Position numbers and translations under genes: made by a program. 64,000 nt of DNA. It comes from Uliginosibacterium sp. 31-16. GTDB taxonomy: Bacteria; Pseudomonadota; Gammaproteobacteria; Burkholderiales; Rhodocyclaceae. Shown here in pieces: positions 1 to 64,000 of the stretch (the stretch's first letter is position 1; each line of letters begins with the position of its first letter). The stretch spans positions 62,001 to 126,000 of the forward strand of contig NZ_JAVALZ010000001.1 of NCBI RefSeq assembly GCF_030730865.1. The letters are read 5' to 3'. The notes under the pieces are model-generated. The model made no database searches, was not told the origin of the DNA, and saw nothing but the letters and a program-made list of their open reading frames with translations.

Positions 1-268
1 TGTACGGGATTCCCATGCTCTGCAAAGCTCCTTGCACCGTGCCGTCCTCACCAAAACGGCCATGCAGGGTAATGAACGCCCGCGCGAAACCAGCCTGCTT
101 GAGTTCCCAGACCGGACGCTCGGCAGGGTCAAAGGCATGTGCCTCGACACCCGCATCCAGCAATGCTTTCAGAACGGCATTGCCGGAGAGAAAGGAGATG
201 TCCCGCTCCGCAGAGGGGCCTCCCATCAGAACCGCAACCTTGCCAAAGGTCTCTGCTGCACTTGTCAC
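1..268 (-). CDS. ddlB: D-alanine--D-alanine ligase, N-terminal part (partial)
   Basis: Cytoplasmic ATP-grasp enzyme that joins two D-alanines for the peptidoglycan stem peptide. Only about 89 N-terminal codons lie in the window; the rest is beyond the left edge. The translation shows the family's opening [20 protein letters not shown] and, further on, [15 protein letters not shown], both diagnostic of Ddl. I place the start at a GTG at 268, preceded by GAGGGA, because the conserved region begins nine codons later. It follows murC by 18 bp, the usual betaproteobacterial dcw order. The family call is secure; the start is likely. Confidence 0.93.
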
Positions 269-286
269 AAATCGTCCCTCAATTCA

Positions 287-1681
287 TCAAGCTTCTGCGG
301 CAACCAGCTTCGCCGGCACACCGCCAATCGAACCCGCGCCCATGGTCATCACCACATCCCCATCACGCGCCGCTTCGAGAATGCGGGCAGGCATGTCACC
401 AATTTCTTCCACAAACACTGGCTCAACCTTGCCCGCCACGCGCAGCGCACGCGCCAAGGCCCGACCATCGGCAGCTATGATCGGCGCTTCTCCAGCGGCA
501 TAGACCTCGGCAAGCACCAGTGCATCGACCGTCCCCAGCACCTTGACGAAATCCTCGAAACAATCCCGGGTCCGCGTATAGCGATGCGGCTGGAAAGCCA
601 GCAGCAAACGCTTGTCCGGAAAGGCGCCACGCGCCGCAGCAATCGTCGCCGCCATTTCGACCGGGTGATGCCCGTAATCGTCGATCACCGTACAAGTCCC
701 GCCGGACGGCAGCACGGCTTCGCCATAGCGTTCAAAACGCCGGCCGACGCCGCGAAACTCTTCCAGCCCTTTCTGGATTGCCGCATCGGAGACCCCCAGT
801 TCGGTCGCCACCGCAATGGTGGCCAACGCATTGAGCACGTTGTGCACACCCGGCAAGTTCAGAACGACCGGCATCCGTGAAACCTCACCGTTCTGCCGCA
901 CGCAATCGAAGTGCATCTGGCCGCCGACGGCACGCACGTTCTCGGCGCGGACCTGGGCGGACGGGTCGAGACCGTAGCGTACGATCTGTTTGGATACAAA
1001 GGGGATGATCTCGCGCACGTGCGGATCATCAACGCACAGCACGGCCACTCCGTAAAACGGCAGACGATGCAAAAAGTCGACGAACGCCTGCCGCAACTGG
1101 GAAAAATCGTGCCCGTAGGTATCCATGTGATCGGCGTCGATATTCGTCACCACCGACACCACCGGGCTCAGGAACAGGAAGGATTTATCCGATTCATCGG
1201 CCTCGGCCACCAGAAACTCGCCGCTGCCAAGTTTGGCATTGGCGCTTGCTGCATTCAGACGCCCGCCGATCACAAAAGTCGGGTCCAGCCCACCCTCTGC
1301 CAGCACGCTGGCAACCAGGCTGGTTGTTGTTGTCTTGCCGTGAGTCCCTGCTATCGCAATGCCTTGCTTGATGCGCATCAGTTCCGCGAGCATCTGGGCG
1401 CGCGGCACAACAGGGATCTGCCGGCTGCGTGCCTCGATCACCTCGGGATTGTCATTCTTCACAGCGGTGGACACCACGATGGCATTAGCCTGTGCCACAT
1501 TTTCGGCGGCATGGCCGATATGTACCTGCACACCCAAAGACTGCAGGCGACGGGTCGCCGCCCCAGGCGCCAGGTCAGAACCGCTGACCTGATAGCCGAG
1601 ATTGCTCAGCACCTCGGCGATACCGCTCATGCCTGCACCGCCAATGCCGACAAAGTGGATGCTTTTAACCTTGTGTTTCAT
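287..1681 (-). CDS. murC: UDP-N-acetylmuramate--L-alanine ligase
   Basis: First of the ATP-dependent Mur ligases; adds L-alanine to UDP-MurNAc in the cytoplasm. The 464-residue product opens with [20 protein letters not shown] (nucleotide-binding N-terminal domain) and carries the ATP loop GTHGKTTTT at about residues 112-120. I chose ATG 1681; an open frame continues 74 codons upstream but has no Mur similarity, and 464 residues fits the family. The gene lies 187 bp downstream of murG, one of the few real gaps in this cluster. Confidence 0.97.
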
Positions 1682-1868
1682 GCGCGCACTCCAGTGCGAG
1701 CACCGTGAATATGGACCATTAAACTGCCTGTCTGCAAAATCGCCCAGCGCATCCATGCGCTGGCGCGCGCAGAGTGTCGCAAATTTTGTGCGCCAATACA
1801 CGTCTTGACGGCTCCGGCGGCACACTCTCTCTGGCGTCCGTATTGGCTCGCGATGGATTTGTCTATTT
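1682..1868. other. 187-bp gap between murG and murC with a small hairpin
   Basis: No gene is visible here. It contains a perfect 8-bp stem with a 4-base loop at 1744-1763 (CCAGCGCA / TGCGCTGG). On the minus strand the stem is followed by GCGATTTT, so it could act as a weak attenuator or an RNA-processing hairpin between murG and murC. Function is inference. Confidence 0.4.
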
Positions 1869-2942
1869 TCAGCATCGGCACAGGCTGACACATAAATCCG
1901 CAACCTCGTCCGCCGCCTTGGGGCGCGCTACGGAACGTGCCGCTTGCGCCATTCTCAGCAGCTGAGCGCGATCCACTCTCTCCAGCCAGTCCGCCAAGCG
2001 CTGCGGACTCAGTTCCGACTGGGGAATCAGCTCGGCAGCTCCCTGTCCAGACAGAAAGCGTGCATTGCCTGTCTGATGATCATCCACAGCATGCGGCAAC
2101 GGAATCAGGACGCTGGCAACACCAACTGCAGCGAGCTCGGCTACGGTCAGGGCGCCCGACCGACAGATCACCACATCGGCCGCCGCATAGCGTGCAGCCA
2201 TATCCTCAATGAACGGCAGCAGTTCGCCTTCCACTCCCGCCCCGGCATACGCCTGGCGCAGGGAGTCAAGCTGATTGGCGCCCGACTGGTGGGTTACTAC
2301 CGGGCGATTCTCTGCCGGCATCAGGGCCAGGGCTTGAGGGACCGTATCGTTCAATGCCTGCGCCCCCAGCGAACCGCCAACCACCAGCACCCGCAAGGGG
2401 CCACTTCGGCCAGCAAAACGCTCTTCGGGCTCAGGTAGGGCGGCAATATCGGCCCGCACCGGATTACCCAGCCAGACACCGCCCTTGATCACGTCAGGGA
2501 AGCCACTGACCACATGCCGGGTCACGCCAGCCAGAACCTTGTTGGCCAGGCCCGCGACCGAATTCTGTTCATGGATAACCAGCGGCTTGCCAAGCAGCGC
2601 GGCCATCATGCCGCCTGGAAAGGTGACATACCCGCCCATCCCCAGCACCACATCCGGCTGAACCCGTCGAATCGCTCGCAGTGCCTGCCAGAAGCCCCTC
2701 AGCAGATTCAGCGGCAGCAGGAACTTCTGCGCCAGCCCTTTTCCGCGCAACGCTCCAAAACGGATCCAGGCCAATTCATAGCCCAACGGTGGAACAATCT
2801 TCGCTTCCATGCGGTCGGCATTTCCCATCCAGGCAATCTGCCAACCTCGCTTGCGCAATGCCTCGGCTACAGCGACTCCCGGATAGATATGTCCTCCCGT
2901 ACCGCCAGCCATCACCAACAACTTGGGGATACGCCTTGTCAC
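1869..2942 (-). CDS. murG: UDP-N-acetylglucosamine--N-acetylmuramyl-(pentapeptide) pyrophosphoryl-undecaprenol GlcNAc transferase
   Basis: Membrane-associated GT28 glycosyltransferase that converts lipid I to lipid II. The 357-residue product has the N-terminal glycine-rich [10 protein letters not shown] at about residues 13-22 and the later [12 protein letters not shown] and HQSGANQ segments of the donor-binding half. The start is a GTG at 2942 whose last two bases and the next A form the ftsW stop (GTGA overlap), so translation is probably coupled to ftsW. The longer open frame upstream is just ftsW in another phase. Confidence 0.96.
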
Positions 2943-4177
2943 GTCCCGCCTCCGCGTGTGACCTGCCGGTTTTCCCAGTCGATCCGTAGCAGGATCGCAA
3001 GAGCAAGGCAGTTTGCAAGAATACCGGACCCACCAAAACTCATCAGCGGCAATGTCAGACCTTTGGTTGGCAATACACCCATGTTCACCCCCATGTTGAT
3101 GAGTGACTGGATCCCGAGCCACAACCCTACCCCCTGAGCCACCAGTCCGGCGAAATGCTTGTCCAGCTGGTGCGCACGACGGGCAATAGCGAACGCACGA
3201 TGCACCAACACCGCAAACAGCGCGATCACGGCCATTACTCCCGCAAAGCCAAGCTCTTCGGCAATCACCGCAAGCAGAAAATCGGTATGCGCTTCAGGCA
3301 GGTAGAACAGTTTCTCGACGCTGGCCCCCAGACCGACTCCCAACCACTCGCCACGCCCGAAAGCGATCAACGCATGGGAGAGTTGGTAGCCACTTCCCAA
3401 GGAGTCCTTCCATGGATCGGCAAAACCGAACAGGCGTTCGCGTCGATACGGCGACAGCCAGATCAGCAACACGAAACCAACCAGCGCCACGACCAGCAGC
3501 AAACCAAAAATCCGTGCGTTCAGACCTCCGAGGAAAAGTATCCCGAAAGCGATGCAACTGATGACAACGAAGGCCCCGAAGTCAGGCTCGCGCAGCAGAA
3601 GTGCGCCAATCAGCAGGATCATGCTGGCCATGGGTAGAAATGCGCGCTTGAAACTCTTCATGTCCGGCAACTTGCGTGCGGTGTAGTCGGCCGCATACAG
3701 AACCACGAACAGCTTCATCAGCTCAGAGGGCTGAATATTGGCAAAGCCCAGAGGAATCCAGCGCCGCGCTCCATTCACCTCACGACCGATGTGCGGAATC
3801 AGGACCAGAACCAGCATCAGCAGTCCGGCTCCGGCCAGCCAGGGTGACAGCTGTTGCCATGTGCGCACCGGAACCTGAAAAGCAACGGCGCCGGAAACCA
3901 GCCCTACAGCCAGAAAGATGATGTGCTTCCACAGGAAGAACCCGGCCTGGTGGCCGGACATGCGACTGCCTTCGGCGTAAGCGATTGACGAGGAATACAC
4001 CATCACCAGTCCGAAAATCAGCAGGAGCGCCGCGGACCAAAACAACAACGGGTCGAGTTCTCCCGGATGTGTCACTCGTCCCCCCAGTCGCCCGGAGGCC
4101 AGACTGGAAGCCCGTGTATCGAAAGGGTTCAAGCTCACCCCTCGGCCTGCCCAGGAAAGAATACCAGCAGCTCTCAC
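2939..4177 (-). CDS. ftsW: Cell division protein FtsW, SEDS-family peptidoglycan glycosyltransferase
   Basis: Polytopic inner-membrane SEDS protein that polymerises septal glycan together with FtsI. The 412-residue product has about ten hydrophobic segments and family signatures such as YSSSIAYAEG, AHTDFLLAVIAEELGF and the C-terminal LPTKGLTLPLMSFGGSG. I prefer GTG 4177, which overlaps the murD stop as GTGA and has AAGGAGT upstream; GTG 4138, thirteen codons later, is the alternative and has a poorer ribosome site. Flanked by murD and murG. Confidence 0.95.
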   Translation of the reverse strand: MRAAGILSWAGRGVSLNPFDTRASSLASGRLGGRVTHPGELDPLLFWSAALLLIFGLVMVYSSSIAYAEGSRMSGHQAGFFLWKHIIFLAVGLVSGAVAFQVPVRTWQQLSPWLAGAGLLMLVLVLIPHIGREVNGARRWIPLGFANIQPSELMKLFVVLYAADYTARKLPDMKSFKRAFLPMASMILLIGALLLREPDFGAFVVISCIAFGILFLGGLNARIFGLLLVVALVGFVLLIWLSPYRRERLFGFADPWKDSLGSGYQLSHALIAFGRGEWLGVGLGASVEKLFYLPEAHTDFLLAVIAEELGFAGVMAVIALFAVLVHRAFAIARRAHQLDKHFAGLVAQGVGLWLGIQSLINMGVNMGVLPTKGLTLPLMSFGGSGILANCLALAILLRIDWENRQVTRGGGT

Positions 4178-5568
4178 TCGCTTACTCCTTGCAAACTCCG
4201 CACCGCTGCAATGAATACCTCGGCGCGATGCGCATAATTCCGGAACATGTCCAGGCTGGCACATGCCGGCGACAGAAGCACCACATCGCCGGCTTGAGCA
4301 CACTGATTGGCGATCCGCACAGCCTCTTCCATGCTGCTGGCGTGCAGATACTCGACACCGCTGCCAGCTGTTTCCGCTTCGATTCGCGACGCATCACGCC
4401 CAATCAGGACAACTGCTCGCGCATGGGAGCGAAACGCTTCGCGCAAAGGAGAAAAGTCCTGTCCTTTGCCGTCTCCGCCAGCAATCAGTACCACTTTGCA
4501 TCCCATTCCCTGCAGTGCTGCCAGGGTAGCGCCAACGTTGGTTCCTTTGGAGTCGTCGTAAAAGGCCACCCCATCGTCACGCAACGCGACACGCTCGACG
4601 CGATGCGGCAATCCACGAAACTCCTTCAGAGCTGCCAGCATCGGAGTCATCGGCAGCCCAATGGCAGCCCCAAGTGCCAAGGCCGCCAGTGCATTGGACA
4701 GGTTGTGTTCTCCAACCATCGGCAATCCGGCGCAGGGCAGCAACTGCTCGTCTCCGCGGACCATCCAGCGCACCCCGGCAACCTCACGAATGCCGAAGTC
4801 ATTCTCCCCTGGAGGAAGATTCAGACCAAAACTCACCACCCGCCGCCCTGAACGCGCCATTTCCGACGACCATGCATCCTGACGATTGAGAACCTGCACG
4901 CCGCTACCGTCGAAAATCCGGGCTTTCTCATGCGCGTACTGAGCCATCGAACCATGGCGGTCCAGATGATCATCCGTAACGTTCAGCACGGTCGCAGCAT
5001 CCGCCTGCAAGGCCGTAGTGGTTTCCATCTGGAAACTCGACAGTTCCAGAACCCACACCTGTGGCAATCTTCCTGCATCCATGCACCGCATCAATTCATC
5101 CAGCGCAGCGGGCGAAATATTCCCGGCAACCGACGTTTCCCTGCCTGCTGCACGCGCCAGCACGCCACACAGACTGGTGGTAGTGGTTTTGCCATTGGTT
5201 CCGGTAATCGCCAGCACTTTGCAGCGCTGACGCTCCCCCAGAGAAACCAGAGCCTGGGCAAAAAGTTCGATTTCGCCACAGACGGGAATCCCGCGCGAAT
5301 GTGCTTCGCGCAGCAGGGGTGTATGAATCGACAACCCAGGGCTAAGTGCTACGACATTCACCCCGTCAAGCAGCGCTGACGAAAACGGGCCACATATCAA
5401 CTCGGCGCCTGCACAGGATTCACGCAAGGTCTCGACCCCCGGCGGAATGGCTCGGGAGTCAGCGACACGCACCTGCGCACCACAGCGCAACAGCCATCTG
5501 ACCATGGCAAGACCGGACTCACCGAGCCCCAGCACAAGATAGCGCCGAGCGCTGTAATCGGGCTTCAT
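4174..5568 (-). CDS. murD: UDP-N-acetylmuramoyl-L-alanine--D-glutamate ligase
   Basis: Cytoplasmic Mur ligase adding D-glutamate to UDP-MurNAc-L-Ala. The 464-residue product shows the N-terminal dinucleotide-type fold (YLVLGLGESGLAMVRWL) and the ATP loop GTNGKTTTT near residues 123-131. ATG 5568 is chosen because similarity begins a few residues later; a GTG at 5601 would add eleven residues but falls inside a strong hairpin. The gene is separated from mraY by about 100 bp that hold that hairpin, unlike the tight overlaps elsewhere in the cluster. Confidence 0.96.
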   Translation of the reverse strand: MKPDYSARRYLVLGLGESGLAMVRWLLRCGAQVRVADSRAIPPGVETLRESCAGAELICGPFSSALLDGVNVVALSPGLSIHTPLLREAHSRGIPVCGEIELFAQALVSLGERQRCKVLAITGTNGKTTTTSLCGVLARAAGRETSVAGNISPAALDELMRCMDAGRLPQVWVLELSSFQMETTTALQADAATVLNVTDDHLDRHGSMAQYAHEKARIFDGSGVQVLNRQDAWSSEMARSGRRVVSFGLNLPPGENDFGIREVAGVRWMVRGDEQLLPCAGLPMVGEHNLSNALAALALGAAIGLPMTPMLAALKEFRGLPHRVERVALRDDGVAFYDDSKGTNVGATLAALQGMGCKVVLIAGGDGKGQDFSPLREAFRSHARAVVLIGRDASRIEAETAGSGVEYLHASSMEEAVRIANQCAQAGDVVLLSPACASLDMFRNYAHRAEVFIAAVRSLQGVSE

Positions 5569-5589
5569 TCCTGCCCGCTCCTGCAACGC

Positions 5590-5623
5590 AAAATGCTGCA
5601 CGCCTTGCGGGGTGCAGCATTTT
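5590..5623 (-). terminator. Hairpin with U-run between mraY and murD
   Basis: A perfect 12-bp inverted repeat (arms 5590-5601 and 5612-5623, AAAATGCTGCAC / GTGCAGCATTTT, 10-base loop) sits just before murD on the coding (minus) strand and ends in TTTT. This is the form of an intrinsic terminator or attenuator. Because murD, ftsW and murG continue downstream without an obvious new promoter, partial termination or RNA processing is more likely than full termination (inference). Confidence 0.6.
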
Positions 5624-5670
5624 GACTCATGGCGACAAACTTGCTGGCCATTCTCGAAAGCATCATTTTC

Positions 5671-6759
5671 TCATCGCAATTTCAGTGTGGACAAACCGAA
5701 CAGGACCAGCATCAGGGTAATGATCCAGAAACGCACAACCACCTGGGTTTCCTTCCAGCCACTGAGTTCGTAATGATGATGCAGAGGCGCCATGCGGAAA
5801 ATCCGTTTGCCGCCGGACCATTTGAAGTAGGCAACTTGCAGCATCACCGACAGGGTTTCGGCTACAAACAATCCACCCATGATGAACAGCACGACCTCCT
5901 GTCGCACCACGACAGCAACCGTACCCAGTGCGGCACCCAAGGCCAGAGCACCAACATCGCCCATGAACACATCTGCCGGATAGGCGTTGAACCACAGAAA
6001 CCCGAGCCCCGCCCCCGCCATCGCGCCACAAAATACGGCCAGCTCGCCGGCCCCGGCGATATACGGCACGCCAAGATATTTCGAGAACCCCATGTGACCA
6101 GCAACATAGGCAAAGATCGCCAGCGCTGCAGCCACCATCACGGTCGGCATGATTGCCAGACCATCAAGGCCGTCCGTCAGGTTGACCGCATGGCTTGTTC
6201 CGTTGATCACGAAATAGGTCAGTGCCACAAAACCATAAATGCCGAGCGGATATGAAACAGTTTTGAAGAAGGGAACGATCAGCTGGGTATGCGCCGGAGT
6301 ATCGGCCGTCATGGCCAGAAAGACGGCAGCACTAAGGGCAATCGTTGAAGTCCAGAAATATTTCCAGCGGCTGGCCAGACCTTTCGGATCACGATGAACA
6401 ACCTTGCGCCAGTCGTCCACCCAGCCGACCGCGCCAAATCCCAGAGTAACAAGCAGCACTACCCAGATGTAACGATTCGACAGGTCTCCCCACAGCAAAG
6501 TGGTGATACCGATAGCGATCAGGATCAGGGCGCCTCCCATGGTAGGCGTACCGGCCTTGGTCAGATGCGACTTGGGGCCATCATCACGCACGGCTTGGCC
6601 AATTTTCTTGGCCGCCAGCCAGCGAATCAGCGGAGGGCCGAAGATGAAGGAAATGATCAGCGCAGTCAGCGCCGCAAGCATGGCACGCAAGGTGATGTAG
6701 CCGAACACGTTGAATGCGCGGATATCCTCACCCAGCCAGAGAGCAAGTTTGAGTAGCAT
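5671..6759 (-). CDS. mraY: Phospho-N-acetylmuramoyl-pentapeptide-transferase
   Basis: Inner-membrane transferase that loads phospho-MurNAc-pentapeptide onto undecaprenyl phosphate to give lipid I. The 362-residue protein is highly hydrophobic and contains the conserved aspartate-rich [10 protein letters not shown], the [10 protein letters not shown] segment and the [13 protein letters not shown] motif near the C terminus. ATG 6759 lies 4 bp downstream of the murF stop. Length and all signatures match the family. Confidence 0.97.
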
Positions 6760-6763
6760 CGGT

Positions 6764-8143
6764 CTATAGACCTCGTTGATTCTTGTCCTGCGGCAGGGCC
6801 AGGGCCTCTGCCACGCGTTCCATGCGCATGAAGCGCGACCCTTTTACCAGCACCACAACATCCGCTCCAAGCACAGGTCTGATGGCTTCAACCAATGCCT
6901 CAACACTGTCAAAATGCTCTCCACCACTGCCAAAATTCCTCGCCGCCAGCGCGCTCTGCTCGCCAAGGGCAAACAGAGCATCCACGCCTGAACTTTTGGC
7001 ATAGCCACCAATTTCATCGTGATACTGAGCGCTCATCTCGCCGATTTCGCCCATGTCGCCGAGAACCAGAAGCTTGCGTCCCGGCGTGGCGGCAAGCACA
7101 TCGATTCCGGCTCGCACGGAATCCGGATTGGCGTTGTACGTATCGTCGAGCAAGGTTGCTCCACCAATGGCCGGTTTGGGCTGCAAACGCCCCTTGGCTG
7201 CTACAAAACCGCTCAGCCCGGACACGACCGCATCAAGCGGTGATCCGGCAGCAAGACACGCCGCGGCGGCTCCCAGAGCATTGCGTGCGTTATGCAGTCC
7301 CGGCACAGGCAGGAAGAAACTCGCCACACCCTGTGGAGTCAGAACATCCATCCGGCTGCCCAGACCCTGTGCCTTGCATTGCGCAGAGGTATTAGCCGTA
7401 TGCTCCAGCCCGAAGCTGCAGATATCGGCCTCGCCATGGTTCGCGTACCAGTACGCAGCATGCTCGTCATCTGCATTGATGACAGCCACCCCATCCGGCG
7501 CAAGAGCCCTGAAGATTTCACCCTTTTCTTCGGCCACTGCCTGCAGTCCGCCCATCCCGGCCAGATGAGCACGCTGCGCATTGGTAACAATGGCGACCGT
7601 CGGTCTGGCAAGTGCAGCGAGATAGGCTATCTCACCCGGGTGATTCATTCCCATCTCGATGACTGCAGCACGATGTGTCGTATTCAGGCGCAGAAGCATC
7701 TGCGGCAATCCGATGTCGTTATTCAGGTTTCCCTGAGTAGCCAATACACTTTCCGGACCTAGCCAGGCTCGCAGAATCGCTGCGCACATTTCCTTGACCG
7801 TAGTCTTGCCATTACTTCCCGTCACGCCAATCACGGGCAGCTTGAACTGATTGCGCCAGTAGCCAGCCAAAGCCCCCAGCGCCAGCCGGGTGTCGGCCAC
7901 CTGCAACAGCGGCAAGCCAGCCGGCACTTGCAATCCTTCACGCGACTCGACCACTGCCGCCACAGCCCCCTGGGCAAGCGCTTGTGCAAGAAAGTCATGT
8001 GCATCGAAACGTTCGCCACGCAAGGCAACGAACAGCTTTCCAGCAAGATTCTCACGCGTATCGGTACTCACCGACTGGAACTCGACATTGTCACCAATAA
8101 CCCTGCCGCCGACAGCCTGTGCTGCTTCCTGCAGCCACATCAT
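6764..8143 (-). CDS. murF: UDP-N-acetylmuramoyl-tripeptide--D-alanyl-D-alanine ligase
   Basis: Adds the D-Ala-D-Ala dipeptide (product of Ddl) to the UDP-MurNAc-tripeptide. The 459-residue product has the ATP loop [10 protein letters not shown] and the Mur central-domain motif [11 protein letters not shown] choose ATG 8143: it overlaps the murE stop (ATGA) and has CAGGAG eight bases upstream. An ATG at 8173 would add ten residues inside murE without a better ribosome site. Confidence 0.96.
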
Positions 8144-9651
8144 TGGCGTGACTCCTGTTGTTGACGATTCCATGCGGTCAAGGCCGCCACCGCATGATCG
8201 GCATCACTGAAATGGTGTTTTTGCCCCTGAATTTCCTGATAATCCTCATGCCCCTTGCCGGCGATCAGAACAACATCATTTACACCAGCCTGCAGCACGC
8301 ATTCGCGAATTGCCTCTGCCCGATCAATAATGCATCGGGCACCGGACGCCCCCTGCGCCACTTGCGCCACGATCCCGGCAGGGCTTTCACTGCGCGGATT
8401 GTCACTGGTAATCACCACTTGATCAGCCAGGCGGGCAGCAACTTCGCCCATCAACGGACGCTTGCCCGGATCGCGATCGCCGCCGCAGCCGAACACGCAA
8501 ATCAGACGCCCTTGCCGTGACCCTACCGTGTGTCTGAGTGCAAACAGGGTCTGTTCCAGTGCATCTGGCGTATGGGCGTAATCGACCACCACAAGCGGCT
8601 CGCCAATACCACCTAGCGTTTGCATGCGACCTTCGGGTGGGGTGAGGTCCCGCGCAGCTTCGATCGCCTGTTCGAAGCTGTAGCCGGACTGAATCAACAC
8701 ACCGATCACGGCCAGCAGGTTGGATACATTGAACTGCCCGACCAGCCCCACGGACATCTCGGCGCGTTGCCCGTCAAACAGCACGTTAAAACGCATTCCA
8801 ACTGTCGTGGTGCGCAGATTCTCGGCAATCAGCATGTGGTGCGCAGGCGCAGCAGACGCATTGTCCGGAATCAGGCTGTAGCCCATGATTTGCAGGTTGG
8901 TGTTGGCAGCCAGACGACGAGCCTGCACGACCCCCATAAGATCGTCAAAATTCAGCACCACCGACTTCAGCCCGGGCATATCGAACAGCCGCGCTTTGGC
9001 TGCCGCATAGGCATCCATGGAATGGTGATAGTCAAGATGATCACGGGTCAGATTGGTAAACACCGCAATATCCATGCAGCAACCGCTCACCCGCCCCTGG
9101 TCCAGACCAATGGATGAAACCTCCATCGCAACAGCTTGCGCACCATCAGTCACAAACCTTGCCAGATCCTCCTGAAGAACAATGGCATCCGGTGTCGTAT
9201 TGCCCGTGGTGTTCAGACGCCCGGGAAAACCAGAGCCCAGTGTGCCAATCACGGCACACTTGCGCCCCAGCTGATTGAAAGCGCGTGCCACCCACTGAGA
9301 AATTGAAGTTTTTCCATTCGTGCCGGTCACCCCCACCATCCACAACTTTCCGGATGGATTGCCAAACACTTCGTCGGCAATGTCACTGGCCAGCCAGCGC
9401 AAATTATCGACAGGCAGGTTGGGCAGCTGCATGGAACCATCCCACTCGAAACCTTCACGCTCCCACAACACCGCAGCCGCACCGCGACTGATAGCGTCGC
9501 GAATGTACAAACGACCATCACTGGCGTGACCCGGATAGGCCAGAAACACATCACCAGGCTGAACTGCACGAGAGTCAGCCGACACGCGCCGCAGGCTGCC
9601 CGCCTCGGCACGCAGCAACGCCATGATTGCGCCGGCCAGACTGGAGGTCAC
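8140..9651 (-). CDS. murE: UDP-N-acetylmuramoyl-L-alanyl-D-glutamate--2,6-diaminopimelate ligase
   Basis: Adds meso-diaminopimelate to the growing stem peptide. The 503-residue product carries the ATP loop GTNGKTS (about residues 110-116) and the DNPR motif that in this family marks meso-DAP rather than lysine specificity. The GTG start at 9651 overlaps the ftsI stop (GTGA) and is preceded by a strong AGGAGG. The meso-DAP call agrees with a Gram-negative host. Confidence 0.96.
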   Translation of the reverse strand: MTSSLAGAIMALLRAEAGSLRRVSADSRAVQPGDVFLAYPGHASDGRLYIRDAISRGAAAVLWEREGFEWDGSMQLPNLPVDNLRWLASDIADEVFGNPSGKLWMVGVTGTNGKTSISQWVARAFNQLGRKCAVIGTLGSGFPGRLNTTGNTTPDAIVLQEDLARFVTDGAQAVAMEVSSIGLDQGRVSGCCMDIAVFTNLTRDHLDYHHSMDAYAAAKARLFDMPGLKSVVLNFDDLMGVVQARRLAANTNLQIMGYSLIPDNASAAPAHHMLIAENLRTTTVGMRFNVLFDGQRAEMSVGLVGQFNVSNLLAVIGVLIQSGYSFEQAIEAARDLTPPEGRMQTLGGIGEPLVVVDYAHTPDALEQTLFALRHTVGSRQGRLICVFGCGGDRDPGKRPLMGEVAARLADQVVITSDNPRSESPAGIVAQVAQGASGARCIIDRAEAIRECVLQAGVNDVVLIAGKGHEDYQEIQGQKHHFSDADHAVAALTAWNRQQQESRQ

Positions 9652-11393
9652 ATATCCTCCTTCACTGGATTGACCTTCTGCTGCGCCACCTGCATCGGCA
9701 CGATCGGAGCGTCCGGCTGAATACCCAGCGCCCGCAACGATCCGGCAACCACCTGCGAAAACACCGGGGCAGCCACATCCCCACCAAAGTGCTGCGCCCC
9801 GCCCGGTTCATCAATGGCCACAGCCACGATCAGGCGTGGATTTGACGCAGGGGCAAACCCGACGAAAGACGACAGGTACTTGTTGGTGTACTGCCCATTG
9901 ACCAGTTTGTAAGCCGTACCCGTCTTACCCGCAACACGATACCCAGGCACCTGCGCGCGCACCGCGGTTCCGCCCGGCTGAGTCACGGTTTCCAGCATGG
10001 CCCGAACCTGGCGCGCCACTTCTGGACTGAACACCTGCTTGCCATGCAATGCAGGGGCTTCCACGCGGGTCAGAGACAGGGGGACCAATTCCCCGTCGCG
10101 TGCAAACACCATGTAGGCATGCGCAAGCTGCATCATGGTCACGGACACACCATGACCATAAGCCATGGTTGCCTGCTCGATCGGGCGCCAGGTTTTCCAG
10201 GGTCTCAGACGCCCCCCCACCTCGCCCGGAAAGCCCAACTTGAGTGGTTGACCGAATCCGAGCGTATCGTAGAGTTGCCACATGTGCTGCGGAGGGAATG
10301 CCAAAGCGATTTTTGCGGCACCTACATTCGAAGACTTCTGGATGACCTGCGCAACCGACATCATCCCGCCACCGCCATGCGAGTCACCGATGGTCGCCCC
10401 ATCAATCGTCAGTTTGCCACCCTGGGTATCGATCATCGAGTCGGCACGAAAACGGCTCGACTCAAGCGCCATGGCGGCAATGAACGGTTTCATGGTCGAA
10501 CCCGGCTCAAAGCTATCCGTCATAACCCGATTGCGCAACTGCTCACCGGAAAGGCCCTTGCGGTTATTCGGATTGAAAGTCGGGCTATTCACCAACGCAA
10601 GCACTTCGCCGGTCCTGGCGTCCAGCACTACCGCCGCGCCAGCCTTGGCCTTGTTTGTCTGCACAGCCTGCTTGAGCGCGCTGTAGGCCAGATACTGGAT
10701 CTTTGCGTCAAGCGCCAACTGCACGTCACGTCCATCCTGTGGACGCTGCATGGTTTCGACGTCTTCAACAATCTGCCCACGCCGGTCCTGAATAACCCGA
10801 CGCGACCCTGATTGACCCGTCAGATCCGAGTTGAAGGCCAACTCGATACCTTCCTGTCCGCGATCATCCACATTGGTGAAACCCACCAGATGCGACGCCA
10901 TCTCACCACTCGGATAGTAGCGGCGGAACTCCTGCTGCGCCTGCACTCCAGGCAGCTTGAGAGCCAGCGCACGCTCGGCCAGATCCGGCGAAACGCCACG
11001 AGCCAGGAAAACATAATCCTTGCCGCTATCCAGTTTGCGCCGAACTTCGCGCGGATCAAGTTCAAGAGCTCGTGCCAGTTGAACCAGTTCGGCTGGCGAT
11101 GCCTTGACCAGATCAGGAATCGCGAAAATCGACTTGACCGGTGTGCTGGTCGCCAATGTGTCGCCATGGCGGTCCGTGACCTTGCCGCGATTGGCAGGCA
11201 ACTCGAGGGTTCGCGCATAGCGCGACTCGCCCTTGCGCTGCAGGAAGTCTTTATTGACCCCTTGCAGATACATCGCTCGCCCGACCAGTGTGCAGGAGCC
11301 CGCCAGCAGCAGGATCAGCACGAAACGGGCACGCCACTGCGGCAACCGGTCAGACAGCAACGGATTATGGTTAAAGGTGTAGGTCTTTTTCAT
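9648..11393 (-). CDS. ftsI: Peptidoglycan D,D-transpeptidase FtsI (PBP3)
   Basis: Septal class B penicillin-binding protein that cross-links glycan made by FtsW. The 581-residue protein has a short cytoplasmic N terminus, one membrane anchor at about residues 24-42, the dimerisation domain, and a transpeptidase domain with catalytic S299-T-M-K302, the SSN motif (SSNVGAAK) and KTG (GKTGTAYK). ATG 11393 overlaps the ftsL stop. Confidence 0.97.
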   Translation of the reverse strand: MKKTYTFNHNPLLSDRLPQWRARFVLILLLAGSCTLVGRAMYLQGVNKDFLQRKGESRYARTLELPANRGKVTDRHGDTLATSTPVKSIFAIPDLVKASPAELVQLARALELDPREVRRKLDSGKDYVFLARGVSPDLAERALALKLPGVQAQQEFRRYYPSGEMASHLVGFTNVDDRGQEGIELAFNSDLTGQSGSRRVIQDRRGQIVEDVETMQRPQDGRDVQLALDAKIQYLAYSALKQAVQTNKAKAGAAVVLDARTGEVLALVNSPTFNPNNRKGLSGEQLRNRVMTDSFEPGSTMKPFIAAMALESSRFRADSMIDTQGGKLTIDGATIGDSHGGGGMMSVAQVIQKSSNVGAAKIALAFPPQHMWQLYDTLGFGQPLKLGFPGEVGGRLRPWKTWRPIEQATMAYGHGVSVTMMQLAHAYMVFARDGELVPLSLTRVEAPALHGKQVFSPEVARQVRAMLETVTQPGGTAVRAQVPGYRVAGKTGTAYKLVNGQYTNKYLSSFVGFAPASNPRLIVAVAIDEPGGAQHFGGDVAAPVFSQVVAGSLRALGIQPDAPIVPMQVAQQKVNPVKEDM

Positions 11394-11668
11394 CGACGCC
11401 CCTCCCTTGAGAGGTCCAGCGAAATCTGGGTATCCTTGCCCGGCACATCCATGCGCAATGCTTTGCGCGCAAGCTTCTCGACCGTGGGCAAAGCCGCCAC
11501 GGCCTGTTGTTCGATATCCAGCCGGGTAAATTCTTCCTGCAAGGCACGGGTATGCGCCTGCTCGCGCTCAATCTCGGTCACCAGCCGGCGTGATTCGTGC
11601 TGCGAACTCACCACGCCCAGCGAACACGCGATCACGGCCAGAATGAGAACTGCTGTCATGCGGACCAT
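11390..11668 (-). CDS. ftsL: Cell division protein FtsL
   Basis: Small bitopic division protein of the FtsQLB complex. The 92-residue product has a short N terminus, a membrane segment (about residues 4-20, rich in V, L, I and A) and a heptad-rich periplasmic region ([20 protein letters not shown]) expected to form a coiled coil. Sequence conservation in this family is low, so the call rests on size, topology and position between rsmH and ftsI. It overlaps rsmH by 13 bp and ftsI by 4 bp. Confidence 0.9.
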
Positions 11669-12618
11669 GCGGCACCTCCACCAAAGACCGCAGCGCTACG
11701 TTCGGCCACACGCATGATGGCGCTGCGTGAGCGTGGATTGGCGCGCACTTCGCCCTCGCTCGGACGCACCGCATCACCAATCAGCTGCAGCGGAGGCTGG
11801 GGTCTGTCCACTTCGCGCACCGGCAAACCCCTGGGGAGCGCAGGCGCCTTCGCGTGATCACGCATGAAGCGCTTCACGATCCGGTCTTCCAGCGAATGGA
11901 AAGAAATCACCACCAGTCTTCCCCCGGTCTTCAATCGCTGCACTGCCAGCGGCAGGATCAGCGACAACTCCTCAAGCTCGCCGTTGACGCAAATCCGTAG
12001 AGCCTGGAAGGTACGCGTCGCCGGATGCTGCCCCGGCTCGCGTGTGCGGACGGTCGCCGCAACGATCTCGGCAAGCTGTCCTGTGGTAGCAACATTGCCC
12101 CCCTGCCGAGCAGTGTCAATCGCCTTTGCAATCGCGTAAGCAAACCGCTCATCTCCGTAATCCCTCAGCACGTTTGACATCTCGGCCACACTCGCGCGGG
12201 CCAGCCACTGCGCGGCGCTCTCGCCCCGCGTCGGATCCATGCGCATGTCCAGCGGCGCATCGAACCTGAAACTCATTCCCCGGCTCGGATCGTCCAGTTG
12301 TGGCGACGACACGCCCAGATCCATCAACACCCCATCCACTGCATCCACGCCCAGCGCATCCAGCGTGCTGGCAAACTCCGAGAACGGCTCATGCACCAGC
12401 GTCAGGCGCGGATCGTTCAGCGCCTTGCCAGCTTCGATCGCTCGCGGATCGCGATCAAACGCAATCAGCCGCCCCTGCGCACCCAGTGCTGCCAGAATCC
12501 GCCCGCTGTGTCCGCCGCGCCCGAAGGTCGCATCTACGTACACACCGTCCGGCCTGATTGCCAGGGCCTCCACTGCCTCGTTCAGAAGGACAGTGATGTG
12601 ACTGAATTCGCCACTCAC
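11656..12618 (-). CDS. rsmH: 16S rRNA (cytosine(1402)-N4)-methyltransferase
   Basis: SAM-dependent methyltransferase acting on 16S rRNA C1402. The 320-residue product has the conserved [13 protein letters not shown] opening, the SAM-binding [12 protein letters not shown] and the family's [13 protein letters not shown] segment. The GTG start at 12618 overlaps the mraZ stop (GTGA); the ribosome site is weak, so coupling to mraZ is likely. Confidence 0.96.
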
Positions 12619-13067
12619 AGCGAAAGGTTTTCAAAACCGGCCGGCAGTGCGCCGCTGGCAAACAAGGCAGCCGCCTCATCCTGCTGCGTGTTCCACGCCT
12701 CTTCCGACCACAACTCGAAGCAACGGCCTTGCCCCACCAGACGTACTTGCTTGTCCAGCTTCGCAAAGCCACGCAATTCCGGCGCCACCAGGACCCGCCC
12801 CGCAGCATCCATTTCTTCATCCCGTGCATTGCCGACAAGCAGGCGCTTGAGCGCTGCAGCGCCCCGGTCCAGCCCCGGCGCCGCCAGGATCTGATCGCGG
12901 ATCGGCTCCCAGGCCGGCCGCGGATAGACCAGCAGGCAGCCGTGCGGGTGCGCGGTCAGCACCAGATTGCCGCCGCACTGACTCATCAGGGCGTCACGAT
13001 GCCGCGCCGGGATCGCCAAACGACCCTTCGCATCGAGACTCAGTGCAGCTGCACCCTGAAAAGACAT
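12615..13067 (-). CDS. mraZ: Transcriptional regulator MraZ
   Basis: AbrB-fold DNA-binding protein that in E. coli represses the dcw operon through direct repeats before its own gene. The 150-residue product has two MraZ repeats: [17 protein letters not shown] near the N terminus and [13 protein letters not shown] in the second half. ATG 13067 is preceded by GAGGGGAA; an open frame 16 codons longer lacks similarity. It is the first gene of the cluster, with decamer repeats matching its operator 44 bp upstream. Confidence 0.96.
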
Positions 13068-13110
13068 TGATTCCCCTCTGAAACCCCGGGAAGCGGCGAT
13101 GGATACGAGC

Positions 13111-13170
13111 ACCACTTCAGCGCCCAGTTAATCCACTCTCACCCCTTTTATCCCACTTCGCTCCACTTTA
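13111..13170 (-). promoter_or_regulatory. MraZ operator: six 10-bp tandem boxes upstream of mraZ
   Basis: Six consecutive decamers in exact 10-bp register, read on the plus strand as ACCACTTCAG, CGCCCAGTTA, ATCCACTCTC, ACCCCTTTTA, TCCCACTTCG and CTCCACTTTA. On the coding strand each holds a GTGG/TGGG-type core, the known MraZ recognition pattern. A TTGCAA hexamer just upstream on the minus strand could serve as a -35 element with GGATAA as -10 inside the boxes (weak). MraZ binding here would cover the promoter. Confidence 0.8.
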
Positions 13171-13428
13171 GTTGCAAAGAACAGACCGGTCAAGCACGGC
13201 TGACGGAAAACCGGCGAGCGAACAAGGACTTGCGCACAAGCCTCCAGCCGGCCAGCAGGGGCCAACAAGATGAATGTCGTCAGGACTTGTCAGAAGGGAG
13301 TCGAAGAGCCGCCACTGGCGTGGCTTTACAGCACATGGCAGCGCAGATGGCCGCAGGGAGCGGCTGCGCGAGAAGGGGGTCTGGAGAGCGCCACCAGAGG
13401 CGGCTCTTCGAGAGGAGTGAAGCGAAGT
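13171..13428. other. Gap between the mraZ operator and rnpB
   Basis: No protein gene is supported in this 258-bp stretch. It holds the candidate -35 of the mraZ promoter at its left end and, at 13301-13411, a repeat with perfect 13-bp terminal inverted arms (described separately) that may terminate rnpB transcription. The rest shows nothing recognisable. Confidence 0.5.
13301..13411. repeat. GCGGCTCTTC-type dispersed repeat, copy 1
   Basis: Bounded by perfect 13-bp inverted arms TCGAAGAGCCGCC (13301-13313) and GGCGGCTCTTCGA (13399-13411). It lies immediately 3' of rnpB on the minus strand and could fold as a large hairpin terminator. It shares its ends with about ten other elements in this window. 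Confidence 0.75.
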
Positions 13429-13815
13429 GGGAAGTTCGCCGATAAGCCGGGTTCTGTCGCGCCGGCTTGCGCCGACGGGGCAGTCATTCCTCTGGGCCTT
13501 ACGTTACCGCAAGGCTCTAGCAGCCTACCCGGGGGCTCTGCGGGCCACATCAACGCCCCCCTATTTGGCCTTGCCCCGGATGGGGTTTGCCAAGCCAGAA
13601 CGTGTCACCACGTCTGCGGTGGGCTCTTACCCCACCATTTCAACCTTACCTGATCTCCTTGCGGAGCCATCGGCGGTATGTTTTCTGTTGCACTTTCCGT
13701 CGCCTTGGGTCTTTCGACTTATAGCGCCCGGCCGTTAGCCGGCATCCTGCCCTGCGGGGCCCGGACTTTCCTCCATGTACGCACGCGCACACAGCGACTG
13801 CCTGGCGAACTTCCC
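13429..13815 (-). ncRNA. rnpB: RNase P RNA, bacterial type A
   Basis: Catalytic RNA of RNase P, which removes tRNA 5' leaders. On the minus strand the universal conserved segments are present: GAGGAAAGTCCGGGC near the 5' end and ACAGAACCCGGCTTAT near the 3' end, which form helix P4. The ends pair as helix P1 (GGGAAGTTCGCC with GGCGAACTTCCC). The extent of about 387 nt fits type A. The 5' end is set by P1 and by the TATAAT box just upstream, so either end may be off by a few bases. Confidence 0.96.
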
Positions 13816-13821
13816 GCCACG

Positions 13822-13827
13822 ATTATA
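13822..13827 (-). promoter_or_regulatory. -10 box of the rnpB promoter
   Basis: A perfect TATAAT on the minus strand ends about seven bases before the rnpB P1 helix, giving a start point close to 13815. The spacer is very GC-rich and no good -35 hexamer is seen; a GC-rich discriminator follows, as in growth-rate-controlled stable RNA promoters (inference). Confidence 0.65.
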
Positions 13828-13928
13828 CGGGCAGGCCGGCCCGAGCCCGGATAAAACCTTGTGCCTTCATTTTCAGCAGAAAGTGCCGTAGACAGGAGGG
13901 AACAGAAATTACCTCCCGAGAACCGAGC

Positions 13929-15149
13929 ATGATCAAGAAGATCCCTTCTGCCGATTTGCGTCTGGGCATGTATATCCATGAACTGGATTGTGACTGGCTG
14001 ACCCACCCGTTTCTCAAGAACCAGTTCAAGCTCAACAGTGATGCCCAGATCGAAAAGATCGTTGAAACCGGCATTCACTACGTCTACATCGACACGGACA
14101 AGGGACTCGATGTCCCCGATGCGCCAACCGAAGACGAGGTACGCGAGACCCTGCAGCAGGAGATGATCGATCTGGTCACGGCCGAGCAGCCGATGATCAT
14201 TCACGCCACGCGTGACGAAGAAATCCAGCGCGCCCACGCCATCAAGGGCCGCGCCCAGGCGCTGGTGCGCAACGTGATGGCCGATGCCCGCCTCGGGCGC
14301 GCAGTCGAAGCCGAACAGGTCGACCACGTAGTGGAAAGCATCACCGAATCCATCCTGCGCAACAGTGGCGCCATCGTCGGCCTGCTCACCATCAAGAACA
14401 AGGACGACTACACCTTTTTGCATTGCGTCAGCGTCTGCGCACTGCTTGTTGCCTTCTGCCGCACCCTCGGGCTGGATGCTGAAACCACGCGCCAGGCCGG
14501 CATGGGCGGTTTGTTGCACGACACCGGCAAGGCGCTGGTGCCGGATGAAGTGCTCAACAAACCCGGCAAGCTGACGGATGAAGAATTCGAGCTGATCAAG
14601 CGTCATCCGCGGGACGGCTATGAAATCCTGCTGAAATCCCCCGAAATCGGTCCGATCCCGCTGGACATCACTCTGCACCACCACGAGCGCATGGACGGCA
14701 ACGGCTACCCTGATAAATTGCCGCCGGACAAGATCCAGCAACTGGTGCGCATGTCCTCCATCGTCGACGTGTATGACGCGATCACCGCTGACCGCTGCTA
14801 CCACCGCGGCATTCCGGCCACCGACGCGCTGCGCAAGCTGCACGAATGGAGCAGCTTCCACTTCGACCCGAAACTGGTTCAGGCCTTCATCCGTTGCGTG
14901 GGCATCTACCCGGTCGGCGCACTGGTCAAGCTGGAGTCAGGGCGGCTGGGCATCGTGGTCGAACAGAACGACAGCAGCCTGCTTCAGCCGCGCCTGAAGG
15001 TCGTGTTCAACGCCAAGACCAATAACCGCGTCGAGCCTTACGATCTGGACCTGTCCAAACCCATGGGATCAGGCGGTGCAGATCGCATCCTCGGCCACGA
15101 AGACCCGGTCAAATGGAAGATCGACACTACGCCATTCATCAGCGCATGA
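13929..15149 (+). CDS. HD-GYP domain cyclic-di-GMP phosphodiesterase with DUF3391
   Basis: Predicted cytoplasmic c-di-GMP hydrolase, 406 residues. An N-terminal DUF3391 region (about 1-130) begins KIPSADLRLGMYIHELD. The HD-GYP domain follows with the metal-binding pair H197-D198 (GGLLHDTGKALV) and HHERMDGNGYP at 251-261, the complete signature of active enzymes. No membrane segment or receiver domain is seen. ATG 13929 is the first codon of the conserved region. Divergent from rnpB and convergent with the next gene, 3 bp from its stop. Confidence 0.93.
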   Translation: MIKKIPSADLRLGMYIHELDCDWLTHPFLKNQFKLNSDAQIEKIVETGIHYVYIDTDKGLDVPDAPTEDEVRETLQQEMIDLVTAEQPMIIHATRDEEIQRAHAIKGRAQALVRNVMADARLGRAVEAEQVDHVVESITESILRNSGAIVGLLTIKNKDDYTFLHCVSVCALLVAFCRTLGLDAETTRQAGMGGLLHDTGKALVPDEVLNKPGKLTDEEFELIKRHPRDGYEILLKSPEIGPIPLDITLHHHERMDGNGYPDKLPPDKIQQLVRMSSIVDVYDAITADRCYHRGIPATDALRKLHEWSSFHFDPKLVQAFIRCVGIYPVGALVKLESGRLGIVVEQNDSSLLQPRLKVVFNAKTNNRVEPYDLDLSKPMGSGGADRILGHEDPVKWKIDTTPFISA

Positions 15150-15152
15150 GTC

Positions 15153-15728
15153 TCAGGCTTCCTGCGCAGCCAGCTGCCGGTCGCGCCGCAGGCGGAAGAT
15201 CGTCACGCAACTGACGATGGTGATCACAACCTCCATCGCCGTGCCGCCAATCGAGCCGGTCAGGATGTTATTGGCCAGCCACAGCAGGGTGGCGACCAGC
15301 ATGCCGTAACGCAGCTGCAGCCCCTCCAGGCGGAACATCGACACGGTCGCCACCGCAACCGCCAGCAGCGGCAGCACATTCCAGGCAGACTTGACCACAA
15401 AAAGACTCAGCAGCAGATTGGCCGCCAGCAACACCCCGGCCACCCACAGGGCCCGCGTCCGCATCGACAGCAGGTTGCGCGCCATCGACAGCCCCATGCT
15501 GGCTACGGCTGCCGGATTGCCCATCAGGTAGAAATGCACGGCGTAGAGAAAATTCTGCGCCGTCAGCCAGCGCTTGAAATGCCCGTCGTGCTTGCGTGAG
15601 AAGGTGACCATGCCGAGCAGGAACGTGGCATAGCCGAACAGTTGCGGCAGGGAAAATATGTCGGAGTACAAGGCGTTACGGCGAGAAAGGATGGCCTCCA
15701 GTCTCGCAGCAGAGCGCTCCCGGATCAA
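15153..15728 (-). CDS. YgjV-like inner membrane protein
   Basis: Polytopic membrane protein of up to 191 residues with about six hydrophobic segments. It resembles the YgjV/inner-membrane-protein family (PQLFGYATFLLGMVTFSRK; AVHFYLMGNPAAVASMG), whose function is not established. The start is uncertain: the frame opens with TTG at 15728 and there is no internal ATG before the first membrane segment, so a TTG at 15671 is also possible. It ends 3 bp from the convergent HD-GYP gene. Confidence 0.7.
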   Translation of the reverse strand: MIRERSAARLEAILSRRNALYSDIFSLPQLFGYATFLLGMVTFSRKHDGHFKRWLTAQNFLYAVHFYLMGNPAAVASMGLSMARNLLSMRTRALWVAGVLLAANLLLSLFVVKSAWNVLPLLAVAVATVSMFRLEGLQLRYGMLVATLLWLANNILTGSIGGTAMEVVITIVSCVTIFRLRRDRQLAAQEA

Positions 15729-15763
15729 TCCGGTGTGCTACGTAGGCAGCAAGGCCAATCCGC

Positions 15764-16189
15764 CTACGGCCCGACGGCCAAGGGCGTGAAGACGAGCTGG
15801 CCGTCCTTCTTCTCGAAGCTGCCAATAAGGCGGCCGGGCGGGATCACCGGCGGCGGCTCCTTGAATTTCTGCAACTGGCACTCCTCGGTCCCCAGCGCGT
15901 ACCAGGTCGAGCCCTGCTGCGCAGCGTAGAGCATCGGGCGGACTTCATAGAGATCGACCTTCACCATCTCGGTCGTAGCCGAATCGACGGTGTAGCGGCG
16001 CTGACATTCCGGAAAGCGGGAAATCACGAAACGCTGCTCGACCGGCCCCACCCAGGCCAGATTCTGCTCGCGCACCAGCGCAATCGAGTGATCCTTGGTG
16101 TTGTCGATCACATAAGAAGCTGCGTTGTTTTCACAGCCAGCCAGCAGCAGCGCGCAGGGCGTTGCAAGGAGACACAGCAGCTTCTTCAT
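15764..16189 (-). CDS. Putative lipoprotein of unknown function
   Basis: A 141-residue product with a lipoprotein signal peptide: MKKLL, a hydrophobic core, and lipobox LLAGC with the acylated cysteine at residue 19. The mature part includes two further cysteine-containing segments (FPECQRRY and TEECQLQKF) that could form a disulfide. No family is recognised. It is followed 14 bp later by pyrC on the other side of its start, so the two are read in the same direction (pyrC first). Confidence 0.75.
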   Translation of the reverse strand: MKKLLCLLATPCALLLAGCENNAASYVIDNTKDHSIALVREQNLAWVGPVEQRFVISRFPECQRRYTVDSATTEMVKVDLYEVRPMLYAAQQGSTWYALGTEECQLQKFKEPPPVIPPGRLIGSFEKKDGQLVFTPLAVGP

Positions 16190-16203
16190 CGATCCACTCC
16201 TTT

Positions 16204-17238
16204 TCAGGTCATTCGCCAGGCAATCGTCTCGCCCGCGCGCAATGGCACCAGCGGGTCACCGGGCAGATAGTCCAGCGTCGCCGGCACCTGCCAGGCATCC
16301 TTCACCAGCGTGATGCGCTCTGCGTTGCGCGGCACGCCATACCAGTCCGGCCCGTTGAAGCTGGCAAAGGCTTCCAGCCTGTCCAGCGAGCCGGCCGCCT
16401 CGAATGCCTCGGCATACAGTTCGATGCCCGCATTGGCCGTGTAACAGCCGGCGCACCCACAGGCGTTTTCCTTGGTGCTCTGCGCGTGCGGCGCCGAATC
16501 CGTGCCGAGGAAGAAACGCGGGTTGCCAGAAATGGCCGCTTCCACCAGCGCCCGGCGATGCGTCTCGCGCTTCAGGACAGGCAAGCAGTAATGATGCGGG
16601 CGGATGCCGCCCGCAAAGATCGCATTGCGGTTCAGCAGCAGGTGGTGCGCGGTAATCGTGGCCGCCACGTTGGGGCCAGCCTCGCTCACGTATTGCGCCG
16701 CTTCCCGCGTCGTGATGTGCTCGAACACCGTACGCAAACCCGGCAGTCTTTGCGCCAGAGGTGCCAGTACGCGATCAATGAACACGCGCTCGCGGTCAAA
16801 AACATCCACGTCAGCATGAGTCACCTCCCCGTGCACGCACAAGGCCAGACCGAGATCCTGCATGTGTTCCAGCACGGAATACCGCTTCTCGATCGACGTC
16901 ACGCCGGCATCCGAATTGGTTGTGGCGCCCGCGGGATACAGCTTCACCGCATGAATGAAGCCACTCTCTTTGGCCCGTTTCAGCTCGTCAGCCGTCGTGT
17001 TGTCTGTCAGGTACAACGTCATCAGCGGCTCGAACTTGAGACCTTCGGGCACTGCAGCCAGGATGCGGGCGCGGTAGGCAGCGGCCTGCTCGACGGTCGT
17101 GACGGGCGGGCGCAGATTCGGCATGATCAGGGCACGACCAAAGTGGCGCGCAGCGTCGCCCACGGTAGTCGGCAGCGAAGCTCCATCGCGCAGATGAAGG
17201 TGCCAGTCGTCGGGGCGGGTAATGGTAATTTGCTGCAT
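16204..17238 (-). CDS. pyrC: Dihydroorotase
   Basis: Zinc amidohydrolase of pyrimidine synthesis that cyclises carbamoyl aspartate to dihydroorotate. The 344-residue product has the metal-binding [10 protein letters not shown] near the N terminus, the IMPNLRPP segment, [16 protein letters not shown] holding the carbamylated lysine, and [10 protein letters not shown]. This is the short E. coli-type (class II) enzyme. ATG 17238 has AAGAAG upstream; the longer frame adds 20 unrelated residues. Confidence 0.96.
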
Positions 17239-17474
17239 GAATGACTTCTTGTAACAAGGCGGTGGCCGGATTGTAGTGGAAGCCTGCCGGCACGGCACGG
17301 GGAACTCTGACGCAGATCAGTAGTCACATCCTGCACAACAAGCATTAACGCGCCTCTTCAAACATCCTCCACGAAGAAGGCCGCCCATAGCCGGTCTTCG
17401 GCACACACCCTTGCAAACCCTTGCCACATGCGGCTTTGCAAGCAGTCTTACCACAGCAAGAAAGGAGCCCTTCC

Positions 17475-18686
17475 ATGGCGTCTCTGCTTGATCTGCATTT
17501 CTGGCCAGACTGGCCACTCGCGCTTGATCCGCTGGCCTGCTTCGGCCTCATCCTGTTCCTCGCCATCGCGCTGGGCGAGCTGGCCAAGCGCCTGCACCTG
17601 CCGCGCATCAGCGCCTACATCGCCACCGGGGTGCTGCTCAGCTTCGCCCGCAGCGAACCGACGCTGACCGGCCTGCTGCCCGCCGCCCACGTCGTCTTCG
17701 AGCTGGCGTTTGCCTTGATCCTGTTCGAGCTCGGCCAGCGCATCGACCTGGGCTGGCTGCGCCGCAACCCCTGGCTGCTCGCCTCCAGCCTTGCGGAATC
17801 GCTGCTGGCCTTTCTGGCGGTGGGCGCGCTGATGCTGCTGTTTGATCAGCCGCTGATCCTTGCCGTGATGATCGCCGCCCTGGCCGCCTCCACCGGCCCG
17901 GCCGTGGTGCTGGGGGTCACGCGTGACAGCACCTCGCGCGGTCAGGTCACCGATCGCCTGTGCCTGCTCAGCGCGCTGTCGAGCTGCTACGGCTTCGTCG
18001 TGCTCGGCGTGGCGTACGCCTGGCAGCACAGCGAAACAGCCGCCCCGCTGGCCACCGCCCTGCTCCATCCGCTCTATCTGATCGCCGGCTCTGCCGCGCT
18101 GGGCGGACTGACCGCCTGGCTGGTGCTGCGCCTGCTCGCGCGCATCCGCCCCGGCAACTACAGCCAGCCACTGGCCGCAGTGGGGCTGATCATCATCGCC
18201 GTGGCGCTGGCCAAGACGCTGGAACTGTCGGTCGTGATCAGTCTGCTGTTTGCAGGCATCCTCAGCCGCAGCCTGGATCGCCAGCACCGCCTGCAGCCGA
18301 TGGACTTCGGCCTGCTCTCGCGCCTCGCCCTGATCGTGGTGTTCGTCGCCACCGGCTCGCTGCTGGAGCCCAGCCAGTTCGTGGCGGCCCTGTTGCCTGC
18401 CGTCGGCCTGCTGGCGGCCCGCGCGCTGGGCAAGGGAATCGGCGTATTCCTGTTTGCGCGCCCCAGCGGGCTGTCACTGCGCAAGGCTTCGCTGCTGACC
18501 ATCGGTTTGCTGCCCATGTCCGGCGCGGCCCTGCTGTGGGTTGAGCGCACGGCGGCAATCTGGCCCGAGCTGGGTGCCCAGCTTGCCGCCATCGTGCTGA
18601 CGGCCCTGCTGATCATGGAATTCCTCGCCCCGCCTGCGCTGCAGTTTGCCCTGCGCCGCGCCAACGAGACCGGAGATACGCAATGA
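17475..18686 (+). CDS. CPA2-family cation/proton antiporter, membrane domain only
   Basis: A 403-residue polytopic protein with about twelve hydrophobic segments matching the Na+/H+ or K+/H+ exchanger fold (GELAKRLHLPRISAYIATG; ILFELGQRIDLGWLRR; MIAALAASTGPAVVLGV). There is no C-terminal RCK/TrkA-N domain, so it is shorter than KefB/KefC. ATG 17475 is preceded by AAAGGAG; the frame extends 18 codons upstream without similarity. Its stop overlaps the next start (ATGA), so it is coupled to the YbdK-type ligase. Confidence 0.9.
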   Translation: MASLLDLHFWPDWPLALDPLACFGLILFLAIALGELAKRLHLPRISAYIATGVLLSFARSEPTLTGLLPAAHVVFELAFALILFELGQRIDLGWLRRNPWLLASSLAESLLAFLAVGALMLLFDQPLILAVMIAALAASTGPAVVLGVTRDSTSRGQVTDRLCLLSALSSCYGFVVLGVAYAWQHSETAAPLATALLHPLYLIAGSAALGGLTAWLVLRLLARIRPGNYSQPLAAVGLIIIAVALAKTLELSVVISLLFAGILSRSLDRQHRLQPMDFGLLSRLALIVVFVATGSLLEPSQFVAALLPAVGLLAARALGKGIGVFLFARPSGLSLRKASLLTIGLLPMSGAALLWVERTAAIWPELGAQLAAIVLTALLIMEFLAPPALQFALRRANETGDTQ

Positions 18687-19807
18687 CTGACACCTCACTC
18701 GAATTCACCCAATCGGCCGCGCTCTCGCTGGGCGTGGAACTGGAGCTGCAGATCATCAGCCGGCTGGATGGCGACCTCACCGGCGGCGCTACCGAGCTGC
18801 TGGCGCTGATCGAGCGCAAGAAGCACCGCGGCGACTTCAAGCCAGAAATGACCGAGAGCATGATCGAAGTCAGCACCGGCGTGCATCACGACGCGACCGA
18901 GCTGGGCGAAGAGTTGCTCGACGTGCGCCAGACCCTGCTCGCCGCCGCCGACAAGCTGAACCTGCTGATCAGCGGCGGCGGCGCGCATCCCTTCCAGCAC
19001 TGGGCGGAGCGCAAGATTTTCGACAAGCCGCGCTTCCATCAGCTGGGCGAGCTGTATGGCTATCTCGCCAAGCAATTCACCGTATTCGGCCAGCACATCC
19101 ACGTGGGCTGCCCGAACGGCGACGAAGCCATCTTCCTGCTCCACGGCCTGTCCCGCTTCCTGCCGCACTTCATCGCCCTGTCCGCCGCCTCGCCCTATTA
19201 CCAAGGCGTGGACACAGCCTTCGAGTCCTCGCGCCTGAACGCCATCTCGGCCTTCCCGCTCTCGGGCCGGGCTCCGCTGGTGAAACGCTGGAGCGAATTC
19301 GTCAGCTATTACGACGAGATGAAGAGCTTCGGCGTGGTCGAAAGCATGAAGGATTTCTACTGGGACATCCGCCCCAAGCCGGAATTCGGCACGGTCGAAA
19401 TCCGCATCTGCGACACCCCGCTGACCATTCAGCGCGCCACCGAACTCGCCGCCTACGCCCAGACGGTGTGCCGCTACCTGCTGGTCGAGCGCCCCTTCCT
19501 GATCGATGAATCGCTGTACGCGGTCTACACCTTCAACCGCTTCCAGGCCGCGCGTTTCGGTTTCGACGGCGGGCTGATCGACCCGGCCAGCAAGCAGAAA
19601 GCGCTGCTGCGTGAAGACTTCCTCGCCACGCTCGACAAGCTGATGCCGCACGCAGCCGAGCTGGGCACCAGCACTCACCTGCTGCGCCTGCGCAAAATTG
19701 CCGAACAGGGCAACGACACCCGCTGGATGCGCGACACTTATGCCCGCTCCGGCAGCTTGCCCGATCTGGTGTGGGAGCAGGCCCGGCTATGGCGCGACAG
19801 TCAGTAA
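18683..19807 (+). CDS. YbdK-type carboxylate-amine ligase (glutamate-cysteine ligase 2 family)
   Basis: A 374-residue member of the GCS2 superfamily. YbdK of E. coli has weak gamma-glutamylcysteine ligase activity, and its true substrate is unsettled. Seen here are the active-site SLGVELELQ near the N terminus, SGGGAHPFQHW, FTVFGQHIHVG and FGTVEIRICDTPL. The start overlaps the antiporter stop. The following class C26 gene could remove a gamma-glutamyl group, which makes a gamma-glutamyl cycle linked to ion transport plausible (inference). Confidence 0.92.
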   Translation: MTDTSLEFTQSAALSLGVELELQIISRLDGDLTGGATELLALIERKKHRGDFKPEMTESMIEVSTGVHHDATELGEELLDVRQTLLAAADKLNLLISGGGAHPFQHWAERKIFDKPRFHQLGELYGYLAKQFTVFGQHIHVGCPNGDEAIFLLHGLSRFLPHFIALSAASPYYQGVDTAFESSRLNAISAFPLSGRAPLVKRWSEFVSYYDEMKSFGVVESMKDFYWDIRPKPEFGTVEIRICDTPLTIQRATELAAYAQTVCRYLLVERPFLIDESLYAVYTFNRFQAARFGFDGGLIDPASKQKALLREDFLATLDKLMPHAAELGTSTHLLRLRKIAEQGNDTRWMRDTYARSGSLPDLVWEQARLWRDSQ

Positions 19808-20703
19808 ATCCAGCTCCAGACAGAGACGAAACGCGAAGACGAGCCGACGACAGTGCTAAAGCACGGCAAGGCAAAGTCGACAAAGTGTCGTCTCTGTCTG
19901 GATCTGGAAAAAACCAGCCGCTGCGCATCGGGCTGTCAGCACGGCTGATGCACCGGCCGCCGCTGGAGCTCGGCTTTCGCGGCAAGACCCTGCAATACCT
20001 GGAGCAATCCATCGCCCACTGGATTCTCTCGGAAGGCGCGCTCGCCTTCATGCTGCCCACGCTGGAGAGCGGCGGCGGCCTGCACCGCAGCGCCGTACAC
20101 ATCCGCGATTACGTCCGCGCCATCGACGGCCTGGTGCTGCAAGGCGGCATGGACGTCAGCCCGGAAAGCTACGGCGAATCCGCCCTGCGCCCGGAGTGGG
20201 CCGGCGACCGCGTGCGCGACTTGTACGAGCTGGACCTGATCTGGGAATGCATCTTCCAGGGCAAGCCGGTGCTGGGCGTATGCCGCGGCTGCCAGCTGCT
20301 CAACGTCGCCTTTGGCGGCAGCCTGCATCAGGACATTCTCAGCCAGATCCCCGGCGCCATCGCCCACGTCGACGCCGAAGCCTACGACGCCCACACCCAC
20401 CCGGTGCGCTTTGCCGACGAGTCGCTGCTGGCGCGCCTCTACCCGCACAGCGACGGGCAGGCGCGCATCTCCAGCATCCACCACCAGGCCATCAACCGGC
20501 TCGGCAACAGCCTTGTGATCGAAGCGCACTCCAGCGTCGACGGCATCGTCGAAGCCATCCGCTGGCAAGGCAACAGCTTCGTCTACGGCGTGCAGTGGCA
20601 TCCGGAATTCCACGCCCCGGCCGACAACCAACTGCTCGACAGCAGTCCGCTGCTGCGCGAATTCCTGCGCCAGGCCACCAGCGCCAGACAGCAACCCGCC
20701 TGA
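19789..20703 (+). CDS. Class C26 glutamine amidotransferase / gamma-glutamyl hydrolase-like protein
   Basis: Predicted cytoplasmic peptidase C26 of the PuuD (gamma-glutamyl-GABA hydrolase) type. The conserved domain begins PLRIGLSARLMHRPP and includes DGLVLQGGMDVSPESYG, the nucleophile segment VLGVCRGCQLLNVAFGG and the histidine in VQWHPEFH. ATG 19789 has an AGG seven bases upstream and overlaps the ligase gene by 19 bp, giving 304 residues. A GTG at 19885 would give 272 residues and avoid a charged 30-residue leader encoded by an inverted repeat. The stop codon is part of a dispersed repeat. Confidence 0.9.
   Translation: MARQSVNPAPDRDETRRRADDSAKARQGKVDKVSSLSGSGKNQPLRIGLSARLMHRPPLELGFRGKTLQYLEQSIAHWILSEGALAFMLPTLESGGGLHRSAVHIRDYVRAIDGLVLQGGMDVSPESYGESALRPEWAGDRVRDLYELDLIWECIFQGKPVLGVCRGCQLLNVAFGGSLHQDILSQIPGAIAHVDAEAYDAHTHPVRFADESLLARLYPHSDGQARISSIHHQAINRLGNSLVIEAHSSVDGIVEAIRWQGNSFVYGVQWHPEFHAPADNQLLDSSPLLREFLRQATSARQQPA
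19810..19907. repeat. Inverted repeat at the 5' end of the C26 gene
   Basis: Two 20-base arms, 19810-19829 (CCAGCTCCAGACAGAGACGA) and 19888-19907, are complementary with one mismatch and flank about 58 bases that contain a smaller hairpin GTGC-TAAA-GCAC. The structure starts three bases after the stop of the YbdK-type gene. It could be an inserted palindromic element, a terminator-like hairpin or a translational control of the C26 gene. Confidence 0.75.
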
Positions 20704-20810
20704 AGAGCCGCATGCAGCGGACTTCTTCAGCACGCCATGCTGAAGACCGAACCCATATGCGAGCTGCGGGACTGGCATGCTGAAGACGCCCGCCGAAAGC
20801 GGCTCCCAGG
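20699..20810. repeat. GCGGCTCTTC-type dispersed repeat, copy 2
   Basis: Begins CCTGAAGAGCCGCATGCAGC, in which TGA is the stop codon of the C26 gene, continues with ACTTCTTCAG and ends GAAAGCGGCTCCCAGG. The order of segments matches the other family members. No gene is seen between it and the chemoreceptor start at 20965; the frame running into that gene from 20737 has no similarity. Confidence 0.7.
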
Positions 20811-20964
20811 CCACTCTCCACGCCTTTCCGCGTGCGCACCCGTTTGGGCAGGGCCAAAGGTTTCAGGTTTGCATCCGACCACCCGATACCTGAAATGCGG
20901 GTCTTTGCTCCGACCTGAATCGTCGCACCCGCCGCCAGCGGGAGGAACAGAAAGGATCGTCATC

Positions 20965-22854
20965 ATGAACTTCCGCTCCATCCGGATTCGCCTGCTGACC
21001 ATGATGGCGATCCTGGCGCTCGGCTTTGCTTTCTACCTCGCCCGCGAAATCGGCGTGAACTACCTCGCCATGCAGGAAAACCGGCACATCGCCGTCATCA
21101 GCGAAGTCGCGATTGCAGACAGTGCGCTGGTCCATGAGCTGCAGAAGGAGCGCGGCCTGTCTGCCGGTTTCATCGGCAGCAAGGGGCAACAGTTCCGCAG
21201 CGAGCTGGACGCCCAGCGCAAGGAAACCGACCAGCGGGTCAAGGCACTCGATGCTGCCATCAAATCCGGTGAAGCCTCGCTTCCGGAGAGTTTCCGCGAG
21301 CAACTGGGCAATGCGGCCCGGCATCTCGGCCAGCTCGACACCAGTCGCGCAGCCATCAGCGCGCTGACCCTGCCGGGACCTGACTCCTTTGCGTTCTTCA
21401 CCCGGGCCATCGAGCTGGACCTGCTCGCCATCACCAGCGTCACGCCGCAGCTGAGCAACGCAGCCATCATGCGCCGCTTCATGGCCTACACCATGTTCCT
21501 GCAAGCCAAGGAGCAGGCCGGGCGCGAGCGCGCCACCCTGAACACGGCCTTTACCGCCGACAAGCCCTTTGATCTGGCGCTGCTGCGCCGCCTGGCCGGC
21601 ATCGTCGCCAATCAGGACACCTACCTGGCCGATTTCACGAGTCTTGCAAGCCGTGACGACATTGCCGCACTGGAGCAGCTGCTTGCCGCCCCGCCTGCCC
21701 AGGAATCCGTCGAAATGCGCAACACAGCCCTGAGCAAAGCCGCAGAGGGCGGATACGGTATTGCCCCCGCAAACTGGTTTGCCACCATCACGCGGAAAAT
21801 CGACGCCATGAAAACGCTGGAGGACCAGCTGGCCCAAGGCACCATCGCTGCAACAGAGGCGCTGCAGGGGGCATCCCGCAATGCACTGCTCGCCGCGGTG
21901 CTGCTGGGTATGCTGGCTTGCGCGCTTGCGGTGGTGTTCGCACGCCTGCTCTTCTGCATGCTTCGCGACGTGCAGCAGATTACCGACTCCGCCCTGCAGA
22001 TCGCAGAAGGAGATCTCAGCCCAAGCGTCACCGTCGACCGCCACGACGAAATCGGTGACCTGCAGGGCGCGATTGCACGCACCATTACCAACCTCACCGG
22101 CATCATCGGTGAAGTCCACGCGGCAACCGACAACCTGAGCAACGCCGCTGCCCAGGTATCAGCCACCGCCCAGTCACTGGCCCAGTCCTCGTCGGCGCAA
22201 GCCAGCGGGGTGGAGCAGACCACGGCTTCCATGGAGCAGATGGGTGCTTCGATCGACCATAACGCCGATAACGCCCGCATGACTGACAACATGGCGGCAC
22301 AAGCGGTCCGCGAAGCTCAGGAAACCGGTGCAGCGGTCACACAGACGGTCGAGCACATGCGCAGCATCGCCAGCAAGATCGGCATCATTGACGACATCGC
22401 CTACCAGACCAATCTCCTGGCACTGAACGCTGCGATTGAGGCGGCGCGCGCGGGGGCTCACGGCAAAGGCTTCGCCGTGGTGGCCGCCGAGGTTCGCAAG
22501 CTTGCGGAACGCTCGCAGGTAGCGGCGCGGGAAATCGACGAGCTCTCCGCCTCGTCTGTCCGGCAGGCCGAAGGGGCGCTGCAACGACTGAGCGCGATGG
22601 TGCCCAGCATCAACAGCACCTCGGGACTGGTGCAGCAGATCGTCACGGCCTCCGCCGAGCAATCAAGTGGAGTGGGACAGATCAATCAGGCCATGGGGCT
22701 GCTCAGCAACGCCACCCAGCAGAATGCGGCGGCATCCGAACAACTCGCGGCCACCGCCGAAGAGTTGGGGGCGCAGGCGCAGCAGCTGCAACAGACCATG
22801 ACCTTCTTCAGTCTGGATGGCAGCCGGCAGCCTCGCTCACGAGCTCGTGCCTGA
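20965..22854 (+). CDS. Methyl-accepting chemotaxis protein with NIT (nitrate/nitrite-sensing) domain
   Basis: Membrane chemoreceptor, 629 residues. A first membrane segment lies near residues 9-27, then a periplasmic NIT-type sensor ([20 protein letters not shown] is its hallmark), a second membrane segment at about 310-332, a HAMP domain, and the cytoplasmic signalling hairpin with [20 protein letters not shown]. No C-terminal CheR pentapeptide is present. ATG 20965 follows AGAAAGGA. NIT domains are associated with nitrate and nitrite sensing, fitting the nitrogen genes nearby; the actual ligand is unknown. Confidence 0.93.
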
Positions 22855-22970
22855 AACCCGCATACAACGGACCTCTGCAGCACGGCCTGCTGCGGAGCCG
22901 CACCGAGCGCAGATTTCCGGCAACACCTGCTGAAGAAGCCCGCCACATGCGGCTTTACAGCCACATGCCG
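22850..22970. repeat. GCGGCTCTTC-type dispersed repeat, copy 3 (degenerate)
   Basis: Begins CCTGAAACCCGCATACAACG, where TGA is the chemoreceptor stop codon, and ends CCACATGCGGCTTTACAG. It is more diverged than other copies, but segment order and length are the same. Confidence 0.6.
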
Positions 22971-23056
22971 AAAGAAAAGCTCAGCGCGTCGCCACCCGTG
23001 CGAAAATCCGGACTCGCGCCGCCCGGCGCCCACCTCCCTGCCAGACCCGCATCGTC

Positions 23057-23329
23057 ATGAGCATCGAAATCTCCAAGGAATCCCGCGAGCAACTCATCGC
23101 CTCCATCCAGCGCTACTTCAAGGAGAACATGGACGAGCCGATCGGCAACCTCGCCGCCGGAGCACTCCTCGGCTTCTTCATCGACGAACTCGCCCCGCTC
23201 GCCTACAACCAGGCCGTCGCCGATGTGCAACAACGCCTGCAGGCCCGCGTCGCGGAAATCGACATGGAAGTCTATGCCGACGAATTCCAGTACTGGGGCA
23301 AACAGGCGCCGGGGCGCAAGAAGAAATAA
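23057..23329 (+). CDS. DUF2164 family protein
   Basis: A 90-residue soluble protein. It matches the DUF2164 pattern (ISKESREQLIASIQRYFKEN at the N terminus, then MDEPIGNLAAGALLGFFIDE and a C-terminal LEMD/Y-rich helix, here EIDMEVYADEFQYW). No function is established for the family. The lysine-rich tail GRKKK ends the protein. ATG 23057 is preceded by little ribosome-site sequence. It stands alone between the chemoreceptor and the convergent modC. Confidence 0.85.
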   Translation: MSIEISKESREQLIASIQRYFKENMDEPIGNLAAGALLGFFIDELAPLAYNQAVADVQQRLQARVAEIDMEVYADEFQYWGKQAPGRKKK

Positions 23330-23335
23330 GCACCG

Positions 23336-23371
23336 CCTGAAGAGCCGCCAGCAGCGTGCTTCTTCAGCAGG
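23336..23371. repeat. GCGGCTCTTC-type dispersed repeat, copy 4 (half element)
   Basis: CCTGAAGAGCCGCCAGCAGC followed by CTTCTTCAGCAGG. Only the left half of the family consensus is present. It lies between the convergent DUF2164 and modC genes and could form a terminator hairpin for either. Confidence 0.55.
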
Positions 23372-23381
23372 TCCGCCCGCC

Positions 23382-24455
23382 TCAGTCCAGCAGCGCCACC
23401 GCCTTCACCTGCGCCCACACGCCCTGCCCCACGGCCAGCCCGAGCTGCTCGGCCGCACGCCGGGTGATACGCGCCAGCAGCGGCACGCCGCCGGCCTGCA
23501 AACCGACCAGACATTGCGCCGGGTCTTCGGCGGGTGCGATGCCGGTGATCTGGCAGGCGAAACGGTTCTGGATGCTGGAGGCGTTGTCGCCGCTCATGGC
23601 GATGCTGATATCGCGCGCAAGAATGCGTACGCGCACCGCCTGGCCTTCGCGCAAAGGGCGCTGCGAGACATGGATGTCGCCACCAGCAAAGCGCAAGCGG
23701 GTCAGGTGCCAGGCGGGGTCATGATCCAGCACTTCGGCCGCAATCACAACGCTGGCATCCTGATCGCGCGCCAGCGGCGAATCGAGGCGTGACAGGGCTT
23801 CGTCCAGCGGTGCGCTGGTGACCACCTGCCCTCGCTCCAGCAAGACCAGGTGATCCGCCAGCCGCGCGGCCTCTTCAATCTGGTGCGTCACGTAAAGCAC
23901 GGGAATTTCGAGCTCGTCATGCAGGCGCTCCAGGTAGGGCAGGATTTCCTGCTTGCGGGCGGCATCCAGCGCAGAGAGCGGTTCATCCATCAGCAACAGG
24001 CGTGGCCGCGTGAGCAAGGCGCGGGCAATCGCCACACGCTGGCGTTCGCCGCCGGACAGGCCATCGGGTTTGCGGGTCAGCAGATGTTCGATACCGAAGC
24101 GCTGCGCCATGGCGCGGATTTCGTCCTCACGCGCCGCCCCCGTCGCGCGTTTCATGCCGAAGGCGAGATTGCCCCGCACATCCAGATGCGAAAACAGGCT
24201 GGCTTCCTGGAACACGTAGCCGATCTCGCGCTGCCAGGTCGGCACAAAGACCTTGTCATCCTGCCAGCGGCTTCCGTTAACTTCGATGCGCGCCTGCCCG
24301 GCCCGCTCCAGCCCGGCGACGCAGCGCAGCAGCGTGGTCTTGCCCGAACCGGAGTGGCCGAACAGGACGGTGACGCCGCGCCCCGGCAATTGCAGGTCGA
24401 CATCCAGCGTGAAGCCGGGGAAAGCATGTTGAACGCGCAGACTGATAGCGCTCAT
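23382..24455 (-). CDS. modC: Molybdate ABC transporter ATP-binding protein
   Basis: Cytoplasmic ATPase of the molybdate importer. The 357-residue protein has Walker [10 protein letters not shown] (33-41), the ABC signature [16 protein letters not shown], Walker [13 protein letters not shown], and a C-terminal TOBE (molybdate-binding) domain with LARDISIAM. It is last in modE-modA-modB-modC, overlapping modB by 4 bp. It supplies molybdenum for the nitrogenase genes that follow in the window. Confidence 0.97.
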
Positions 24456-25138
24456 GCGGCCTTCCTCCGCGCATCCGGGTTCAGGGTGTAGAGCAGCAGG
24501 AGCACGGCAAACGAGAAGGCCACCATGCCCCCCGCCAGCCAGTGGGCCTGGGCGTATTCAAGCGCTTCTACGCGATCGAATATCTGCACCGAAATCACCC
24601 GGGTAACACCGGGAATGTTGCCGCCTATCATCAGCACCACCCCGAACTCGCCCACCGTGTGCGCGAAGCCCAGCACCGCAGCAGTCAGGAATCCCGGCCG
24701 GGCCAGCGGTACGACCACCGACCAGAACGTATCCCACGGCCGCGCACGCAGGGTCGCCGCCACTTCCAGCGGGCGCGGGCCGATGGCCTCAATGGCGTTC
24801 TGGATCGGTTGCACCACGAAGGGCAGCGAATAGAACGTGGAGGCCACCACCAGACCGGTAAAGGTGAACGGCAGGAGACCAATGCCCAGCGCCTGGGTGA
24901 GTTGTCCGACCGGGCCATGCGGCCCCAGCACGAGCAGCAGGTAAAAGCCCAGGACGGTGGGAGGCAGCACCAGCGGCATGGACACCAGCGCACTGACCGC
25001 ACCACGCAGACGCGAGTGCGTGCGCGCCAGCCACCAGGCCAGCGGCGTGCCGAGAATCAGCAACAGCACGGTAACGGTGCTGGCAAGTTTGAGGGTCAGC
25101 CAGATGGCAGACCAGTCCTGGGAATCAGGTAGCAGCAT
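24452..25138 (-). CDS. modB: Molybdate ABC transporter permease
   Basis: Inner-membrane permease of the molybdate importer, 228 residues with about five membrane segments. The cytoplasmic coupling motif [20 protein letters not shown]-like stretch is seen here as [20 protein letters not shown], and the family signature [17 protein letters not shown] is present. The ATG start at 25138 lies 15 bp after the modA stop. Confidence 0.96.
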
Positions 25139-25153
25139 GCGGCCCGGGAATCA

Positions 25154-25942
<789 letters not shown>

Positions 25943-26755
25943 TCAATCAAATGCACAAAGCATCACGCTGGACGCCTTGAACAACGCACAGGCACGGCTG
26001 CCTTCGCGCAGATCCAGTTCAGAGAGGGATTCACGCGTGATGATCGCGCTGACCGTGCGCCCGGTCGGCAGCGCCAGCACCACATCCACGGCCACAGGCC
26101 CTTCGTGGATGCGGATGACGTCACCCCACAACTGATTACGCGCGGAAATACGCACGCTTTCGTCGGTGAGCAGAATGACCGCCGATGAATTCACCCAGGC
26201 ATGCAGCTCACGGCCGATATTCAGACGCATCTGCTCGGCACCCTCGCGCGAAACCTGTGCCACGATTTCGTTGTGGCCATCAAAGCGGATGCCCACTTCA
26301 AAAGTCACCTCGCCCGCGCGCAGGGTGGTGACCGGGCCGATGAACTGATTACGCGCACTGGTCGTCACACCCACGCTGCGCATCAGGCGGCGCAGGGCCT
26401 GCGGATCGGCCGTCTCCGTGCCGGCAAGGCTGGCGGTGACGCGGTCCAGCGCCAGTTGATACTCGGCCTCCATGGCCCGGTACAGACTCACCACGCGCTT
26501 GCCGTAGTCGGTCAGCAAGGTGCCGCCGCCATGCCGCCCACCCACCGCGCGCTCCACCAGCGGCTGTTCGGCCAGATTGTTCATCGCGTCGACCGCATCC
26601 CAGGCCGCCTTGTAGGAGAGCGGCACGTCCTTGGCGGCTTGCGAGATAGAGCCACAGCGCTCGATCGCCTCCAGCAGGCGGATGCGCGTATCCCCGAGAA
26701 AGCTGCCGGCATCCAGATCCACGCCAAAGCGCCCGATCATCCTGTGTGCTTTCAT
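25943..26755 (-). CDS. modE: Molybdate-responsive regulator ModE with two TOBE domains
   Basis: Dimeric repressor/activator that binds DNA when loaded with molybdate. The 270-residue product has an N-terminal winged helix (LLEAIERCGSISQAAKDVPL, SYKAAWDAVDAMNNL) and two C-terminal molbindin-like repeats, each with a SARNQ motif (TSARNQFIG and ISARNQLWG). ATG 26755 is the start of similarity. The gene heads the modEABC set; a matching ModE box lies 26-51 bp upstream, indicating self-control. Confidence 0.95.
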   Translation of the reverse strand: MKAHRMIGRFGVDLDAGSFLGDTRIRLLEAIERCGSISQAAKDVPLSYKAAWDAVDAMNNLAEQPLVERAVGGRHGGGTLLTDYGKRVVSLYRAMEAEYQLALDRVTASLAGTETADPQALRRLMRSVGVTTSARNQFIGPVTTLRAGEVTFEVGIRFDGHNEIVAQVSREGAEQMRLNIGRELHAWVNSSAVILLTDESVRISARNQLWGDVIRIHEGPVAVDVVLALPTGRTVSAIITRESLSELDLREGSRACALFKASSVMLCAFD

Positions 26756-26780
26756 TGCATGCGTTCCTTTGTCATTCGTT

Positions 26781-26806
26781 TCGTTATATCTTTGCATACA
26801 TACCGA
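26781..26806. promoter_or_regulatory. ModE-box-like palindrome upstream of modE
   Basis: TCGTTATAT (26781-26789), an 8-base spacer, and ACATACCGA (26798-26806). The left half equals the E. coli-type ModE half site, and the right half matches its complement at 7 of 9 positions with the same spacing. It lies between divergent modE and modG and could regulate both. Assignment rests on pattern and position. Confidence 0.7.
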
Positions 26807-26937
26807 CTTTCATCAAAAAAGGCCGGCTGGCCGTGAATTTCCGGCAAGCGCTGTGGTTGAAGCATCTCGCAAGCAGCCCCACCATTTGCATCGCGCGCTC
26901 GCTGCGCACTCCCTCTCACCACACAAGGCAGAACATC

Positions 26938-27366
26938 ATGAAAATCAGCGCACGCAATGTATTCGAAGGCACGATCAGCGCACTCTCCAGCGGCCCGGTC
27001 AGTGCCGAAGTGGAAGTCAGCACCGCCGGTGGCGACAAGCTCGTCGCCACGATTACCCAGGGCAGTGTTGCCTCGCTGGGGCTGACTGTCGGCAAACCCG
27101 TCGTCGCCCTGATCAAGGCCAGCAACGTGATGGTGATGACCGACGCGACCGGTGTGAAACTCTCGGCGCGCAACTGCCTCGCTGGTACGGTAAAGAAACT
27201 GGTGCAAGGCCCGGTCAGTGCTGAGGTGATCATCGCCCTGCCCGGCGGCGCAGAAGTCTTCGCCAGCATCACCCGCGACGCCACCACGGAACTGGGTATC
27301 AAGGAAGGCGCTCCGGCGACCGCCGTGATCAAGGCTTCGTCGGTAATCATCGGCGTCAAGAGCTGA
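26938..27366 (+). CDS. modG: Molybdenum-pterin/molybdate-binding protein with two Mop domains (molbindin)
   Basis: Cytoplasmic molybdate storage protein. The 142-residue product is two tandem Mop (TOBE) domains of about 70 residues, each starting with a SARN motif (ISARNVFEGTI and LSARNCLAGTV) and ending in IKASNVMV / IKASSVII. This is the ModG arrangement known from Azotobacter. ATG 26938 has AAGGCAG upstream; the frame extends 64 codons upstream without similarity. Divergent from modE. Confidence 0.94.
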   Translation: MKISARNVFEGTISALSSGPVSAEVEVSTAGGDKLVATITQGSVASLGLTVGKPVVALIKASNVMVMTDATGVKLSARNCLAGTVKKLVQGPVSAEVIIALPGGAEVFASITRDATTELGIKEGAPATAVIKASSVIIGVKS

Positions 27367-27384
27367 GCGCTTTGGCGTGATGTC

Positions 27385-27403
27385 CCGCCGGCCCGTCCGG
27401 CGG
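27385..27403 (+). terminator. GC-rich hairpin after modG
   Basis: CCGCCGG-CCCGT-CCGGCGG, a perfect 7-bp stem 19 bases after the modG stop. No U-run follows, so it may be a weak terminator or a 3'-end-protecting hairpin. Confidence 0.45.
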
Positions 27404-27450
27404 ATAACACGTCCTCTGCTAACTGGCTTCGTCATGTTGTTCACGTCCAG

Positions 27451-27864
27451 TCAGCGCGGCATTTCATCCGCAAACGAAAAGAAGGATTGATGCTGCGGGC
27501 AGTCCTCGCCATGCGTGATGCGGCGATGGATCAGCCAGCGCCCGTCGACGAGTCGCCAGGCCACCAGATGCTCGCCATAGGTGGGCGCAAGGAAGTAAGT
27601 CTCGTCATCGTCTGAACGTACATCCGTGAGCACGAAGTAGTGTTCGCAGTAACAGGGCGAATCTTCGCCTTCGTGCTCGTGGCCGAGTACCCGCTCCGAA
27701 AAAATCTCGTAGTCGCGAAACCGCGAAAAGACCTTGGGCTCAACAACACTGGCCGCCCACTCGCGGGGCAACACGCTGCGCCAATCCGGCAGATCCTCTT
27801 TGCCATGACAGCGCCTCCGGTGCGGTGCTGCGCAACGCTGACTGGAAACATTCAAGTCGTGCAT
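27451..27864 (-). CDS. Unrecognised 137-residue protein with an adjacent ModE-like site
   Basis: I do not recognise a family. The product has an arginine/cysteine-containing N terminus (SSQRCAAPHRRRCHGKED), an acidic histidine-containing middle (GHEHEGEDSPCYCEHYFVLT) and a basic-acidic C terminus. Four cysteines and nine or so histidines could bind a metal. ATG 27864 has GGGAG seven bases upstream. A strong ModE-like palindrome lies 27-56 bp before the start, in promoter position, and a modD fragment lies behind that, so a molybdenum-related role is plausible (inference). Confidence 0.65.
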   Translation of the reverse strand: MHDLNVSSQRCAAPHRRRCHGKEDLPDWRSVLPREWAASVVEPKVFSRFRDYEIFSERVLGHEHEGEDSPCYCEHYFVLTDVRSDDDETYFLAPTYGEHLVAWRLVDGRWLIHRRITHGEDCPQHQSFFSFADEMPR

Positions 27865-27890
27865 GGTGTTCTCCCTTCCGGAGCTTCCGG

Positions 27891-27920
27891 ATTCGCTATG
27901 TTTGATCGTATATAGCGAAT
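27891..27920. promoter_or_regulatory. ModE-box-like palindrome upstream of the 137-residue protein gene
   Basis: ATTCGCTATGT (27891-27901), an 8-base spacer, and ATATAGCGAAT (27910-27920); the arms are complementary at 10 of 11 positions. The half site TCGCTATRT and 8-base spacing match ModE operators even better than the site before modE. Confidence 0.75.
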
Positions 27921-27951
27921 TGCATGCCAGAAAAGGAAAGGCCGATTGTTT

Positions 27952-28149
27952 TCAGAGCCGGGTAAAAATGACTTTCACGTCGCGCGGCGGCGCGAAATAA
28001 GGCGCGGAGCTGACCAGAAAATCCGCACCAGCGCTGGCGTAAGCCACGGCATTCTCCAGCGTCACACCGCCTGCCGGAGCCAGCAAGGCGCTGCATCCGT
28101 GCGCCGCAAGGGCCGTCTTGCACTCACTCAAGGCGGCCGGGCTGATCAC
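27952..28149 (-). pseudogene. modD: C-terminal fragment of modD (quinolinate phosphoribosyltransferase-like)
   Basis: About 63 codons resemble the C terminus of ModD/NadC-like proteins: SPAALSECKTALAAHG, then ALLAPAGGVTLENAVAYASA, GADFLVSSAPYFAPP and DVKVIFTRL. A full ModD has about 280 residues; here an in-frame stop lies two codons upstream of the similarity and the next gene, nifQ, ends 21 bp further. There is no start codon or ribosome site of its own. I read it as a remnant of a deleted modD. Known ModD proteins lie in molybdate operons, which fits the place. Confidence 0.75.
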
Positions 28150-28169
28150 TCAGACTGATTCGCATGGCA

Positions 28170-28703
28170 TCAGATTTCCGGTCCGAAACAGGCCGGATGA
28201 TCGACACAGACGCCACAGCTGGGTGATTTGCAGATCGGCACCCCGGCTTGCTGGCAAAGCTGGCGGTAGAAAAACTTCTTCCATTTCATGTCATCCACGT
28301 TCAGGGCGGCGAGAGTTGGAAAGCGTTCGCGCAGGATGGCGTTGAGCTCGCGCCGCGAGGGCAGGCCCATGTCCTGCCACAGGTGATTGTCACGCTGGGC
28401 TGCAGTGGCAATCGCAGCAGCCAGCCAGATGCTCATCTGGTCCAGCGGCGCAGCATGCTCGACAAGCAGCTCGAACAGTTCATCGAATTCATCGACGCCT
28501 GGCGCGGGGGCGCTGCCGTTATCCAGCATCACTCCGTCCAGGCAAACCATACGCAGGATGGAAAACGAAGCAGGCCCAAGACCGCGAATCATGGGGCTCG
28601 CCCCCACGCGCCGTGATTCGGCCACCATGCAGGCAATGACGAGTTGCGCCAAGGGTGGGCGGGCGGCAATCAGACGTGACAGGGCTGGCTCGGGTGCGTT
28701 CAT
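28170..28703 (-). CDS. nifQ: Nitrogen fixation protein NifQ
   Basis: Iron-sulfur molybdenum donor for FeMo-cofactor synthesis on NifEN. The 177-residue product ends with the diagnostic cysteine pattern C-x4-C-x2-C-x5-C (CKSPSCGVCVDHPAC) that holds the Mo-Fe-S cluster, preceded by MKWKKFFYRQLC. ATG 28703 has CAGGAGG upstream. It is read away from nifE and has its own sigma-54 promoter and NifA site, so it is transcribed separately. The neighbouring mod genes supply its metal. Confidence 0.95.
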   Translation of the reverse strand: MNAPEPALSRLIAARPPLAQLVIACMVAESRRVGASPMIRGLGPASFSILRMVCLDGVMLDNGSAPAPGVDEFDELFELLVEHAAPLDQMSIWLAAAIATAAQRDNHLWQDMGLPSRRELNAILRERFPTLAALNVDDMKWKKFFYRQLCQQAGVPICKSPSCGVCVDHPACFGPEI

Positions 28704-28728
28704 CGCAAAGTCCTCCTGCCCGAATCCT

Positions 28729-28744
28729 TGCAAAGACCAGGCCA
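28729..28744 (-). promoter_or_regulatory. Sigma-54 promoter of nifQ
   Basis: On the minus strand TGGCCTGGTCTTTGCA: GG and GC are separated by exactly 10 bases, and the -12 part TTTGCA is canonical. The -24 part reads TGGCCT instead of TGGCAC. It lies 26 bp before the nifQ ATG, with a NifA site upstream. Confidence 0.7.
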
Positions 28745-28782
28745 TGCCTGCAGAGCCGCTCTGGGCGCGGCTCTTCAGGCAT
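28744..28782. repeat. GCGGCTCTTC-type dispersed repeat, copy 5 (hairpin form)
   Basis: ATGCCTGCAGAGCCGC (28744-28759) and GCGGCTCTTCAGGCAT (28767-28782) form a 16-bp stem with one mismatch and a 7-base loop. It touches the -24 element of the nifQ promoter and lies between that and the NifA site. Confidence 0.75.
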
Positions 28783-28808
28783 GCTTCAGGAACGGACTTG
28801 TCTCAATT

Positions 28809-28824
28809 TGTCGGACAGGCGACA
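28809..28824. promoter_or_regulatory. NifA upstream activating site for nifQ
   Basis: TGTCGGACAGGCGACA, an exact TGT-N10-ACA, about 65 bp before the -24 element of nifQ. It is inside a 9-bp perfect inverted repeat (CAATTTGTC...GACAAATTG, 28804-28829) that also follows the stop of the lipoprotein gene, so it may double as that gene's terminator hairpin. Confidence 0.7.
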
Positions 28825-28833
28825 AATTGACTC

Positions 28834-29109
28834 TCAGTACCTTGAACGCTCCCAGCGCCCGCGCTCCGGCTCGCGTTCCCGTGGCGACGGCTCCCGACGC
28901 TGCGGACCGGCACTGGCGCGGGGTGGCGGCGCGCTGAAGCGTGGCTCGTGATCGTGATCGCGGTATGCCGGCGCCAGAGGCCGATAGCCCGGCTCATCCC
29001 AATCCCGCCGACGATGGTAAGGCCCATCGGCCACCGGGTAAGCCACGCAGCCCTGCAGCACCAGGATGCCACACAGAAAACCCGCAAATTTCCAGACAGT
29101 TGCTTGCAT
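28834..29109 (-). CDS. Small putative lipoprotein, proline/arginine-rich
   Basis: A 91-residue product with a lipoprotein signal (MQATVWKFAGFLCGILVLQG then C) and a short, highly charged low-complexity mature part rich in Arg, Pro, Glu and His (PREREPERGRWERSRY at the end). No family is recognised. It is divergent from nifE and shares the intergenic region that holds two NifA sites; whether it belongs to the nif regulon is unknown. ATG 29109 is the only reasonable start. Confidence 0.7.
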   Translation of the reverse strand: MQATVWKFAGFLCGILVLQGCVAYPVADGPYHRRRDWDEPGYRPLAPAYRDHDHEPRFSAPPPRASAGPQRREPSPREREPERGRWERSRY

Positions 29110-29200
29110 TTTTGTTCTCCACCGGGACGCCCCGTCGCTGCCTGCAGCGTGGCAGAACAGGCTGACGCCGGCCTGACGACAGGCTGAACAAGGCCTGATC

Positions 29201-29235
29201 TGTGTCCTTGCCAACATTTTGTAGGGTTCGCCACA
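29201..29235 (+). promoter_or_regulatory. Tandem NifA upstream activating sites for nifE
   Basis: Two exact TGT-N10-ACA sequences lie side by side: TGTGTCCTTGCCAACA (29201-29216) and TGTAGGGTTCGCCACA (29220-29235). They are 47-81 bp upstream of the -24 element at 29282, normal placing for NifA with an intervening IHF-type bend. Confidence 0.8.
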
Positions 29236-29281
29236 GACCGTATCAGCACCAATCCTCATGCAGATCAAGGCCTTGCGTACA

Positions 29282-29295
29282 GGCACAGGCTTTGC
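29282..29295 (+). promoter_or_regulatory. Sigma-54 promoter of the nifENX operon
   Basis: GGCACAGGCTTTGC has the -24 GGCAC and -12 TTTGC elements with GG-N10-GC spacing. Transcription would begin near 29307, about 20 bp before the nifE GTG. Confidence 0.8.
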
Positions 29296-29328
29296 GACAG
29301 GCAGTCTGACCATCAATGGGATTGCGCC

Positions 29329-30735
29329 GTGAAAGCCTCCGAAATCACCGCTCTGCAAAACGAACCCGCCTGCTCCCACAACAAGGAGGAAAAGGCGGGA
29401 TGCGCGCGCCCTAAGCCGGGCGCCACCGCCGGCGGCTGTGTGTTCGATGGCGCGCAGATCGCGTTGCTGCCAGTGGCCGACGTCGCTCACATCGTGCACG
29501 GCCCGATCGGCTGCTCCGGCAGCTCCTGGGATAACCGCGGCACACGCTCCTCCGGGCCGACCCTGTATCGCATCGGCATGACGACCGACCTGACTGAACA
29601 GGATGTGATCATGGGCCGCGGCGAGAAGCGTCTGTTCCATGCCATCAAGCAGGCCATCGACGAACATGCGCCGGCTGCCGTATTCGTCTACACCACCTGT
29701 GTCACTGCCGTGATCGGCGACGACACGGCGGCCGTGTGCAAGGCCGCCGAGGCGCGCTGGGGCGTGCCGGTGGTGCCCGTCGATTGCGCCGGTTTCTACG
29801 GCAGCAAGAATCTGGGCAACCGCATTGCCGGCGAAACCATGCTCAAACATGTGATCGGCACGCGCGAACCAGACCCGGCGCCTTACATCCCCGGCATGCG
29901 CGTGCATGATGTGAACCTGATCGGCGAATACAACATCGCCGGTGAATTCTGGAACGTCGCGCCGCTTTTCGATGAGCTGGGCCTGCGCATCATCGGCTCG
30001 CTATCCGGTGACGCACGCTATCGCGAAATTCAGACCATGCATCGCGCCGAAGCAAGCATGGTGGTATGCGCCAAGGCACTGCTCAACGTGGCGCGCAAGC
30101 TCAATGAAAAATGGCAGGTCCCCTTCTTCGAGGGCAGCTTCTACGGCGTGATGGATACCTCACAGGCGCTACGCGATTTCGCCAGCCTGCTCCACGACGG
30201 CGATCTCGCAGAGCGCACCGAAGCCCTGATCGCCCGCGAGGAAGCTTGGATCAAAGCCGCGCTGCAGCCCTGGCGCGAGCGCCTCGCCGGCAAGCGGGTG
30301 CTGCTCTACACCGGCGGGGTGAAATCCTGGTCCATCGTCTCGGCCCTGCAGGATCTGGGCATGACCGTGGTGGCCACCGGCACCAAGAAGTCGACAGCGG
30401 AAGACAAGGCGCGCATCCGCGAGCTGATGGGTGAAGACACCCTGATGATCGACGAAGGCAGCCCGAAGGCATTGCTCGGCGCCTACAAGGATCTGCGAGC
30501 GGACATTCTCATCGCCGGTGGCCGCAATCTCTACACCGCGCTGAAGGCGCGCATCCCCTTCCTCGATATCAATCAGGAACGCGAGTTCGGCTACGCCGGC
30601 TACCGCGGCATGCTGGAGCTGGCCCGGCAACTTGCCCTCTCCATGGAAAGCCCGGTGTGGGAGGCCGTGCGCAAGCCTGCGCCCTGGGCAAAATCGAAAC
30701 AGGCCGGCACGCCAGTGGGGCTCAGCCATGACTGA
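29329..30735 (+). CDS. nifE: Nitrogenase FeMo-cofactor scaffold protein NifE
   Basis: Alpha subunit of the NifEN scaffold on which the iron-molybdenum cofactor matures. The 468-residue product has cluster-ligating cysteine regions [31 protein letters not shown] and [13 protein letters not shown], and HYNIAGEFW-like [12 protein letters not shown]. The start is GTG 29329; the first ATG is too far into the domain. The frame ends in SHD overlapping nifN by 8 bp. Driven by the sigma-54 promoter just upstream. Confidence 0.97.
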
Positions 30736-32140
30736 AATCATCAAACGCAGCAAGGCACTGTCGGTCAATCCGCTCAAGGCCAGCTCCACGCTGGGCGCTT
30801 CGCTGGCCTTCCTCGGCCTGCGCCGGGCGATCCCGATGATGCACGGCTCGCAGGGCTGTACTGCCTTTGGCAAGGTCTTTTTCGTGCGCCATTTCCGCGA
30901 ACCGATCCCGCTGCAGACCACCGCCATGGATCACGTCGCCACGGTGATGAGCTCGGACGAAAACGTCATCGAAGGCCTGCGCACCCTGTGCGAGAAAAGC
31001 CAGCCAGACGTCATCGGGCTACCCACCACCGGTCTGTCCGAAACCCAAGGCACGGATATCGCGCGGCTGGTACGCCAATTCCGCGAGCAGTATCCGCAAT
31101 TCGAATCAGTCAGCATCGTGCCGGTGAATACGCCGGATTACATCGGCAGCCTGGAAAGCGGTTTTGCTCAGGCGGTGGAAGCGATCATCGAGGCGCTGGT
31201 GCCGGTCTCCAGTTGCGTCGGCCGCCGCCGTCGACAGGTCAATGTGCTGGCCAACGCTTCACTCACGCCTGGCGATATCGACGCCATCCGCGACTGGATC
31301 GAAGCCTTCGGCCTGCGTGCCGTGGTGCTGCCGGACATCGGCGACTCGCTTGATGGCCACCTGATCGACGCCGAGCACACACCGCTGACGCTCGGCGGCA
31401 CCCCGCGCGAGGAAATCGCGGCGATGGGCGAGTCGATTGCCACGCTGGTCATCGGCGCCTCGCTGAACAAGGCGGCCGATGTACTGCGCACGCGCACTGG
31501 CGTACCGGATTACCGCTTCGACCACCTGATGGGACTGGATAGCTGCGATAGCTTCACCGAAATCCTGGCCGAGCTGGCCGGCGTGGCGGTTCCGGCGAAG
31601 ATTGAACGCCAGCGCGCCCAGCTGCAGGACGCAATGGTGGACACACACTTCATGACCGGTTTTCTGCGCGTGGCCCTTGCCGCCGAACCCGACCTGCTTG
31701 CCGGTCTGTGTGCCCTGCTTGGCGGCTGTGGTGCGGAAGTCGTCGCGGCAGCCACGCCAATTAATGCTGATGTCCTCAAGCGTTTGCCTATCGCTCAAGT
31801 TCACATCGGCGACCTGCAGGATCTGGAGCAGGCCGCACGCGCCCATCTCGCCCAGTTGCTGATCGGCAGCTCGCACGCCGTGCAGAGCGCCCAGCGCCTG
31901 GAGATTCCCCTGCTGCGCGCGGGCTTCCCGCTGTATGACCGGCTTGGCGATTTCGCCCGGCCGTGGGTGGGCTATCGCGCTGCGCGCCAGGCCCTGTTCG
32001 ACATCGCCAATCTCGTCCTGGAGCATCACCATGACACTCCCGCCTATCGCTCCGTTTTCTGGTCTGGCGGCCCCCGCGAGCGCGAAGAATCCGCCTCCTT
32101 CTCCGCTTCGCAAGCTCACGCTGGCCTGGTCCGCCACTGA
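30728..32140 (+). CDS. nifN: Nitrogenase FeMo-cofactor scaffold protein NifN
   Basis: Beta subunit of the NifEN scaffold. The 470-residue product opens with the typical [20 protein letters not shown] and [20 protein letters not shown], and includes [23 protein letters not shown] 30728 lies within the last codons of nifE. Its 3' end overlaps nifX by 110 bp in another frame, far more than the other junctions. Confidence 0.97.
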
Positions 32141-32582
32141 CCCTGAGCCGGGCACGCTACCGCCCGCTTTGAAAGTGGCTTTTGCGAGCCGCGACCGCGT
32201 GCACGTTGATCAGCACTTCGGCGCCGCAGAGGGTTTCGTCCTCTACACGGTCGACGCCGAGCGTGCCCGGCTGGCCGGTGTGCTGGAGTTCGCGGCAGAA
32301 GCCATGGATGGCAACGAGAACAAGCTGGCAGAAAAGATTTCCGCTCTGGCAGGCTGCGCCGCCGTCTATTGCCTCGCCGTCGGCGGCTCGGCCGTGCGCC
32401 AGTTGCTCGCCGCCGGCATCCAGCCGATGAAGCTGGACGAAGCCGAAGCCATCGAGCCCATCCTGCAGGCCATCAGTTGCGGCGTGCGTGAAGGCGGCGT
32501 CACCTGGATCGACAAGGCCCTGCGCCAACACGCCGATGACGGCCGCTTCGAGCGCATGGCCGAGGAAGGGTGGCAGGAATGA
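32031..32582 (+). CDS. nifX: Nitrogen fixation protein NifX
   Basis: Carrier of NifB-co and the VK-cluster between NifB and NifEN. The conserved domain LKVAFASRDRVHVDQHFGAA to the C terminus (dinitrogenase iron-molybdenum cofactor family) is preceded by a 45-residue proline/alanine/serine-rich leader. ATG 32031 has GGAG seven bases upstream, giving 183 residues, longer than most NifX. TTG 32169 or GTG 32175 would trim the leader but lack a ribosome site. The ATGA junction joins it to the next gene. Confidence 0.92.
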   Translation: MTLPPIAPFSGLAAPASAKNPPPSPLRKLTLAWSATDPEPGTLPPALKVAFASRDRVHVDQHFGAAEGFVLYTVDAERARLAGVLEFAAEAMDGNENKLAEKISALAGCAAVYCLAVGGSAVRQLLAAGIQPMKLDEAEAIEPILQAISCGVREGGVTWIDKALRQHADDGRFERMAEEGWQE

Positions 32583-33013
32583 TCGAACGCCAGGGCAGGA
32601 TCATCGCCATCCACGCAAATCACATGGAGCTCGCCGTGCAGCCCGAAGCCGCCTGTTCGGCCTGCGGCGCTCGTCAGGCCTGTCAGGGGGAGAAAAACCG
32701 CACCGTGCTGAGCCTGCCCCTGCAACCCGGCCTCGCGGCAGGCGATCAAGTCGCCCTGAGCATGGAGGCCGGCACACTGACACGCTCGGCCCTTCTGGCC
32801 TACCTGTTGCCGGCCATCACCCTGATCCTGGGTGCGCAGCTCGGAGATTGGATCGGCCGGAGCAACGTCTTCGCCATGAGCGGCGCCGCGCTTGGCCTGG
32901 CGGCCGGCCTGCTCGCCGCACGGCTACTGGCGGGCTTCTTCAGCCATGTCGAGCTGCAGCCCAATGTACACGCTTGTTTTCAGACCCCCACCCTTCGGAG
33001 CCCCGCACCATGA
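32579..33013 (+). CDS. RseC/MucC-like (SoxR-reducing system type) membrane protein in the nif operon
   Basis: A 144-residue protein of the RseC/MucC superfamily. A soluble N terminus has cysteines CSACGARQAC (C-x2-C-x5-C), then two membrane helices (about 66-88 and 95-120). RseC is linked to Rsx/Rnf-type SoxR-reducing complexes. Here it is coupled on both sides (ATGA) to nifX and the DUF269 gene, so it is part of the nif operon. The proposed role is maturation or tuning of the Rnf complex whose genes are at 60898-64000 (inference). Confidence 0.88.
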   Translation: MIERQGRIIAIHANHMELAVQPEAACSACGARQACQGEKNRTVLSLPLQPGLAAGDQVALSMEAGTLTRSALLAYLLPAITLILGAQLGDWIGRSNVFAMSGAALGLAAGLLAARLLAGFFSHVELQPNVHACFQTPTLRSPAP

Positions 33014-33462
33014 GCACGACCGACCCGCTTTTCGACACCGATTTCATGAAGGAAATGCTGCGCCAGGTGCGCGCACTGGACAGCTACGGCGTCTATGACG
33101 GCAAATCAGCCGAGCAATTGCTGGCCCCCTATGTGCTGAGCAAGGAGGCGCGCGCGGCCATCCCCATCCTGGGCGACCCGGACGCCGTCACCCTGTCGCG
33201 CGTACGCGCCTTCTACAACGCCATCGCCGTACTGGTCGAAAAAGAGTGCGGACAGATGGCCGTGCCGCTGGTGCATCTGTCGCACGAAGGCTTCGGACGC
33301 GTGCTGATCACGGTGGGCAAGCTCGTCGTACTGGACCGTGCATTGCGCGATGCGCACCGCTTCGGCTTCGAGAGCTTCTCGAAGATGAAGACGGAGGCCG
33401 ACAAGCAGCTCGGTCTGGCCATCGAAATCGTTGGCCGCTACGCCGAAGTCGCCGGACTCTGA
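33010..33462 (+). CDS. NifX-associated nitrogen fixation protein (DUF269)
   Basis: A 150-residue protein of the DUF269 family that accompanies nifX in most diazotrophs. Typical segments are LVRALDSYGVYDG-like VRALDSYGVYDGKSAEQLL, ILGDPDAVTLSRVRAFYNAI, and LVVLDRALRDAHRFGFESF. ATG 33010 overlaps the previous gene's stop (ATGA). The exact function is unknown; the family is linked with cofactor handling. Confidence 0.94.
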   Translation: MSTTDPLFDTDFMKEMLRQVRALDSYGVYDGKSAEQLLAPYVLSKEARAAIPILGDPDAVTLSRVRAFYNAIAVLVEKECGQMAVPLVHLSHEGFGRVLITVGKLVVLDRALRDAHRFGFESFSKMKTEADKQLGLAIEIVGRYAEVAGL

Positions 33463-33473
33463 GGAGCACGGTC

Positions 33474-33704
33474 ATGGACGAAGTGGCCCTGCGCGAACTG
33501 GACAAGGACGTCAAACGCCTGAAGCGGATCGCCTCGGAATGGGCAGGTCAGCTTCACGATCTGGTCGAAGACCGCCTGCCTGCGGCGTTTGAAGAAATTC
33601 CCGGAATATCCAAAAGCACTTACGAAGCCTGCAAGGCCTGGGCTGATGCAAACGCGCGTCTGCTCCATGCCCAGCGGGACGCCACACCCACCGAGACACC
33701 CTGA
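33474..33704 (+). CDS. CCE_0567-family nif-associated small protein
   Basis: A 76-residue helical protein. It resembles the CCE_0567/DUF683 family of small helical proteins found beside nifX and DUF269 (LRELDKDVKRLKRIASEWAG, LHDLVEDRLPAAFEEIP, ACKAWADANARL). A metal-binding function has been proposed for the cyanobacterial member. ATG 33474 has GAGGAG upstream, 11 bp after the DUF269 stop. Confidence 0.9.
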   Translation: MDEVALRELDKDVKRLKRIASEWAGQLHDLVEDRLPAAFEEIPGISKSTYEACKAWADANARLLHAQRDATPTETP

Positions 33705-33753
33705 TTCATCGACTTTCAACTCCCTGCTTATCACTCATATCTGGAGCTTTATC

Positions 33754-34053
33754 ATGGCTGAAATCACCGGCATCACCCGTGGGGGCACGACCTGGACCCC
33801 CGAATTCGCCGTCGCCCTGGACGCCAAGAAATGCATCGGCTGTGGCCGTTGCTACAAGGTGTGCACGCGCAGTGTGCTCGAACTGATCGACCGTAGCGAA
33901 GAAGACATCTCGGAAGACGATGACGACGACAGCGAAAGCATTTCGTCCGTCATGTCACTGGCCGACGCCATGGACTGCACCGGTTGCGGCGCCTGTTCAC
34001 GCGTCTGCCCGAAAGCCTGTTTCACCCACAGCGCAATGCCGGTCGGCGCCTGA
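33754..34053 (+). CDS. fdxB: Nif-specific ferredoxin III
   Basis: A 99-residue bacterial-type ferredoxin with two [4Fe-4S] motifs: CIGCGRCYKVC and CTGCGACSRVCPKAC. Between them is a long acidic loop (SEEDISEDDDDDSESI), longer than in clostridial ferredoxins and typical of FdxB. ATG 33754 has TGGAG upstream. It closes the nifENX operon and is a likely electron carrier between Rnf and nitrogenase or NifEN maturation. Confidence 0.95.
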   Translation: MAEITGITRGGTTWTPEFAVALDAKKCIGCGRCYKVCTRSVLELIDRSEEDISEDDDDDSESISSVMSLADAMDCTGCGACSRVCPKACFTHSAMPVGA

Positions 34054-34062
34054 GTAGCGATG

Positions 34063-34090
34063 CTGCGGGAGTGGCGCGCCGCTCCCGCAG
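34063..34090 (+). terminator. Hairpin after fdxB
   Basis: CTGCGGGAG / CTCCCGCAG, a perfect 9-bp stem with a 10-base loop, 9 bases after the fdxB stop. No U-run follows. It is the likely 3' end of the nifENX operon. Confidence 0.55.
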
Positions 34091-34136
34091 ACGTCCCGAT
34101 TCATGCCGATGCTATGAACACCTGATCTGCAACCCG

Positions 34137-34252
34137 CCTGTAACCCGCCTGCAGCGTGCGTCTTCAGGCATCTACCCCGAAAACAGGCGCCCAGCCATCA
34201 TCTCCAGCATGCCAGGCTGAAAACCATTTACAGAAGCGGCTCTTCGGGCATG
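34137..34252. repeat. GCGGCTCTTC-type dispersed repeat, copy 6
   Basis: Begins CCTGTAACCCGCCTGCAGCG, includes GCGTCTTCAGGCAT and ends AGAAGCGGCTCTTCGGGCAT. It lies between fdxB and the convergent secreted protein gene. Confidence 0.75.
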
Positions 34253-34278
34253 GTCTGTACAAGCAGCGCACACTAATG

Positions 34279-34317
34279 AAAACGGCCATTTGCCCGCAAT
34301 CGCGCGCAAATGGCCGT
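34279..34317 (-). terminator. Intrinsic terminator of the poly-serine protein gene
   Basis: A 12-bp perfect stem (ACGGCCATTTGC / GCAAATGGCCGT) followed on the minus strand by TTTTCATT, 20 bp after the stop codon of the gene at 34338. Classic intrinsic terminator form. Confidence 0.8.
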
Positions 34318-34337
34318 CGCTTCAAACTACAGGATGC

Positions 34338-36158
34338 TTACTGGTAGTATTTCTCGTACAGCGGTGCCGTACCGGTCACGCCTTCCAGCAGGTGCACGCG
34401 GTAGTCGTACTTGGCCTTGCGCGTCGCCTCACCGTTGTAGATGTAATCAGTGCTGGTCGCCACGCCCACCACCACACCGTTCTTCGGAGCCTTGCTCAGA
34501 TCGAGGCAGGACTCACCGCTCTCCACCGGCTTGCTGTACACCGCCGTACCATCGGCAGCGCGATACGCCAGCTGGAAGCGCATGTTGTTGCCCAGCGGCT
34601 GGAAGTTCACGCGCACCTTGTTGCCACTCACCTTCAGCGGAATCTGGTTGGCGCCGCTCCAGCCAGGCAGGGTGTCGGTCGCCGGAATCAGCGTCGTGCC
34701 ACTTTGCACCGTGGAAGCGTAGAAGCTCAGCTTGTGGCTGGTCTGCTTGTTCATGCCGCCGGCCGAACTCTCGGAGACGATGGTACGCGCCCAGTTGTCA
34801 TTGATTGGCACCTTGAAGCCGGCAGTCCACTCGCCGAAATCAACCATCGCCTGACGCGCGCGATATTCGGCAATCAGGCTGCGGGTCTGTGCATCGCCCA
34901 GGCCATCAGCCAGCGAGGCAAGGATGTTGTTCTTGGTGCCCTTCTTCCAGATCCAGGCATTCGAGCCCTTGGAGAGGTAGAGCGCAATGAAGTGCGAGAA
35001 AGCCGCGTTGTACTGATTGCCGCCGAGGTATTCGCGCCAGGTGCCGATCTGCAGGCCGGCAGCCGTCTCCATGTGCACACCTTCAGCGTTCGGGCCGCCA
35101 AACGTGCCGTCCTGCAGCCAGCCGCTGTAGTTCTCGATCGGCATGTGCGGAGCCAGGAAGGGAGCGCCATCCAGGAAGCCCACACCCCGCACGCCCGTGC
35201 GATTGCCGGTCATGGTCATCTGCAGCCAGGTGTTGGAGCCTTCGTTGAACCAGGCCGCCTTGCCGCCCATGCTGGCCATGATGGCGTGAATGTATTCATG
35301 CGTCACGCCACCGAATTCGCTGGCGGTGATCACCGGGTAATACGACAGCAGCACCATCGGGTAGCCGTTGAGGCCGCTCTGCCAGCCGCCCTTCTCGGTG
35401 TTGGCGGCACTGTCGGTGCATAGCCCCGAACCGAACAGGTACACGTTGCTGAAGTAGCCTTGCTGCTGCAGCTTGTCGACCGGCCAGCCCATGACGTTGT
35501 GGATGTAATCAGCATCCTTGTTCATGCTGGCGAGCAGCGCATCGATGTGCGCATCGGTGATCGCTGGATTGCGGTTCTTGCCCCAGATGAAGGCAAAGCG
35601 GCCGGAGGTTTTGTAACCAGCGACCAGGCTGGCGTTACAGCCCAGATACAGCTTGAAGTTCGCCGGATTCACCGTGGCGTTGGTGGTGTCGGTCTTGATG
35701 TCGTAGTTCAGGTTCGGCGTGTAGCCCGGCGCCGTATAAGGCGAGCACTGTGCAGCCGTGCCGCCGCTGGAGCTGGAGGAAGAGCTGGAAGACGATGAAG
35801 AACTGGACGAGGAGCTGCTCGACGAGGAGCTGGAGGAAGAACTGCTGCTCGAAGAGCTCGATGAGGAGCTGCTGCTTGACGAGGAGCTGGAGCCCGAAGC
35901 ACCACTGGGCACGGAGCATTCATTCACGCCTCCGGCAATACGCCCGCCAAAGGTGGACTCGTTGCACATGAACGAACCACTCAGCGATTTGTAGAGGAAC
36001 ACGCCGGACCGGCCGAACGCCACCTTGGTGACAGCCGCCACAGAGCAGCTTTTCCCTTCCTTGCAGATCGTGGTGTAGCCATTCGGGCGATTAGCCGCCG
36101 CTGCAGGAAAACTCAGCAGCGCGGCTGTCAGCCCCAGAAACAGGGATCTCAAAATCAT
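34338..36158 (-). CDS. Secreted HExxH protein with poly-serine linker
   Basis: A 606-residue exported protein. A Sec signal peptide (about 1-21) is followed by a four-cysteine domain to residue 86 (NGYTTICKEGKSC, VAFGRSGVFLYKSLSGSFMC), a run of 42 serines (about 90-131) written with all six serine codons, and a large domain with HEYIH at 287-291, a zinc-metallopeptidase-type HExxH. The N-terminal domain plus serine linker resembles secreted polysaccharide-degrading enzymes of Saccharophagus/Cellvibrio. Substrate unknown; peptidase activity is inference. It separates two nif operons. Confidence 0.85.
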   Translation of the reverse strand: MILRSLFLGLTAALLSFPAAAANRPNGYTTICKEGKSCSVAAVTKVAFGRSGVFLYKSLSGSFMCNESTFGGRIAGGVNECSVPSGASGSSSSSSSSSSSSSSSSSSSSSSSSSSSSSSSSSSSSSSSSSSGGTAAQCSPYTAPGYTPNLNYDIKTDTTNATVNPANFKLYLGCNASLVAGYKTSGRFAFIWGKNRNPAITDAHIDALLASMNKDADYIHNVMGWPVDKLQQQGYFSNVYLFGSGLCTDSAANTEKGGWQSGLNGYPMVLLSYYPVITASEFGGVTHEYIHAIMASMGGKAAWFNEGSNTWLQMTMTGNRTGVRGVGFLDGAPFLAPHMPIENYSGWLQDGTFGGPNAEGVHMETAAGLQIGTWREYLGGNQYNAAFSHFIALYLSKGSNAWIWKKGTKNNILASLADGLGDAQTRSLIAEYRARQAMVDFGEWTAGFKVPINDNWARTIVSESSAGGMNKQTSHKLSFYASTVQSGTTLIPATDTLPGWSGANQIPLKVSGNKVRVNFQPLGNNMRFQLAYRAADGTAVYSKPVESGESCLDLSKAPKNGVVVGVATSTDYIYNGEATRKAKYDYRVHLLEGVTGTAPLYEKYYQ

Positions 36159-36432
36159 CGAAGCCTCCAGATACAGAAATTCTCAGGCATCCCCGCGACG
36201 ACGCACCCTGTCGCCGTGAAATGCCATCGGTTTTTTAGGAACACACATGCTCTGGGAGAACATCCCGGGTGTCCACGCAAAATCCTCTCAACTGCCGGTT
36301 CGCCCCGACATAAGGAGCCGGGCAGTCAGTCACCGCGCCGGCACCACCAGAGCCCCCACGGCCCGGACACGCGCCTCAGCGTGGCGCATGACGCTCTCCC
36401 CTGCAGGGCGGAAGTCCGCGCCGGGGCATTCT

Positions 36433-36448
36433 TGTCTGCTTTGAGACA
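36433..36448 (+). promoter_or_regulatory. NifA upstream activating site 1 for nifU
   Basis: TGTCTGCTTTGAGACA, exact TGT-N10-ACA, inside the palindrome CTTGTC...GACAAG. It lies about 140 bp before the -24 element. Confidence 0.7.
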
Positions 36449-36506
36449 AGGCTGTCTGACCTCTCCAGCATCTCCCGGCCCGGAGGGGTTTTCACGCTCC
36501 CGTCAA

Positions 36507-36522
36507 TGTCGCAAGTGTGACA
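36507..36522 (+). promoter_or_regulatory. NifA upstream activating site 2 for nifU
   Basis: TGTCGCAAGTGTGACA, exact TGT-N10-ACA, about 67 bp before the -24 element, the usual spacing. Confidence 0.75.
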
Positions 36523-36588
36523 AGAGGCTCATCTCACTCCGCCACAAGACCCGCGCCCATACTCATTCTTCAGGCAGCACCCGGTGCG

Positions 36589-36604
36589 TGGCACATCCCT
36601 TGCA
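36589..36604 (+). promoter_or_regulatory. Sigma-54 promoter of nifUS
   Basis: TGGCACATCCCTTGCA is a perfect match to the sigma-54 consensus TGGCAC-N5-TTGCA. Transcription would begin near 36615, leaving a 120-base leader before nifU. Confidence 0.9.
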
Positions 36605-36734
36605 TTAAGCCTTGTACCCAACAGGAGAGTGAGCAGGCTGACCCTGTTTCGTTACGGTTTCGAGACTCCCAGCCTGACCTGCCGAATCATCGTTGCGTTC
36701 ATCGCACTGCCCGTTTGTCATCAAGGAGCCCGTC

Positions 36735-37649
36735 ATGTGGGATTACACCGACAAGGTCAAGGAACACTTCTTCAACCCGCGTAACGCAGGCGTCCTCGAA
36801 AATGCCAATGCCGTTGGCGATATCGGCTCCATCCAGTGCGGCGATGCGTTACGCCTGATGCTCAAGGTCGAGCCCGAAACCGACGTCATCCTCGATGCGA
36901 GCTTCCAGACTTTCGGCTGCGGCTCGGCGATTGCGTCGAGCTCCGCGCTGACCGAAATCATCAAGGGCATGACGCTGGACGAGGCCTGGAAGGTCAGCAA
37001 CCAGGACATCGCCGAGTATCTGGATGGTTTGCCGCCCGAGAAGATGCACTGCTCGGTGATGGGGCGTGAGGCGCTGCAGGCGGCGATCTCCAACTATCGC
37101 GGCGTCGAATGGAAAGACGATCACGAAGAGGGCGAGCTGATCTGCAAATGCTACGCGATTGATTCAAAGCTGATCGAGCAGGTGGTACGCGACAACGGCC
37201 TGAGCACGGTGGCCGAAGTCACCAACTACACCAAGGCCGGCGGCGCCTGTGCGGCCTGTCACGAGAAGATCGAAGACGCGCTGGTACGCATCCTCAAGGA
37301 CACCGGCAAGGCGCCGGTGATCGAGCGCAGCATCCCCACGCAGCCCCCGGCCGCCGCCCCCGCCGTCCCCCCACTCGCCGCCGGCGACAAGCCGAAACTG
37401 ACCAATCTGCAGCGCATGCGCCGGATCGAGGAAATCATCGAATCCGTGCGCCCCACGCTGCAACGCGACCATGGCGACATCGAGATCGTCGACATCATCG
37501 GCAAGAACATCTACGTCAATCTGAAGGGCGCCTGCATGGGCTGCGCGCTCGAAGCCGCGACGCTCGGCGGCATCCAGCAGAAGCTCTTCGAGGAGCTGGG
37601 CGAGTACGTGCGCCTGCTTCCAGCCAGCATGATGGAAATGAGCAACTGA
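36735..37649 (+). CDS. nifU: Nitrogenase Fe-S cluster scaffold NifU
   Basis: Modular scaffold for Fe-S clusters of nitrogenase. The 304-residue product has an IscU-like N-terminal domain with C35, C62 and C106, a central [2Fe-2S] domain with C137, C139, C172 and C175 (ICKCYAID and ACAACHEK), a proline/alanine linker ([17 protein letters not shown]), and a C-terminal Nfu domain with C267-M-G-C270. ATG 36735 follows CAAGGAG. All ligands are present. NifS, 30 bp downstream, supplies sulfur. Confidence 0.97.
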
Positions 37650-37679
37650 ACCCGCCAGACGCCACAGAGAGGCATCGCC

Positions 37680-38888
37680 ATGAAACCCATCTATCTCGAC
37701 AACAACGCCACCACCGCCTGTGATCCGGCGGTGGTCGAAGCCATGCTGCCATTTTTCACCGAGCAGTTCGGCAACGCTTCTTCCATCCACAGCTTCGGCA
37801 ATCAGGTGGGTCAGGCGCTGAAGAAGGCGCGCGCGCAGATCCAGGCGCTGCTTGGCGCCGAGCAGGAGTCCGAGATCATCTTCACCTCGGGCGGCACCGA
37901 ATCGGACAACACCGCCATCCTCTCCGCCTTGAAAGCGCAGCCCGAGCGCAATCAGGTGATCACCACGGTGGTCGAACACCCGGCCGTGCTGGCCCTGTGT
38001 GACCGGCTGGAGAAGGACGGCTACGTGGTGCACAAGCTGCGTGTGGATGGCCGGGGCCGCCTCGATCTGGACGAATACAAGTCGATGCTGAACGACCGCG
38101 TCGCCATCGTCTCGGCAATGTGGGCCAACAACGAGACCGGCACGATCTTTCCGGTCGAGCAGATGGCCGAGATAGCCCATGCCCGTGGCATCCAGTTTCA
38201 CACCGATGCGGTGCAGGCGGTGGGCAAGATCCCGATCGACCTCAAGCGCAGCCAGATCGACATGCTCTCGCTGTCCGGCCACAAGCTGCACGGCCCCAAG
38301 GGCATCGGCGTGCTATACCTGCGGCGCGGCACGCGTTTTCGCAGCCTGATCCATGGTGGCCAGCAGGAACGCGGTCGCCGCCCCGGCACCGAGAACTCGC
38401 CCGCCATCATGGGTCTGGGCAAGGCGGCAGAACTAGTCATGCAGCACTTCGAAACCGAGAACAACGAAGTCCGCTACCTGCGCGACAAGCTGGAGAAAGG
38501 CATCCTCGCCAAGGTACCGCGCGCCTACCCGACCGGCGACCTGCACAACCGTCTGCCGAATACCAGCAGCATCGCCTTCGAGTTCGTCGAGGGCGAAGGC
38601 ATCCTGTTGATGCTCAACAAACTGGGCATCGCCGCTTCCTCGGGTTCGGCCTGCACCTCGGGCTCGCTGGAGCCCTCGCATGTCATGCGCGCCATGGGCA
38701 TTCCCTACACCGCCGCCCACGGCACGATCCGCTTCTCGCTGTCGCGCTACAACACGCTGGCAGAGGTGGAGCGGGTGATCGAAGCCGTGCCGCCGATCAT
38801 CGCCCAGCTGCGCAAGATCTCGCCCTACTGGGGCGAAGCCGGCCCGGTGGCCGACCCGGAGAAAATGTTCGCGCCGGCCTACGGCTGA
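37680..38888 (+). CDS. nifS: Cysteine desulfurase NifS
   Basis: PLP enzyme that mobilises sulfur from L-cysteine for NifU. The 402-residue product has the opening IYLDNNATTACDPAVVEAML, the PLP lysine K202 in LSGHKLHGPKG and the active-site cysteine C325 in SSGSACTSGSLEPSHV. ATG 37680 has CAGAGAGG upstream. A GC-rich hairpin follows it. Confidence 0.97.
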   Translation: MKPIYLDNNATTACDPAVVEAMLPFFTEQFGNASSIHSFGNQVGQALKKARAQIQALLGAEQESEIIFTSGGTESDNTAILSALKAQPERNQVITTVVEHPAVLALCDRLEKDGYVVHKLRVDGRGRLDLDEYKSMLNDRVAIVSAMWANNETGTIFPVEQMAEIAHARGIQFHTDAVQAVGKIPIDLKRSQIDMLSLSGHKLHGPKGIGVLYLRRGTRFRSLIHGGQQERGRRPGTENSPAIMGLGKAAELVMQHFETENNEVRYLRDKLEKGILAKVPRAYPTGDLHNRLPNTSSIAFEFVEGEGILLMLNKLGIAASSGSACTSGSLEPSHVMRAMGIPYTAAHGTIRFSLSRYNTLAEVERVIEAVPPIIAQLRKISPYWGEAGPVADPEKMFAPAYG

Positions 38889-38907
38889 ACAGGCTGAGCG
38901 CACATGG

Positions 38908-38932
38908 TCCGGAGGCGTCAGGCGCCTCCGGA
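38908..38932 (+). terminator. Hairpin after nifS
   Basis: TCCGGAGGCG-TCAGG-CGCCTCCGGA, a perfect 10-bp stem 19 bases after the nifS stop, without a U-run. The likely end of the nifUS transcript. The remaining 140 bp to the next gene include an AT-rich stretch (TCAAAAATCCATATTAATC) that may be that gene's promoter. Confidence 0.65.
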
Positions 38933-39073
38933 TAACCCCATGGCGGTGCCCCGGCTTGCCCAGACTGGTGCATGGCAGGTTTGAAACGCCCCTCGATCCG
39001 TTCTGAATCGGTCAAAAATCCATATTAATCAATCCCATGCAAGCGCAGGCACGCAGCCTGCATCGTTTCAGGG

Positions 39074-42000
39074 ATGAGCCAGAACATCCCGCCCCGGAAC
39101 AGTGCCAGCATCGACCCCGACGCCATCCAGCGCGTGGTCAAGGTGCGGCGCGACTACAACACCTGGGTCGCCAACGAGAGCATTGAGGACTACGCCCTGC
39201 GCTACACGCCCAAGAGCTTTCGCAAGCTCTCGGAATGGCAGGTGGCGAACACCGCGTTTGGCGCAGCCGCCTTTCTGGTGCTGGAGGCCGTCGGGGCGAC
39301 CCTGCTGGTCAATTACGGATTCACCAACGCCGCGCTCGCCATCCTCGCCACCGGGCTGATCATCTTCCTGTGTGGCACCCCGATCAGCTTGTACGCCGCG
39401 CGCTACGGGCTGGACATGGATCTGCTCACGCGCGGTGCGGGCTTCGGTTATATCGGCTCGACCATCACCTCGCTGATCTACGCCAGCTTCACCTTCATCT
39501 TCTTCGCGCTCGAAGCGGCGGTGATGGCCTATGCGCTGGAACTCGCCTTCGACATTCCGCCGGCCTGGGGCTACCTGCTGTGCGCACTCGCGGTGATTCC
39601 ACTGGTGACCCACGGCGTGACCATGATCAGCCGCCTGCAGCGCCTCACCCAGCCGGTATGGCTGATCCTGCTGGCCCTGCCCTTCATCTTCGTGCTCGCC
39701 AAAAACCCCGGCGTTCTCGGCGAACTGAGTCAGTACGCCGGCACCAGAGGCGAAGGTGGCGGCTTCAACATGCATCTGTTCGGCGCCGCGCTCACCGTGG
39801 GCATTGCGCTGATCACCCAGATGGGCGAGCAGGTCGATTACCTGCGCTTCATGCCGGCACGTACAGAGAGCAATCGCAAAAGCTGGCTCGCCGCCGTGCT
39901 GGTCGGCGGGCCGGGCTGGGTGCTGATGGGCGTGGCCAAGATGCTGGGCGGCTGCCTGCTGGCGTATCTGGCAATCCGCAACTCGGTGCCGATCGACCGG
40001 GCCGTCGACCCGAACCAGATGTACCTCGTCGGTTTCGAGGCCGTGTTCAGCCATCCCGGCTGGGCCGTGGCGGCCACCGCGCTGTTCGTGATCATTTCGC
40101 AGCTCAAGATCAACGTCACCAATGCCTACGCGGGCTCACTGGCGTGGAGCAATTTCTTCGCCCGCCTCACCCACAGCCACCCCGGCCGCGTGGTGTGGAT
40201 GGTGTTCAACACCGTCATCGCGCTGATGCTGATGGAGCTGGACGTTTTTCAGGCGCTGGGGCAGGTGCTTGGGCTGTATTCCAACATCGCGATTGCCTGG
40301 CTGGTGGCGGTTGTCGCCGATCTGGTCATCAACAAGCCACTGGGCCTGTCGCCCCCGGGCATCGAATTCAAGCGCGCGCATCTCTACGACATCAACCCGG
40401 TGGGCGTGGGTGCCATGCTGATTGCGTCAACGCTGTCGATCATGGCCTACCTCGGCGCTTTCGGCGCCAACGCGCAGGCCTTCGCCAGCTTCATCGCGCT
40501 GGCGACAGCGCTGATGGCTTCGCCACTGATTGCCTGGGCGACCGGGGGCAAGTATTACCTCGCGCGCAAGCCTGATATTTGTGGTGGTGGCGCCCCTCCT
40601 CAAACCCCTCCCGACCTCCCCTTGACAGGGGAGGAGCAAACCAAGCCGAGCCTGATCGAACACCCTCCCCTGTCAAGGGGAGGGCTGGGGAGGGGTTTAA
40701 ATGCTCGCACCTGCGTCATCTGCGAGCGCGCCTATGAAGGTGACGACATGGCGCATTGCCCGGCGTATCAGGGCCACATCTGCTCGCTGTGCTGCTCGCT
40801 GGATGCGCGCTGCCACGATCTGTGCAAGCCCGATGCGCGATTGTCCGCACAGTGGTCAGCCGGAATGCGCCACCTCCTGCCGCGCCCGATGTGGCCCTAC
40901 ATCGACAGCGGGCTGGGCCACTACCTGTTGCTGATGGGCGCCGTGGTCGCAGGCCTCGCCGCCCTGCTCGGCGTGCTGTATTACCAGCAGGCCCAGACGC
41001 TCGCCGATCCCGTGCTGCTGCCCGCATTGAGATCCGGTTTCATCAAGGTGTTCAGCGTCCTGCTGCTGGCCAGCGGCATCATCGCCTGGTGGCTGGTGCT
41101 CACCCACAAGAGCCGCCAGGTGGCGCAGGAGGAGTCCAATCGCCAGACCCATCTGCTGATGCGCGAGATCGCCTCCCACCAGCAGACCGACGAAGCCCTG
41201 CAGGAGGCCAAGCGCATCGCCGATGCGGCCAATCAGGCCAAGAGCCGCTACATCACCACCATCAGTCACGAGCTGCGCACGCCGCTGAACTCGATCCTCG
41301 GTTACGCCCAGATACTCGATGGCGACCCGACCATCCCCAGCCATCGCCAGCAGGCGATCCGCGTGATCCGCCGCAGCGGCGATCATCTCCTGTCTTTGAT
41401 CGAGGGCACGCTGGACATCGCCCGCATCGAAGGCGGCAAGCTCAGCCTGGACACCCGCGCCATCGATTTCCGCGCGTTGCTCGAACAGCTCGTCCAAATG
41501 TTCAGCCTGCAGGCCGAGCACAAGGGTCTCGCCTTCGATTACCAGTGCGCCAGCGAACCGCCCGCCGTGGTGCGGGCCGACGAAAAGCGCCTGCGCCAGA
41601 TCCTCATCAACCTGCTCGGCAACGCGGTGAAATTCACCCGCGAGGGCGGCGTTAAATTCCGCCTGCGCCACAGCCGTGACATGGCCACCTTCGAGATCGA
41701 AGACAGCGGCCCCGGCATCACCCCCGAGGAACTGGAGCGCATCTTCGAGCCCTTCTCGCGCGGCAGCAGTGCGCAAAGCACCAGCGGCACCGGACTTGGG
41801 CTGACCATCGCACGCATGCTCACCGATCTGATGGGCGGCGAACTCACCGTGAAGAGCACGCCCGGCAGCGGCACGCTGTTCACCGTGCGCCTGTTCCTGC
41901 CGCAAGTGCATGCTGCTCAGGCCGCGCAGGAACTGCCCCGGCGCCATTACACGGGCTATGCCGGCGAACGCCGGCGCATCCTGATCGTGGACAACGAAGC

Positions 42001-42610
42001 CACCGACCGCGAACTGCTCGCCAGCGTGCTCGCACCGCTCGGCTTCGAGCTGGATCAGGCCGCCTCCGGCATCGAATGCCTGGAGGTGCTGCCGCGCTTC
42101 CAGCCGCACCTCATCTTCATGGATCTGGCCATGCCCGGCATCGACGGCTGGGAGACCATCCGCCGCATCCGCGCCGGCAAGCTGAGCGAAGCGAAGATCG
42201 CCATCCTCTCGGCGAATGCCTTCGACAAGGGCCTGGAGAACGACGCCGGCATCCCCACCGAGGACTTCATCCTCAAACCCTTCAAGGTGGCCGAGCTGCT
42301 CGAATGGCTGGGCCACAAGCTGGCGCTGGAATGGCTGGAGACCGCCCGCGAAGCCGCGCCGGACGGACTTATGCAGACCATGCCCCGGGAAGCCGCGCCC
42401 GCATTGCCTGCGCGCGAGCTCCTCGAACAGCTCGCCCATCAGCTCAACCTCGGCTACGTGCGTGGCGTGCACGCCGTGCTGGACCGGATCGCCACCGATG
42501 CCACCGGCCAGCGCTACGCCGAGCCGCTTCGAAAAATGCTCATGGATTTCGAACTGGACACCATGACGACACTCATCAAGAGGGATCTCGATGCCGCCAC
42601 TTGCCATTGA
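39074..42610 (+). CDS. NCS1-type permease fused to hybrid histidine kinase
   Basis: A 1178-residue one-protein sensor. Residues 1 to about 500 are a nucleobase:cation symporter-1 (purine/cytosine permease type) with some twelve membrane segments (RGAGFGYIGSTITSLIYASF). A cysteine-rich stretch (about 546-590, CVICERAYEGDDMAHC and SLCCSLDARCHDLC) and two more membrane helices follow. Then come a histidine kinase with phospho-acceptor histidine about 731 (SHELRTPLN), N-box (NLLGNAVKFT) and G-boxes (GTGLGLTIARML), and a receiver domain with phospho-acceptor Asp about 1017 (MDLAMPGIDG). Residues about 510-542 come from an inserted palindromic repeat. Transported or sensed solute unknown; purine, hydantoin, allantoin or urea are candidates. 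Confidence 0.9.
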   Translation: MSQNIPPRNSASIDPDAIQRVVKVRRDYNTWVANESIEDYALRYTPKSFRKLSEWQVANTAFGAAAFLVLEAVGATLLVNYGFTNAALAILATGLIIFLCGTPISLYAARYGLDMDLLTRGAGFGYIGSTITSLIYASFTFIFFALEAAVMAYALELAFDIPPAWGYLLCALAVIPLVTHGVTMISRLQRLTQPVWLILLALPFIFVLAKNPGVLGELSQYAGTRGEGGGFNMHLFGAALTVGIALITQMGEQVDYLRFMPARTESNRKSWLAAVLVGGPGWVLMGVAKMLGGCLLAYLAIRNSVPIDRAVDPNQMYLVGFEAVFSHPGWAVAATALFVIISQLKINVTNAYAGSLAWSNFFARLTHSHPGRVVWMVFNTVIALMLMELDVFQALGQVLGLYSNIAIAWLVAVVADLVINKPLGLSPPGIEFKRAHLYDINPVGVGAMLIASTLSIMAYLGAFGANAQAFASFIALATALMASPLIAWATGGKYYLARKPDICGGGAPPQTPPDLPLTGEEQTKPSLIEHPPLSRGGLGRGLNARTCVICERAYEGDDMAHCPAYQGHICSLCCSLDARCHDLCKPDARLSAQWSAGMRHLLPRPMWPYIDSGLGHYLLLMGAVVAGLAALLGVLYYQQAQTLADPVLLPALRSGFIKVFSVLLLASGIIAWWLVLTHKSRQVAQEESNRQTHLLMREIASHQQTDEALQEAKRIADAANQAKSRYITTISHELRTPLNSILGYAQILDGDPTIPSHRQQAIRVIRRSGDHLLSLIEGTLDIARIEGGKLSLDTRAIDFRALLEQLVQMFSLQAEHKGLAFDYQCASEPPAVVRADEKRLRQILINLLGNAVKFTREGGVKFRLRHSRDMATFEIEDSGPGITPEELERIFEPFSRGSSAQSTSGTGLGLTIARMLTDLMGGELTVKSTPGSGTLFTVRLFLPQVHAAQAAQELPRRHYTGYAGERRRILIVDNEATDRELLASVLAPLGFELDQAASGIECLEVLPRFQPHLIFMDLAMPGIDGWETIRRIRAGKLSEAKIAILSANAFDKGLENDAGIPTEDFILKPFKVAELLEWLGHKLALEWLETAREAAPDGLMQTMPREAAPALPARELLEQLAHQLNLGYVRGVHAVLDRIATDATGQRYAEPLRKMLMDFELDTMTTLIKRDLDAATCH
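40602..40698. repeat. Palindromic repeat inserted in frame in the permease-kinase gene
   Basis: Arms 40602-40634 and 40663-40698 are near-perfect inverted copies, with the core CCTCCCCTGTCAAGGGGAGG and outer AAACCCCTCCC / GGGAGGGGTTT. They flank 28 unrelated bases. The reading frame stays open through it and encodes a proline/glycine/leucine-rich linker between the permease part and the cysteine-rich part. Confidence 0.9.
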
Positions 42611-43526
42611 CCGCAGCAACACCAACATCGTGCTGATTGTCGATGACGTACCGGACAACCTCTCGGTGCTGCACGATGCGCTGGACGAGTCCGGCTACTC
42701 GGTGCTGGTCGCCATCAACGGCGAATCGGCGCTGACCCGCGCGCGCCAAAGCCTGCCGGACATCATCCTGCTCGACGCGATGATGCCCGGCATGGACGGC
42801 TTCGAAGTGGCCCGGCGGCTGAAAGCCGATTTCGCCACGGCTCACATCCCGATCATCTTCATGACCGGCCTGACCGAAACCGAGCACATCGTCGCCGCCT
42901 TCAAGGCCGGCGGCACCGATTACGTAACCAAGCCCGTGCGCACCGGCGAAGTCATCGCCCGCATCGCCACGCATCTGGCCAGCGCCCGCCAGATGACCCA
43001 GGCCCGCAGCGCTCTTGATGCCTTCGGCCAGGCCACGCTGTCGGTAGTCCCGGAGACCGGGCGGATCACCTGGCAGACGCCGCTCGCGCGCGACCTGATC
43101 GGGCGCTACTTCAACATCCACATCGAACTCGTCCCGCCCATCGTGCGCAACTGGCTGCGCGCCAGCATCGACAGCCTGCGCAAGCAACCGGGCGTGCCGC
43201 TGCAGCCGCTCAACGTGATCCAGGCCGCCAGCCGCGTGATCTTCACCCTGCACAGCCAGAGCAACGAAGATGAATGGCTGCTGGTGCTGCGCGAGGAAAG
43301 CGACGCGGCCCAGATCGAAGCGCTGATCTCGGCCTTCAGCCTGACCCGCAAGGAAGCCGAGGTGCTCTACTGGGTGTGCAAGGGCAAGACCAGCCCGGAC
43401 ATCGGCGACATCCTCGGCTCCAGCCCGCGCACGGTGAACAAGCACCTCGAACACATCTACGAAAAGCTCGGCGTGGAAACCCGCACGGCGGCAGCCAATC
43501 TGGCGCAGGAAAAATTGCGGCGCTGA
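42591..43526 (+). CDS. LuxR-type response regulator
   Basis: A 311-residue two-component regulator: receiver domain (about 12-128) with IVLIVDDVPDNLSVLHDAL and phospho-acceptor Asp in ILLDAMMPGMDG, a middle region of about 110 residues without a clear family, and a C-terminal LuxR-type helix-turn-helix (about 250-308: LTRKEAEVLYWVCKGKTSPD, SSPRTVNKHLEHIYEKLGV). It overlaps the hybrid kinase gene by 20 bp and is surely its partner. ATG 42591 is the start of the receiver-containing frame. Confidence 0.93.
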   Translation: MPPLAIDRSNTNIVLIVDDVPDNLSVLHDALDESGYSVLVAINGESALTRARQSLPDIILLDAMMPGMDGFEVARRLKADFATAHIPIIFMTGLTETEHIVAAFKAGGTDYVTKPVRTGEVIARIATHLASARQMTQARSALDAFGQATLSVVPETGRITWQTPLARDLIGRYFNIHIELVPPIVRNWLRASIDSLRKQPGVPLQPLNVIQAASRVIFTLHSQSNEDEWLLVLREESDAAQIEALISAFSLTRKEAEVLYWVCKGKTSPDIGDILGSSPRTVNKHLEHIYEKLGVETRTAAANLAQEKLRR

Positions 43527-43539
43527 ACAGCACACCCCG

Positions 43540-43655
43540 CCAAGCCTCATGCAGCGGACGTCTACAGGCAGGCATTCCGGAGAGCCAATACCGAAGAGCT
43601 TTTCTGGCATGCCAGCCTGCAAACCAAGACTGGAAGCGGCTCTCCAGACATGCTG
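43540..43655. repeat. GCGGCTCTTC-type dispersed repeat, copy 7
   Basis: CCAAGCCTCATGCAGCGGACG, GTCTACAGGCAGGCATTCCG and a right end GGAAGCGGCTCTCCAGACAT. It lies between the convergent LuxR and LysR genes. Confidence 0.75.
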
Positions 43656-43680
43656 AGCGTGCCGACTTCAGCGAAAGTCT

Positions 43681-44565
43681 CTAGCCCTGCCGCAAACGCC
43701 ACAGCACATCCAGCACATGCTGCGTGGGGCGCTCGATGCTGCCCGTGCGGTGGGCGATCCCCAGCTCGCGCCACAAGGCCGGGCGCAGCGGGCGCATGGC
43801 TATGCGCGGGTCCGGCTGCAGGGCGCTGGCTTCGTGCGGCAGCAGCGAGGCACCATAGCCTGCAGCAACCAGACTCTTGATGGCATCGTTGTAATTGAGC
43901 TGGATGCGCGGCACGGGATGCTGGCCGCCGACCGCGAACCACTCGGTCGTGATACGGGCGAGCCGGGTGCTCGCATCGTTGAGGATGAGCGGCCGGGCAG
44001 CCAGCCAGGCCGGCGAAATGCGGGCCGGCGCCGGCCAGTCAGCTGGCATGAAGGCCAGCACCGGATCGCGGCGCCAGGGCTCGACAAGCAGCCCCGCCAC
44101 CGGCGACTGCGGCAGCGCGACAAGACCGGCATCGAGTGAGCCTGCCACAAGCCGGGCCAGCGTTTCCTGCGACGTCAGCACGGCCACCTGCACATCGATG
44201 CCGGGATGCTGCTGCCCAAGGATTTCCAGCGCCTGCGGGAGCAGATGAGCGATGACACCGGTGGAGGCGCCGATCCGCACACGGCCTCCGGTGCCCTGCA
44301 CCTGACGCTGCACATCATCCAGCGCCAGTTCGGTGTCGGCGAGCAGGCGACGGGCATGCTTCAGCAGGGTTTCACCAATGGAAGAAGGCTGCACCTGGCC
44401 ACGCTTGCGCGACAGCAGGGGCGCGCCAATGCGCTCTTCGAGCTCGGTAATGTGCAGGCTGACCGTAGGCGGCGCCAGGTTCAGGCTCCGGGCGGCCGCG
44501 GCAAAGGAGCCAAGGTCGGCAATGGCAACGAAGGTCCGCAAGCGGTCCAGACTGATTTCACGCAC
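43681..44565 (-). CDS. LysR-family transcriptional regulator
   Basis: A 294-residue LysR-type regulator. The N-terminal winged helix is SLDRLRTFVAIADLGSFAAA, AARSLNLAPPTVSLHITELE; the C-terminal part is a periplasmic-binding-like effector domain. The GTG start at 44565 has AAGGAGG four bases upstream; upstream ATGs at 44604 and 44595 lack one. It is divergent from argC with 126 bp between starts, so argC is its probable target. The effector is unknown. Confidence 0.92.
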   Translation of the reverse strand: MREISLDRLRTFVAIADLGSFAAAARSLNLAPPTVSLHITELEERIGAPLLSRKRGQVQPSSIGETLLKHARRLLADTELALDDVQRQVQGTGGRVRIGASTGVIAHLLPQALEILGQQHPGIDVQVAVLTSQETLARLVAGSLDAGLVALPQSPVAGLLVEPWRRDPVLAFMPADWPAPARISPAWLAARPLILNDASTRLARITTEWFAVGGQHPVPRIQLNYNDAIKSLVAAGYGASLLPHEASALQPDPRIAMRPLRPALWRELGIAHRTGSIERPTQHVLDVLWRLRQG

Positions 44566-44691
44566 ACCGCCTCCTTGTTCAGAAAACCTGAACATAAAAG
44601 TCATTAAATTCAACTTTTCTTATTTTAAGCGTGACCGGAAGATTGCGCCGTTGTCTTTCTCATCACCACGATTCGCGGAGGATCTTCCAGC

Positions 44692-45621
44692 ATGTCTTCT
44701 CCCACCATTTTCATTGACGGCGACCAGGGCACAACCGGCCTGCAGATCCACGAGCGCCTGCGGCAGCGGACGGATCTGCAGCTTTTCACGCTGCCGGCCG
44801 CGGAACGCAAGGATTCAGGACGGCGCGCCGAGGCCATCAACGCCTGCGACATCGCGATCCTGTGCCTGCCGGACGAAGCCGCACGGGAGGCCGTTCTGGC
44901 CGTAAGAAACCCCTCCGTGCGGGTGATTGATGCCAGCTCGGCCCACCGCACTTCGCCGGGCTGGGTCTACGGTTTTCCCGAGATGTGCGCCGGACAGCCG
45001 GAGCTCATCGCGCAAGCACAGCGGGTGAGCAATCCCGGCTGCTACCCCACCGGCGCCATCGGCTTGCTGCGCCCGCTGATCGAGGCCGGCCTCCTGCCGC
45101 GCGACTACCCGGTGAGCATTCATGCAGTGTCGGGCTACTCGGGCGGCGGGCGCCCTGCGGTAGACGCGCACGAAGGTGCTGACGCCACCCGTGCGCTGCC
45201 GTTCAGGATCTACAGCCTCGCCCTCGATCACAAGCATCCTCCGGAGATCCGGCATTACACGGGGCTCGCCCAGCGCCCGGTGTTCGTGCCCGCATATGGC
45301 AATTTCCGGCAGGGCATCGTGCTGACCGTGGCACTGGAAACCCGCCTTCTGCCAGCAGGCGTGAGTGGCGAAGCACTGCATGCCGGTCTGGCATCCCGTT
45401 ACGCCGGGGCGCCCCATGTGAAGATCGTGCCATTTGCGGACGCACAGCGCATGACACATCTGGACCCGCAGATGCTCAACGGCAGCAACGACATGGAACT
45501 GGGCGTCCTGAACAATGCCGAACACGGGCAGATCCTCCTGTTCGCCGTATTCGACAATCTCGGCAAGGGCGCAGCAGGCGCGGCCGTGCAGAATCTCGAC
45601 CTGATGCTCGCGCGAGGCTGA
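44692..45621 (+). CDS. argC: N-acetyl-gamma-glutamyl-phosphate reductase, short (type 2) form
   Basis: NADPH-dependent reductase of arginine synthesis. The 309-residue product has [18 protein letters not shown] as the nucleotide-binding start, the active-site cysteine C117 in [11 protein letters not shown] and [18 protein letters not shown]. This is the short ArgC2 form, without the first-domain length of ArgC1. ATG 44692 is preceded by GGAGGATC. The divergent LysR gene suggests single-gene control, not an arg operon. Confidence 0.94.
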
Positions 45622-45751
45622 CATGGCACCGACCCGATACCTCTCCGGACGCCATTCCTGAAGACAACCGCGGATCACAGATCCGTGTGCCAGCCCAGTG
45701 AACTCGTTTGATTCTTGCTTGTCTGAAGGTCTGTACGGCACAGGAGGATGA

Positions 45752-46561
45752 ATGATGGCAGCTCAGGCATTCGGGTCCGACCGCCCCAAGGGCATCCTGA
45801 TCGACCTTGCCGGTGTGCTGCACACCGGCAATACGCCCATTCCACGTTCACTCGCGGCACTGCACTACCTGCGGCGGGCGAAGATCCCGCTGCGCTTCCT
45901 GACCAACACCACGCGCAGCCCACGCACCAGCATCGTGCGCATGCTTGCCGGGATGGGCTTTGACGTGGAGGAATCCGAAATCATCACCGCCGTGCACGCC
46001 ACCCGCCAGCATGTACAGGCCCGAGGCCTGCACCCGCACTGGCTGGTGCATCCGGACGTGCGCGACGAAGTCGGCCCGGACGCCACGGAGCCCAACGTCG
46101 TGCTGCTCGGCGACGCCGGCCCGCACTTCAGCTTCGAAGCGATGAACACCGCCTTCCGCCTGCTCATGCGCGGCCTGCCGCTGATTGCCATGGCGCGCAA
46201 CCGCTATTTCCAGGAAGCCGACGGACTCACCCTCGACATGGGCGCCTACGTCACCGCCCTCGAATACTCCGCTGGCGTGCAGGCAACGATCATCGGCAAG
46301 CCGGCCCCCGCCTTCTTCGCGGCAGCACTCGCAGACATGAATGCCGCCGCCGAAGATGCACTGATGATCGGCGACGACCTGCGCGACGACGTGCAGGGCG
46401 CACAGGCTGCGGGCATCCGCGCCATCCTCGTGCGCACCGGTAAATACCGCCCGCAGGATGAAACCGCCCCCGGCGAGCGGCCGGCACTGATCGCCGACGA
46501 CTTCGCCGCCGCAGTCTCCGCCATCCTCGGCGACAGCAGCCTGCGCCTGCCGACAACCTGA
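45752..46561 (+). CDS. HAD-superfamily IIA hydrolase, LHPP-like
   Basis: A 269-residue HAD phosphatase resembling phospholysine phosphohistidine inorganic pyrophosphate phosphatase. Motif I reads ILIDLAGVLH (nucleophile Asp18); the usual second aspartate two residues on is alanine, as LHPP proteins have a small residue there. Motif II is FLTNTTRSP; the metal motif is DALMIGDDLRDDVQGA. ATG 45752 follows CAGGAGG. It stands alone after argC. Confidence 0.9.
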   Translation: MMAAQAFGSDRPKGILIDLAGVLHTGNTPIPRSLAALHYLRRAKIPLRFLTNTTRSPRTSIVRMLAGMGFDVEESEIITAVHATRQHVQARGLHPHWLVHPDVRDEVGPDATEPNVVLLGDAGPHFSFEAMNTAFRLLMRGLPLIAMARNRYFQEADGLTLDMGAYVTALEYSAGVQATIIGKPAPAFFAAALADMNAAAEDALMIGDDLRDDVQGAQAAGIRAILVRTGKYRPQDETAPGERPALIADDFAAAVSAILGDSSLRLPTT

Positions 46562-46785
46562 GTGGCATGAGGGGCAGCAATACCACCCGCAGGAATGCTG
46601 GCTTGATATGATCGGGCGGAGATCGGCCGGGGAGGACGGCCGCTGTGCGAGCCGAACGCGGGCATTCGTAGGGTGGGTTCGGAGCGCAGCGACAACCCAC
46701 CATCAAAGCTTGGCAAGGTTCATGGTGGGTTGCTTCGCGAACTCTTCCTACCTGATTTACCCACCTTACGCGCCACCTTTATTCG
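46562..46785. repeat. TAGGGTGGGTT-type repeats between the HAD gene and the orphan gene
   Basis: At 46670-46770: GTAGGGTGGGTTCGGAGCGC, then ACAACCCACC and a degenerate second half (GGTGGGTTGCTTCGCGAAC ... TTTACCCACC). The order is the same as in the element at 54103-54209. No gene is seen in this 224-bp gap. Confidence 0.65.
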
Positions 46786-47298
46786 TTATGCATCGTATTC
46801 CAGACAATGTAGTCCGACGCCTTTTGCCAGTCTAATTATTGGCTCTGCCTTTTCAAGATGATTGTAAAAAACGACGTTTGTATCATCCCAAGAGGCTACG
46901 ATTATGCAATCAAACTCTGGCAACAGGACGACTTGGGTTGGCGCCTTCTTGGGATCAAACCTACATTGCCGCAAGAATCCGTCTCTATCCAAATACTCTT
47001 TGAACACTCTTTTTGATTTGTGCGGCCACCTGCCACGAGAGCGAATTGTAAAAACTGGTGTTGCATCGAAAATTGCTGCCCAATGGTTAAGAAATTTCCG
47101 ATCGCGGTTTATTCTTTCTGGCCCCTCAAAGCAATCCATCAAGTGCCATTCGCTTTCGTCACGAAGCCAATGATCAAATACTGAAATTGCGGCCTTCCCC
47201 ATTCCATTCGGCTTTACCTCTAAGACCGCCTCCAAATCGGGAAACAGGGCTTCAAGGGATGCCTGAACCTCCTTGCTTGCTTTCCTAAAAAGCCTCAT
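46786..47298 (-). CDS. Unrecognised 170-residue orphan protein, AT-richer than its surroundings
   Basis: I recognise no family. From ATG 47298 (MRLFRKASKEVQASLEAL) the product has a short helical N terminus, a tryptophan-rich middle (VFDHWLRDESEWHLMDCFEG, FLNHWAAIFDATPVF) and ends CLEYDA. The longer frame (to 47535) runs through an IS fragment and a repeat, so it is not part of the gene. Codon use and base composition differ visibly from neighbours (many A/T third positions), suggesting transfer with the adjacent IS fragment. Confidence 0.6.
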   Translation of the reverse strand: MRLFRKASKEVQASLEALFPDLEAVLEVKPNGMGKAAISVFDHWLRDESEWHLMDCFEGPERINRDRKFLNHWAAIFDATPVFTIRSRGRWPHKSKRVFKEYLDRDGFLRQCRFDPKKAPTQVVLLPEFDCIIVASWDDTNVVFYNHLEKAEPIIRLAKGVGLHCLEYDA

Positions 47299-47305
47299 AG
47301 CATGC

Positions 47306-47472
47306 CTAACGAGTGTGTAGAAAAACCTACCGGAACCCGCATCCTGCCGCGAACGATTTGTCATTGCAAGACTCCAAGTCGTGTTGACTTGGGAGGCTTG
47401 CGGATGGCACGCTACAAACACATCGACACCAGCCCGCGCTTTCTCGCGGTGGATCTGGAGAAACAAAGCCTT
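47306..47472 (+). mobile_element. Left-end fragment of an IS1182-like element
   Basis: The plus strand at 47404-47466 encodes MARYKHIDTSPRFLAVDLEK, the characteristic N terminus of IS1182-family transposases, followed after one or two codons by unrelated sequence and a stop. The roughly 100 bp before it (CATTGCAAGACTCCAAGTCG...) would be the IS leader. Only about 21 codons of a transposase of some 450 residues remain. No right end is seen. Confidence 0.7.
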
Positions 47473-47481
47473 GTAGCCTTG

Positions 47482-47576
47482 TAAGGGCGGGTCATTGACC
47501 CGCGCTGACAACCCGTTCGTTCTGGCAGGATTCACCTATTCCGCGCGGGTTACGCCTACGGCTAACCCGCCCTACG
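47482..47576. repeat. GGGCGGGT...ACCCGCCC-type repeat
   Basis: GTAAGGGCGGGTCATTGACC at the left and GGGTTACGCCTACGG, CTAACCCGCCCTACG at the right. It is a relative of the TAGGGTGGGTT family with a different central base choice. It abuts the IS fragment. Confidence 0.6.
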
Positions 47577-47638
47577 CCTGAACGCTTGCTTTTCAACTTC
47601 CCGACCGACCGTCCGCTACAGGTCGAAATCGCCTCCCC

Positions 47639-47712
47639 CCTGAAGAGCCTCACCCTGTCTGCCTCTCCCGCCCCCCTGCCTGAAGGACAAGGCTTCACGC
47701 GGCTCTTCAGGC
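47639..47712. repeat. GCGGCTCTTC-type dispersed repeat, copy 8
   Basis: CCTGAAGAGCCTCACCCTG at the left and CACGCGGCTCTTCAGGC at the right. It is shorter than the full-length copies. Confidence 0.65.
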
Positions 47713-47759
47713 ACGCCGCCGGGCGCGCCTCCCCCCTCTCAAGGCCGTAACCCAGCCTT

Positions 47760-47868
47760 GTAGGGTGCGCACCGCGCACGCGGAACCCATGTTCTATCCT
47801 CGCTCGGCGTTTTTATCTTCCACGGCGAAGGATGCTTTTTGGGAATGGTGCGCAATGCGCACCCTACG
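47760..47868. repeat. TAGGGTGCGC-type repeat, copy 1
   Basis: GTAGGGTGCGCACCGCGCAC at the left and GGTGCGCAATGCGCACCCTA at the right, with an unrelated 60-base centre. The same arms recur at 53339 and 56386. Confidence 0.75.
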
Positions 47869-48008
47869 AATTGAACTTCTGCTTCCCTGTTTTCTGACGG
47901 TCCGCACCGGGTCGAAAGCCCCCTCCCCGCACACCCGCACCATGCCTGCCTCTCCCGCCCCCCCTGCCCAACCCCATTAAGAGTCAAGCGCCAAACCCTA
48001 TCAATTGG

Positions 48009-48081
48009 CGTCATTCCGGCGAAGGCCGGAATCCAGCGTAGCAGGGAAAGTCTCTGGATCCCGGCCTACGCCGGGATGACG
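48009..48081. repeat. GTCATTCCGG-type repeat, copy 1
   Basis: CGTCATTCCGGCGAAGGCCG at the left and CCTACGCCGGGATGACGG at the right, an imperfect palindrome of about 73 bp. Elements of this form are widespread in proteobacterial genomes. Confidence 0.8.
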
Positions 48082-48113
48082 GCAATGGACTCACTTAATG
48101 GCATTGAAACCCT

Positions 48114-48151
48114 GCCTGAAGAACAAGGCGGGGCGCGGCTCTTCGAGCATG
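48114..48151. repeat. GCGGCTCTTC-type dispersed repeat, copy 9 (short)
   Basis: GCCTGAAGAACAAGG and GCGCGGCTCTTCGAGCATG in close succession. It is a deleted form of the family. Confidence 0.55.
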
Positions 48152-48314
48152 CCGCCGAGCGCCCCTTCGTCCTCAGCACTCATTGCTCAATCCTCTGCCG
48201 CAGGCAGCCACTACGCACTCTGACGTATTCAAGCCAAGAGGCTGACTCCCTACAGTGGCATCACGCGGCAAGGACATGCCGCCAGCACACCACCAATTCG
48301 CAAGGGAGCCTCAC

Positions 48315-49589
48315 ATGCAATCTCGTCGCAGCTTCATCAAGGTCTCGGCCCTTTCCGCCGCCATGGCGCTGGCCGGTCTCGCATCCTTCGGCGTGTCTGC
48401 CGCCGAAACCATCAAGGTGGGCGTGCTGCACTCGCTCTCCGGCACGATGGCCATTTCCGAAACCGTGTTGAAAGACACTGTGCTGATGGCGATTGATGAA
48501 ATCAACGCCAAGGGCGGCGTGCTCGGCAAGAAGCTGGAGCCGGTGGTGGTCGATCCGGCCTCCAACTGGCCGCTGTTCGCCGAAAAGGCCCGCCAGCTGA
48601 TCTCCAAGGACAAGGTTGCGGTGACCTTCGGTTGCTGGACCTCGGTGTCGCGCAAGTCGGTGCTGCCGGTGTATGAAGAACTGAACTCGCTGCTGTTCTA
48701 CCCGGTGCAGTACGAAGGTGAAGAGCTGTCGAAGAACGTGTTCTACACGGGCGCTGCACCGAATCAGCAAGCCATTCCGGCCGTGGAATACCTGATGAGC
48801 AAGGACGGCGGCGGCGCCAAGCGCTTCGTGCTGCTGGGCACCGACTATGTGTATCCGCGCACCACCAACAAGATCCTGCGCGCCTTCCTGAAGAGCAAGG
48901 GCGTGGCGGATGCGGACATCATGGAGGAATACACCCCCTTCGGTCACAGCGATTACCAGACCATCATCGCCAAGATCAAGAAGTTCTCCTCCGAAGGCAA
49001 GAAGACTGCTGTGGTGTCGACCATCAACGGCGACTCCAACGTGCCCTTCTACAAGGAACTGGGCAACCAGGGCCTGAAGGCGACCGACGTGCCGGTGGTG
49101 GCTTTCTCGGTGGGTGAAGAAGAACTGCGCGGCGTGGATACCAAACCGCTGGTGGGCCACCTGGCCGCCTGGAACTACTTCATGAGCATCAAGAACCCGA
49201 CCAACACCGCGTTCGTGAAGCAATGGAGCGACTACGCCAAGGCCAAGGGCATCGCCGGCCACAAGGACAAGCCGCTGACCAATGACCCGATGGAAGCCAC
49301 TTACATCGGCATCAAGATGTGGGCCCAGGCGGTCGAGAAGGCCAAGAGCACCGATACCGACAAGGTGATCGCCGCGATGGCCGGCCAGACCGTGAAGGCC
49401 CCGGGCGGTTTCGTCTCCACCATGGACCCGAAGAACCACCACCTGCACAAGCCGGTGTTCATCGGCGAGATCAAGGCGGATGGTCAGTTCAAGGTGGTGT
49501 GGAAGACGCCGGGCCCGGTCAAGGCTCAACCCTGGAGCCCGTTCGTTGAAGGCAACGACAAGAAGAAGGATGAGCCGGAGAAGAAGTAA
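48315..49589 (+). CDS. urtA: Urea ABC transporter substrate-binding protein
   Basis: Periplasmic urea receptor, 424 residues. The N terminus has a twin-arginine motif SRRSFIKV followed by a hydrophobic stretch and AAETIKVG, so export by the Tat route is likely. The mature part has VGVLHSLSGTMAISE and GCWTSVSRKSVLPVYEELN, typical of UrtA. ATG 48315 follows AAGGGAG. First gene of urtABCDE, with the urease genes downstream. Confidence 0.96.
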   Translation: MQSRRSFIKVSALSAAMALAGLASFGVSAAETIKVGVLHSLSGTMAISETVLKDTVLMAIDEINAKGGVLGKKLEPVVVDPASNWPLFAEKARQLISKDKVAVTFGCWTSVSRKSVLPVYEELNSLLFYPVQYEGEELSKNVFYTGAAPNQQAIPAVEYLMSKDGGGAKRFVLLGTDYVYPRTTNKILRAFLKSKGVADADIMEEYTPFGHSDYQTIIAKIKKFSSEGKKTAVVSTINGDSNVPFYKELGNQGLKATDVPVVAFSVGEEELRGVDTKPLVGHLAAWNYFMSIKNPTNTAFVKQWSDYAKAKGIAGHKDKPLTNDPMEATYIGIKMWAQAVEKAKSTDTDKVIAAMAGQTVKAPGGFVSTMDPKNHHLHKPVFIGEIKADGQFKVVWKTPGPVKAQPWSPFVEGNDKKKDEPEKK

Positions 49590-49618
49590 TCCGGAAGTCG
49601 TCTGCTGTTGAATCAAGG

Positions 49619-49696
49619 GCGTCATTCCGGCGAAAGCCGGAATCCAGAACGAAGCTCCGCAAGAGCGCTGGATCCCGGCTTTCGCCGGGATGACGC
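49619..49696. repeat. GTCATTCCGG-type repeat, copy 2
   Basis: GCGTCATTCCGGCGAAAGCC and GGCTTTCGCCGGGATGACGC form nearly perfect inverted arms around about 30 bases. It fills most of the gap between urtA and urtB. Confidence 0.85.
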
Positions 49697-49738
49697 CTGT
49701 CTCGTTTGACCCATCGCGTCACCATGCCACGAGCCGCC

Positions 49739-51355
49739 ATGACCTTCATGCGCCCCACCTTCCTCGCACTGCTGACGCTGGTCGTTTGCGTAGTCAGTCC
49801 GGCCAGCTTCGCAAAACCCGCCCCCGAACTGGTGCTCCAGCTCGCTACCGGCGACAACGACGCCAAGGTCGCCGCGCTCTATGCGATTGCCGGCAGCGCC
49901 GATCCGGAAGCCCTGCCTATCCTCGAAGCGTTGCGCGACGACACGCTCAAGTCGCTCGGTGGCAAGCAGGCCATCATTTACGATGGCGAAACCGCCATTG
50001 ATGCCGTCACCGGCGCGAAGCTCGCCAAAGTGCCGGACGAACTCGAAGATGTGGTCAGCAACAACCGCGTCACCAATGCGCTTGAAGGTGCGCTCGCCGC
50101 GCTCGACCTGATTTCGCCGGACAAGGCGCTGCGCCTTGCTGCGGTGAAGAAACTGCAGGACTCGGCCAACCCGGCCATCCTGCCTTTGCTGGACAAGGCC
50201 CTGGCTGTTGAGACCGATCCACAGACCATCACGCTGCTGCGCCTGACCCAGGCAGCGGCGCAATTGCAGCATCCTGACAAGGCAACGCGGCTGGCCGCCA
50301 TTGAGACGCTGGGCGCCAGCGGCGAGCCGAACGCCAAACAACTACTCGCCGCCCTGCTGGAAAAGGACGGAGCGAACTACAAGGAAGCTGACGAGAGCGT
50401 ACGCGTCGCTGCGCAGCAAGGCATCAACAGCATCAACTCGCATCTCAAGCTTGGCGAGACTCTTGGCGGGCTGTTTACCGGCCTGTCGCTGGGCAGCATC
50501 CTGCTGCTCGCCGCGCTGGGACTGGCGATCACCTACGGCCTGATGGGGGTGATCAACATGGCCCACGGCGAGCTGATCATGATCGGAGCCTACGCCGCCT
50601 ACGCCGTACAGAATGTCATCCGCGCCCACGCACCGGGCCTGTTCGAGTATTACCCGCTGATCGCCATTCCGGTGGCATTCATGGTCTCTGCGCTGGTTGG
50701 CGTGCTGATGGAGCGTCTGGTCATCCGCTTCCTCTATGGCCGCCCGCTGGAGACCTTGCTGGCCACCTGGGGCATCAGCCTGATGCTGATCCAGGCCGTG
50801 CGCAGCCTCTTCGGGGCGCAAAACGTGATGGTCGAAAACCCGGCATGGCTGTCCGGGGGCATCCAGGTGATGGGCAACCTGATCCTGCCTTACAACCGCC
50901 TCGCCATCATCGCCTTCGCCGTGCTGGTCGTACTCGGCATGGGTCTGATCCTCACCCGTACGCGGCTGGGCCTGTTCGTGCGTGCCGTCACCCAGAACCG
51001 CCAGATGGCGAGCTGTGTGGGCGTCGCAACACCACGCGTCGATACCGTGGCCTTTGCACTCGGCTCAGGCATCGCCGGGCTGGCCGGTTGCGCACTGAGC
51101 CAGGTTGGCAATGTCGGGCCAGATCTCGGACAAGGCTACATCATCGATTCCTTCATGGTCGTGGTGCTCGGCGGCGTCGGCCAGCTTGCCGGCACGGTGT
51201 ATGCCGCGCTGGGCCTCGGTGTGCTCAACAAGCTGCTGGAAGGATTCGCCGGCGCAGTGCTGGCCAAGATCGCCGTGCTCGTCTTCATCATCATCTTCAT
51301 CCAGAAGCGTCCTCAGGGACTGTTCGCGGTGAAGGGCCGGTTTGTGGAGCAATAA
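49739..51355 (+). CDS. urtB: Urea ABC transporter permease UrtB
   Basis: Inner-membrane permease with the extra N-terminal region typical of UrtB. From ATG 49739 the product is 538 residues: signal-like helix (1-25), a roughly 220-residue HEAT-like periplasmic region (LQLATGDNDAKVAALYAIAG), then a LivH-type membrane domain (GLAITYGLMGVINMAHGELI). ATG 49724 and 49748 are alternatives with equally weak ribosome sites. Confidence 0.94.
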   Translation: MTFMRPTFLALLTLVVCVVSPASFAKPAPELVLQLATGDNDAKVAALYAIAGSADPEALPILEALRDDTLKSLGGKQAIIYDGETAIDAVTGAKLAKVPDELEDVVSNNRVTNALEGALAALDLISPDKALRLAAVKKLQDSANPAILPLLDKALAVETDPQTITLLRLTQAAAQLQHPDKATRLAAIETLGASGEPNAKQLLAALLEKDGANYKEADESVRVAAQQGINSINSHLKLGETLGGLFTGLSLGSILLLAALGLAITYGLMGVINMAHGELIMIGAYAAYAVQNVIRAHAPGLFEYYPLIAIPVAFMVSALVGVLMERLVIRFLYGRPLETLLATWGISLMLIQAVRSLFGAQNVMVENPAWLSGGIQVMGNLILPYNRLAIIAFAVLVVLGMGLILTRTRLGLFVRAVTQNRQMASCVGVATPRVDTVAFALGSGIAGLAGCALSQVGNVGPDLGQGYIIDSFMVVVLGGVGQLAGTVYAALGLGVLNKLLEGFAGAVLAKIAVLVFIIIFIQKRPQGLFAVKGRFVEQ

Positions 51356-51362
51356 GAAGATC

Positions 51363-52462
51363 ATGGAAAAAACCCTCACTTCCCGCCTCTTCGGCCCCAA
51401 AGCATGGGCCGCACTGGCCGCCTTCTCGGCCGTGACGCTGATCCTCGTGCCGATCCTCAATCTGCTCGTGCCGGAAGGCAGCGCGCTGCACCTCTCGACT
51501 TACTGGGTGACACTGATCGGCAAGATCATGTGCTACGCCATCGTGGCGCTGGCCATGGATCTGGTGTGGGGCTATACCGGCATTCTCTCGCTGGGTCACG
51601 GCATTTTCTTCGCGCTGGGTGGTTACGGCATGGGCATGTACCTGATGCGCGCCATCGGCCGCGAGGGTAACTACCAGAGCGATCTGCCGGACTTCATGGT
51701 CTTCCTGAACTGGAAAGAGCTGCCCTGGTACTGGCAAGGTACCGAGCACTTCCTGTGGGCCATGCTGCTGGTGGTCGTCGTGCCGGGGCTGCTGGCCTTC
51801 ATCTTCGGCTACTTCGCCTTCCGCTCGCGCATCAAGGGGGTGTATTTCTCGATCATCACCCAAGCCATGACTTATGCCGCGATGCTCCTGTTCTTCCGCA
51901 ACGAAACCGGCTTCGGCGGCAACAACGGCTTCACCGACTTCAAGCGCATCCTCGGCTTTCACATCACCGCACCGGAGACCCGCATCGTGCTCTTCGGGCT
52001 CACCGCCACAGCACTGATCGGTTTTCTGCTGCTGGGCCGCTACATCGTCAGCAGCAAGCTCGGCCGCGTGCTCGCGGCAATTCGGGACGCCGAGTCACGC
52101 GTGATGTTCTCCGGCTACAACCCGCTGCCCTACAAGCTCTTCATCTGGACCGTATCCGCCGTGATCTGCGCGATAGCGGGCGCACTGTATGTGCCACAGG
52201 TGGGCATCATCAACCCGGGTGAAATGAGCCCGGCCAACTCGATCGAGATCGCCATCTGGACCGCCGTGGGCGGGCGCGGCACCCTGATCGGCCCGCTGAT
52301 CGGTGCCGGCCTCATCAACGGCGTGAAGAGCTATTTCACCGTGGCCTTCCCCGAATACTGGCTGTATTTCCTCGGTCTGATCTTCATCCTCGTCACCCTG
52401 TGGCTGCCGCGCGGCGTGGTCGGCCAGATCCAGACTTATTTCAGCAAGCAGGAGAAGCGCGC

Positions 52463-52466
<4 letters not shown>
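51363..52466 (+). CDS. urtC: Urea ABC transporter permease UrtC
   Basis: Second membrane subunit of the urea importer, 367 residues with about nine hydrophobic segments. It has the LivM-type core (LAMDLVWGYTGILSLGHGIF) and VGGRGTLIGPLIGAGLINGV. ATG 51363, seven bases after the urtB stop, follows AAGAAG. Confidence 0.95.
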
Positions 52467-53329
<863 letters not shown>

Positions 53330-53338
53330 CCGGGATAT

Positions 53339-53388
53339 GTAGGGTGCGCACTGCGCACCGCATGGATGGTGCGCAGTGCGCACCCTAC
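53339..53388. repeat. TAGGGTGCGC-type repeat, copy 2
   Basis: Two perfect 21-base inverted arms (53339-53359 and 53368-53388; GTAGGGTGCGCACTGCGCAC is the start) with an 8-base loop. It ends nine bases before the urtE start, where it has displaced a normal ribosome site. It would form a strong hairpin in the mRNA. Confidence 0.9.
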
Positions 53389-53397
53389 GGAACGAAT

Positions 53398-54090
53398 ATG
53401 CTGACCATCGACAACCTCAACCAGTACTACGGCGGCAGCCATACCCTGCGCGGCGTGTCGCTCGCCTTGAAGCAAGGTGAAATCACCACCCTGCTGGGCC
53501 GCAACGGGGTGGGCAAAACCACGCTCCTCAAATGCCTGATGGGCCTGCTGCCGGTAGCCAAGGGCTCTGTGCTTTTTGACGGCAAGGACATCACCAAGGC
53601 CGCGCCCTACACCCGCGCCGGGCTGGGCATGGCCTATGTGCCGCAGGGACGCGAAATCTTTCCGCGCCTCACGGTGGAAGAGAATTTGCTGATGGGACTC
53701 GCCAATGGCAAGGCCTCGCGTGGCGTGCCAGCCTACATCTACGAGATGTTCCCCGTTTTGCGCGACATGCTCAAGCGCCGTGGCGGCGACCTCTCCGGCG
53801 GTCAGCAACAGCAGCTCGCCATTGGCCGGGCGCTGGTCATGCGTCCCAAACTGCTGATCCTCGATGAACCAACCGAAGGCATCCAGCCCTCTATCATCAA
53901 GGACATCGGCGCCGCGATCCGCAAACTGGCCGAAGGTGGCGAAATGGCCATCCTGCTGGTCGAACAGTATTATGATTTCGCCGAGTCGCTGGCCGATCAG
54001 TACGCAGTCATGGCACGCGGCGAGATCGTCAAGGCCGGGCCGGGCAGCGAGATGCAGGAACAGAATGTGAAGTCACTCGTCGCGATTTGA
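53398..54090 (+). CDS. urtE: Urea ABC transporter ATP-binding protein UrtE
   Basis: Second ATPase of the urea importer, 230 residues of LivF type: Walker A GRNGVGKTTLLKCLMG, signature LSGGQQQQLAIGRALV and Walker B LLILDEPTEGIQPSI. ATG 53398 is chosen because MLTIDNLNQYYGGSH is the family start. Only GGAACGAAT lies upstream, right after a repeat hairpin, so translation may be weak or coupled. Confidence 0.95.
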   Translation: MLTIDNLNQYYGGSHTLRGVSLALKQGEITTLLGRNGVGKTTLLKCLMGLLPVAKGSVLFDGKDITKAAPYTRAGLGMAYVPQGREIFPRLTVEENLLMGLANGKASRGVPAYIYEMFPVLRDMLKRRGGDLSGGQQQQLAIGRALVMRPKLLILDEPTEGIQPSIIKDIGAAIRKLAEGGEMAILLVEQYYDFAESLADQYAVMARGEIVKAGPGSEMQEQNVKSLVAI

Positions 54091-54102
54091 GCGATTGGTG
54101 AC

Positions 54103-54209
54103 CATAGGGTGGGTTGGCGAAGCGTAACCCACCGGTTGTAAAGCATGCAGGCGCAAAGCGCCCGGAAAAATCAGGATCGGTGCGTTACGCTTCGCTAACG
54201 CACCCTACG
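54103..54209. repeat. TAGGGTGGGTT-type repeat between urtE and ureD
   Basis: ATAGGGTGGGTTGGCGAAGC, GTAACCCACCGG and a right half GCGTTACGCTTCGCTAACGC, ACCCTACG. About 107 bp. It fills the whole gap and ends 17 bp before the ureD start. Confidence 0.8.
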
Positions 54210-54225
54210 CAAACCCGCGAAAACC

Positions 54226-55086
54226 GTGAACGCAGTTACCGAAGCTTCCCTTCCGCACTCCCATCAGCACGGCTGGCAAGCCTCGCTTGCCCTGCGCGTG
54301 GAGAGCCGCACGGGCCGCAGCGTGCTGGCGCAGAACCGGCACCAGGGCCCGCTGCGCGTGCAGAAGGCGCTCTACCCGGAAGGCGATGGCGTGTGCCAGA
54401 TCCTGATGCTGCACCCGCCTGCCGGCATCGCCGGGGGAGATCAGCTGCGCATCGATCTTGAGGTCGGCACAAACGCCCACGCCCAGCTCACCACCCCAGG
54501 CGCGGGCAAGTGGTACAAGAGCCTCGGCCCGCTGGCCACGCAGGACATCACGCTGAACGTCGCTGCCGGCGGCAAGCTGGAATGGCTGCCGCAGGAAGTC
54601 ATCGTTTTCGATCAGGCCAAGGCCCGTTCCTCGACGACCATCAGCCTCGCCGAAGGGGCTCGCGCCATCGGCTGGGACATCCTGTGCCTCGGGCGGCAGG
54701 CCAGCGGCGAAGCTTTCAATACAGGCTCATTCCGCCAGCGCTTGCGCCTGCAGCGACCGGACGGCACGCCGCTGTGGCAGGAAAGCATGCATCTGCAGGG
54801 CAATGACACAGCCATGCGCTCCGCTGTCGCCCTGAATGGCTACAGCACTTTCGGCACGCTATGGCTTGCCGGCATCACGCCAGATGCGGCCCTGATCGAG
54901 GCGCTGCGCGCACTCACCATTAGTTCTGGCACATATGGGCTATCTGCCTTGCCGCAAACCACGATCATTCGTGCCATGTCAGACTCTGCTGAAGCAATCC
55001 GTCAATATTTTGAAGCGGTCTGGGCGCTGGCCCGTCCCCAACTCATTCACCGCGAGGCTGTCCCCCCGCGCATCTGGAGCACCTGA
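54226..55086 (+). CDS. ureD: Urease accessory protein UreD
   Basis: Cytoplasmic chaperone of the UreDFG complex that binds apourease. The 286-residue product has LQKALYPEGDGVCQILMLHP-like QKALYPEGDGVCQILMLHPP, GGIAGGDQLRI-like AGIAGGDQLRIDLEV and TPGAGKWYKSLGP. The start is GTG 54226. It ends immediately before ureA with no gap. Confidence 0.95.
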   Translation: MNAVTEASLPHSHQHGWQASLALRVESRTGRSVLAQNRHQGPLRVQKALYPEGDGVCQILMLHPPAGIAGGDQLRIDLEVGTNAHAQLTTPGAGKWYKSLGPLATQDITLNVAAGGKLEWLPQEVIVFDQAKARSSTTISLAEGARAIGWDILCLGRQASGEAFNTGSFRQRLRLQRPDGTPLWQESMHLQGNDTAMRSAVALNGYSTFGTLWLAGITPDAALIEALRALTISSGTYGLSALPQTTIIRAMSDSAEAIRQYFEAVWALARPQLIHREAVPPRIWST

Positions 55087-55389
55087 ATGGAACTCACACC
55101 CCGCGAAAAAGACAAGCTCCTGATCTTCACTGCCGGTCTGCTTGCCGAGCGCCGCAAGGCCCGTGGCCTGAAGCTGAATTACCCGGAATCCGTCGCCTTC
55201 ATCAGCGCCGCGATCATGGAAGGCGCGCGCGATGGCAGGAGCGTGGCCGAGCTGATGCATTACGGCACCACGCTGCTGAGTCGTGCCGATGTGATGGACG
55301 GGATCGCCGAAATGATCCCCGAGATCCAGGTCGAGGCGACTTTTCCTGACGGCACGAAACTCGTCACCGTCCATAATCCAATCATCTGA
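55087..55389 (+). CDS. ureA: Urease gamma subunit
   Basis: Smallest structural subunit of urease, 100 residues, the standard length. It shows [40 protein letters not shown] and [20 protein letters not shown]-type ending. ATG 55087 directly follows the ureD stop. Confidence 0.97.
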
Positions 55390-55410
55390 ATTCAAACCAA
55401 GGAGACTCCC

Positions 55411-55995
55411 ATGAAACGTATCCTGATTGCGCTCTGCGCCCTGCTGCCCGCCCTCGCCTTTGCCCACATCGGCGCGGACGCCGGTATCCACCACGGCTCC
55501 GCCTTCATCATGGGTCTCACCCATCCTTTCACCGGGCTGGATCACATGGCGGCGATGATCACCGTGGGCGTGTGGAGCATGCTGGCCTTTCGCCACAGCC
55601 CGCGCGCCGCACTGACGGCCCCTGCTGCCTTTGCTTGCCTGCTGCTGGTCGGTGGCCTGCTCGGTTTCGCAGGCATCGCCTTTGGCGGGGTTGAGCCGAT
55701 GATCGCCGCCTCGCTGCTGGTACTGGGCCTGATGGTGGCCTTGCGCGTGAAGCTGCCCGCCGCAGTCGGTGCGCTGATCGTTGGCGCCTTCGCGATTTTC
55801 CACGGCATCGCCCACGGCGCCGAGTTGCCCGCAGAGCGCGCCGCAGCGGCCCTCTCCGGCATGGTTCTGGGCACGCTCATCCTGCATGTTTCCGGCATGA
55901 CCCTGGCTCGCTTCGGTCTGGAGCGCAATGTATGGCTGCCGCGCATCGCGGGTGCCGGCGTAGCCCTGTTTGGCCTGAGCCTGCTGACCGCCTGA
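55411..55995 (+). CDS. ureJ: HupE/UreJ family membrane protein
   Basis: Predicted nickel permease or accessory of urease, 194 residues. Signal peptide (about 1-18, ending AFAH), then a histidine-containing segment (IGADAGIHHGSAF, GLTHPFTGLDHMAAMITVGVW) that is the HupE hallmark, and about six membrane helices. Position between ureA and ureB is common in betaproteobacteria. AAGGAG precedes ATG 55411. Confidence 0.93.
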   Translation: MKRILIALCALLPALAFAHIGADAGIHHGSAFIMGLTHPFTGLDHMAAMITVGVWSMLAFRHSPRAALTAPAAFACLLLVGGLLGFAGIAFGGVEPMIAASLLVLGLMVALRVKLPAAVGALIVGAFAIFHGIAHGAELPAERAAAALSGMVLGTLILHVSGMTLARFGLERNVWLPRIAGAGVALFGLSLLTA

Positions 55996-56015
55996 TCTGT
56001 TCTGTTGCGGGTACC

Positions 56016-56042
56016 TCCTCCCTCGCCATTGAGGGAGGCGGG
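56016..56042. repeat. CCTCCCTC...GAGGGAGG palindrome
   Basis: CCTCCTCCCTCGCCATTGAG followed by GGAGGCGGG, a palindrome related in form to the GGGGAGG element in the permease-kinase gene. It lies between ureJ and ureB. Confidence 0.55.
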
Positions 56043-56076
56043 CCCGGCTCGCCCCAAGCATGAAGAAAGGAATGCG

Positions 56077-56382
56077 ATGATCCCCGGAGAATTGCTCGTT
56101 GCCGAGGGCGAACACACCCTCAATGCTGGTCGCCGCAGCCTCACGCTGAGCGTTGCGAACACCGGCGACCGGCCGATCCAGGTCGGTTCGCACTACCACT
56201 TTGCCGAAACCAATGCCGCGCTGAGCTTTGACCGTGCAGCAGCGCACGGCATGCGCCTGAATATAGCCAGCGGCACCGCGGTGCGCTTCGAGCCCGGCCA
56301 GAGCCGCACGGTGGAGCTGGTGGACTACGCCGGCGAGCGCAAGGTGTATGGCTTCCGCGGCCTCGTGCAAGGCGCGTTGTAA
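56077..56382 (+). CDS. ureB: Urease beta subunit
   Basis: Structural subunit of urease, 101 residues, standard length. It shows [40 protein letters not shown] and [23 protein letters not shown] 56077 has GAAAGGAA upstream. Confidence 0.97.
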
Positions 56383-56385
56383 TTC

Positions 56386-56447
56386 GTAGGGTGCGCATTG
56401 CGCACCATTGATTGAATCGATGTCTCGGTGCGCAATGCGCACCCTAC
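56386..56447. repeat. TAGGGTGCGC-type repeat, copy 3
   Basis: Perfect 21-base arms at 56386-56406 and 56427-56447 (GTAGGGTGCGCATTGCGCAC at the start) with a 20-base loop. It lies between ureB and ureC, 12 bp before the ureC start. Confidence 0.9.
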
Positions 56448-56458
56448 GGGGAATCAAA

Positions 56459-58159
<1,701 letters not shown>

Positions 58160-58163
58160 CCGC

Positions 58164-58232
58164 CGTCATCCCGGCGAAGGCCGGGATCCAGCACCACGCG
58201 CCCACTGGATTCCGGCCTTCGCCGGAATGACG
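58164..58232. repeat. GTCATTCCGG-type repeat, copy 3
   Basis: CGTCATCCCGGCGAAGGCCG and GGCCTTCGCCGGAATGACG are inverted arms. It begins five bases after the ureC stop and ends just before ureE. Confidence 0.85.
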
Positions 58233-58258
58233 CCCTGAACATGGTTTCCGACCTGAAC

Positions 58259-58744
58259 ATGCTCCTCATCGAATCCCTCTGCCCCACCGACACCCCGGCC
58301 AGCGAACAACTGATCCTCGATTTCGACGCCCGCACCAAGAGCCGCCTGCGCACCAGGCTCGCTTCCGGCGAAGAGGTCGGCCTGTTCCTGCCACGCGGCA
58401 CGATCCTGCGCGGCGGCGACAAGCTGCAGGCCAAGGATGGACGCATCGTCGAAGTCGTGTCTGCACCCGAAGCGCTGGTCGAAGCGCGCTGCACCAGCGC
58501 CTTCGAGCTCGCCCGCACCGCTTACCACCTGGGCAATCGCCACGTCGCTGTGCAGGTCGGTGAAGGCGCGCTGCGGATCCAGCAGGATCACGTGCTCGAA
58601 CATATGCTCGAAGGCCTCGGCGCCGAACTGCAGCACATCGTCGCCGCCTTCGAACCCGAAGCCGGCGCCTACGCCCCCGGCCATCATCACGCGGAGCGCG
58701 GCGCTACCGAAGCCAAGATTCATGTCATGGGCGGCCATGCCTGA
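58259..58744 (+). CDS. ureE: Urease accessory protein UreE
   Basis: Nickel metallochaperone of urease. From ATG 58259 (MLLIESLCP, the usual start of the UreE fold) the product is 161 residues; ATG 58241 would add six. It has [40 protein letters not shown] and a C-terminal histidine-rich tail ([10 protein letters not shown]...HVMGGHA) likely to bind nickel. No good ribosome site is seen for either start. Confidence 0.94.
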
Positions 58745-58747
58745 TCG

Positions 58748-58862
58748 CCTGCAGACCCGCATGCAGCGGTCGTCTTCAGGCAGCCATGCCGGACAAGCCC
58801 GGTTGACGTGCCTCTTCACGACACCTGCCTGCAGAGGATTGCTGCGAGCGGCTCTTCAGGCA
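58748..58862. repeat. GCGGCTCTTC-type dispersed repeat, copy 10
   Basis: CCTGCAGACCCGCATGCAGC, GGTCGTCTTCAGGCAGCCAT and right end GAGCGGCTCTTCAGGC. A full-length copy, filling the gap between ureE and ureF. Confidence 0.8.
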
Positions 58863-58873
58863 AGGCCTCGCAC

Positions 58874-59554
58874 ATGAATCTACAACTCGTCCGCCTGCTG
58901 CATCTGGCCAGCCCGGCTTTGCCGGTCGGCGCCTTTTCCTACTCGCAAGGGCTGGAATGGGCGGTCGAATCCGGCACGGTCACGTCTGAAGCGGCTGCTC
59001 AGCAATGGATTCGCGACGCCCTGCATTTCGCCTTGGCGCGCTGCGAAGCGCCGGCCCTGATCGGCCTGCTGCGCGCCTGGTCGTCCAACAACGCGGCAGA
59101 AGTTGCGCGTCTGAATGCCGAATTCATCGCCACGCGCGAGACCAGCGAACTGCGCGCCGAAACCCTGCAGATGGGCTACTCGCTGGCGCGCCTGTTGCGC
59201 GATCTGCCGGACACACCGGAAGCCACCAAAATCACCCTGCTGAGCTTGAGCGAAATCGCCTTCCCCACGCCCTGGGCGGCGGCGGCCGCACACTGGCAGA
59301 TTGAAGAAGCCGATGCAGCCAGCGCCTACCTGTGGGCCTGGCTGGAGAATCAAGTGATGGCGGCCGTGAAGCTGGTGCCACTGGGCCAGACCGCGGGCCA
59401 GCGCATGCTCGTCGCCCTGGCCGTAGATTTGCCAGCGCTGGCCGAAGAAGCGGTGCGCCGTGCGGACAGCGAAGACTGGGAAAACTTCACGCCCGGCATG
59501 ACGCTGGCGAGCTGCCAGCATGAAACCCAATACACCCGACTTTTCAGATCCTGA
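58874..59554 (+). CDS. ureF: Urease accessory protein UreF
   Basis: Helical GTPase-regulating member of the UreDFG complex, 226 residues. It shows [34 protein letters not shown] and [17 protein letters not shown] 58874 starts the conserved region and is the start after the repeat; the ribosome site is weak. Confidence 0.95.
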
Positions 59555-59562
59555 GAATAAAC

Positions 59563-60180
59563 ATGACCCAATCCCAACCATTAAGAGTCGGCATCGGCGG
59601 CCCCGTCGGCTCCGGCAAAACGGCCCTGACGCTCGCCCTGTGCATTGCCCTGCGCGACAAGTACAACATCGCGGTGGTGACCAACGACATCTACACGGCG
59701 GAAGACGCGCAGTTCCTGGTGCGCAACGAAGCACTGCCCGCCGAGCGCATTCTTGGCGTGGAAACCGGCGGCTGTCCGCATACGGCGATCCGCGAAGACG
59801 CCTCGATCAACCTTGAAGCCATCGATCAGCTCAACCGGCGCTTCCCGGGGCTGGAGATCATTTTCGTGGAGTCGGGCGGCGACAACCTCGCCGCGACTTT
59901 TTCACCTGAACTGTCGGATCTCACGCTGTACGTGATCGACGTTTCTGCGGGTGACAAGATTCCGCGCAAGGGCGGGCCGGGCATCATGAAGAGCGACCTG
60001 CTGGTGATCAACAAGATCGATCTCGCCCCCATGGTTGGCGCTTCACTGGAAGTCATGGATCGCGACTCGAAGAAGATGCGTGGCGCCAAGCCCTTTGTTT
60101 TCAGCAATCAGAAAACCGGTCAGGGCCTGGACGAGATCATCGCCTTCATCGAGACGCAGGGCATGCTGCGCGCGGCCTGA
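59563..60180 (+). CDS. ureG: Urease accessory GTPase UreG
   Basis: SIMIBI GTPase that drives nickel delivery to urease, 205 residues. It has the P-loop [16 protein letters not shown], the nickel CPH motif [31 protein letters not shown] and the NKID guanine motif ([14 protein letters not shown]). ATG 59563 follows GAGAATAA. Confidence 0.97.
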
Positions 60181-60193
60181 ACAACAGGAGCGC

Positions 60194-60658
60194 TCAGTCC
60201 CTGAGCAGGCGACGCCAGTTGCGCAGGCGGGTCTGCTGCCAGCCCTGACGACGGTAGAAATCCAGCGCGGGGAGATTGCCTTCATCCGCCAGCAACTGCA
60301 GACGCGAGCAGCCACGCCGGCGCGCCCAGGCTTCGGCGCCTTCCAACAGACGCTGGCCGATGCCGGCGGCGCGCCAGCCTTCGGCCACCACCACATCCTC
60401 GATCAGGCCCACCGGGCCGCCTTCGGCTGTCGAAATCAGGCACTGCACCGAACAGAAGCCCACCACTTCAGCCTCCCCCTCCAGCGTTTCCTCGGCCACC
60501 CACAGCAGGATGTCTTCGCGCGGCAGCATCAGCTTGAGCGCGGCAATCTGGCGGGCGGGATCGGGACTGAAATCCTGTTCAATGGCGAACAGGCTGGCAA
60601 GCAGGGTGGCAATCGCTGGCACATCGGCGAGCTGGGCAGGGCGAAACTTGATACTCAT
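60194..60658 (-). CDS. GNAT-family N-acetyltransferase
   Basis: A 154-residue cytoplasmic acetyltransferase of the RimI-like GNAT fold: acetyl-CoA loop VVAEGWRAAGIGQRLLEGAE (Q/RxxGxG/A form) and the C-terminal NLPALDFYRRQGWQQT. The start is uncertain: ATG 60658 (MSIKFRPAQLADV) is preferred over ATG 60673; neither has a ribosome site. Substrate unknown. It is convergent with ureG, 13 bp apart. Confidence 0.88.
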   Translation of the reverse strand: MSIKFRPAQLADVPAIATLLASLFAIEQDFSPDPARQIAALKLMLPREDILLWVAEETLEGEAEVVGFCSVQCLISTAEGGPVGLIEDVVVAEGWRAAGIGQRLLEGAEAWARRRGCSRLQLLADEGNLPALDFYRRQGWQQTRLRNWRRLLRD

Positions 60659-60750
60659 TGATACGGAGGGCATGGGACTACAGGGCGGTCAGGATAAGCG
60701 AGAGGCTGCGGGATTGCGAAAACAATCTGTAGCAAGATGTGACGTGCTGC

Positions 60751-60859
60751 ACAGCCGCTTGCAGCAAGCGTCTTCAGGCAGGCATTCCGCTCGGGCAAGC
60801 AGGGCTTTGATCTCCGAGCATGCTACCTTGAAAGTCTTGCTGCGCGCGGCTCTTCAGGC
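60751..60859. repeat. GCGGCTCTTC-type dispersed repeat, copy 11
   Basis: ACAGCCGCTTGCAGCAAGCG, GTCTTCAGGCAGGCATTCCG and right end GCGCGGCTCTTCAGGC. A full-length copy between the GNAT gene and rnfH (both on the minus strand). Confidence 0.8.
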
Positions 60860-60897
60860 GGAATCAGACCCGGACGCCGGCGCACCCTGACCCGGCC

Positions 60898-61179
60898 TCA
60901 TTCATCCTCGCTCAGCTCGAATCCTGGCCGGCGCGGGACCGTCAGCGGGTCACAACTGATTGGCCGATAGATCTCGACCCGGTCCCCTGCCCGCAATGGC
61001 GCTTCGAGCTTCACGGCCTTGCCGAATACGCCGACACGCTGGGCATTCAGATCGATGTGCGGATACAGGTTGAGGATGCCGCTCTTGTGGATGGCGTCCT
61101 GCACGCTGGCGTCATCGGCCACATCGATATTGAGCCAGACCTGGCTGGCCGGCTCGGTATAGGCAACAGCGACTTTCAT
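60898..61179 (-). CDS. rnfH: RnfH family protein
   Basis: Small ubiquitin-like-fold protein that accompanies rnf genes, 93 residues. It shows MKVAVAYTEPASQVWLNIDV, IHKSGILNLYPHIDL and RAGDRVEIYRPISCDP. ATG 61179 has AAGGAG upstream. In Azotobacter and Rhodobacter nif-linked rnf operons rnfH is also last. The exact role is unknown. Confidence 0.92.
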   Translation of the reverse strand: MKVAVAYTEPASQVWLNIDVADDASVQDAIHKSGILNLYPHIDLNAQRVGVFGKAVKLEAPLRAGDRVEIYRPISCDPLTVPRRPGFELSEDE

Positions 61180-61193
61180 GCTCTTTCTCCTTG

Positions 61194-61886
61194 TTACACG
61201 CTGCAATGCGCAGCCGCTTCCGGGGCGGCACGGCCACGCTTCGCCAGACGCTGATCCACCCAGCGCTTCACCGCCAGCAGCAACCCCAGCACCAGAAAGC
61301 CTCCGGGCGGCAGGATCATCATCAGCACGCCGGCGTAGTTCGGGATCACTTTCATCTCCATGAAGGAGAAGGCCGGCCCGAGCAACAGACTGGCTTGCGC
61401 AAACAGCGTGCCGGCGCCGATCAGCTCGCGCACCAGTCCCACCACGGTCAGCGCCAGCGTGAAGCCCAAGCCCATCGCCAGGCCGTCGATGGCCGAAGCC
61501 CACACGCCGTTCTTGAACGCGAAGGCTTCGGCCCGGCCGAGGATGGCGCAGTTCACGACAATCAGTGCGATGAACAGGCCTAGAACCTTGTGCAGGCCAT
61601 GCACCCAGGCGTTCAGCGACATGTCGACCAGCGTCACCAGGGTGGCGATCACCACCACGAAGATCGGGATGCGGACCTGATCGCTGACGAAATTGCGGAT
61701 CGACGAAATCAGAATGTTCGACACCACTAGCACCGCCGTGGTCGCCAGCCCCATGCCCAGACCATTGGTGCCGGAGGTGGTCACCGCCATGGTCGGGCAC
61801 ATCGCCAGCAACTGGGCGAAGACCACGTTCTGATCCCACAGGCCATCACGAAAGAGTTTTCCGGCGCTCACCGATTCGCAGCTCAT
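61194..61886 (-). CDS. rnfE: Rnf electron transport complex subunit E
   Basis: Inner-membrane subunit with six helices; RnfE/NqrD type, 230 residues. It shows LLAMCPTMAVTTSGTNGLGM with the conserved membrane Cys, and LVTLVDMSLNAWVHGLHKVLG, LIVVNCAILGRAEAF with a second Cys. ATG 61886 overlaps the rnfG stop (ATGA). Confidence 0.96.
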   Translation of the reverse strand: MSCESVSAGKLFRDGLWDQNVVFAQLLAMCPTMAVTTSGTNGLGMGLATTAVLVVSNILISSIRNFVSDQVRIPIFVVVIATLVTLVDMSLNAWVHGLHKVLGLFIALIVVNCAILGRAEAFAFKNGVWASAIDGLAMGLGFTLALTVVGLVRELIGAGTLFAQASLLLGPAFSFMEMKVIPNYAGVLMMILPPGGFLVLGLLLAVKRWVDQRLAKRGRAAPEAAAHCSV

Positions 61887-62488
61887 GATTTTTCTCCGGC
61901 AATTTCAGCTTTATGCGCGGCGTAAAACTCCAGCGCTTCCTTCACGGCCTTGACCACGCCACGCGGCGTGATCGTGGCGCCGGCAAACTGGTCAAATTCG
62001 CCACCATCCTTCTTCACGCCCCAGCGCGCAGTGCCCAGTGTCTTGCCTTTGAAGGAGTGAATCCAGTCGGCCTTGGCGACTTCGATCTTGTCCCCCAGGC
62101 CCGGTGTTTCGGCGTGCTTGAGCACGCGCACGCCCTGCACCACGCCCTCCGCATCCAGGCCGACCAGCAAGACGATTTCGCCGGCATAGCCACGCCCGCT
62201 GTACTGGAACACCGCAGCTGAAAAGGCACCGTTCTTGCGCCCGCGATACACGGTGACCTCCTTGCCTGCGGCGGCAATGCTCACGGTATCGGCAAGCAGA
62301 TCGTTATCCGCCATGCCTTCCGGCAGGACCTGCACCAGCGATGTCTTCAGGTCATCCTGAGCGGCCTGCGCGATGGCCGGCAGGGTCAGGTGATTGGCGC
62401 TCATCAGGGCGGCGCCCGTGAGCACCGTAGCCAGCGCCAGCGAGATGCCGTGATAGCCGATTTTTTCGCGCAGGATGGCGAGCTCCAT
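61883..62488 (-). CDS. rnfG: Rnf electron transport complex subunit G
   Basis: Membrane-anchored periplasmic subunit carrying covalent FMN, 201 residues. One N-terminal helix (about 13-33), then a periplasmic FMN domain with HAETPGLGDKIEVAKADWIH and the flavinylation motif FDQFAGATITPRGVVKAV, whose Thr after GA is the expected FMN site; the usual Ser/Thr before GAT is Ala here. ATG 62488 is two bases before the rnfD stop on the other side. Confidence 0.95.
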   Translation of the reverse strand: MELAILREKIGYHGISLALATVLTGAALMSANHLTLPAIAQAAQDDLKTSLVQVLPEGMADNDLLADTVSIAAAGKEVTVYRGRKNGAFSAAVFQYSGRGYAGEIVLLVGLDAEGVVQGVRVLKHAETPGLGDKIEVAKADWIHSFKGKTLGTARWGVKKDGGEFDQFAGATITPRGVVKAVKEALEFYAAHKAEIAGEKS

Positions 62489-62489
62489 G

Positions 62490-63575
62490 TCACTTCCCTC
62501 CGGTCTTCAGAACAAGTGGCTGGCCCTTGAGATCGCGGCCATACACACGCGGCTTGACCAGCCGGTCTATCGCCGGGGTCAGTGCATTCATCAGCAGTAC
62601 CGCGAAAGCCACACCTTCCGGATAGCCTCCGTAAGTACGGATGACCCAGGTGAGGAAGCCGCAGCCGATTCCGAACACGATCTGTCCGGCGCGCGAAGTC
62701 GGCGAAGAGACGTAGTCGGTGGCGATGAAAAAGGCGCCGAGCATCGCCGCACCTGAAAGTACATGCGTACCGGCATCCAGATAGCGCGCCGGATTGATGC
62801 CATGCGCAATCGCCGCCGGGATCGCCAGCGCGGCCAGCATGGCGAGCGGGATGTGCCAGGTGATCACCCGCATCAGCATCAGCGCCACTCCACCGGCGGC
62901 AATCAGCAGCACAGCGGTTTCGCCCATGCTGCCGGGGCGCTCGCCGGAGAAGGAAGTCGGCAAGCCACTGGCGAACACATGCAGCAGATCGACCCCGCGC
63001 GACAGCTCGCTCTTGGCGTGACCGAGCAGTGAAGCGCTGGAGATCGCATCCGGAATCGCCCCGCCGCCGAAGGTGACCTGCAGCGCATCCAGCAGCCCCG
63101 GCGCGTGCGCACCCGTCATCGGCATCACCCAGGCCGTCATCTGCACAGGGAAGGACACCAGCAAAGCCACCCGCGCGATCATTGCGGGGTTGAAGAGGTT
63201 CTGCCCCACCCCACCGAAGATCTGCTTGCCGATGACGGTGGCGAACAGCCCCCCGAGCACACCGATCCACCAGGGCGCCCAGGGCGGCAGCGACATCGCC
63301 AGCAACCAGCCGGTCAGCACCGCCGAGCCGTCGCACAGGGTGCTCGTGACCGGCTTGTTCATCAGGCGCAGACAGGTAGCCTCGCCGACCACTGCGGCAC
63401 CGACGGTCACTACCCACAAGCTCAGTGCCGGCAGACCGAAAAACCAGAAACCGCACAGCGTGGCCGGGGCCAGCGCCAGCATCACCTTGGCCATCACGCT
63501 GCTGATGCTGCCCTGCGCCTGTGCGTGCGGCGAGGCAGCGACGGCAGGCAAAACTGATGAGAGGGAGGTATTCAT
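62490..63575 (-). CDS. rnfD: Rnf electron transport complex subunit D
   Basis: Inner-membrane subunit carrying covalent FMN, RnfD/NqrB type, 361 residues with about nine helices. It shows LAMSLPPWAPWWIGVLGGLF, IFGGVGQNLFNPAMIARVAL and GGYPEGVAFAVLLMNALTP. The FMN-attachment region reads PDAISSASLLG where other RnfD proteins have SGAT, so serine takes the place of the modified threonine. ATG 63575 overlaps rnfC (ATGA). Confidence 0.96.
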   Translation of the reverse strand: MNTSLSSVLPAVAASPHAQAQGSISSVMAKVMLALAPATLCGFWFFGLPALSLWVVTVGAAVVGEATCLRLMNKPVTSTLCDGSAVLTGWLLAMSLPPWAPWWIGVLGGLFATVIGKQIFGGVGQNLFNPAMIARVALLVSFPVQMTAWVMPMTGAHAPGLLDALQVTFGGGAIPDAISSASLLGHAKSELSRGVDLLHVFASGLPTSFSGERPGSMGETAVLLIAAGGVALMLMRVITWHIPLAMLAALAIPAAIAHGINPARYLDAGTHVLSGAAMLGAFFIATDYVSSPTSRAGQIVFGIGCGFLTWVIRTYGGYPEGVAFAVLLMNALTPAIDRLVKPRVYGRDLKGQPLVLKTGGK

Positions 63576-64000
63576 GCGGACGTCTCCTGAGAACCTGTGG
63601 CAGCAGCTGTCTGGGCTGCCCGTGCTGCCTTGCGTTTGGCCGCGGCTTCGGCGCGCTCGCGGGCTTCACGCTCCAGCCGCTCGGTGCGGGCTTGCGCCAG
63701 CCCCTTGGTGAATTCGTTACGCTTCTTCTGCTGCGCGCGCTTCCAGATTTCGCCCTTGGCATGCGAGAAGCTCTGCACCAGCGGGATGTGCGAGGGGCAC
63801 ACATAGGCGCAGCAACCGCAGGCGAGGCAGTCGTCGATAGCAAGCTTGTCCGCGCCTTCGTAATCGCCGGCATGGATGCGCGCCACCATTTCAAGCGGCA
63901 CCAGACCCATCGGGCACGCCTTCACGCACGAGCCACAGCGGATACACGGCGAGGGATCTGCCACCGTGATTTCGGCTGCTGTCAGCGCCAGGATGCCGCC
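63572..64000 (-). CDS. rnfC: Rnf electron transport complex subunit C, C-terminal part (partial)
   Basis: Cytoplasmic NADH/flavin/Fe-S subunit. The window holds the last 142 codons; the N-terminal part is beyond the right edge. Two ferredoxin-like [4Fe-4S] motifs, CIRCGSCVKACPMGLVP and CLACGCCAYVCPSHIPL, are followed by a long basic/acidic alanine-rich helical tail (ERLEREARERAEAAAKRKAA). The first in-window codons read GGILALTAAEITVADPSP, the usual lead-in. Confidence 0.95.
   Translation of the reverse strand, partial: GGILALTAAEITVADPSPCIRCGSCVKACPMGLVPLEMVARIHAGDYEGADKLAIDDCLACGCCAYVCPSHIPLVQSFSHAKGEIWKRAQQKKRNEFTKGLAQARTERLEREARERAEAAAKRKAARAAQTAAATGSQETSA

Follow-up and report, generated by a model that had tools for sequence, protein, structure and literature searches.

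What does a histidine kinase that carries a permease at its N-terminus respond to, and which genes does it control? The question is raised by a protein of 1178 residues, encoded on the + strand at 39074..42610 of the window (the whole 64-kb stretch of DNA that was analyzed). Genes for NifE, NifN, NifU, and NifS lie upstream of it, and argC, urtABCDE, and ureDABCEFG lie downstream. The first-pass annotation had described a permease, a kinase, and a receiver fused in one protein among nif and arg/urea genes, and both the fusion and its location were borne out. The favored reading, to which a probability of about 0.72 is given, is that the protein is a CbrA-like transceptor for urea or short amides, derived from an NCS1 permease, and that it turns on urt, ure, and fmd genes through a LuxR-type regulator.

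Architecture of the fusion and its partner

The architecture was read from the list of open reading frames, a Pfam search, and an AlphaFold model combined with a fold search; all features except the operator described below are on the + strand. The protein starts with a permease module (about residues 37–498, 39182..40567), delimited by VIA-align of the model. It is followed by an 8-cysteine motif (residues 547–584, 40712..40825) and by two further hydrophobic helices (residues 613–642 and 646–680, 40910..41113), which are visible in the model and in hydropathy and run into the signaling helix. The Pfam search, a check that the first-pass annotation had proposed, identified a HisKA dimerization/phosphoacceptor domain (residues 722–788, 41237..41437; PF00512, 1.6e-16), a HATPase_c kinase domain (residues 836–942, 41579..41899; PF02518, 4.6e-32), and a Response_reg receiver domain (residues 969–1077, 41978..42304; PF00072, 3.8e-18). 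With these three domains in one chain, the protein is a hybrid histidine kinase. Separate translation of the permease half, which had been named as one of two findings that would refute the suggestion, does not apply in the window, where a single stop-free frame spans all domains in the order given. Stand-alone relatives of the permease half occur in other genomes.

A chance or mis-joined reading frame was rejected in view of 137 permease-bearing relatives with a reading frame of at least 1050 residues and the 8-cysteine pattern. Strict regular expressions recovered the kinase H-box in 113 and the G2 box in 62 of these 137, and the whole-protein Pfam scan covered two fusions, the window protein and that of locus L094.

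The partner gene (42591..43526) encodes a protein of 311 residues in which Pfam found a receiver and a LuxR/GerE helix-turn-helix domain, as in LuxR/NarL-type response regulators. Its ATG lies at 42591 and the TGA of the kinase gene ends at 42610, so that the two genes overlap by 20 bp, just as had been reported. Further downstream, urtA (48255..49589; TIGR03407, 2.3e-179) encodes the substrate-binding protein of a urea ABC transporter. It is followed by urtB, urtC, urtD, and urtE (49706..54090; TIGR03409, TIGR03408, TIGR03411, and TIGR03410, all above cut-off) and, in line with them, by ureD-ureA-(hupE/ureJ-like)-ureB-ureC-ureE-ureF-ureG (54226..60180). Among the latter, ureC, ureD, ureB, ureE, ureF, and the UreG-type GTPase were identified by NCBIfam/Pfam, and ureA and hupE were read from the translation only.

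The permease module and its stand-alone relatives

In the predicted model, the permease module has the NCS1 (LeuT-type) fold. Residues 37–494 of the model align with CodB (7qoa) at Z 34.2 (rmsd 3.4, 395 residues aligned) and with Mhp1 at Z 27.6–30.4, the next row after the NCS1 structures being at Z 24.2, and the first five Foldseek ranks are Mhp1 and CodB. Identity in the VIA alignments with these two proteins is 14–16%, and neither an N-terminal profile of the family nor the stand-alone relative from K. pneumoniae gave a sequence match to solved structures. Mhp1 (hydantoins) and CodB (cytosine) share the fold but are stand-alone carriers without a kinase. The Pfam family PF02133 has no match in the window protein, but it matches the K. 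pneumoniae relative (L164; 1.4e-9, 37.7 bits against a cut-off of 23.5) and the distant protein L159 (3.6e-9); five other scanned stand-alone sisters gave no match. The earlier assignment of the N-terminal half to NCS1 was thus right, although it rests on the predicted structure and a PF02133-positive stand-alone relative and not on a Pfam match of the protein itself. Membership in the SLC5/STAC group was rejected: no SSS family match was obtained, the best folds are NCS1, and the sodium/sialic acid symporter 5nv9 trails at Z 21.6.

Fusions of this kind form a family that is widespread in Proteobacteria. A phylum-wide search found it in 52 of 398 genomes, and matches also came from 537 plasmid records, a few of which carry stand-alone permeases. 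To call the architecture less familiar, as had been done, therefore undersells its abundance. No paper assigning a function to the family was found among openly licensed PMC papers. In a tree, the 86 fused rows form one clade, whose nearest relatives are stand-alone permeases, and the fusion of permease and kinase apparently arose once. The tree took in 18 of the 80 beta loci and was built without L058, L061, L095, L150, L156, and the cut copy of L111, which were truncated or broken or gave no usable frame; its rooting is weak owing to the great branch length of the outgroup L159.

Several of the stand-alone permeases nearest to the fused clade sit in urease, formamidase, or amidase loci. The K. 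pneumoniae protein WP_002916878 is encoded after ureG and the A. johnsonii protein WP_052024140 before ureE; these two are 75% identical to each other, and the latter is 43–46% identical to the permease module of the window. Like the fusion, they are found in urease clusters. They are annotated as ‘cytosine permease’ or ‘allantoin permease’; they end in a four-cysteine tail and have no kinase. The Moraxella sister adjoins fmdA, the Tsukamurella one lies near fmdA, that of Arthrobacter U41 precedes an amidase gene, and in Methylovirgula a stand-alone sister is clustered with fmdA, a fusion, the regulator of that fusion, and an amidase gene. No urea or amide gene adjoins the relatives from Streptomyces and Arthrobacter NicSoilB11. 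Fused sensor and stand-alone permease stand side by side in L094, L105, and L169.

A comparison of the two groups bears on whether the permease half still carries its substrate. Ten residues (E147, Q249, E252, Q253, D255, Q343, N347, N350, Y352, and S355) are common to all 86 fused and all 10 stand-alone rows. Helices 1 and 8, by contrast, separate the groups consistently at positions 67, 70, 71, and 353: fused rows have F67 (86/86), L70 (82/86), E71 (86/86), and A353 (86/86), whereas all 10 stand-alone rows have Y67, D70, F or Q at 71, and S353, the K. pneumoniae and A. johnsonii sisters showing the same D70 and S353. The change to A353 by itself proves nothing because CodB, a real carrier, also has an alanine at the aligned position. 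The shared core would suit a bifunctional transceptor that still transports urea or an amide and in which signaling follows transport and not binding alone, as would the transport of histidine by the SLC5 half of CbrA described in passages of PMC13022988. Such a protein is a possibility to be taken seriously, if not a probable one; the substitutions in helices 1 and 8 argue against it, as does the dedicated UrtA present in every fusion-bearing genome among 61 relatives.

The cysteine-rich linker

The linker has no Pfam match; it contains the 8-cysteine motif and the two long hydrophobic helices. The cysteine-rich bridge first noticed in the window is real: its spacing there is C-x2-C-x11-C-x7-C-x2-C-C-x5-C-x3-C, and with the spacing relaxed a little the pattern matches all 137 relatives of at least 1050 residues. 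The motif is a probable metal-binding finger. A model of the isolated segment recovered no known fold in a search, the best row being no lower than E 0.69; the weak rows include RING, PHD, and ZZ fingers, which is suggestive at most. A 96-bp palindromic genomic repeat (40603..40698) is inserted in frame between permease and cysteines; it has further matches on both strands of its own genome and is missing from the aligned relatives displayed.

A shorter cysteine tail ends five stand-alone permeases, and two others carry the full motif. Since cysteines of this kind are already present on stand-alone permeases, the motif is a trait of the permease lineage rather than of the kinase. This weighs against the view that the permease half is merely an anchor and that a metal, redox, or other cue is read by the 8-cysteine motif or the two-helix segment. 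Such a view would account for the strict conservation of the pattern, and urease requires nickel. It is nevertheless improbable, all the more so as every invariant column of an 82-row N-terminal alignment lies in the permease, a count biased by rows that lack the later parts.

Linkage to urea and amide genes

The first-pass annotation had suggested that the protein senses a nitrogenous solute. Genomic neighborhoods, phylogenetic profile, stand-alone sisters, and an upstream dyad together support this well and, on sequence evidence, point more narrowly to urea and short amides as the solute. Genes of the urt, ure, or formamidase/amidase groups flank 51 of 60 spread-out loci. Of 40 random 20-kb stretches drawn from these genomes as a control, 1 had such genes, and that one (L208) overlaps another kinase locus of its genome. 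The 60 loci were hand-chosen, about one per genus plus second copies; they leave aside 17 strong places from the related genomes (not counting the own genome and two weak matches), 14 from the phylum-wide search, and one from a further search. Among them are the overlapping neighbors L109 and L111 of one genome and L159, which encodes a distant NCS1 protein of the stand-alone type. Urea or amide genes are also found at 45 of the 80 close beta relatives and in all but one of 11 named fused records, a set picked for variety in which two are from S. meliloti. None was present in the examined flank at 9 of the 60 diverse loci (one being the stand-alone L159) and at 35 of the 80 beta ones, some of which lie on short contigs; the Acinetobacter locus L094 has no such gene apart from its own permease.

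Profiling across 61 relatives, likewise proposed beforehand, points the same way. UrtA is encoded in all 18 kinase-bearing relatives (in one as a fragment below the cut-off) and UreC also in 18 of 18 (again with one fragment below the cut-off), compared with 12 (one below the cut-off) and 13, respectively, of the 43 relatives without the kinase, which include two with weak partial matches (G049 and G057). Fisher values of 6.6e-8 for UrtA and 2.2e-7 for UreC overstate the significance because the genomes are related and not mutually independent.

Formamidase, amidase, or AmiS genes occur in 34 of the 60 spread-out loci and urease genes in 10, and the dyad described below lies upstream of amidase genes in L100 and L169. 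These observations speak for a short amide such as formamide or acetamide as the ligand, with urea operons as secondary targets. This is unlikely; the window's own branch (the 80 closest beta relatives) has urease genes at 34 loci, urt genes at 15, and formamidase/amidase genes at 1.

The nif and arg part of the earlier suggestion did not hold. Homologues of NifU, NifS, and ArgC occur in the examined flanks of none of 158 other members and relatives, so these neighbors carry no weight and an association with them was rejected. That the pair controls the nif or arg genes adjacent to it in the window is scarcely credible, the more so as the single dyad present there lies at urtA.

A candidate operator upstream of urtA

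Counting dyads in the region that precedes the kinase gene brought out TACG-N8-CGTA, present at 29 of 68 loci. The longer form TACGTC-N4-GACGTA occurs there at 14 loci, against at most 2 in five first-order resamplings. Beta-group dyads from the same count are inflated by close relatedness. Across 150 loci, 68 of 75 sites lie at most 500 bp upstream of inferred starts of urtA, ureA, fmdA, amiE, amiS, or permease/kinase genes. In the window, the dyad search gave a single occurrence, one of 19 in the genome: the predicted operator TACGCACTCTGACGTA (48212..48227, unstranded), 27 bp before the annotated start of urtA and heading the urt and ure gene run. In relatives that carry the kinase, the dyad recurs at this position ahead of urtA. 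No dyad precedes the kinase gene there, and one does in 1 of 78 beta relatives; two of the 11 named fused records (L099 and L102) have none in the stretch examined. The urtA promoter is thus the candidate site of action in the window.

Upstream of urtA, the exact dyad is found at 18 of 25 loci in kinase-bearing genomes, and missing at the other 7, compared with 0 of 15 in genomes without the kinase (Fisher 5.9e-6, which kinship overstates); with one mismatch allowed, the counts are 19 of 25 and 2 of 15. These 40 loci comprise 38 above the TIGR03407 cut-off and two below it (the split G003:C29 and G050:C54), and leave aside weaker UrtA-like matches and the urtA of G005, cut by a contig edge. 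The dyad precedes urtA even in cases where the kinase is encoded on another contig or at a distance of 23 kb (G032). Co-occurrence cannot show which protein binds, and the dyad might be bound by a different regulator inherited together with the operon, the fusion acting elsewhere. This is highly unlikely given the 15 kinase-free urtA loci, the 7 examined stand-alone permease loci without an adjoining kinase, all of which lack the dyad, and L094, where it occupies the gap between divergent kinase and permease genes.

Proposed mechanism and relation to known systems

Taken together, these data suggest that the fusion turns on genes for uptake and breakdown of urea and small amides. A permease module from a urea/short-amide permease lineage, joined to a hybrid histidine kinase, would bind external or entering urea in its pocket; in other members, formamide or acetamide is probably a ligand as well. 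The resulting movement would pass through the 8-cysteine finger and the two extra helices to the kinase, which would phosphorylate the regulator encoded by the overlapping gene. The regulator would then bind TACG-N8-CGTA dyads and activate, rather than repress, genes for urea/amide uptake and hydrolysis, its target in the window being the urtA promoter at 48212, ahead of urtABCDE-ureDABCEFG.

The comparison with CbrA, already drawn from the sequence, is apt as an analogy. According to passages of PMC13022988, CbrA of Pseudomonas (an SLC5-STAC-PAS histidine kinase) likewise carries an N-terminal transporter domain and controls nutrient genes through a response regulator, and how transport or binding in its transporter fold switches the kinase is called unresolved. 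CbrA differs in having SLC5, STAC, and PAS parts instead of NCS1, the 8-cysteine motif, and two hydrophobic helices, and in acting through a sigma54-dependent regulator in histidine/carbon control instead of a LuxR-type regulator linked to urea/amide genes. The acetate kinase sensor CrbS and its pyruvate counterpart RpuS are, according to PMC5715377 and PMC9100948, also transporter-derived sensor kinases of nutrient two-component systems. They belong to the SLC5/STAC family and have ligands other than those proposed here. The passages of PMC5333837 and PMC11109136 contain nothing on the fusion family.

There is perhaps an even chance that the family represents both a distinct architecture of transporter-derived sensor kinases and a two-component receptor for urea and short amides, unreported in the literature searched. 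An NCS1 urea permease with its own cysteine finger would have been captured once by a kinase, with the ion-site region of helices 1 and 8 altered (D70 to L70/E71, S353 to A353), and would have come to regulate urt, ure, fmd, and amidase genes throughout the Proteobacteria, Klebsiella plasmids among the places where it does so. The stand-alone sisters would form an unrecognized branch of NCS1 urea/amide permeases misnamed as cytosine or allantoin permeases. If so, a regulator would be supplied for the use of urea, formamide, and amides in many bacteria. For the question of how a transporter fold switches a kinase, the family provides suitable material: fused and stand-alone forms that nature has paired, positions at which the two differ consistently, and a small conserved dyad usable in reporter assays.

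A Klebsiella plasmid carries the fusion, an intact regulator reading frame, and the dyad, adjoining urtABCDE and a formamidase gene. For a plasmid-borne urea-transport cluster of matching composition, a role in urinary colonization is suggested in two papers; the terms ‘histidine kinase’ and ‘two-component’ do not occur in their main texts. Another member is SMb20609/SMb20610 of S. meliloti, termed functionally uncharacterized in passages of PMC12542648, which report binding of PhaR to the SMb20609 promoter. The fused reading frame starts at pSymB 1622168; the PhaR motif that is listed for SMb20609 begins 95 bp away.

The fusion gene and the fold of its permease half

The fusion gene (39074-42610, + strand) is a single open frame of 1178 aa. 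A Pfam search of the protein, one of the checks proposed in the first-pass annotation, found HisKA, HATPase_c and a receiver, and no family above cut-off in residues 1-700. The frame overlaps by 20 bp the regulator ORF (42591-43526, + strand), which encodes a receiver and a LuxR-type HTH. ORF calls and Pfam thus agree with the fused kinase and receiver, and with the overlapping LuxR partner, seen at first pass. The NCS1 assignment of the N-terminal half, whose sequence lies below the match level of PF02133, was examined on an AlphaFold model of residues 1-700 built with 80 aligned sequences (pLDDT 78.7, pTM 0.82). Mhp1 and CodB occupy the first five rows of a Foldseek search with this model. 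VIA-align gave a Z of 34.2 for CodB (rmsd 3.4, 395 residues) and of 27.6-30.4 for Mhp1, the next row being at 24.2. PF02133 is matched by a stand-alone relative from K. pneumoniae (1.4e-9) and is not reached by five other stand-alone relatives scanned. The fold matches, together with the K. pneumoniae match, therefore uphold the NCS1 assignment. A 96-bp palindromic repeat lies in frame within the fusion gene (40603-40698), lengthening the linker by about 32 residues; several more copies occur in the same genome, and the insert is missing from the displayed aligned relatives.

Distribution and gene neighbourhoods

The fusion belongs to a genuine family of NCS1-type transceptor-like kinases, which is conserved and linked to the use of urea and short amides. 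Searches with the permease module found matches in 20 of 61 relatives (18 of them strong), 15 of 274 class-level genomes (at 1e-30) and 52 of 398 phylum-level genomes. Nearly all strong matches lie within open frames of at least about 900 aa, which leaves room for a fusion. From genome contigs, the best 80 of 549 candidates were kept. Matches were also found in 537 plasmid records, including 342 from Klebsiella; a few are stand-alone permeases. In public records the fusions go by 'ATP-binding protein', 'hybrid sensor histidine kinase' or 'ArcB'. On a Klebsiella IncF plasmid (L097, 8989-13252), fusion and regulator ORF are both intact, the latter missing from the PLSDB gene table, and lie next to urtABCDE and formamidase. 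Matches at 99% identity or above turn up in 6 of 5426 E. coli genomes, and 4 cover at least 80%. Genome G309 has a pair of fusion genes (L109 and L111) separated by about 9.5 kb. Another record, L094, is titled 'Acinetobacter phage MD-2021a', and its content (katE, rhtB, lrp and others) resembles a bacterial chromosome, not a phage.

In the window, nif genes (NifE, NifN, NifU and NifS, 29329-38888) lie ahead of the fusion gene, and the organism could thus be a diazotroph. On the other flank of the fusion pair come LysR, argC and HAD hydrolase genes, followed by urtABCDE and ureDABCEFG, which share a strand. UrtB (49706-51355) has about 255 residues ahead of the stretch that matches the UrtB model. 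The first-pass annotation had read function from the setting between nifS and the arg/urea genes, a clue whose nif and arg part fails elsewhere: NifU, NifS and ArgC were found in the flanks of 0/158 loci. By contrast, urt, urease or formamidase/amidase genes flank the fusion in 51 of 60 loci sampled across the phylum (urt 44, ure 10, ami 34), versus 1 of 40 random control stretches from the same genomes, that one overlapping another kinase locus. Urea/amide genes occur in 45 flanks of the 80 closest beta relatives (32/54 where the flanks are complete) and beside 10 of 11 hand-picked named fused records. The arrangement varies, from divergent ureA-ureC, divergent urtABCDE with formamidase and convergent urt to the downstream urt-ure of the window, which argues against a single inherited block.

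Among stand-alone permeases, urease, formamidase or amidase genes lie near five of seven named loci lacking the kinase and not near the other two. Fusion, regulator, stand-alone permease, formamidase and amidase share one cluster in Methylovirgula. In K. pneumoniae, a 'cytosine permease' immediately after ureG in the urease cluster (L164, 6956-8563) is probably a misnamed urea permease.

Phylogenetic profiling, also proposed at first pass, bears out the link. UrtA and urease alpha are present in 18/18 fusion-bearing relatives (one in each case a fragment under the cut-off), versus 12 (one under the cut-off) and 13 of the 43 relatives without the fusion (Fisher 6.6e-8 and 2.2e-7, kinship ignored). 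With the strict curated cut-off, the counts are 17/18 versus 11/43 for UrtA, and 17/18 versus 13/43 for urease alpha.

A dyad shared by kinase and urea genes

Inverted repeats were counted over the 300 bp that precede the kinase gene in 68 diverse members. The top dyad, TACG-N8-CGTA, occurs in 29 of these regions (best dyad of five resamplings, 7-10), and the longer TACGTC-N4-GACGTA in 14 (at most 2 in resamplings). The window contains only one TACG-N8-CGTA dyad, at 48212-48227, and 27 bp separate its end from the annotated start of urtA; the whole genome contains 19. In the relatives, the dyad precedes urtA at 18 of 25 loci from genomes with the fusion versus 0/15 from those without (Fisher 5.9e-6), discovery and test sets overlapping where urtA is divergent from the kinase gene (e.g. 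G012, G043) but not at the urt-ure operons. Tolerating one mismatch gives 19/25 versus 2/15 (p 2e-4). Counted per genome, the exact dyad gives 15/17 testable genomes versus 0/12. The association persists where fusion and urtA lie on separate draft contigs (G007, G016, G019, G036) or 23 kb apart on the same contig (G032).

Across 150 loci, 68 of 75 dyads lie no more than 500 bp ahead of the inferred starts of urtA, ureA, fmdA, amiE, amiS or permease/kinase genes; control stretches hold 3 dyads in 796 kb. In the 80 beta loci, 16 of 19 dyads are just upstream of urtA. The dyad lies 98 bp before urtA in S. meliloti ml45, strain 1021 having the same site, and between urtA and the fusion gene on the Klebsiella plasmid; an amidase gene, too, has one ahead of it in Azospirillum and Methylovirgula. 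None was found in seven stand-alone permease loci, nor in two fused loci (L099 and L102).

A possible path from carrier to receptor

A FastTree tree built from 97 permease modules places all 86 fused rows together in a single group (support 97). Nearest to it are two stand-alone permeases with the full 8-Cys motif (L105 and L169; branching support 86), and beyond these lie eight further stand-alone permeases. A shorter four-Cys tail closes those of Acinetobacter, Klebsiella, Moraxella and Streptomyces, and is reduced to remnants in Arthrobacter and Tsukamurella. The Cys-rich bridge of the first-pass annotation is thus a real motif, its pattern present in 137/137 relatives of at least 1050 aa, but it seems to have been inherited with the permease rather than to be a new bridge, since neighbouring stand-alone permeases carry the full motif or a tail. 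Folded by itself, the segment gave no confident match among solved structures. NCS1 proteins are as a rule stand-alone carriers, and the proposed order, permease first and fusion later, draws partly on this rule, the outgroup sitting on a very long branch.

Ten residues (E147, Q249, E252, Q253, D255, Q343, N347, N350, Y352 and S355) are identical in 86/86 fused and 10/10 stand-alone rows. The groups differ consistently at four positions: fused rows have F67 (86/86), L70 (82/86), E71 (86/86) and A353 (86/86), and all ten stand-alone rows have Y67, D70, F or Q71, and S353. In the model, residues 67-71 sit where the first helix breaks and 353 lies inside a long helix (328-366), probably helices 1 and 8 by our inferred numbering. 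In LeuT-fold carriers, these helices frame the sodium site. The four changes are compatible with a carrier turned receptor; but CodB has alanine at the position aligned to 353, and a change that marks out a group may have no functional effect.

Proposed signalling and earlier descriptions

Comparative evidence strongly supports a role for the family in regulating urea/amide genes. The sensing of a nitrogenous solute, proposed at first pass, is thereby narrowed to a tie with urea and short amides, seen in neighbourhoods, profile and dyad, and we infer the ligand and the mechanism from it. Urea or an amide bound within the permease fold would be the input; the signal would pass through the Cys segment and the two additional hydrophobic helices, reach the kinase, and go from there to the LuxR-type regulator and the dyads. 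The fusion's own receiver may be dispensable, because the P. kondratievae fusion is 873 aa long, with a separate regulator gene adjoining, and two more loci have fusions of 885 and 894 aa, by length too short for a receiver.

The family was not found described in the literature searched. S. meliloti SMb20609/SMb20610 is a member, its ORF starting at pSymB 1622168, 95 bp from the coordinate given for the PhaR motif of SMb20609; a passage of PMC12542648 calls the pair 'functionally uncharacterized' and groups it with urease subunits in one protein module. A passage of PMC13296017 mentions a two-component LuxR-family regulator near a urt operon, and a legend of that paper adds a hybrid kinase, with no function given there. 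The K. pneumoniae plasmid urea transport cluster is described in PMC5506382 and PMC13060141, in whose main texts 'histidine kinase' and 'two-component' are absent. Among characterised systems, CbrA, CrbS and RpuS come closest; they differ from the fusion in transporter family and linker.
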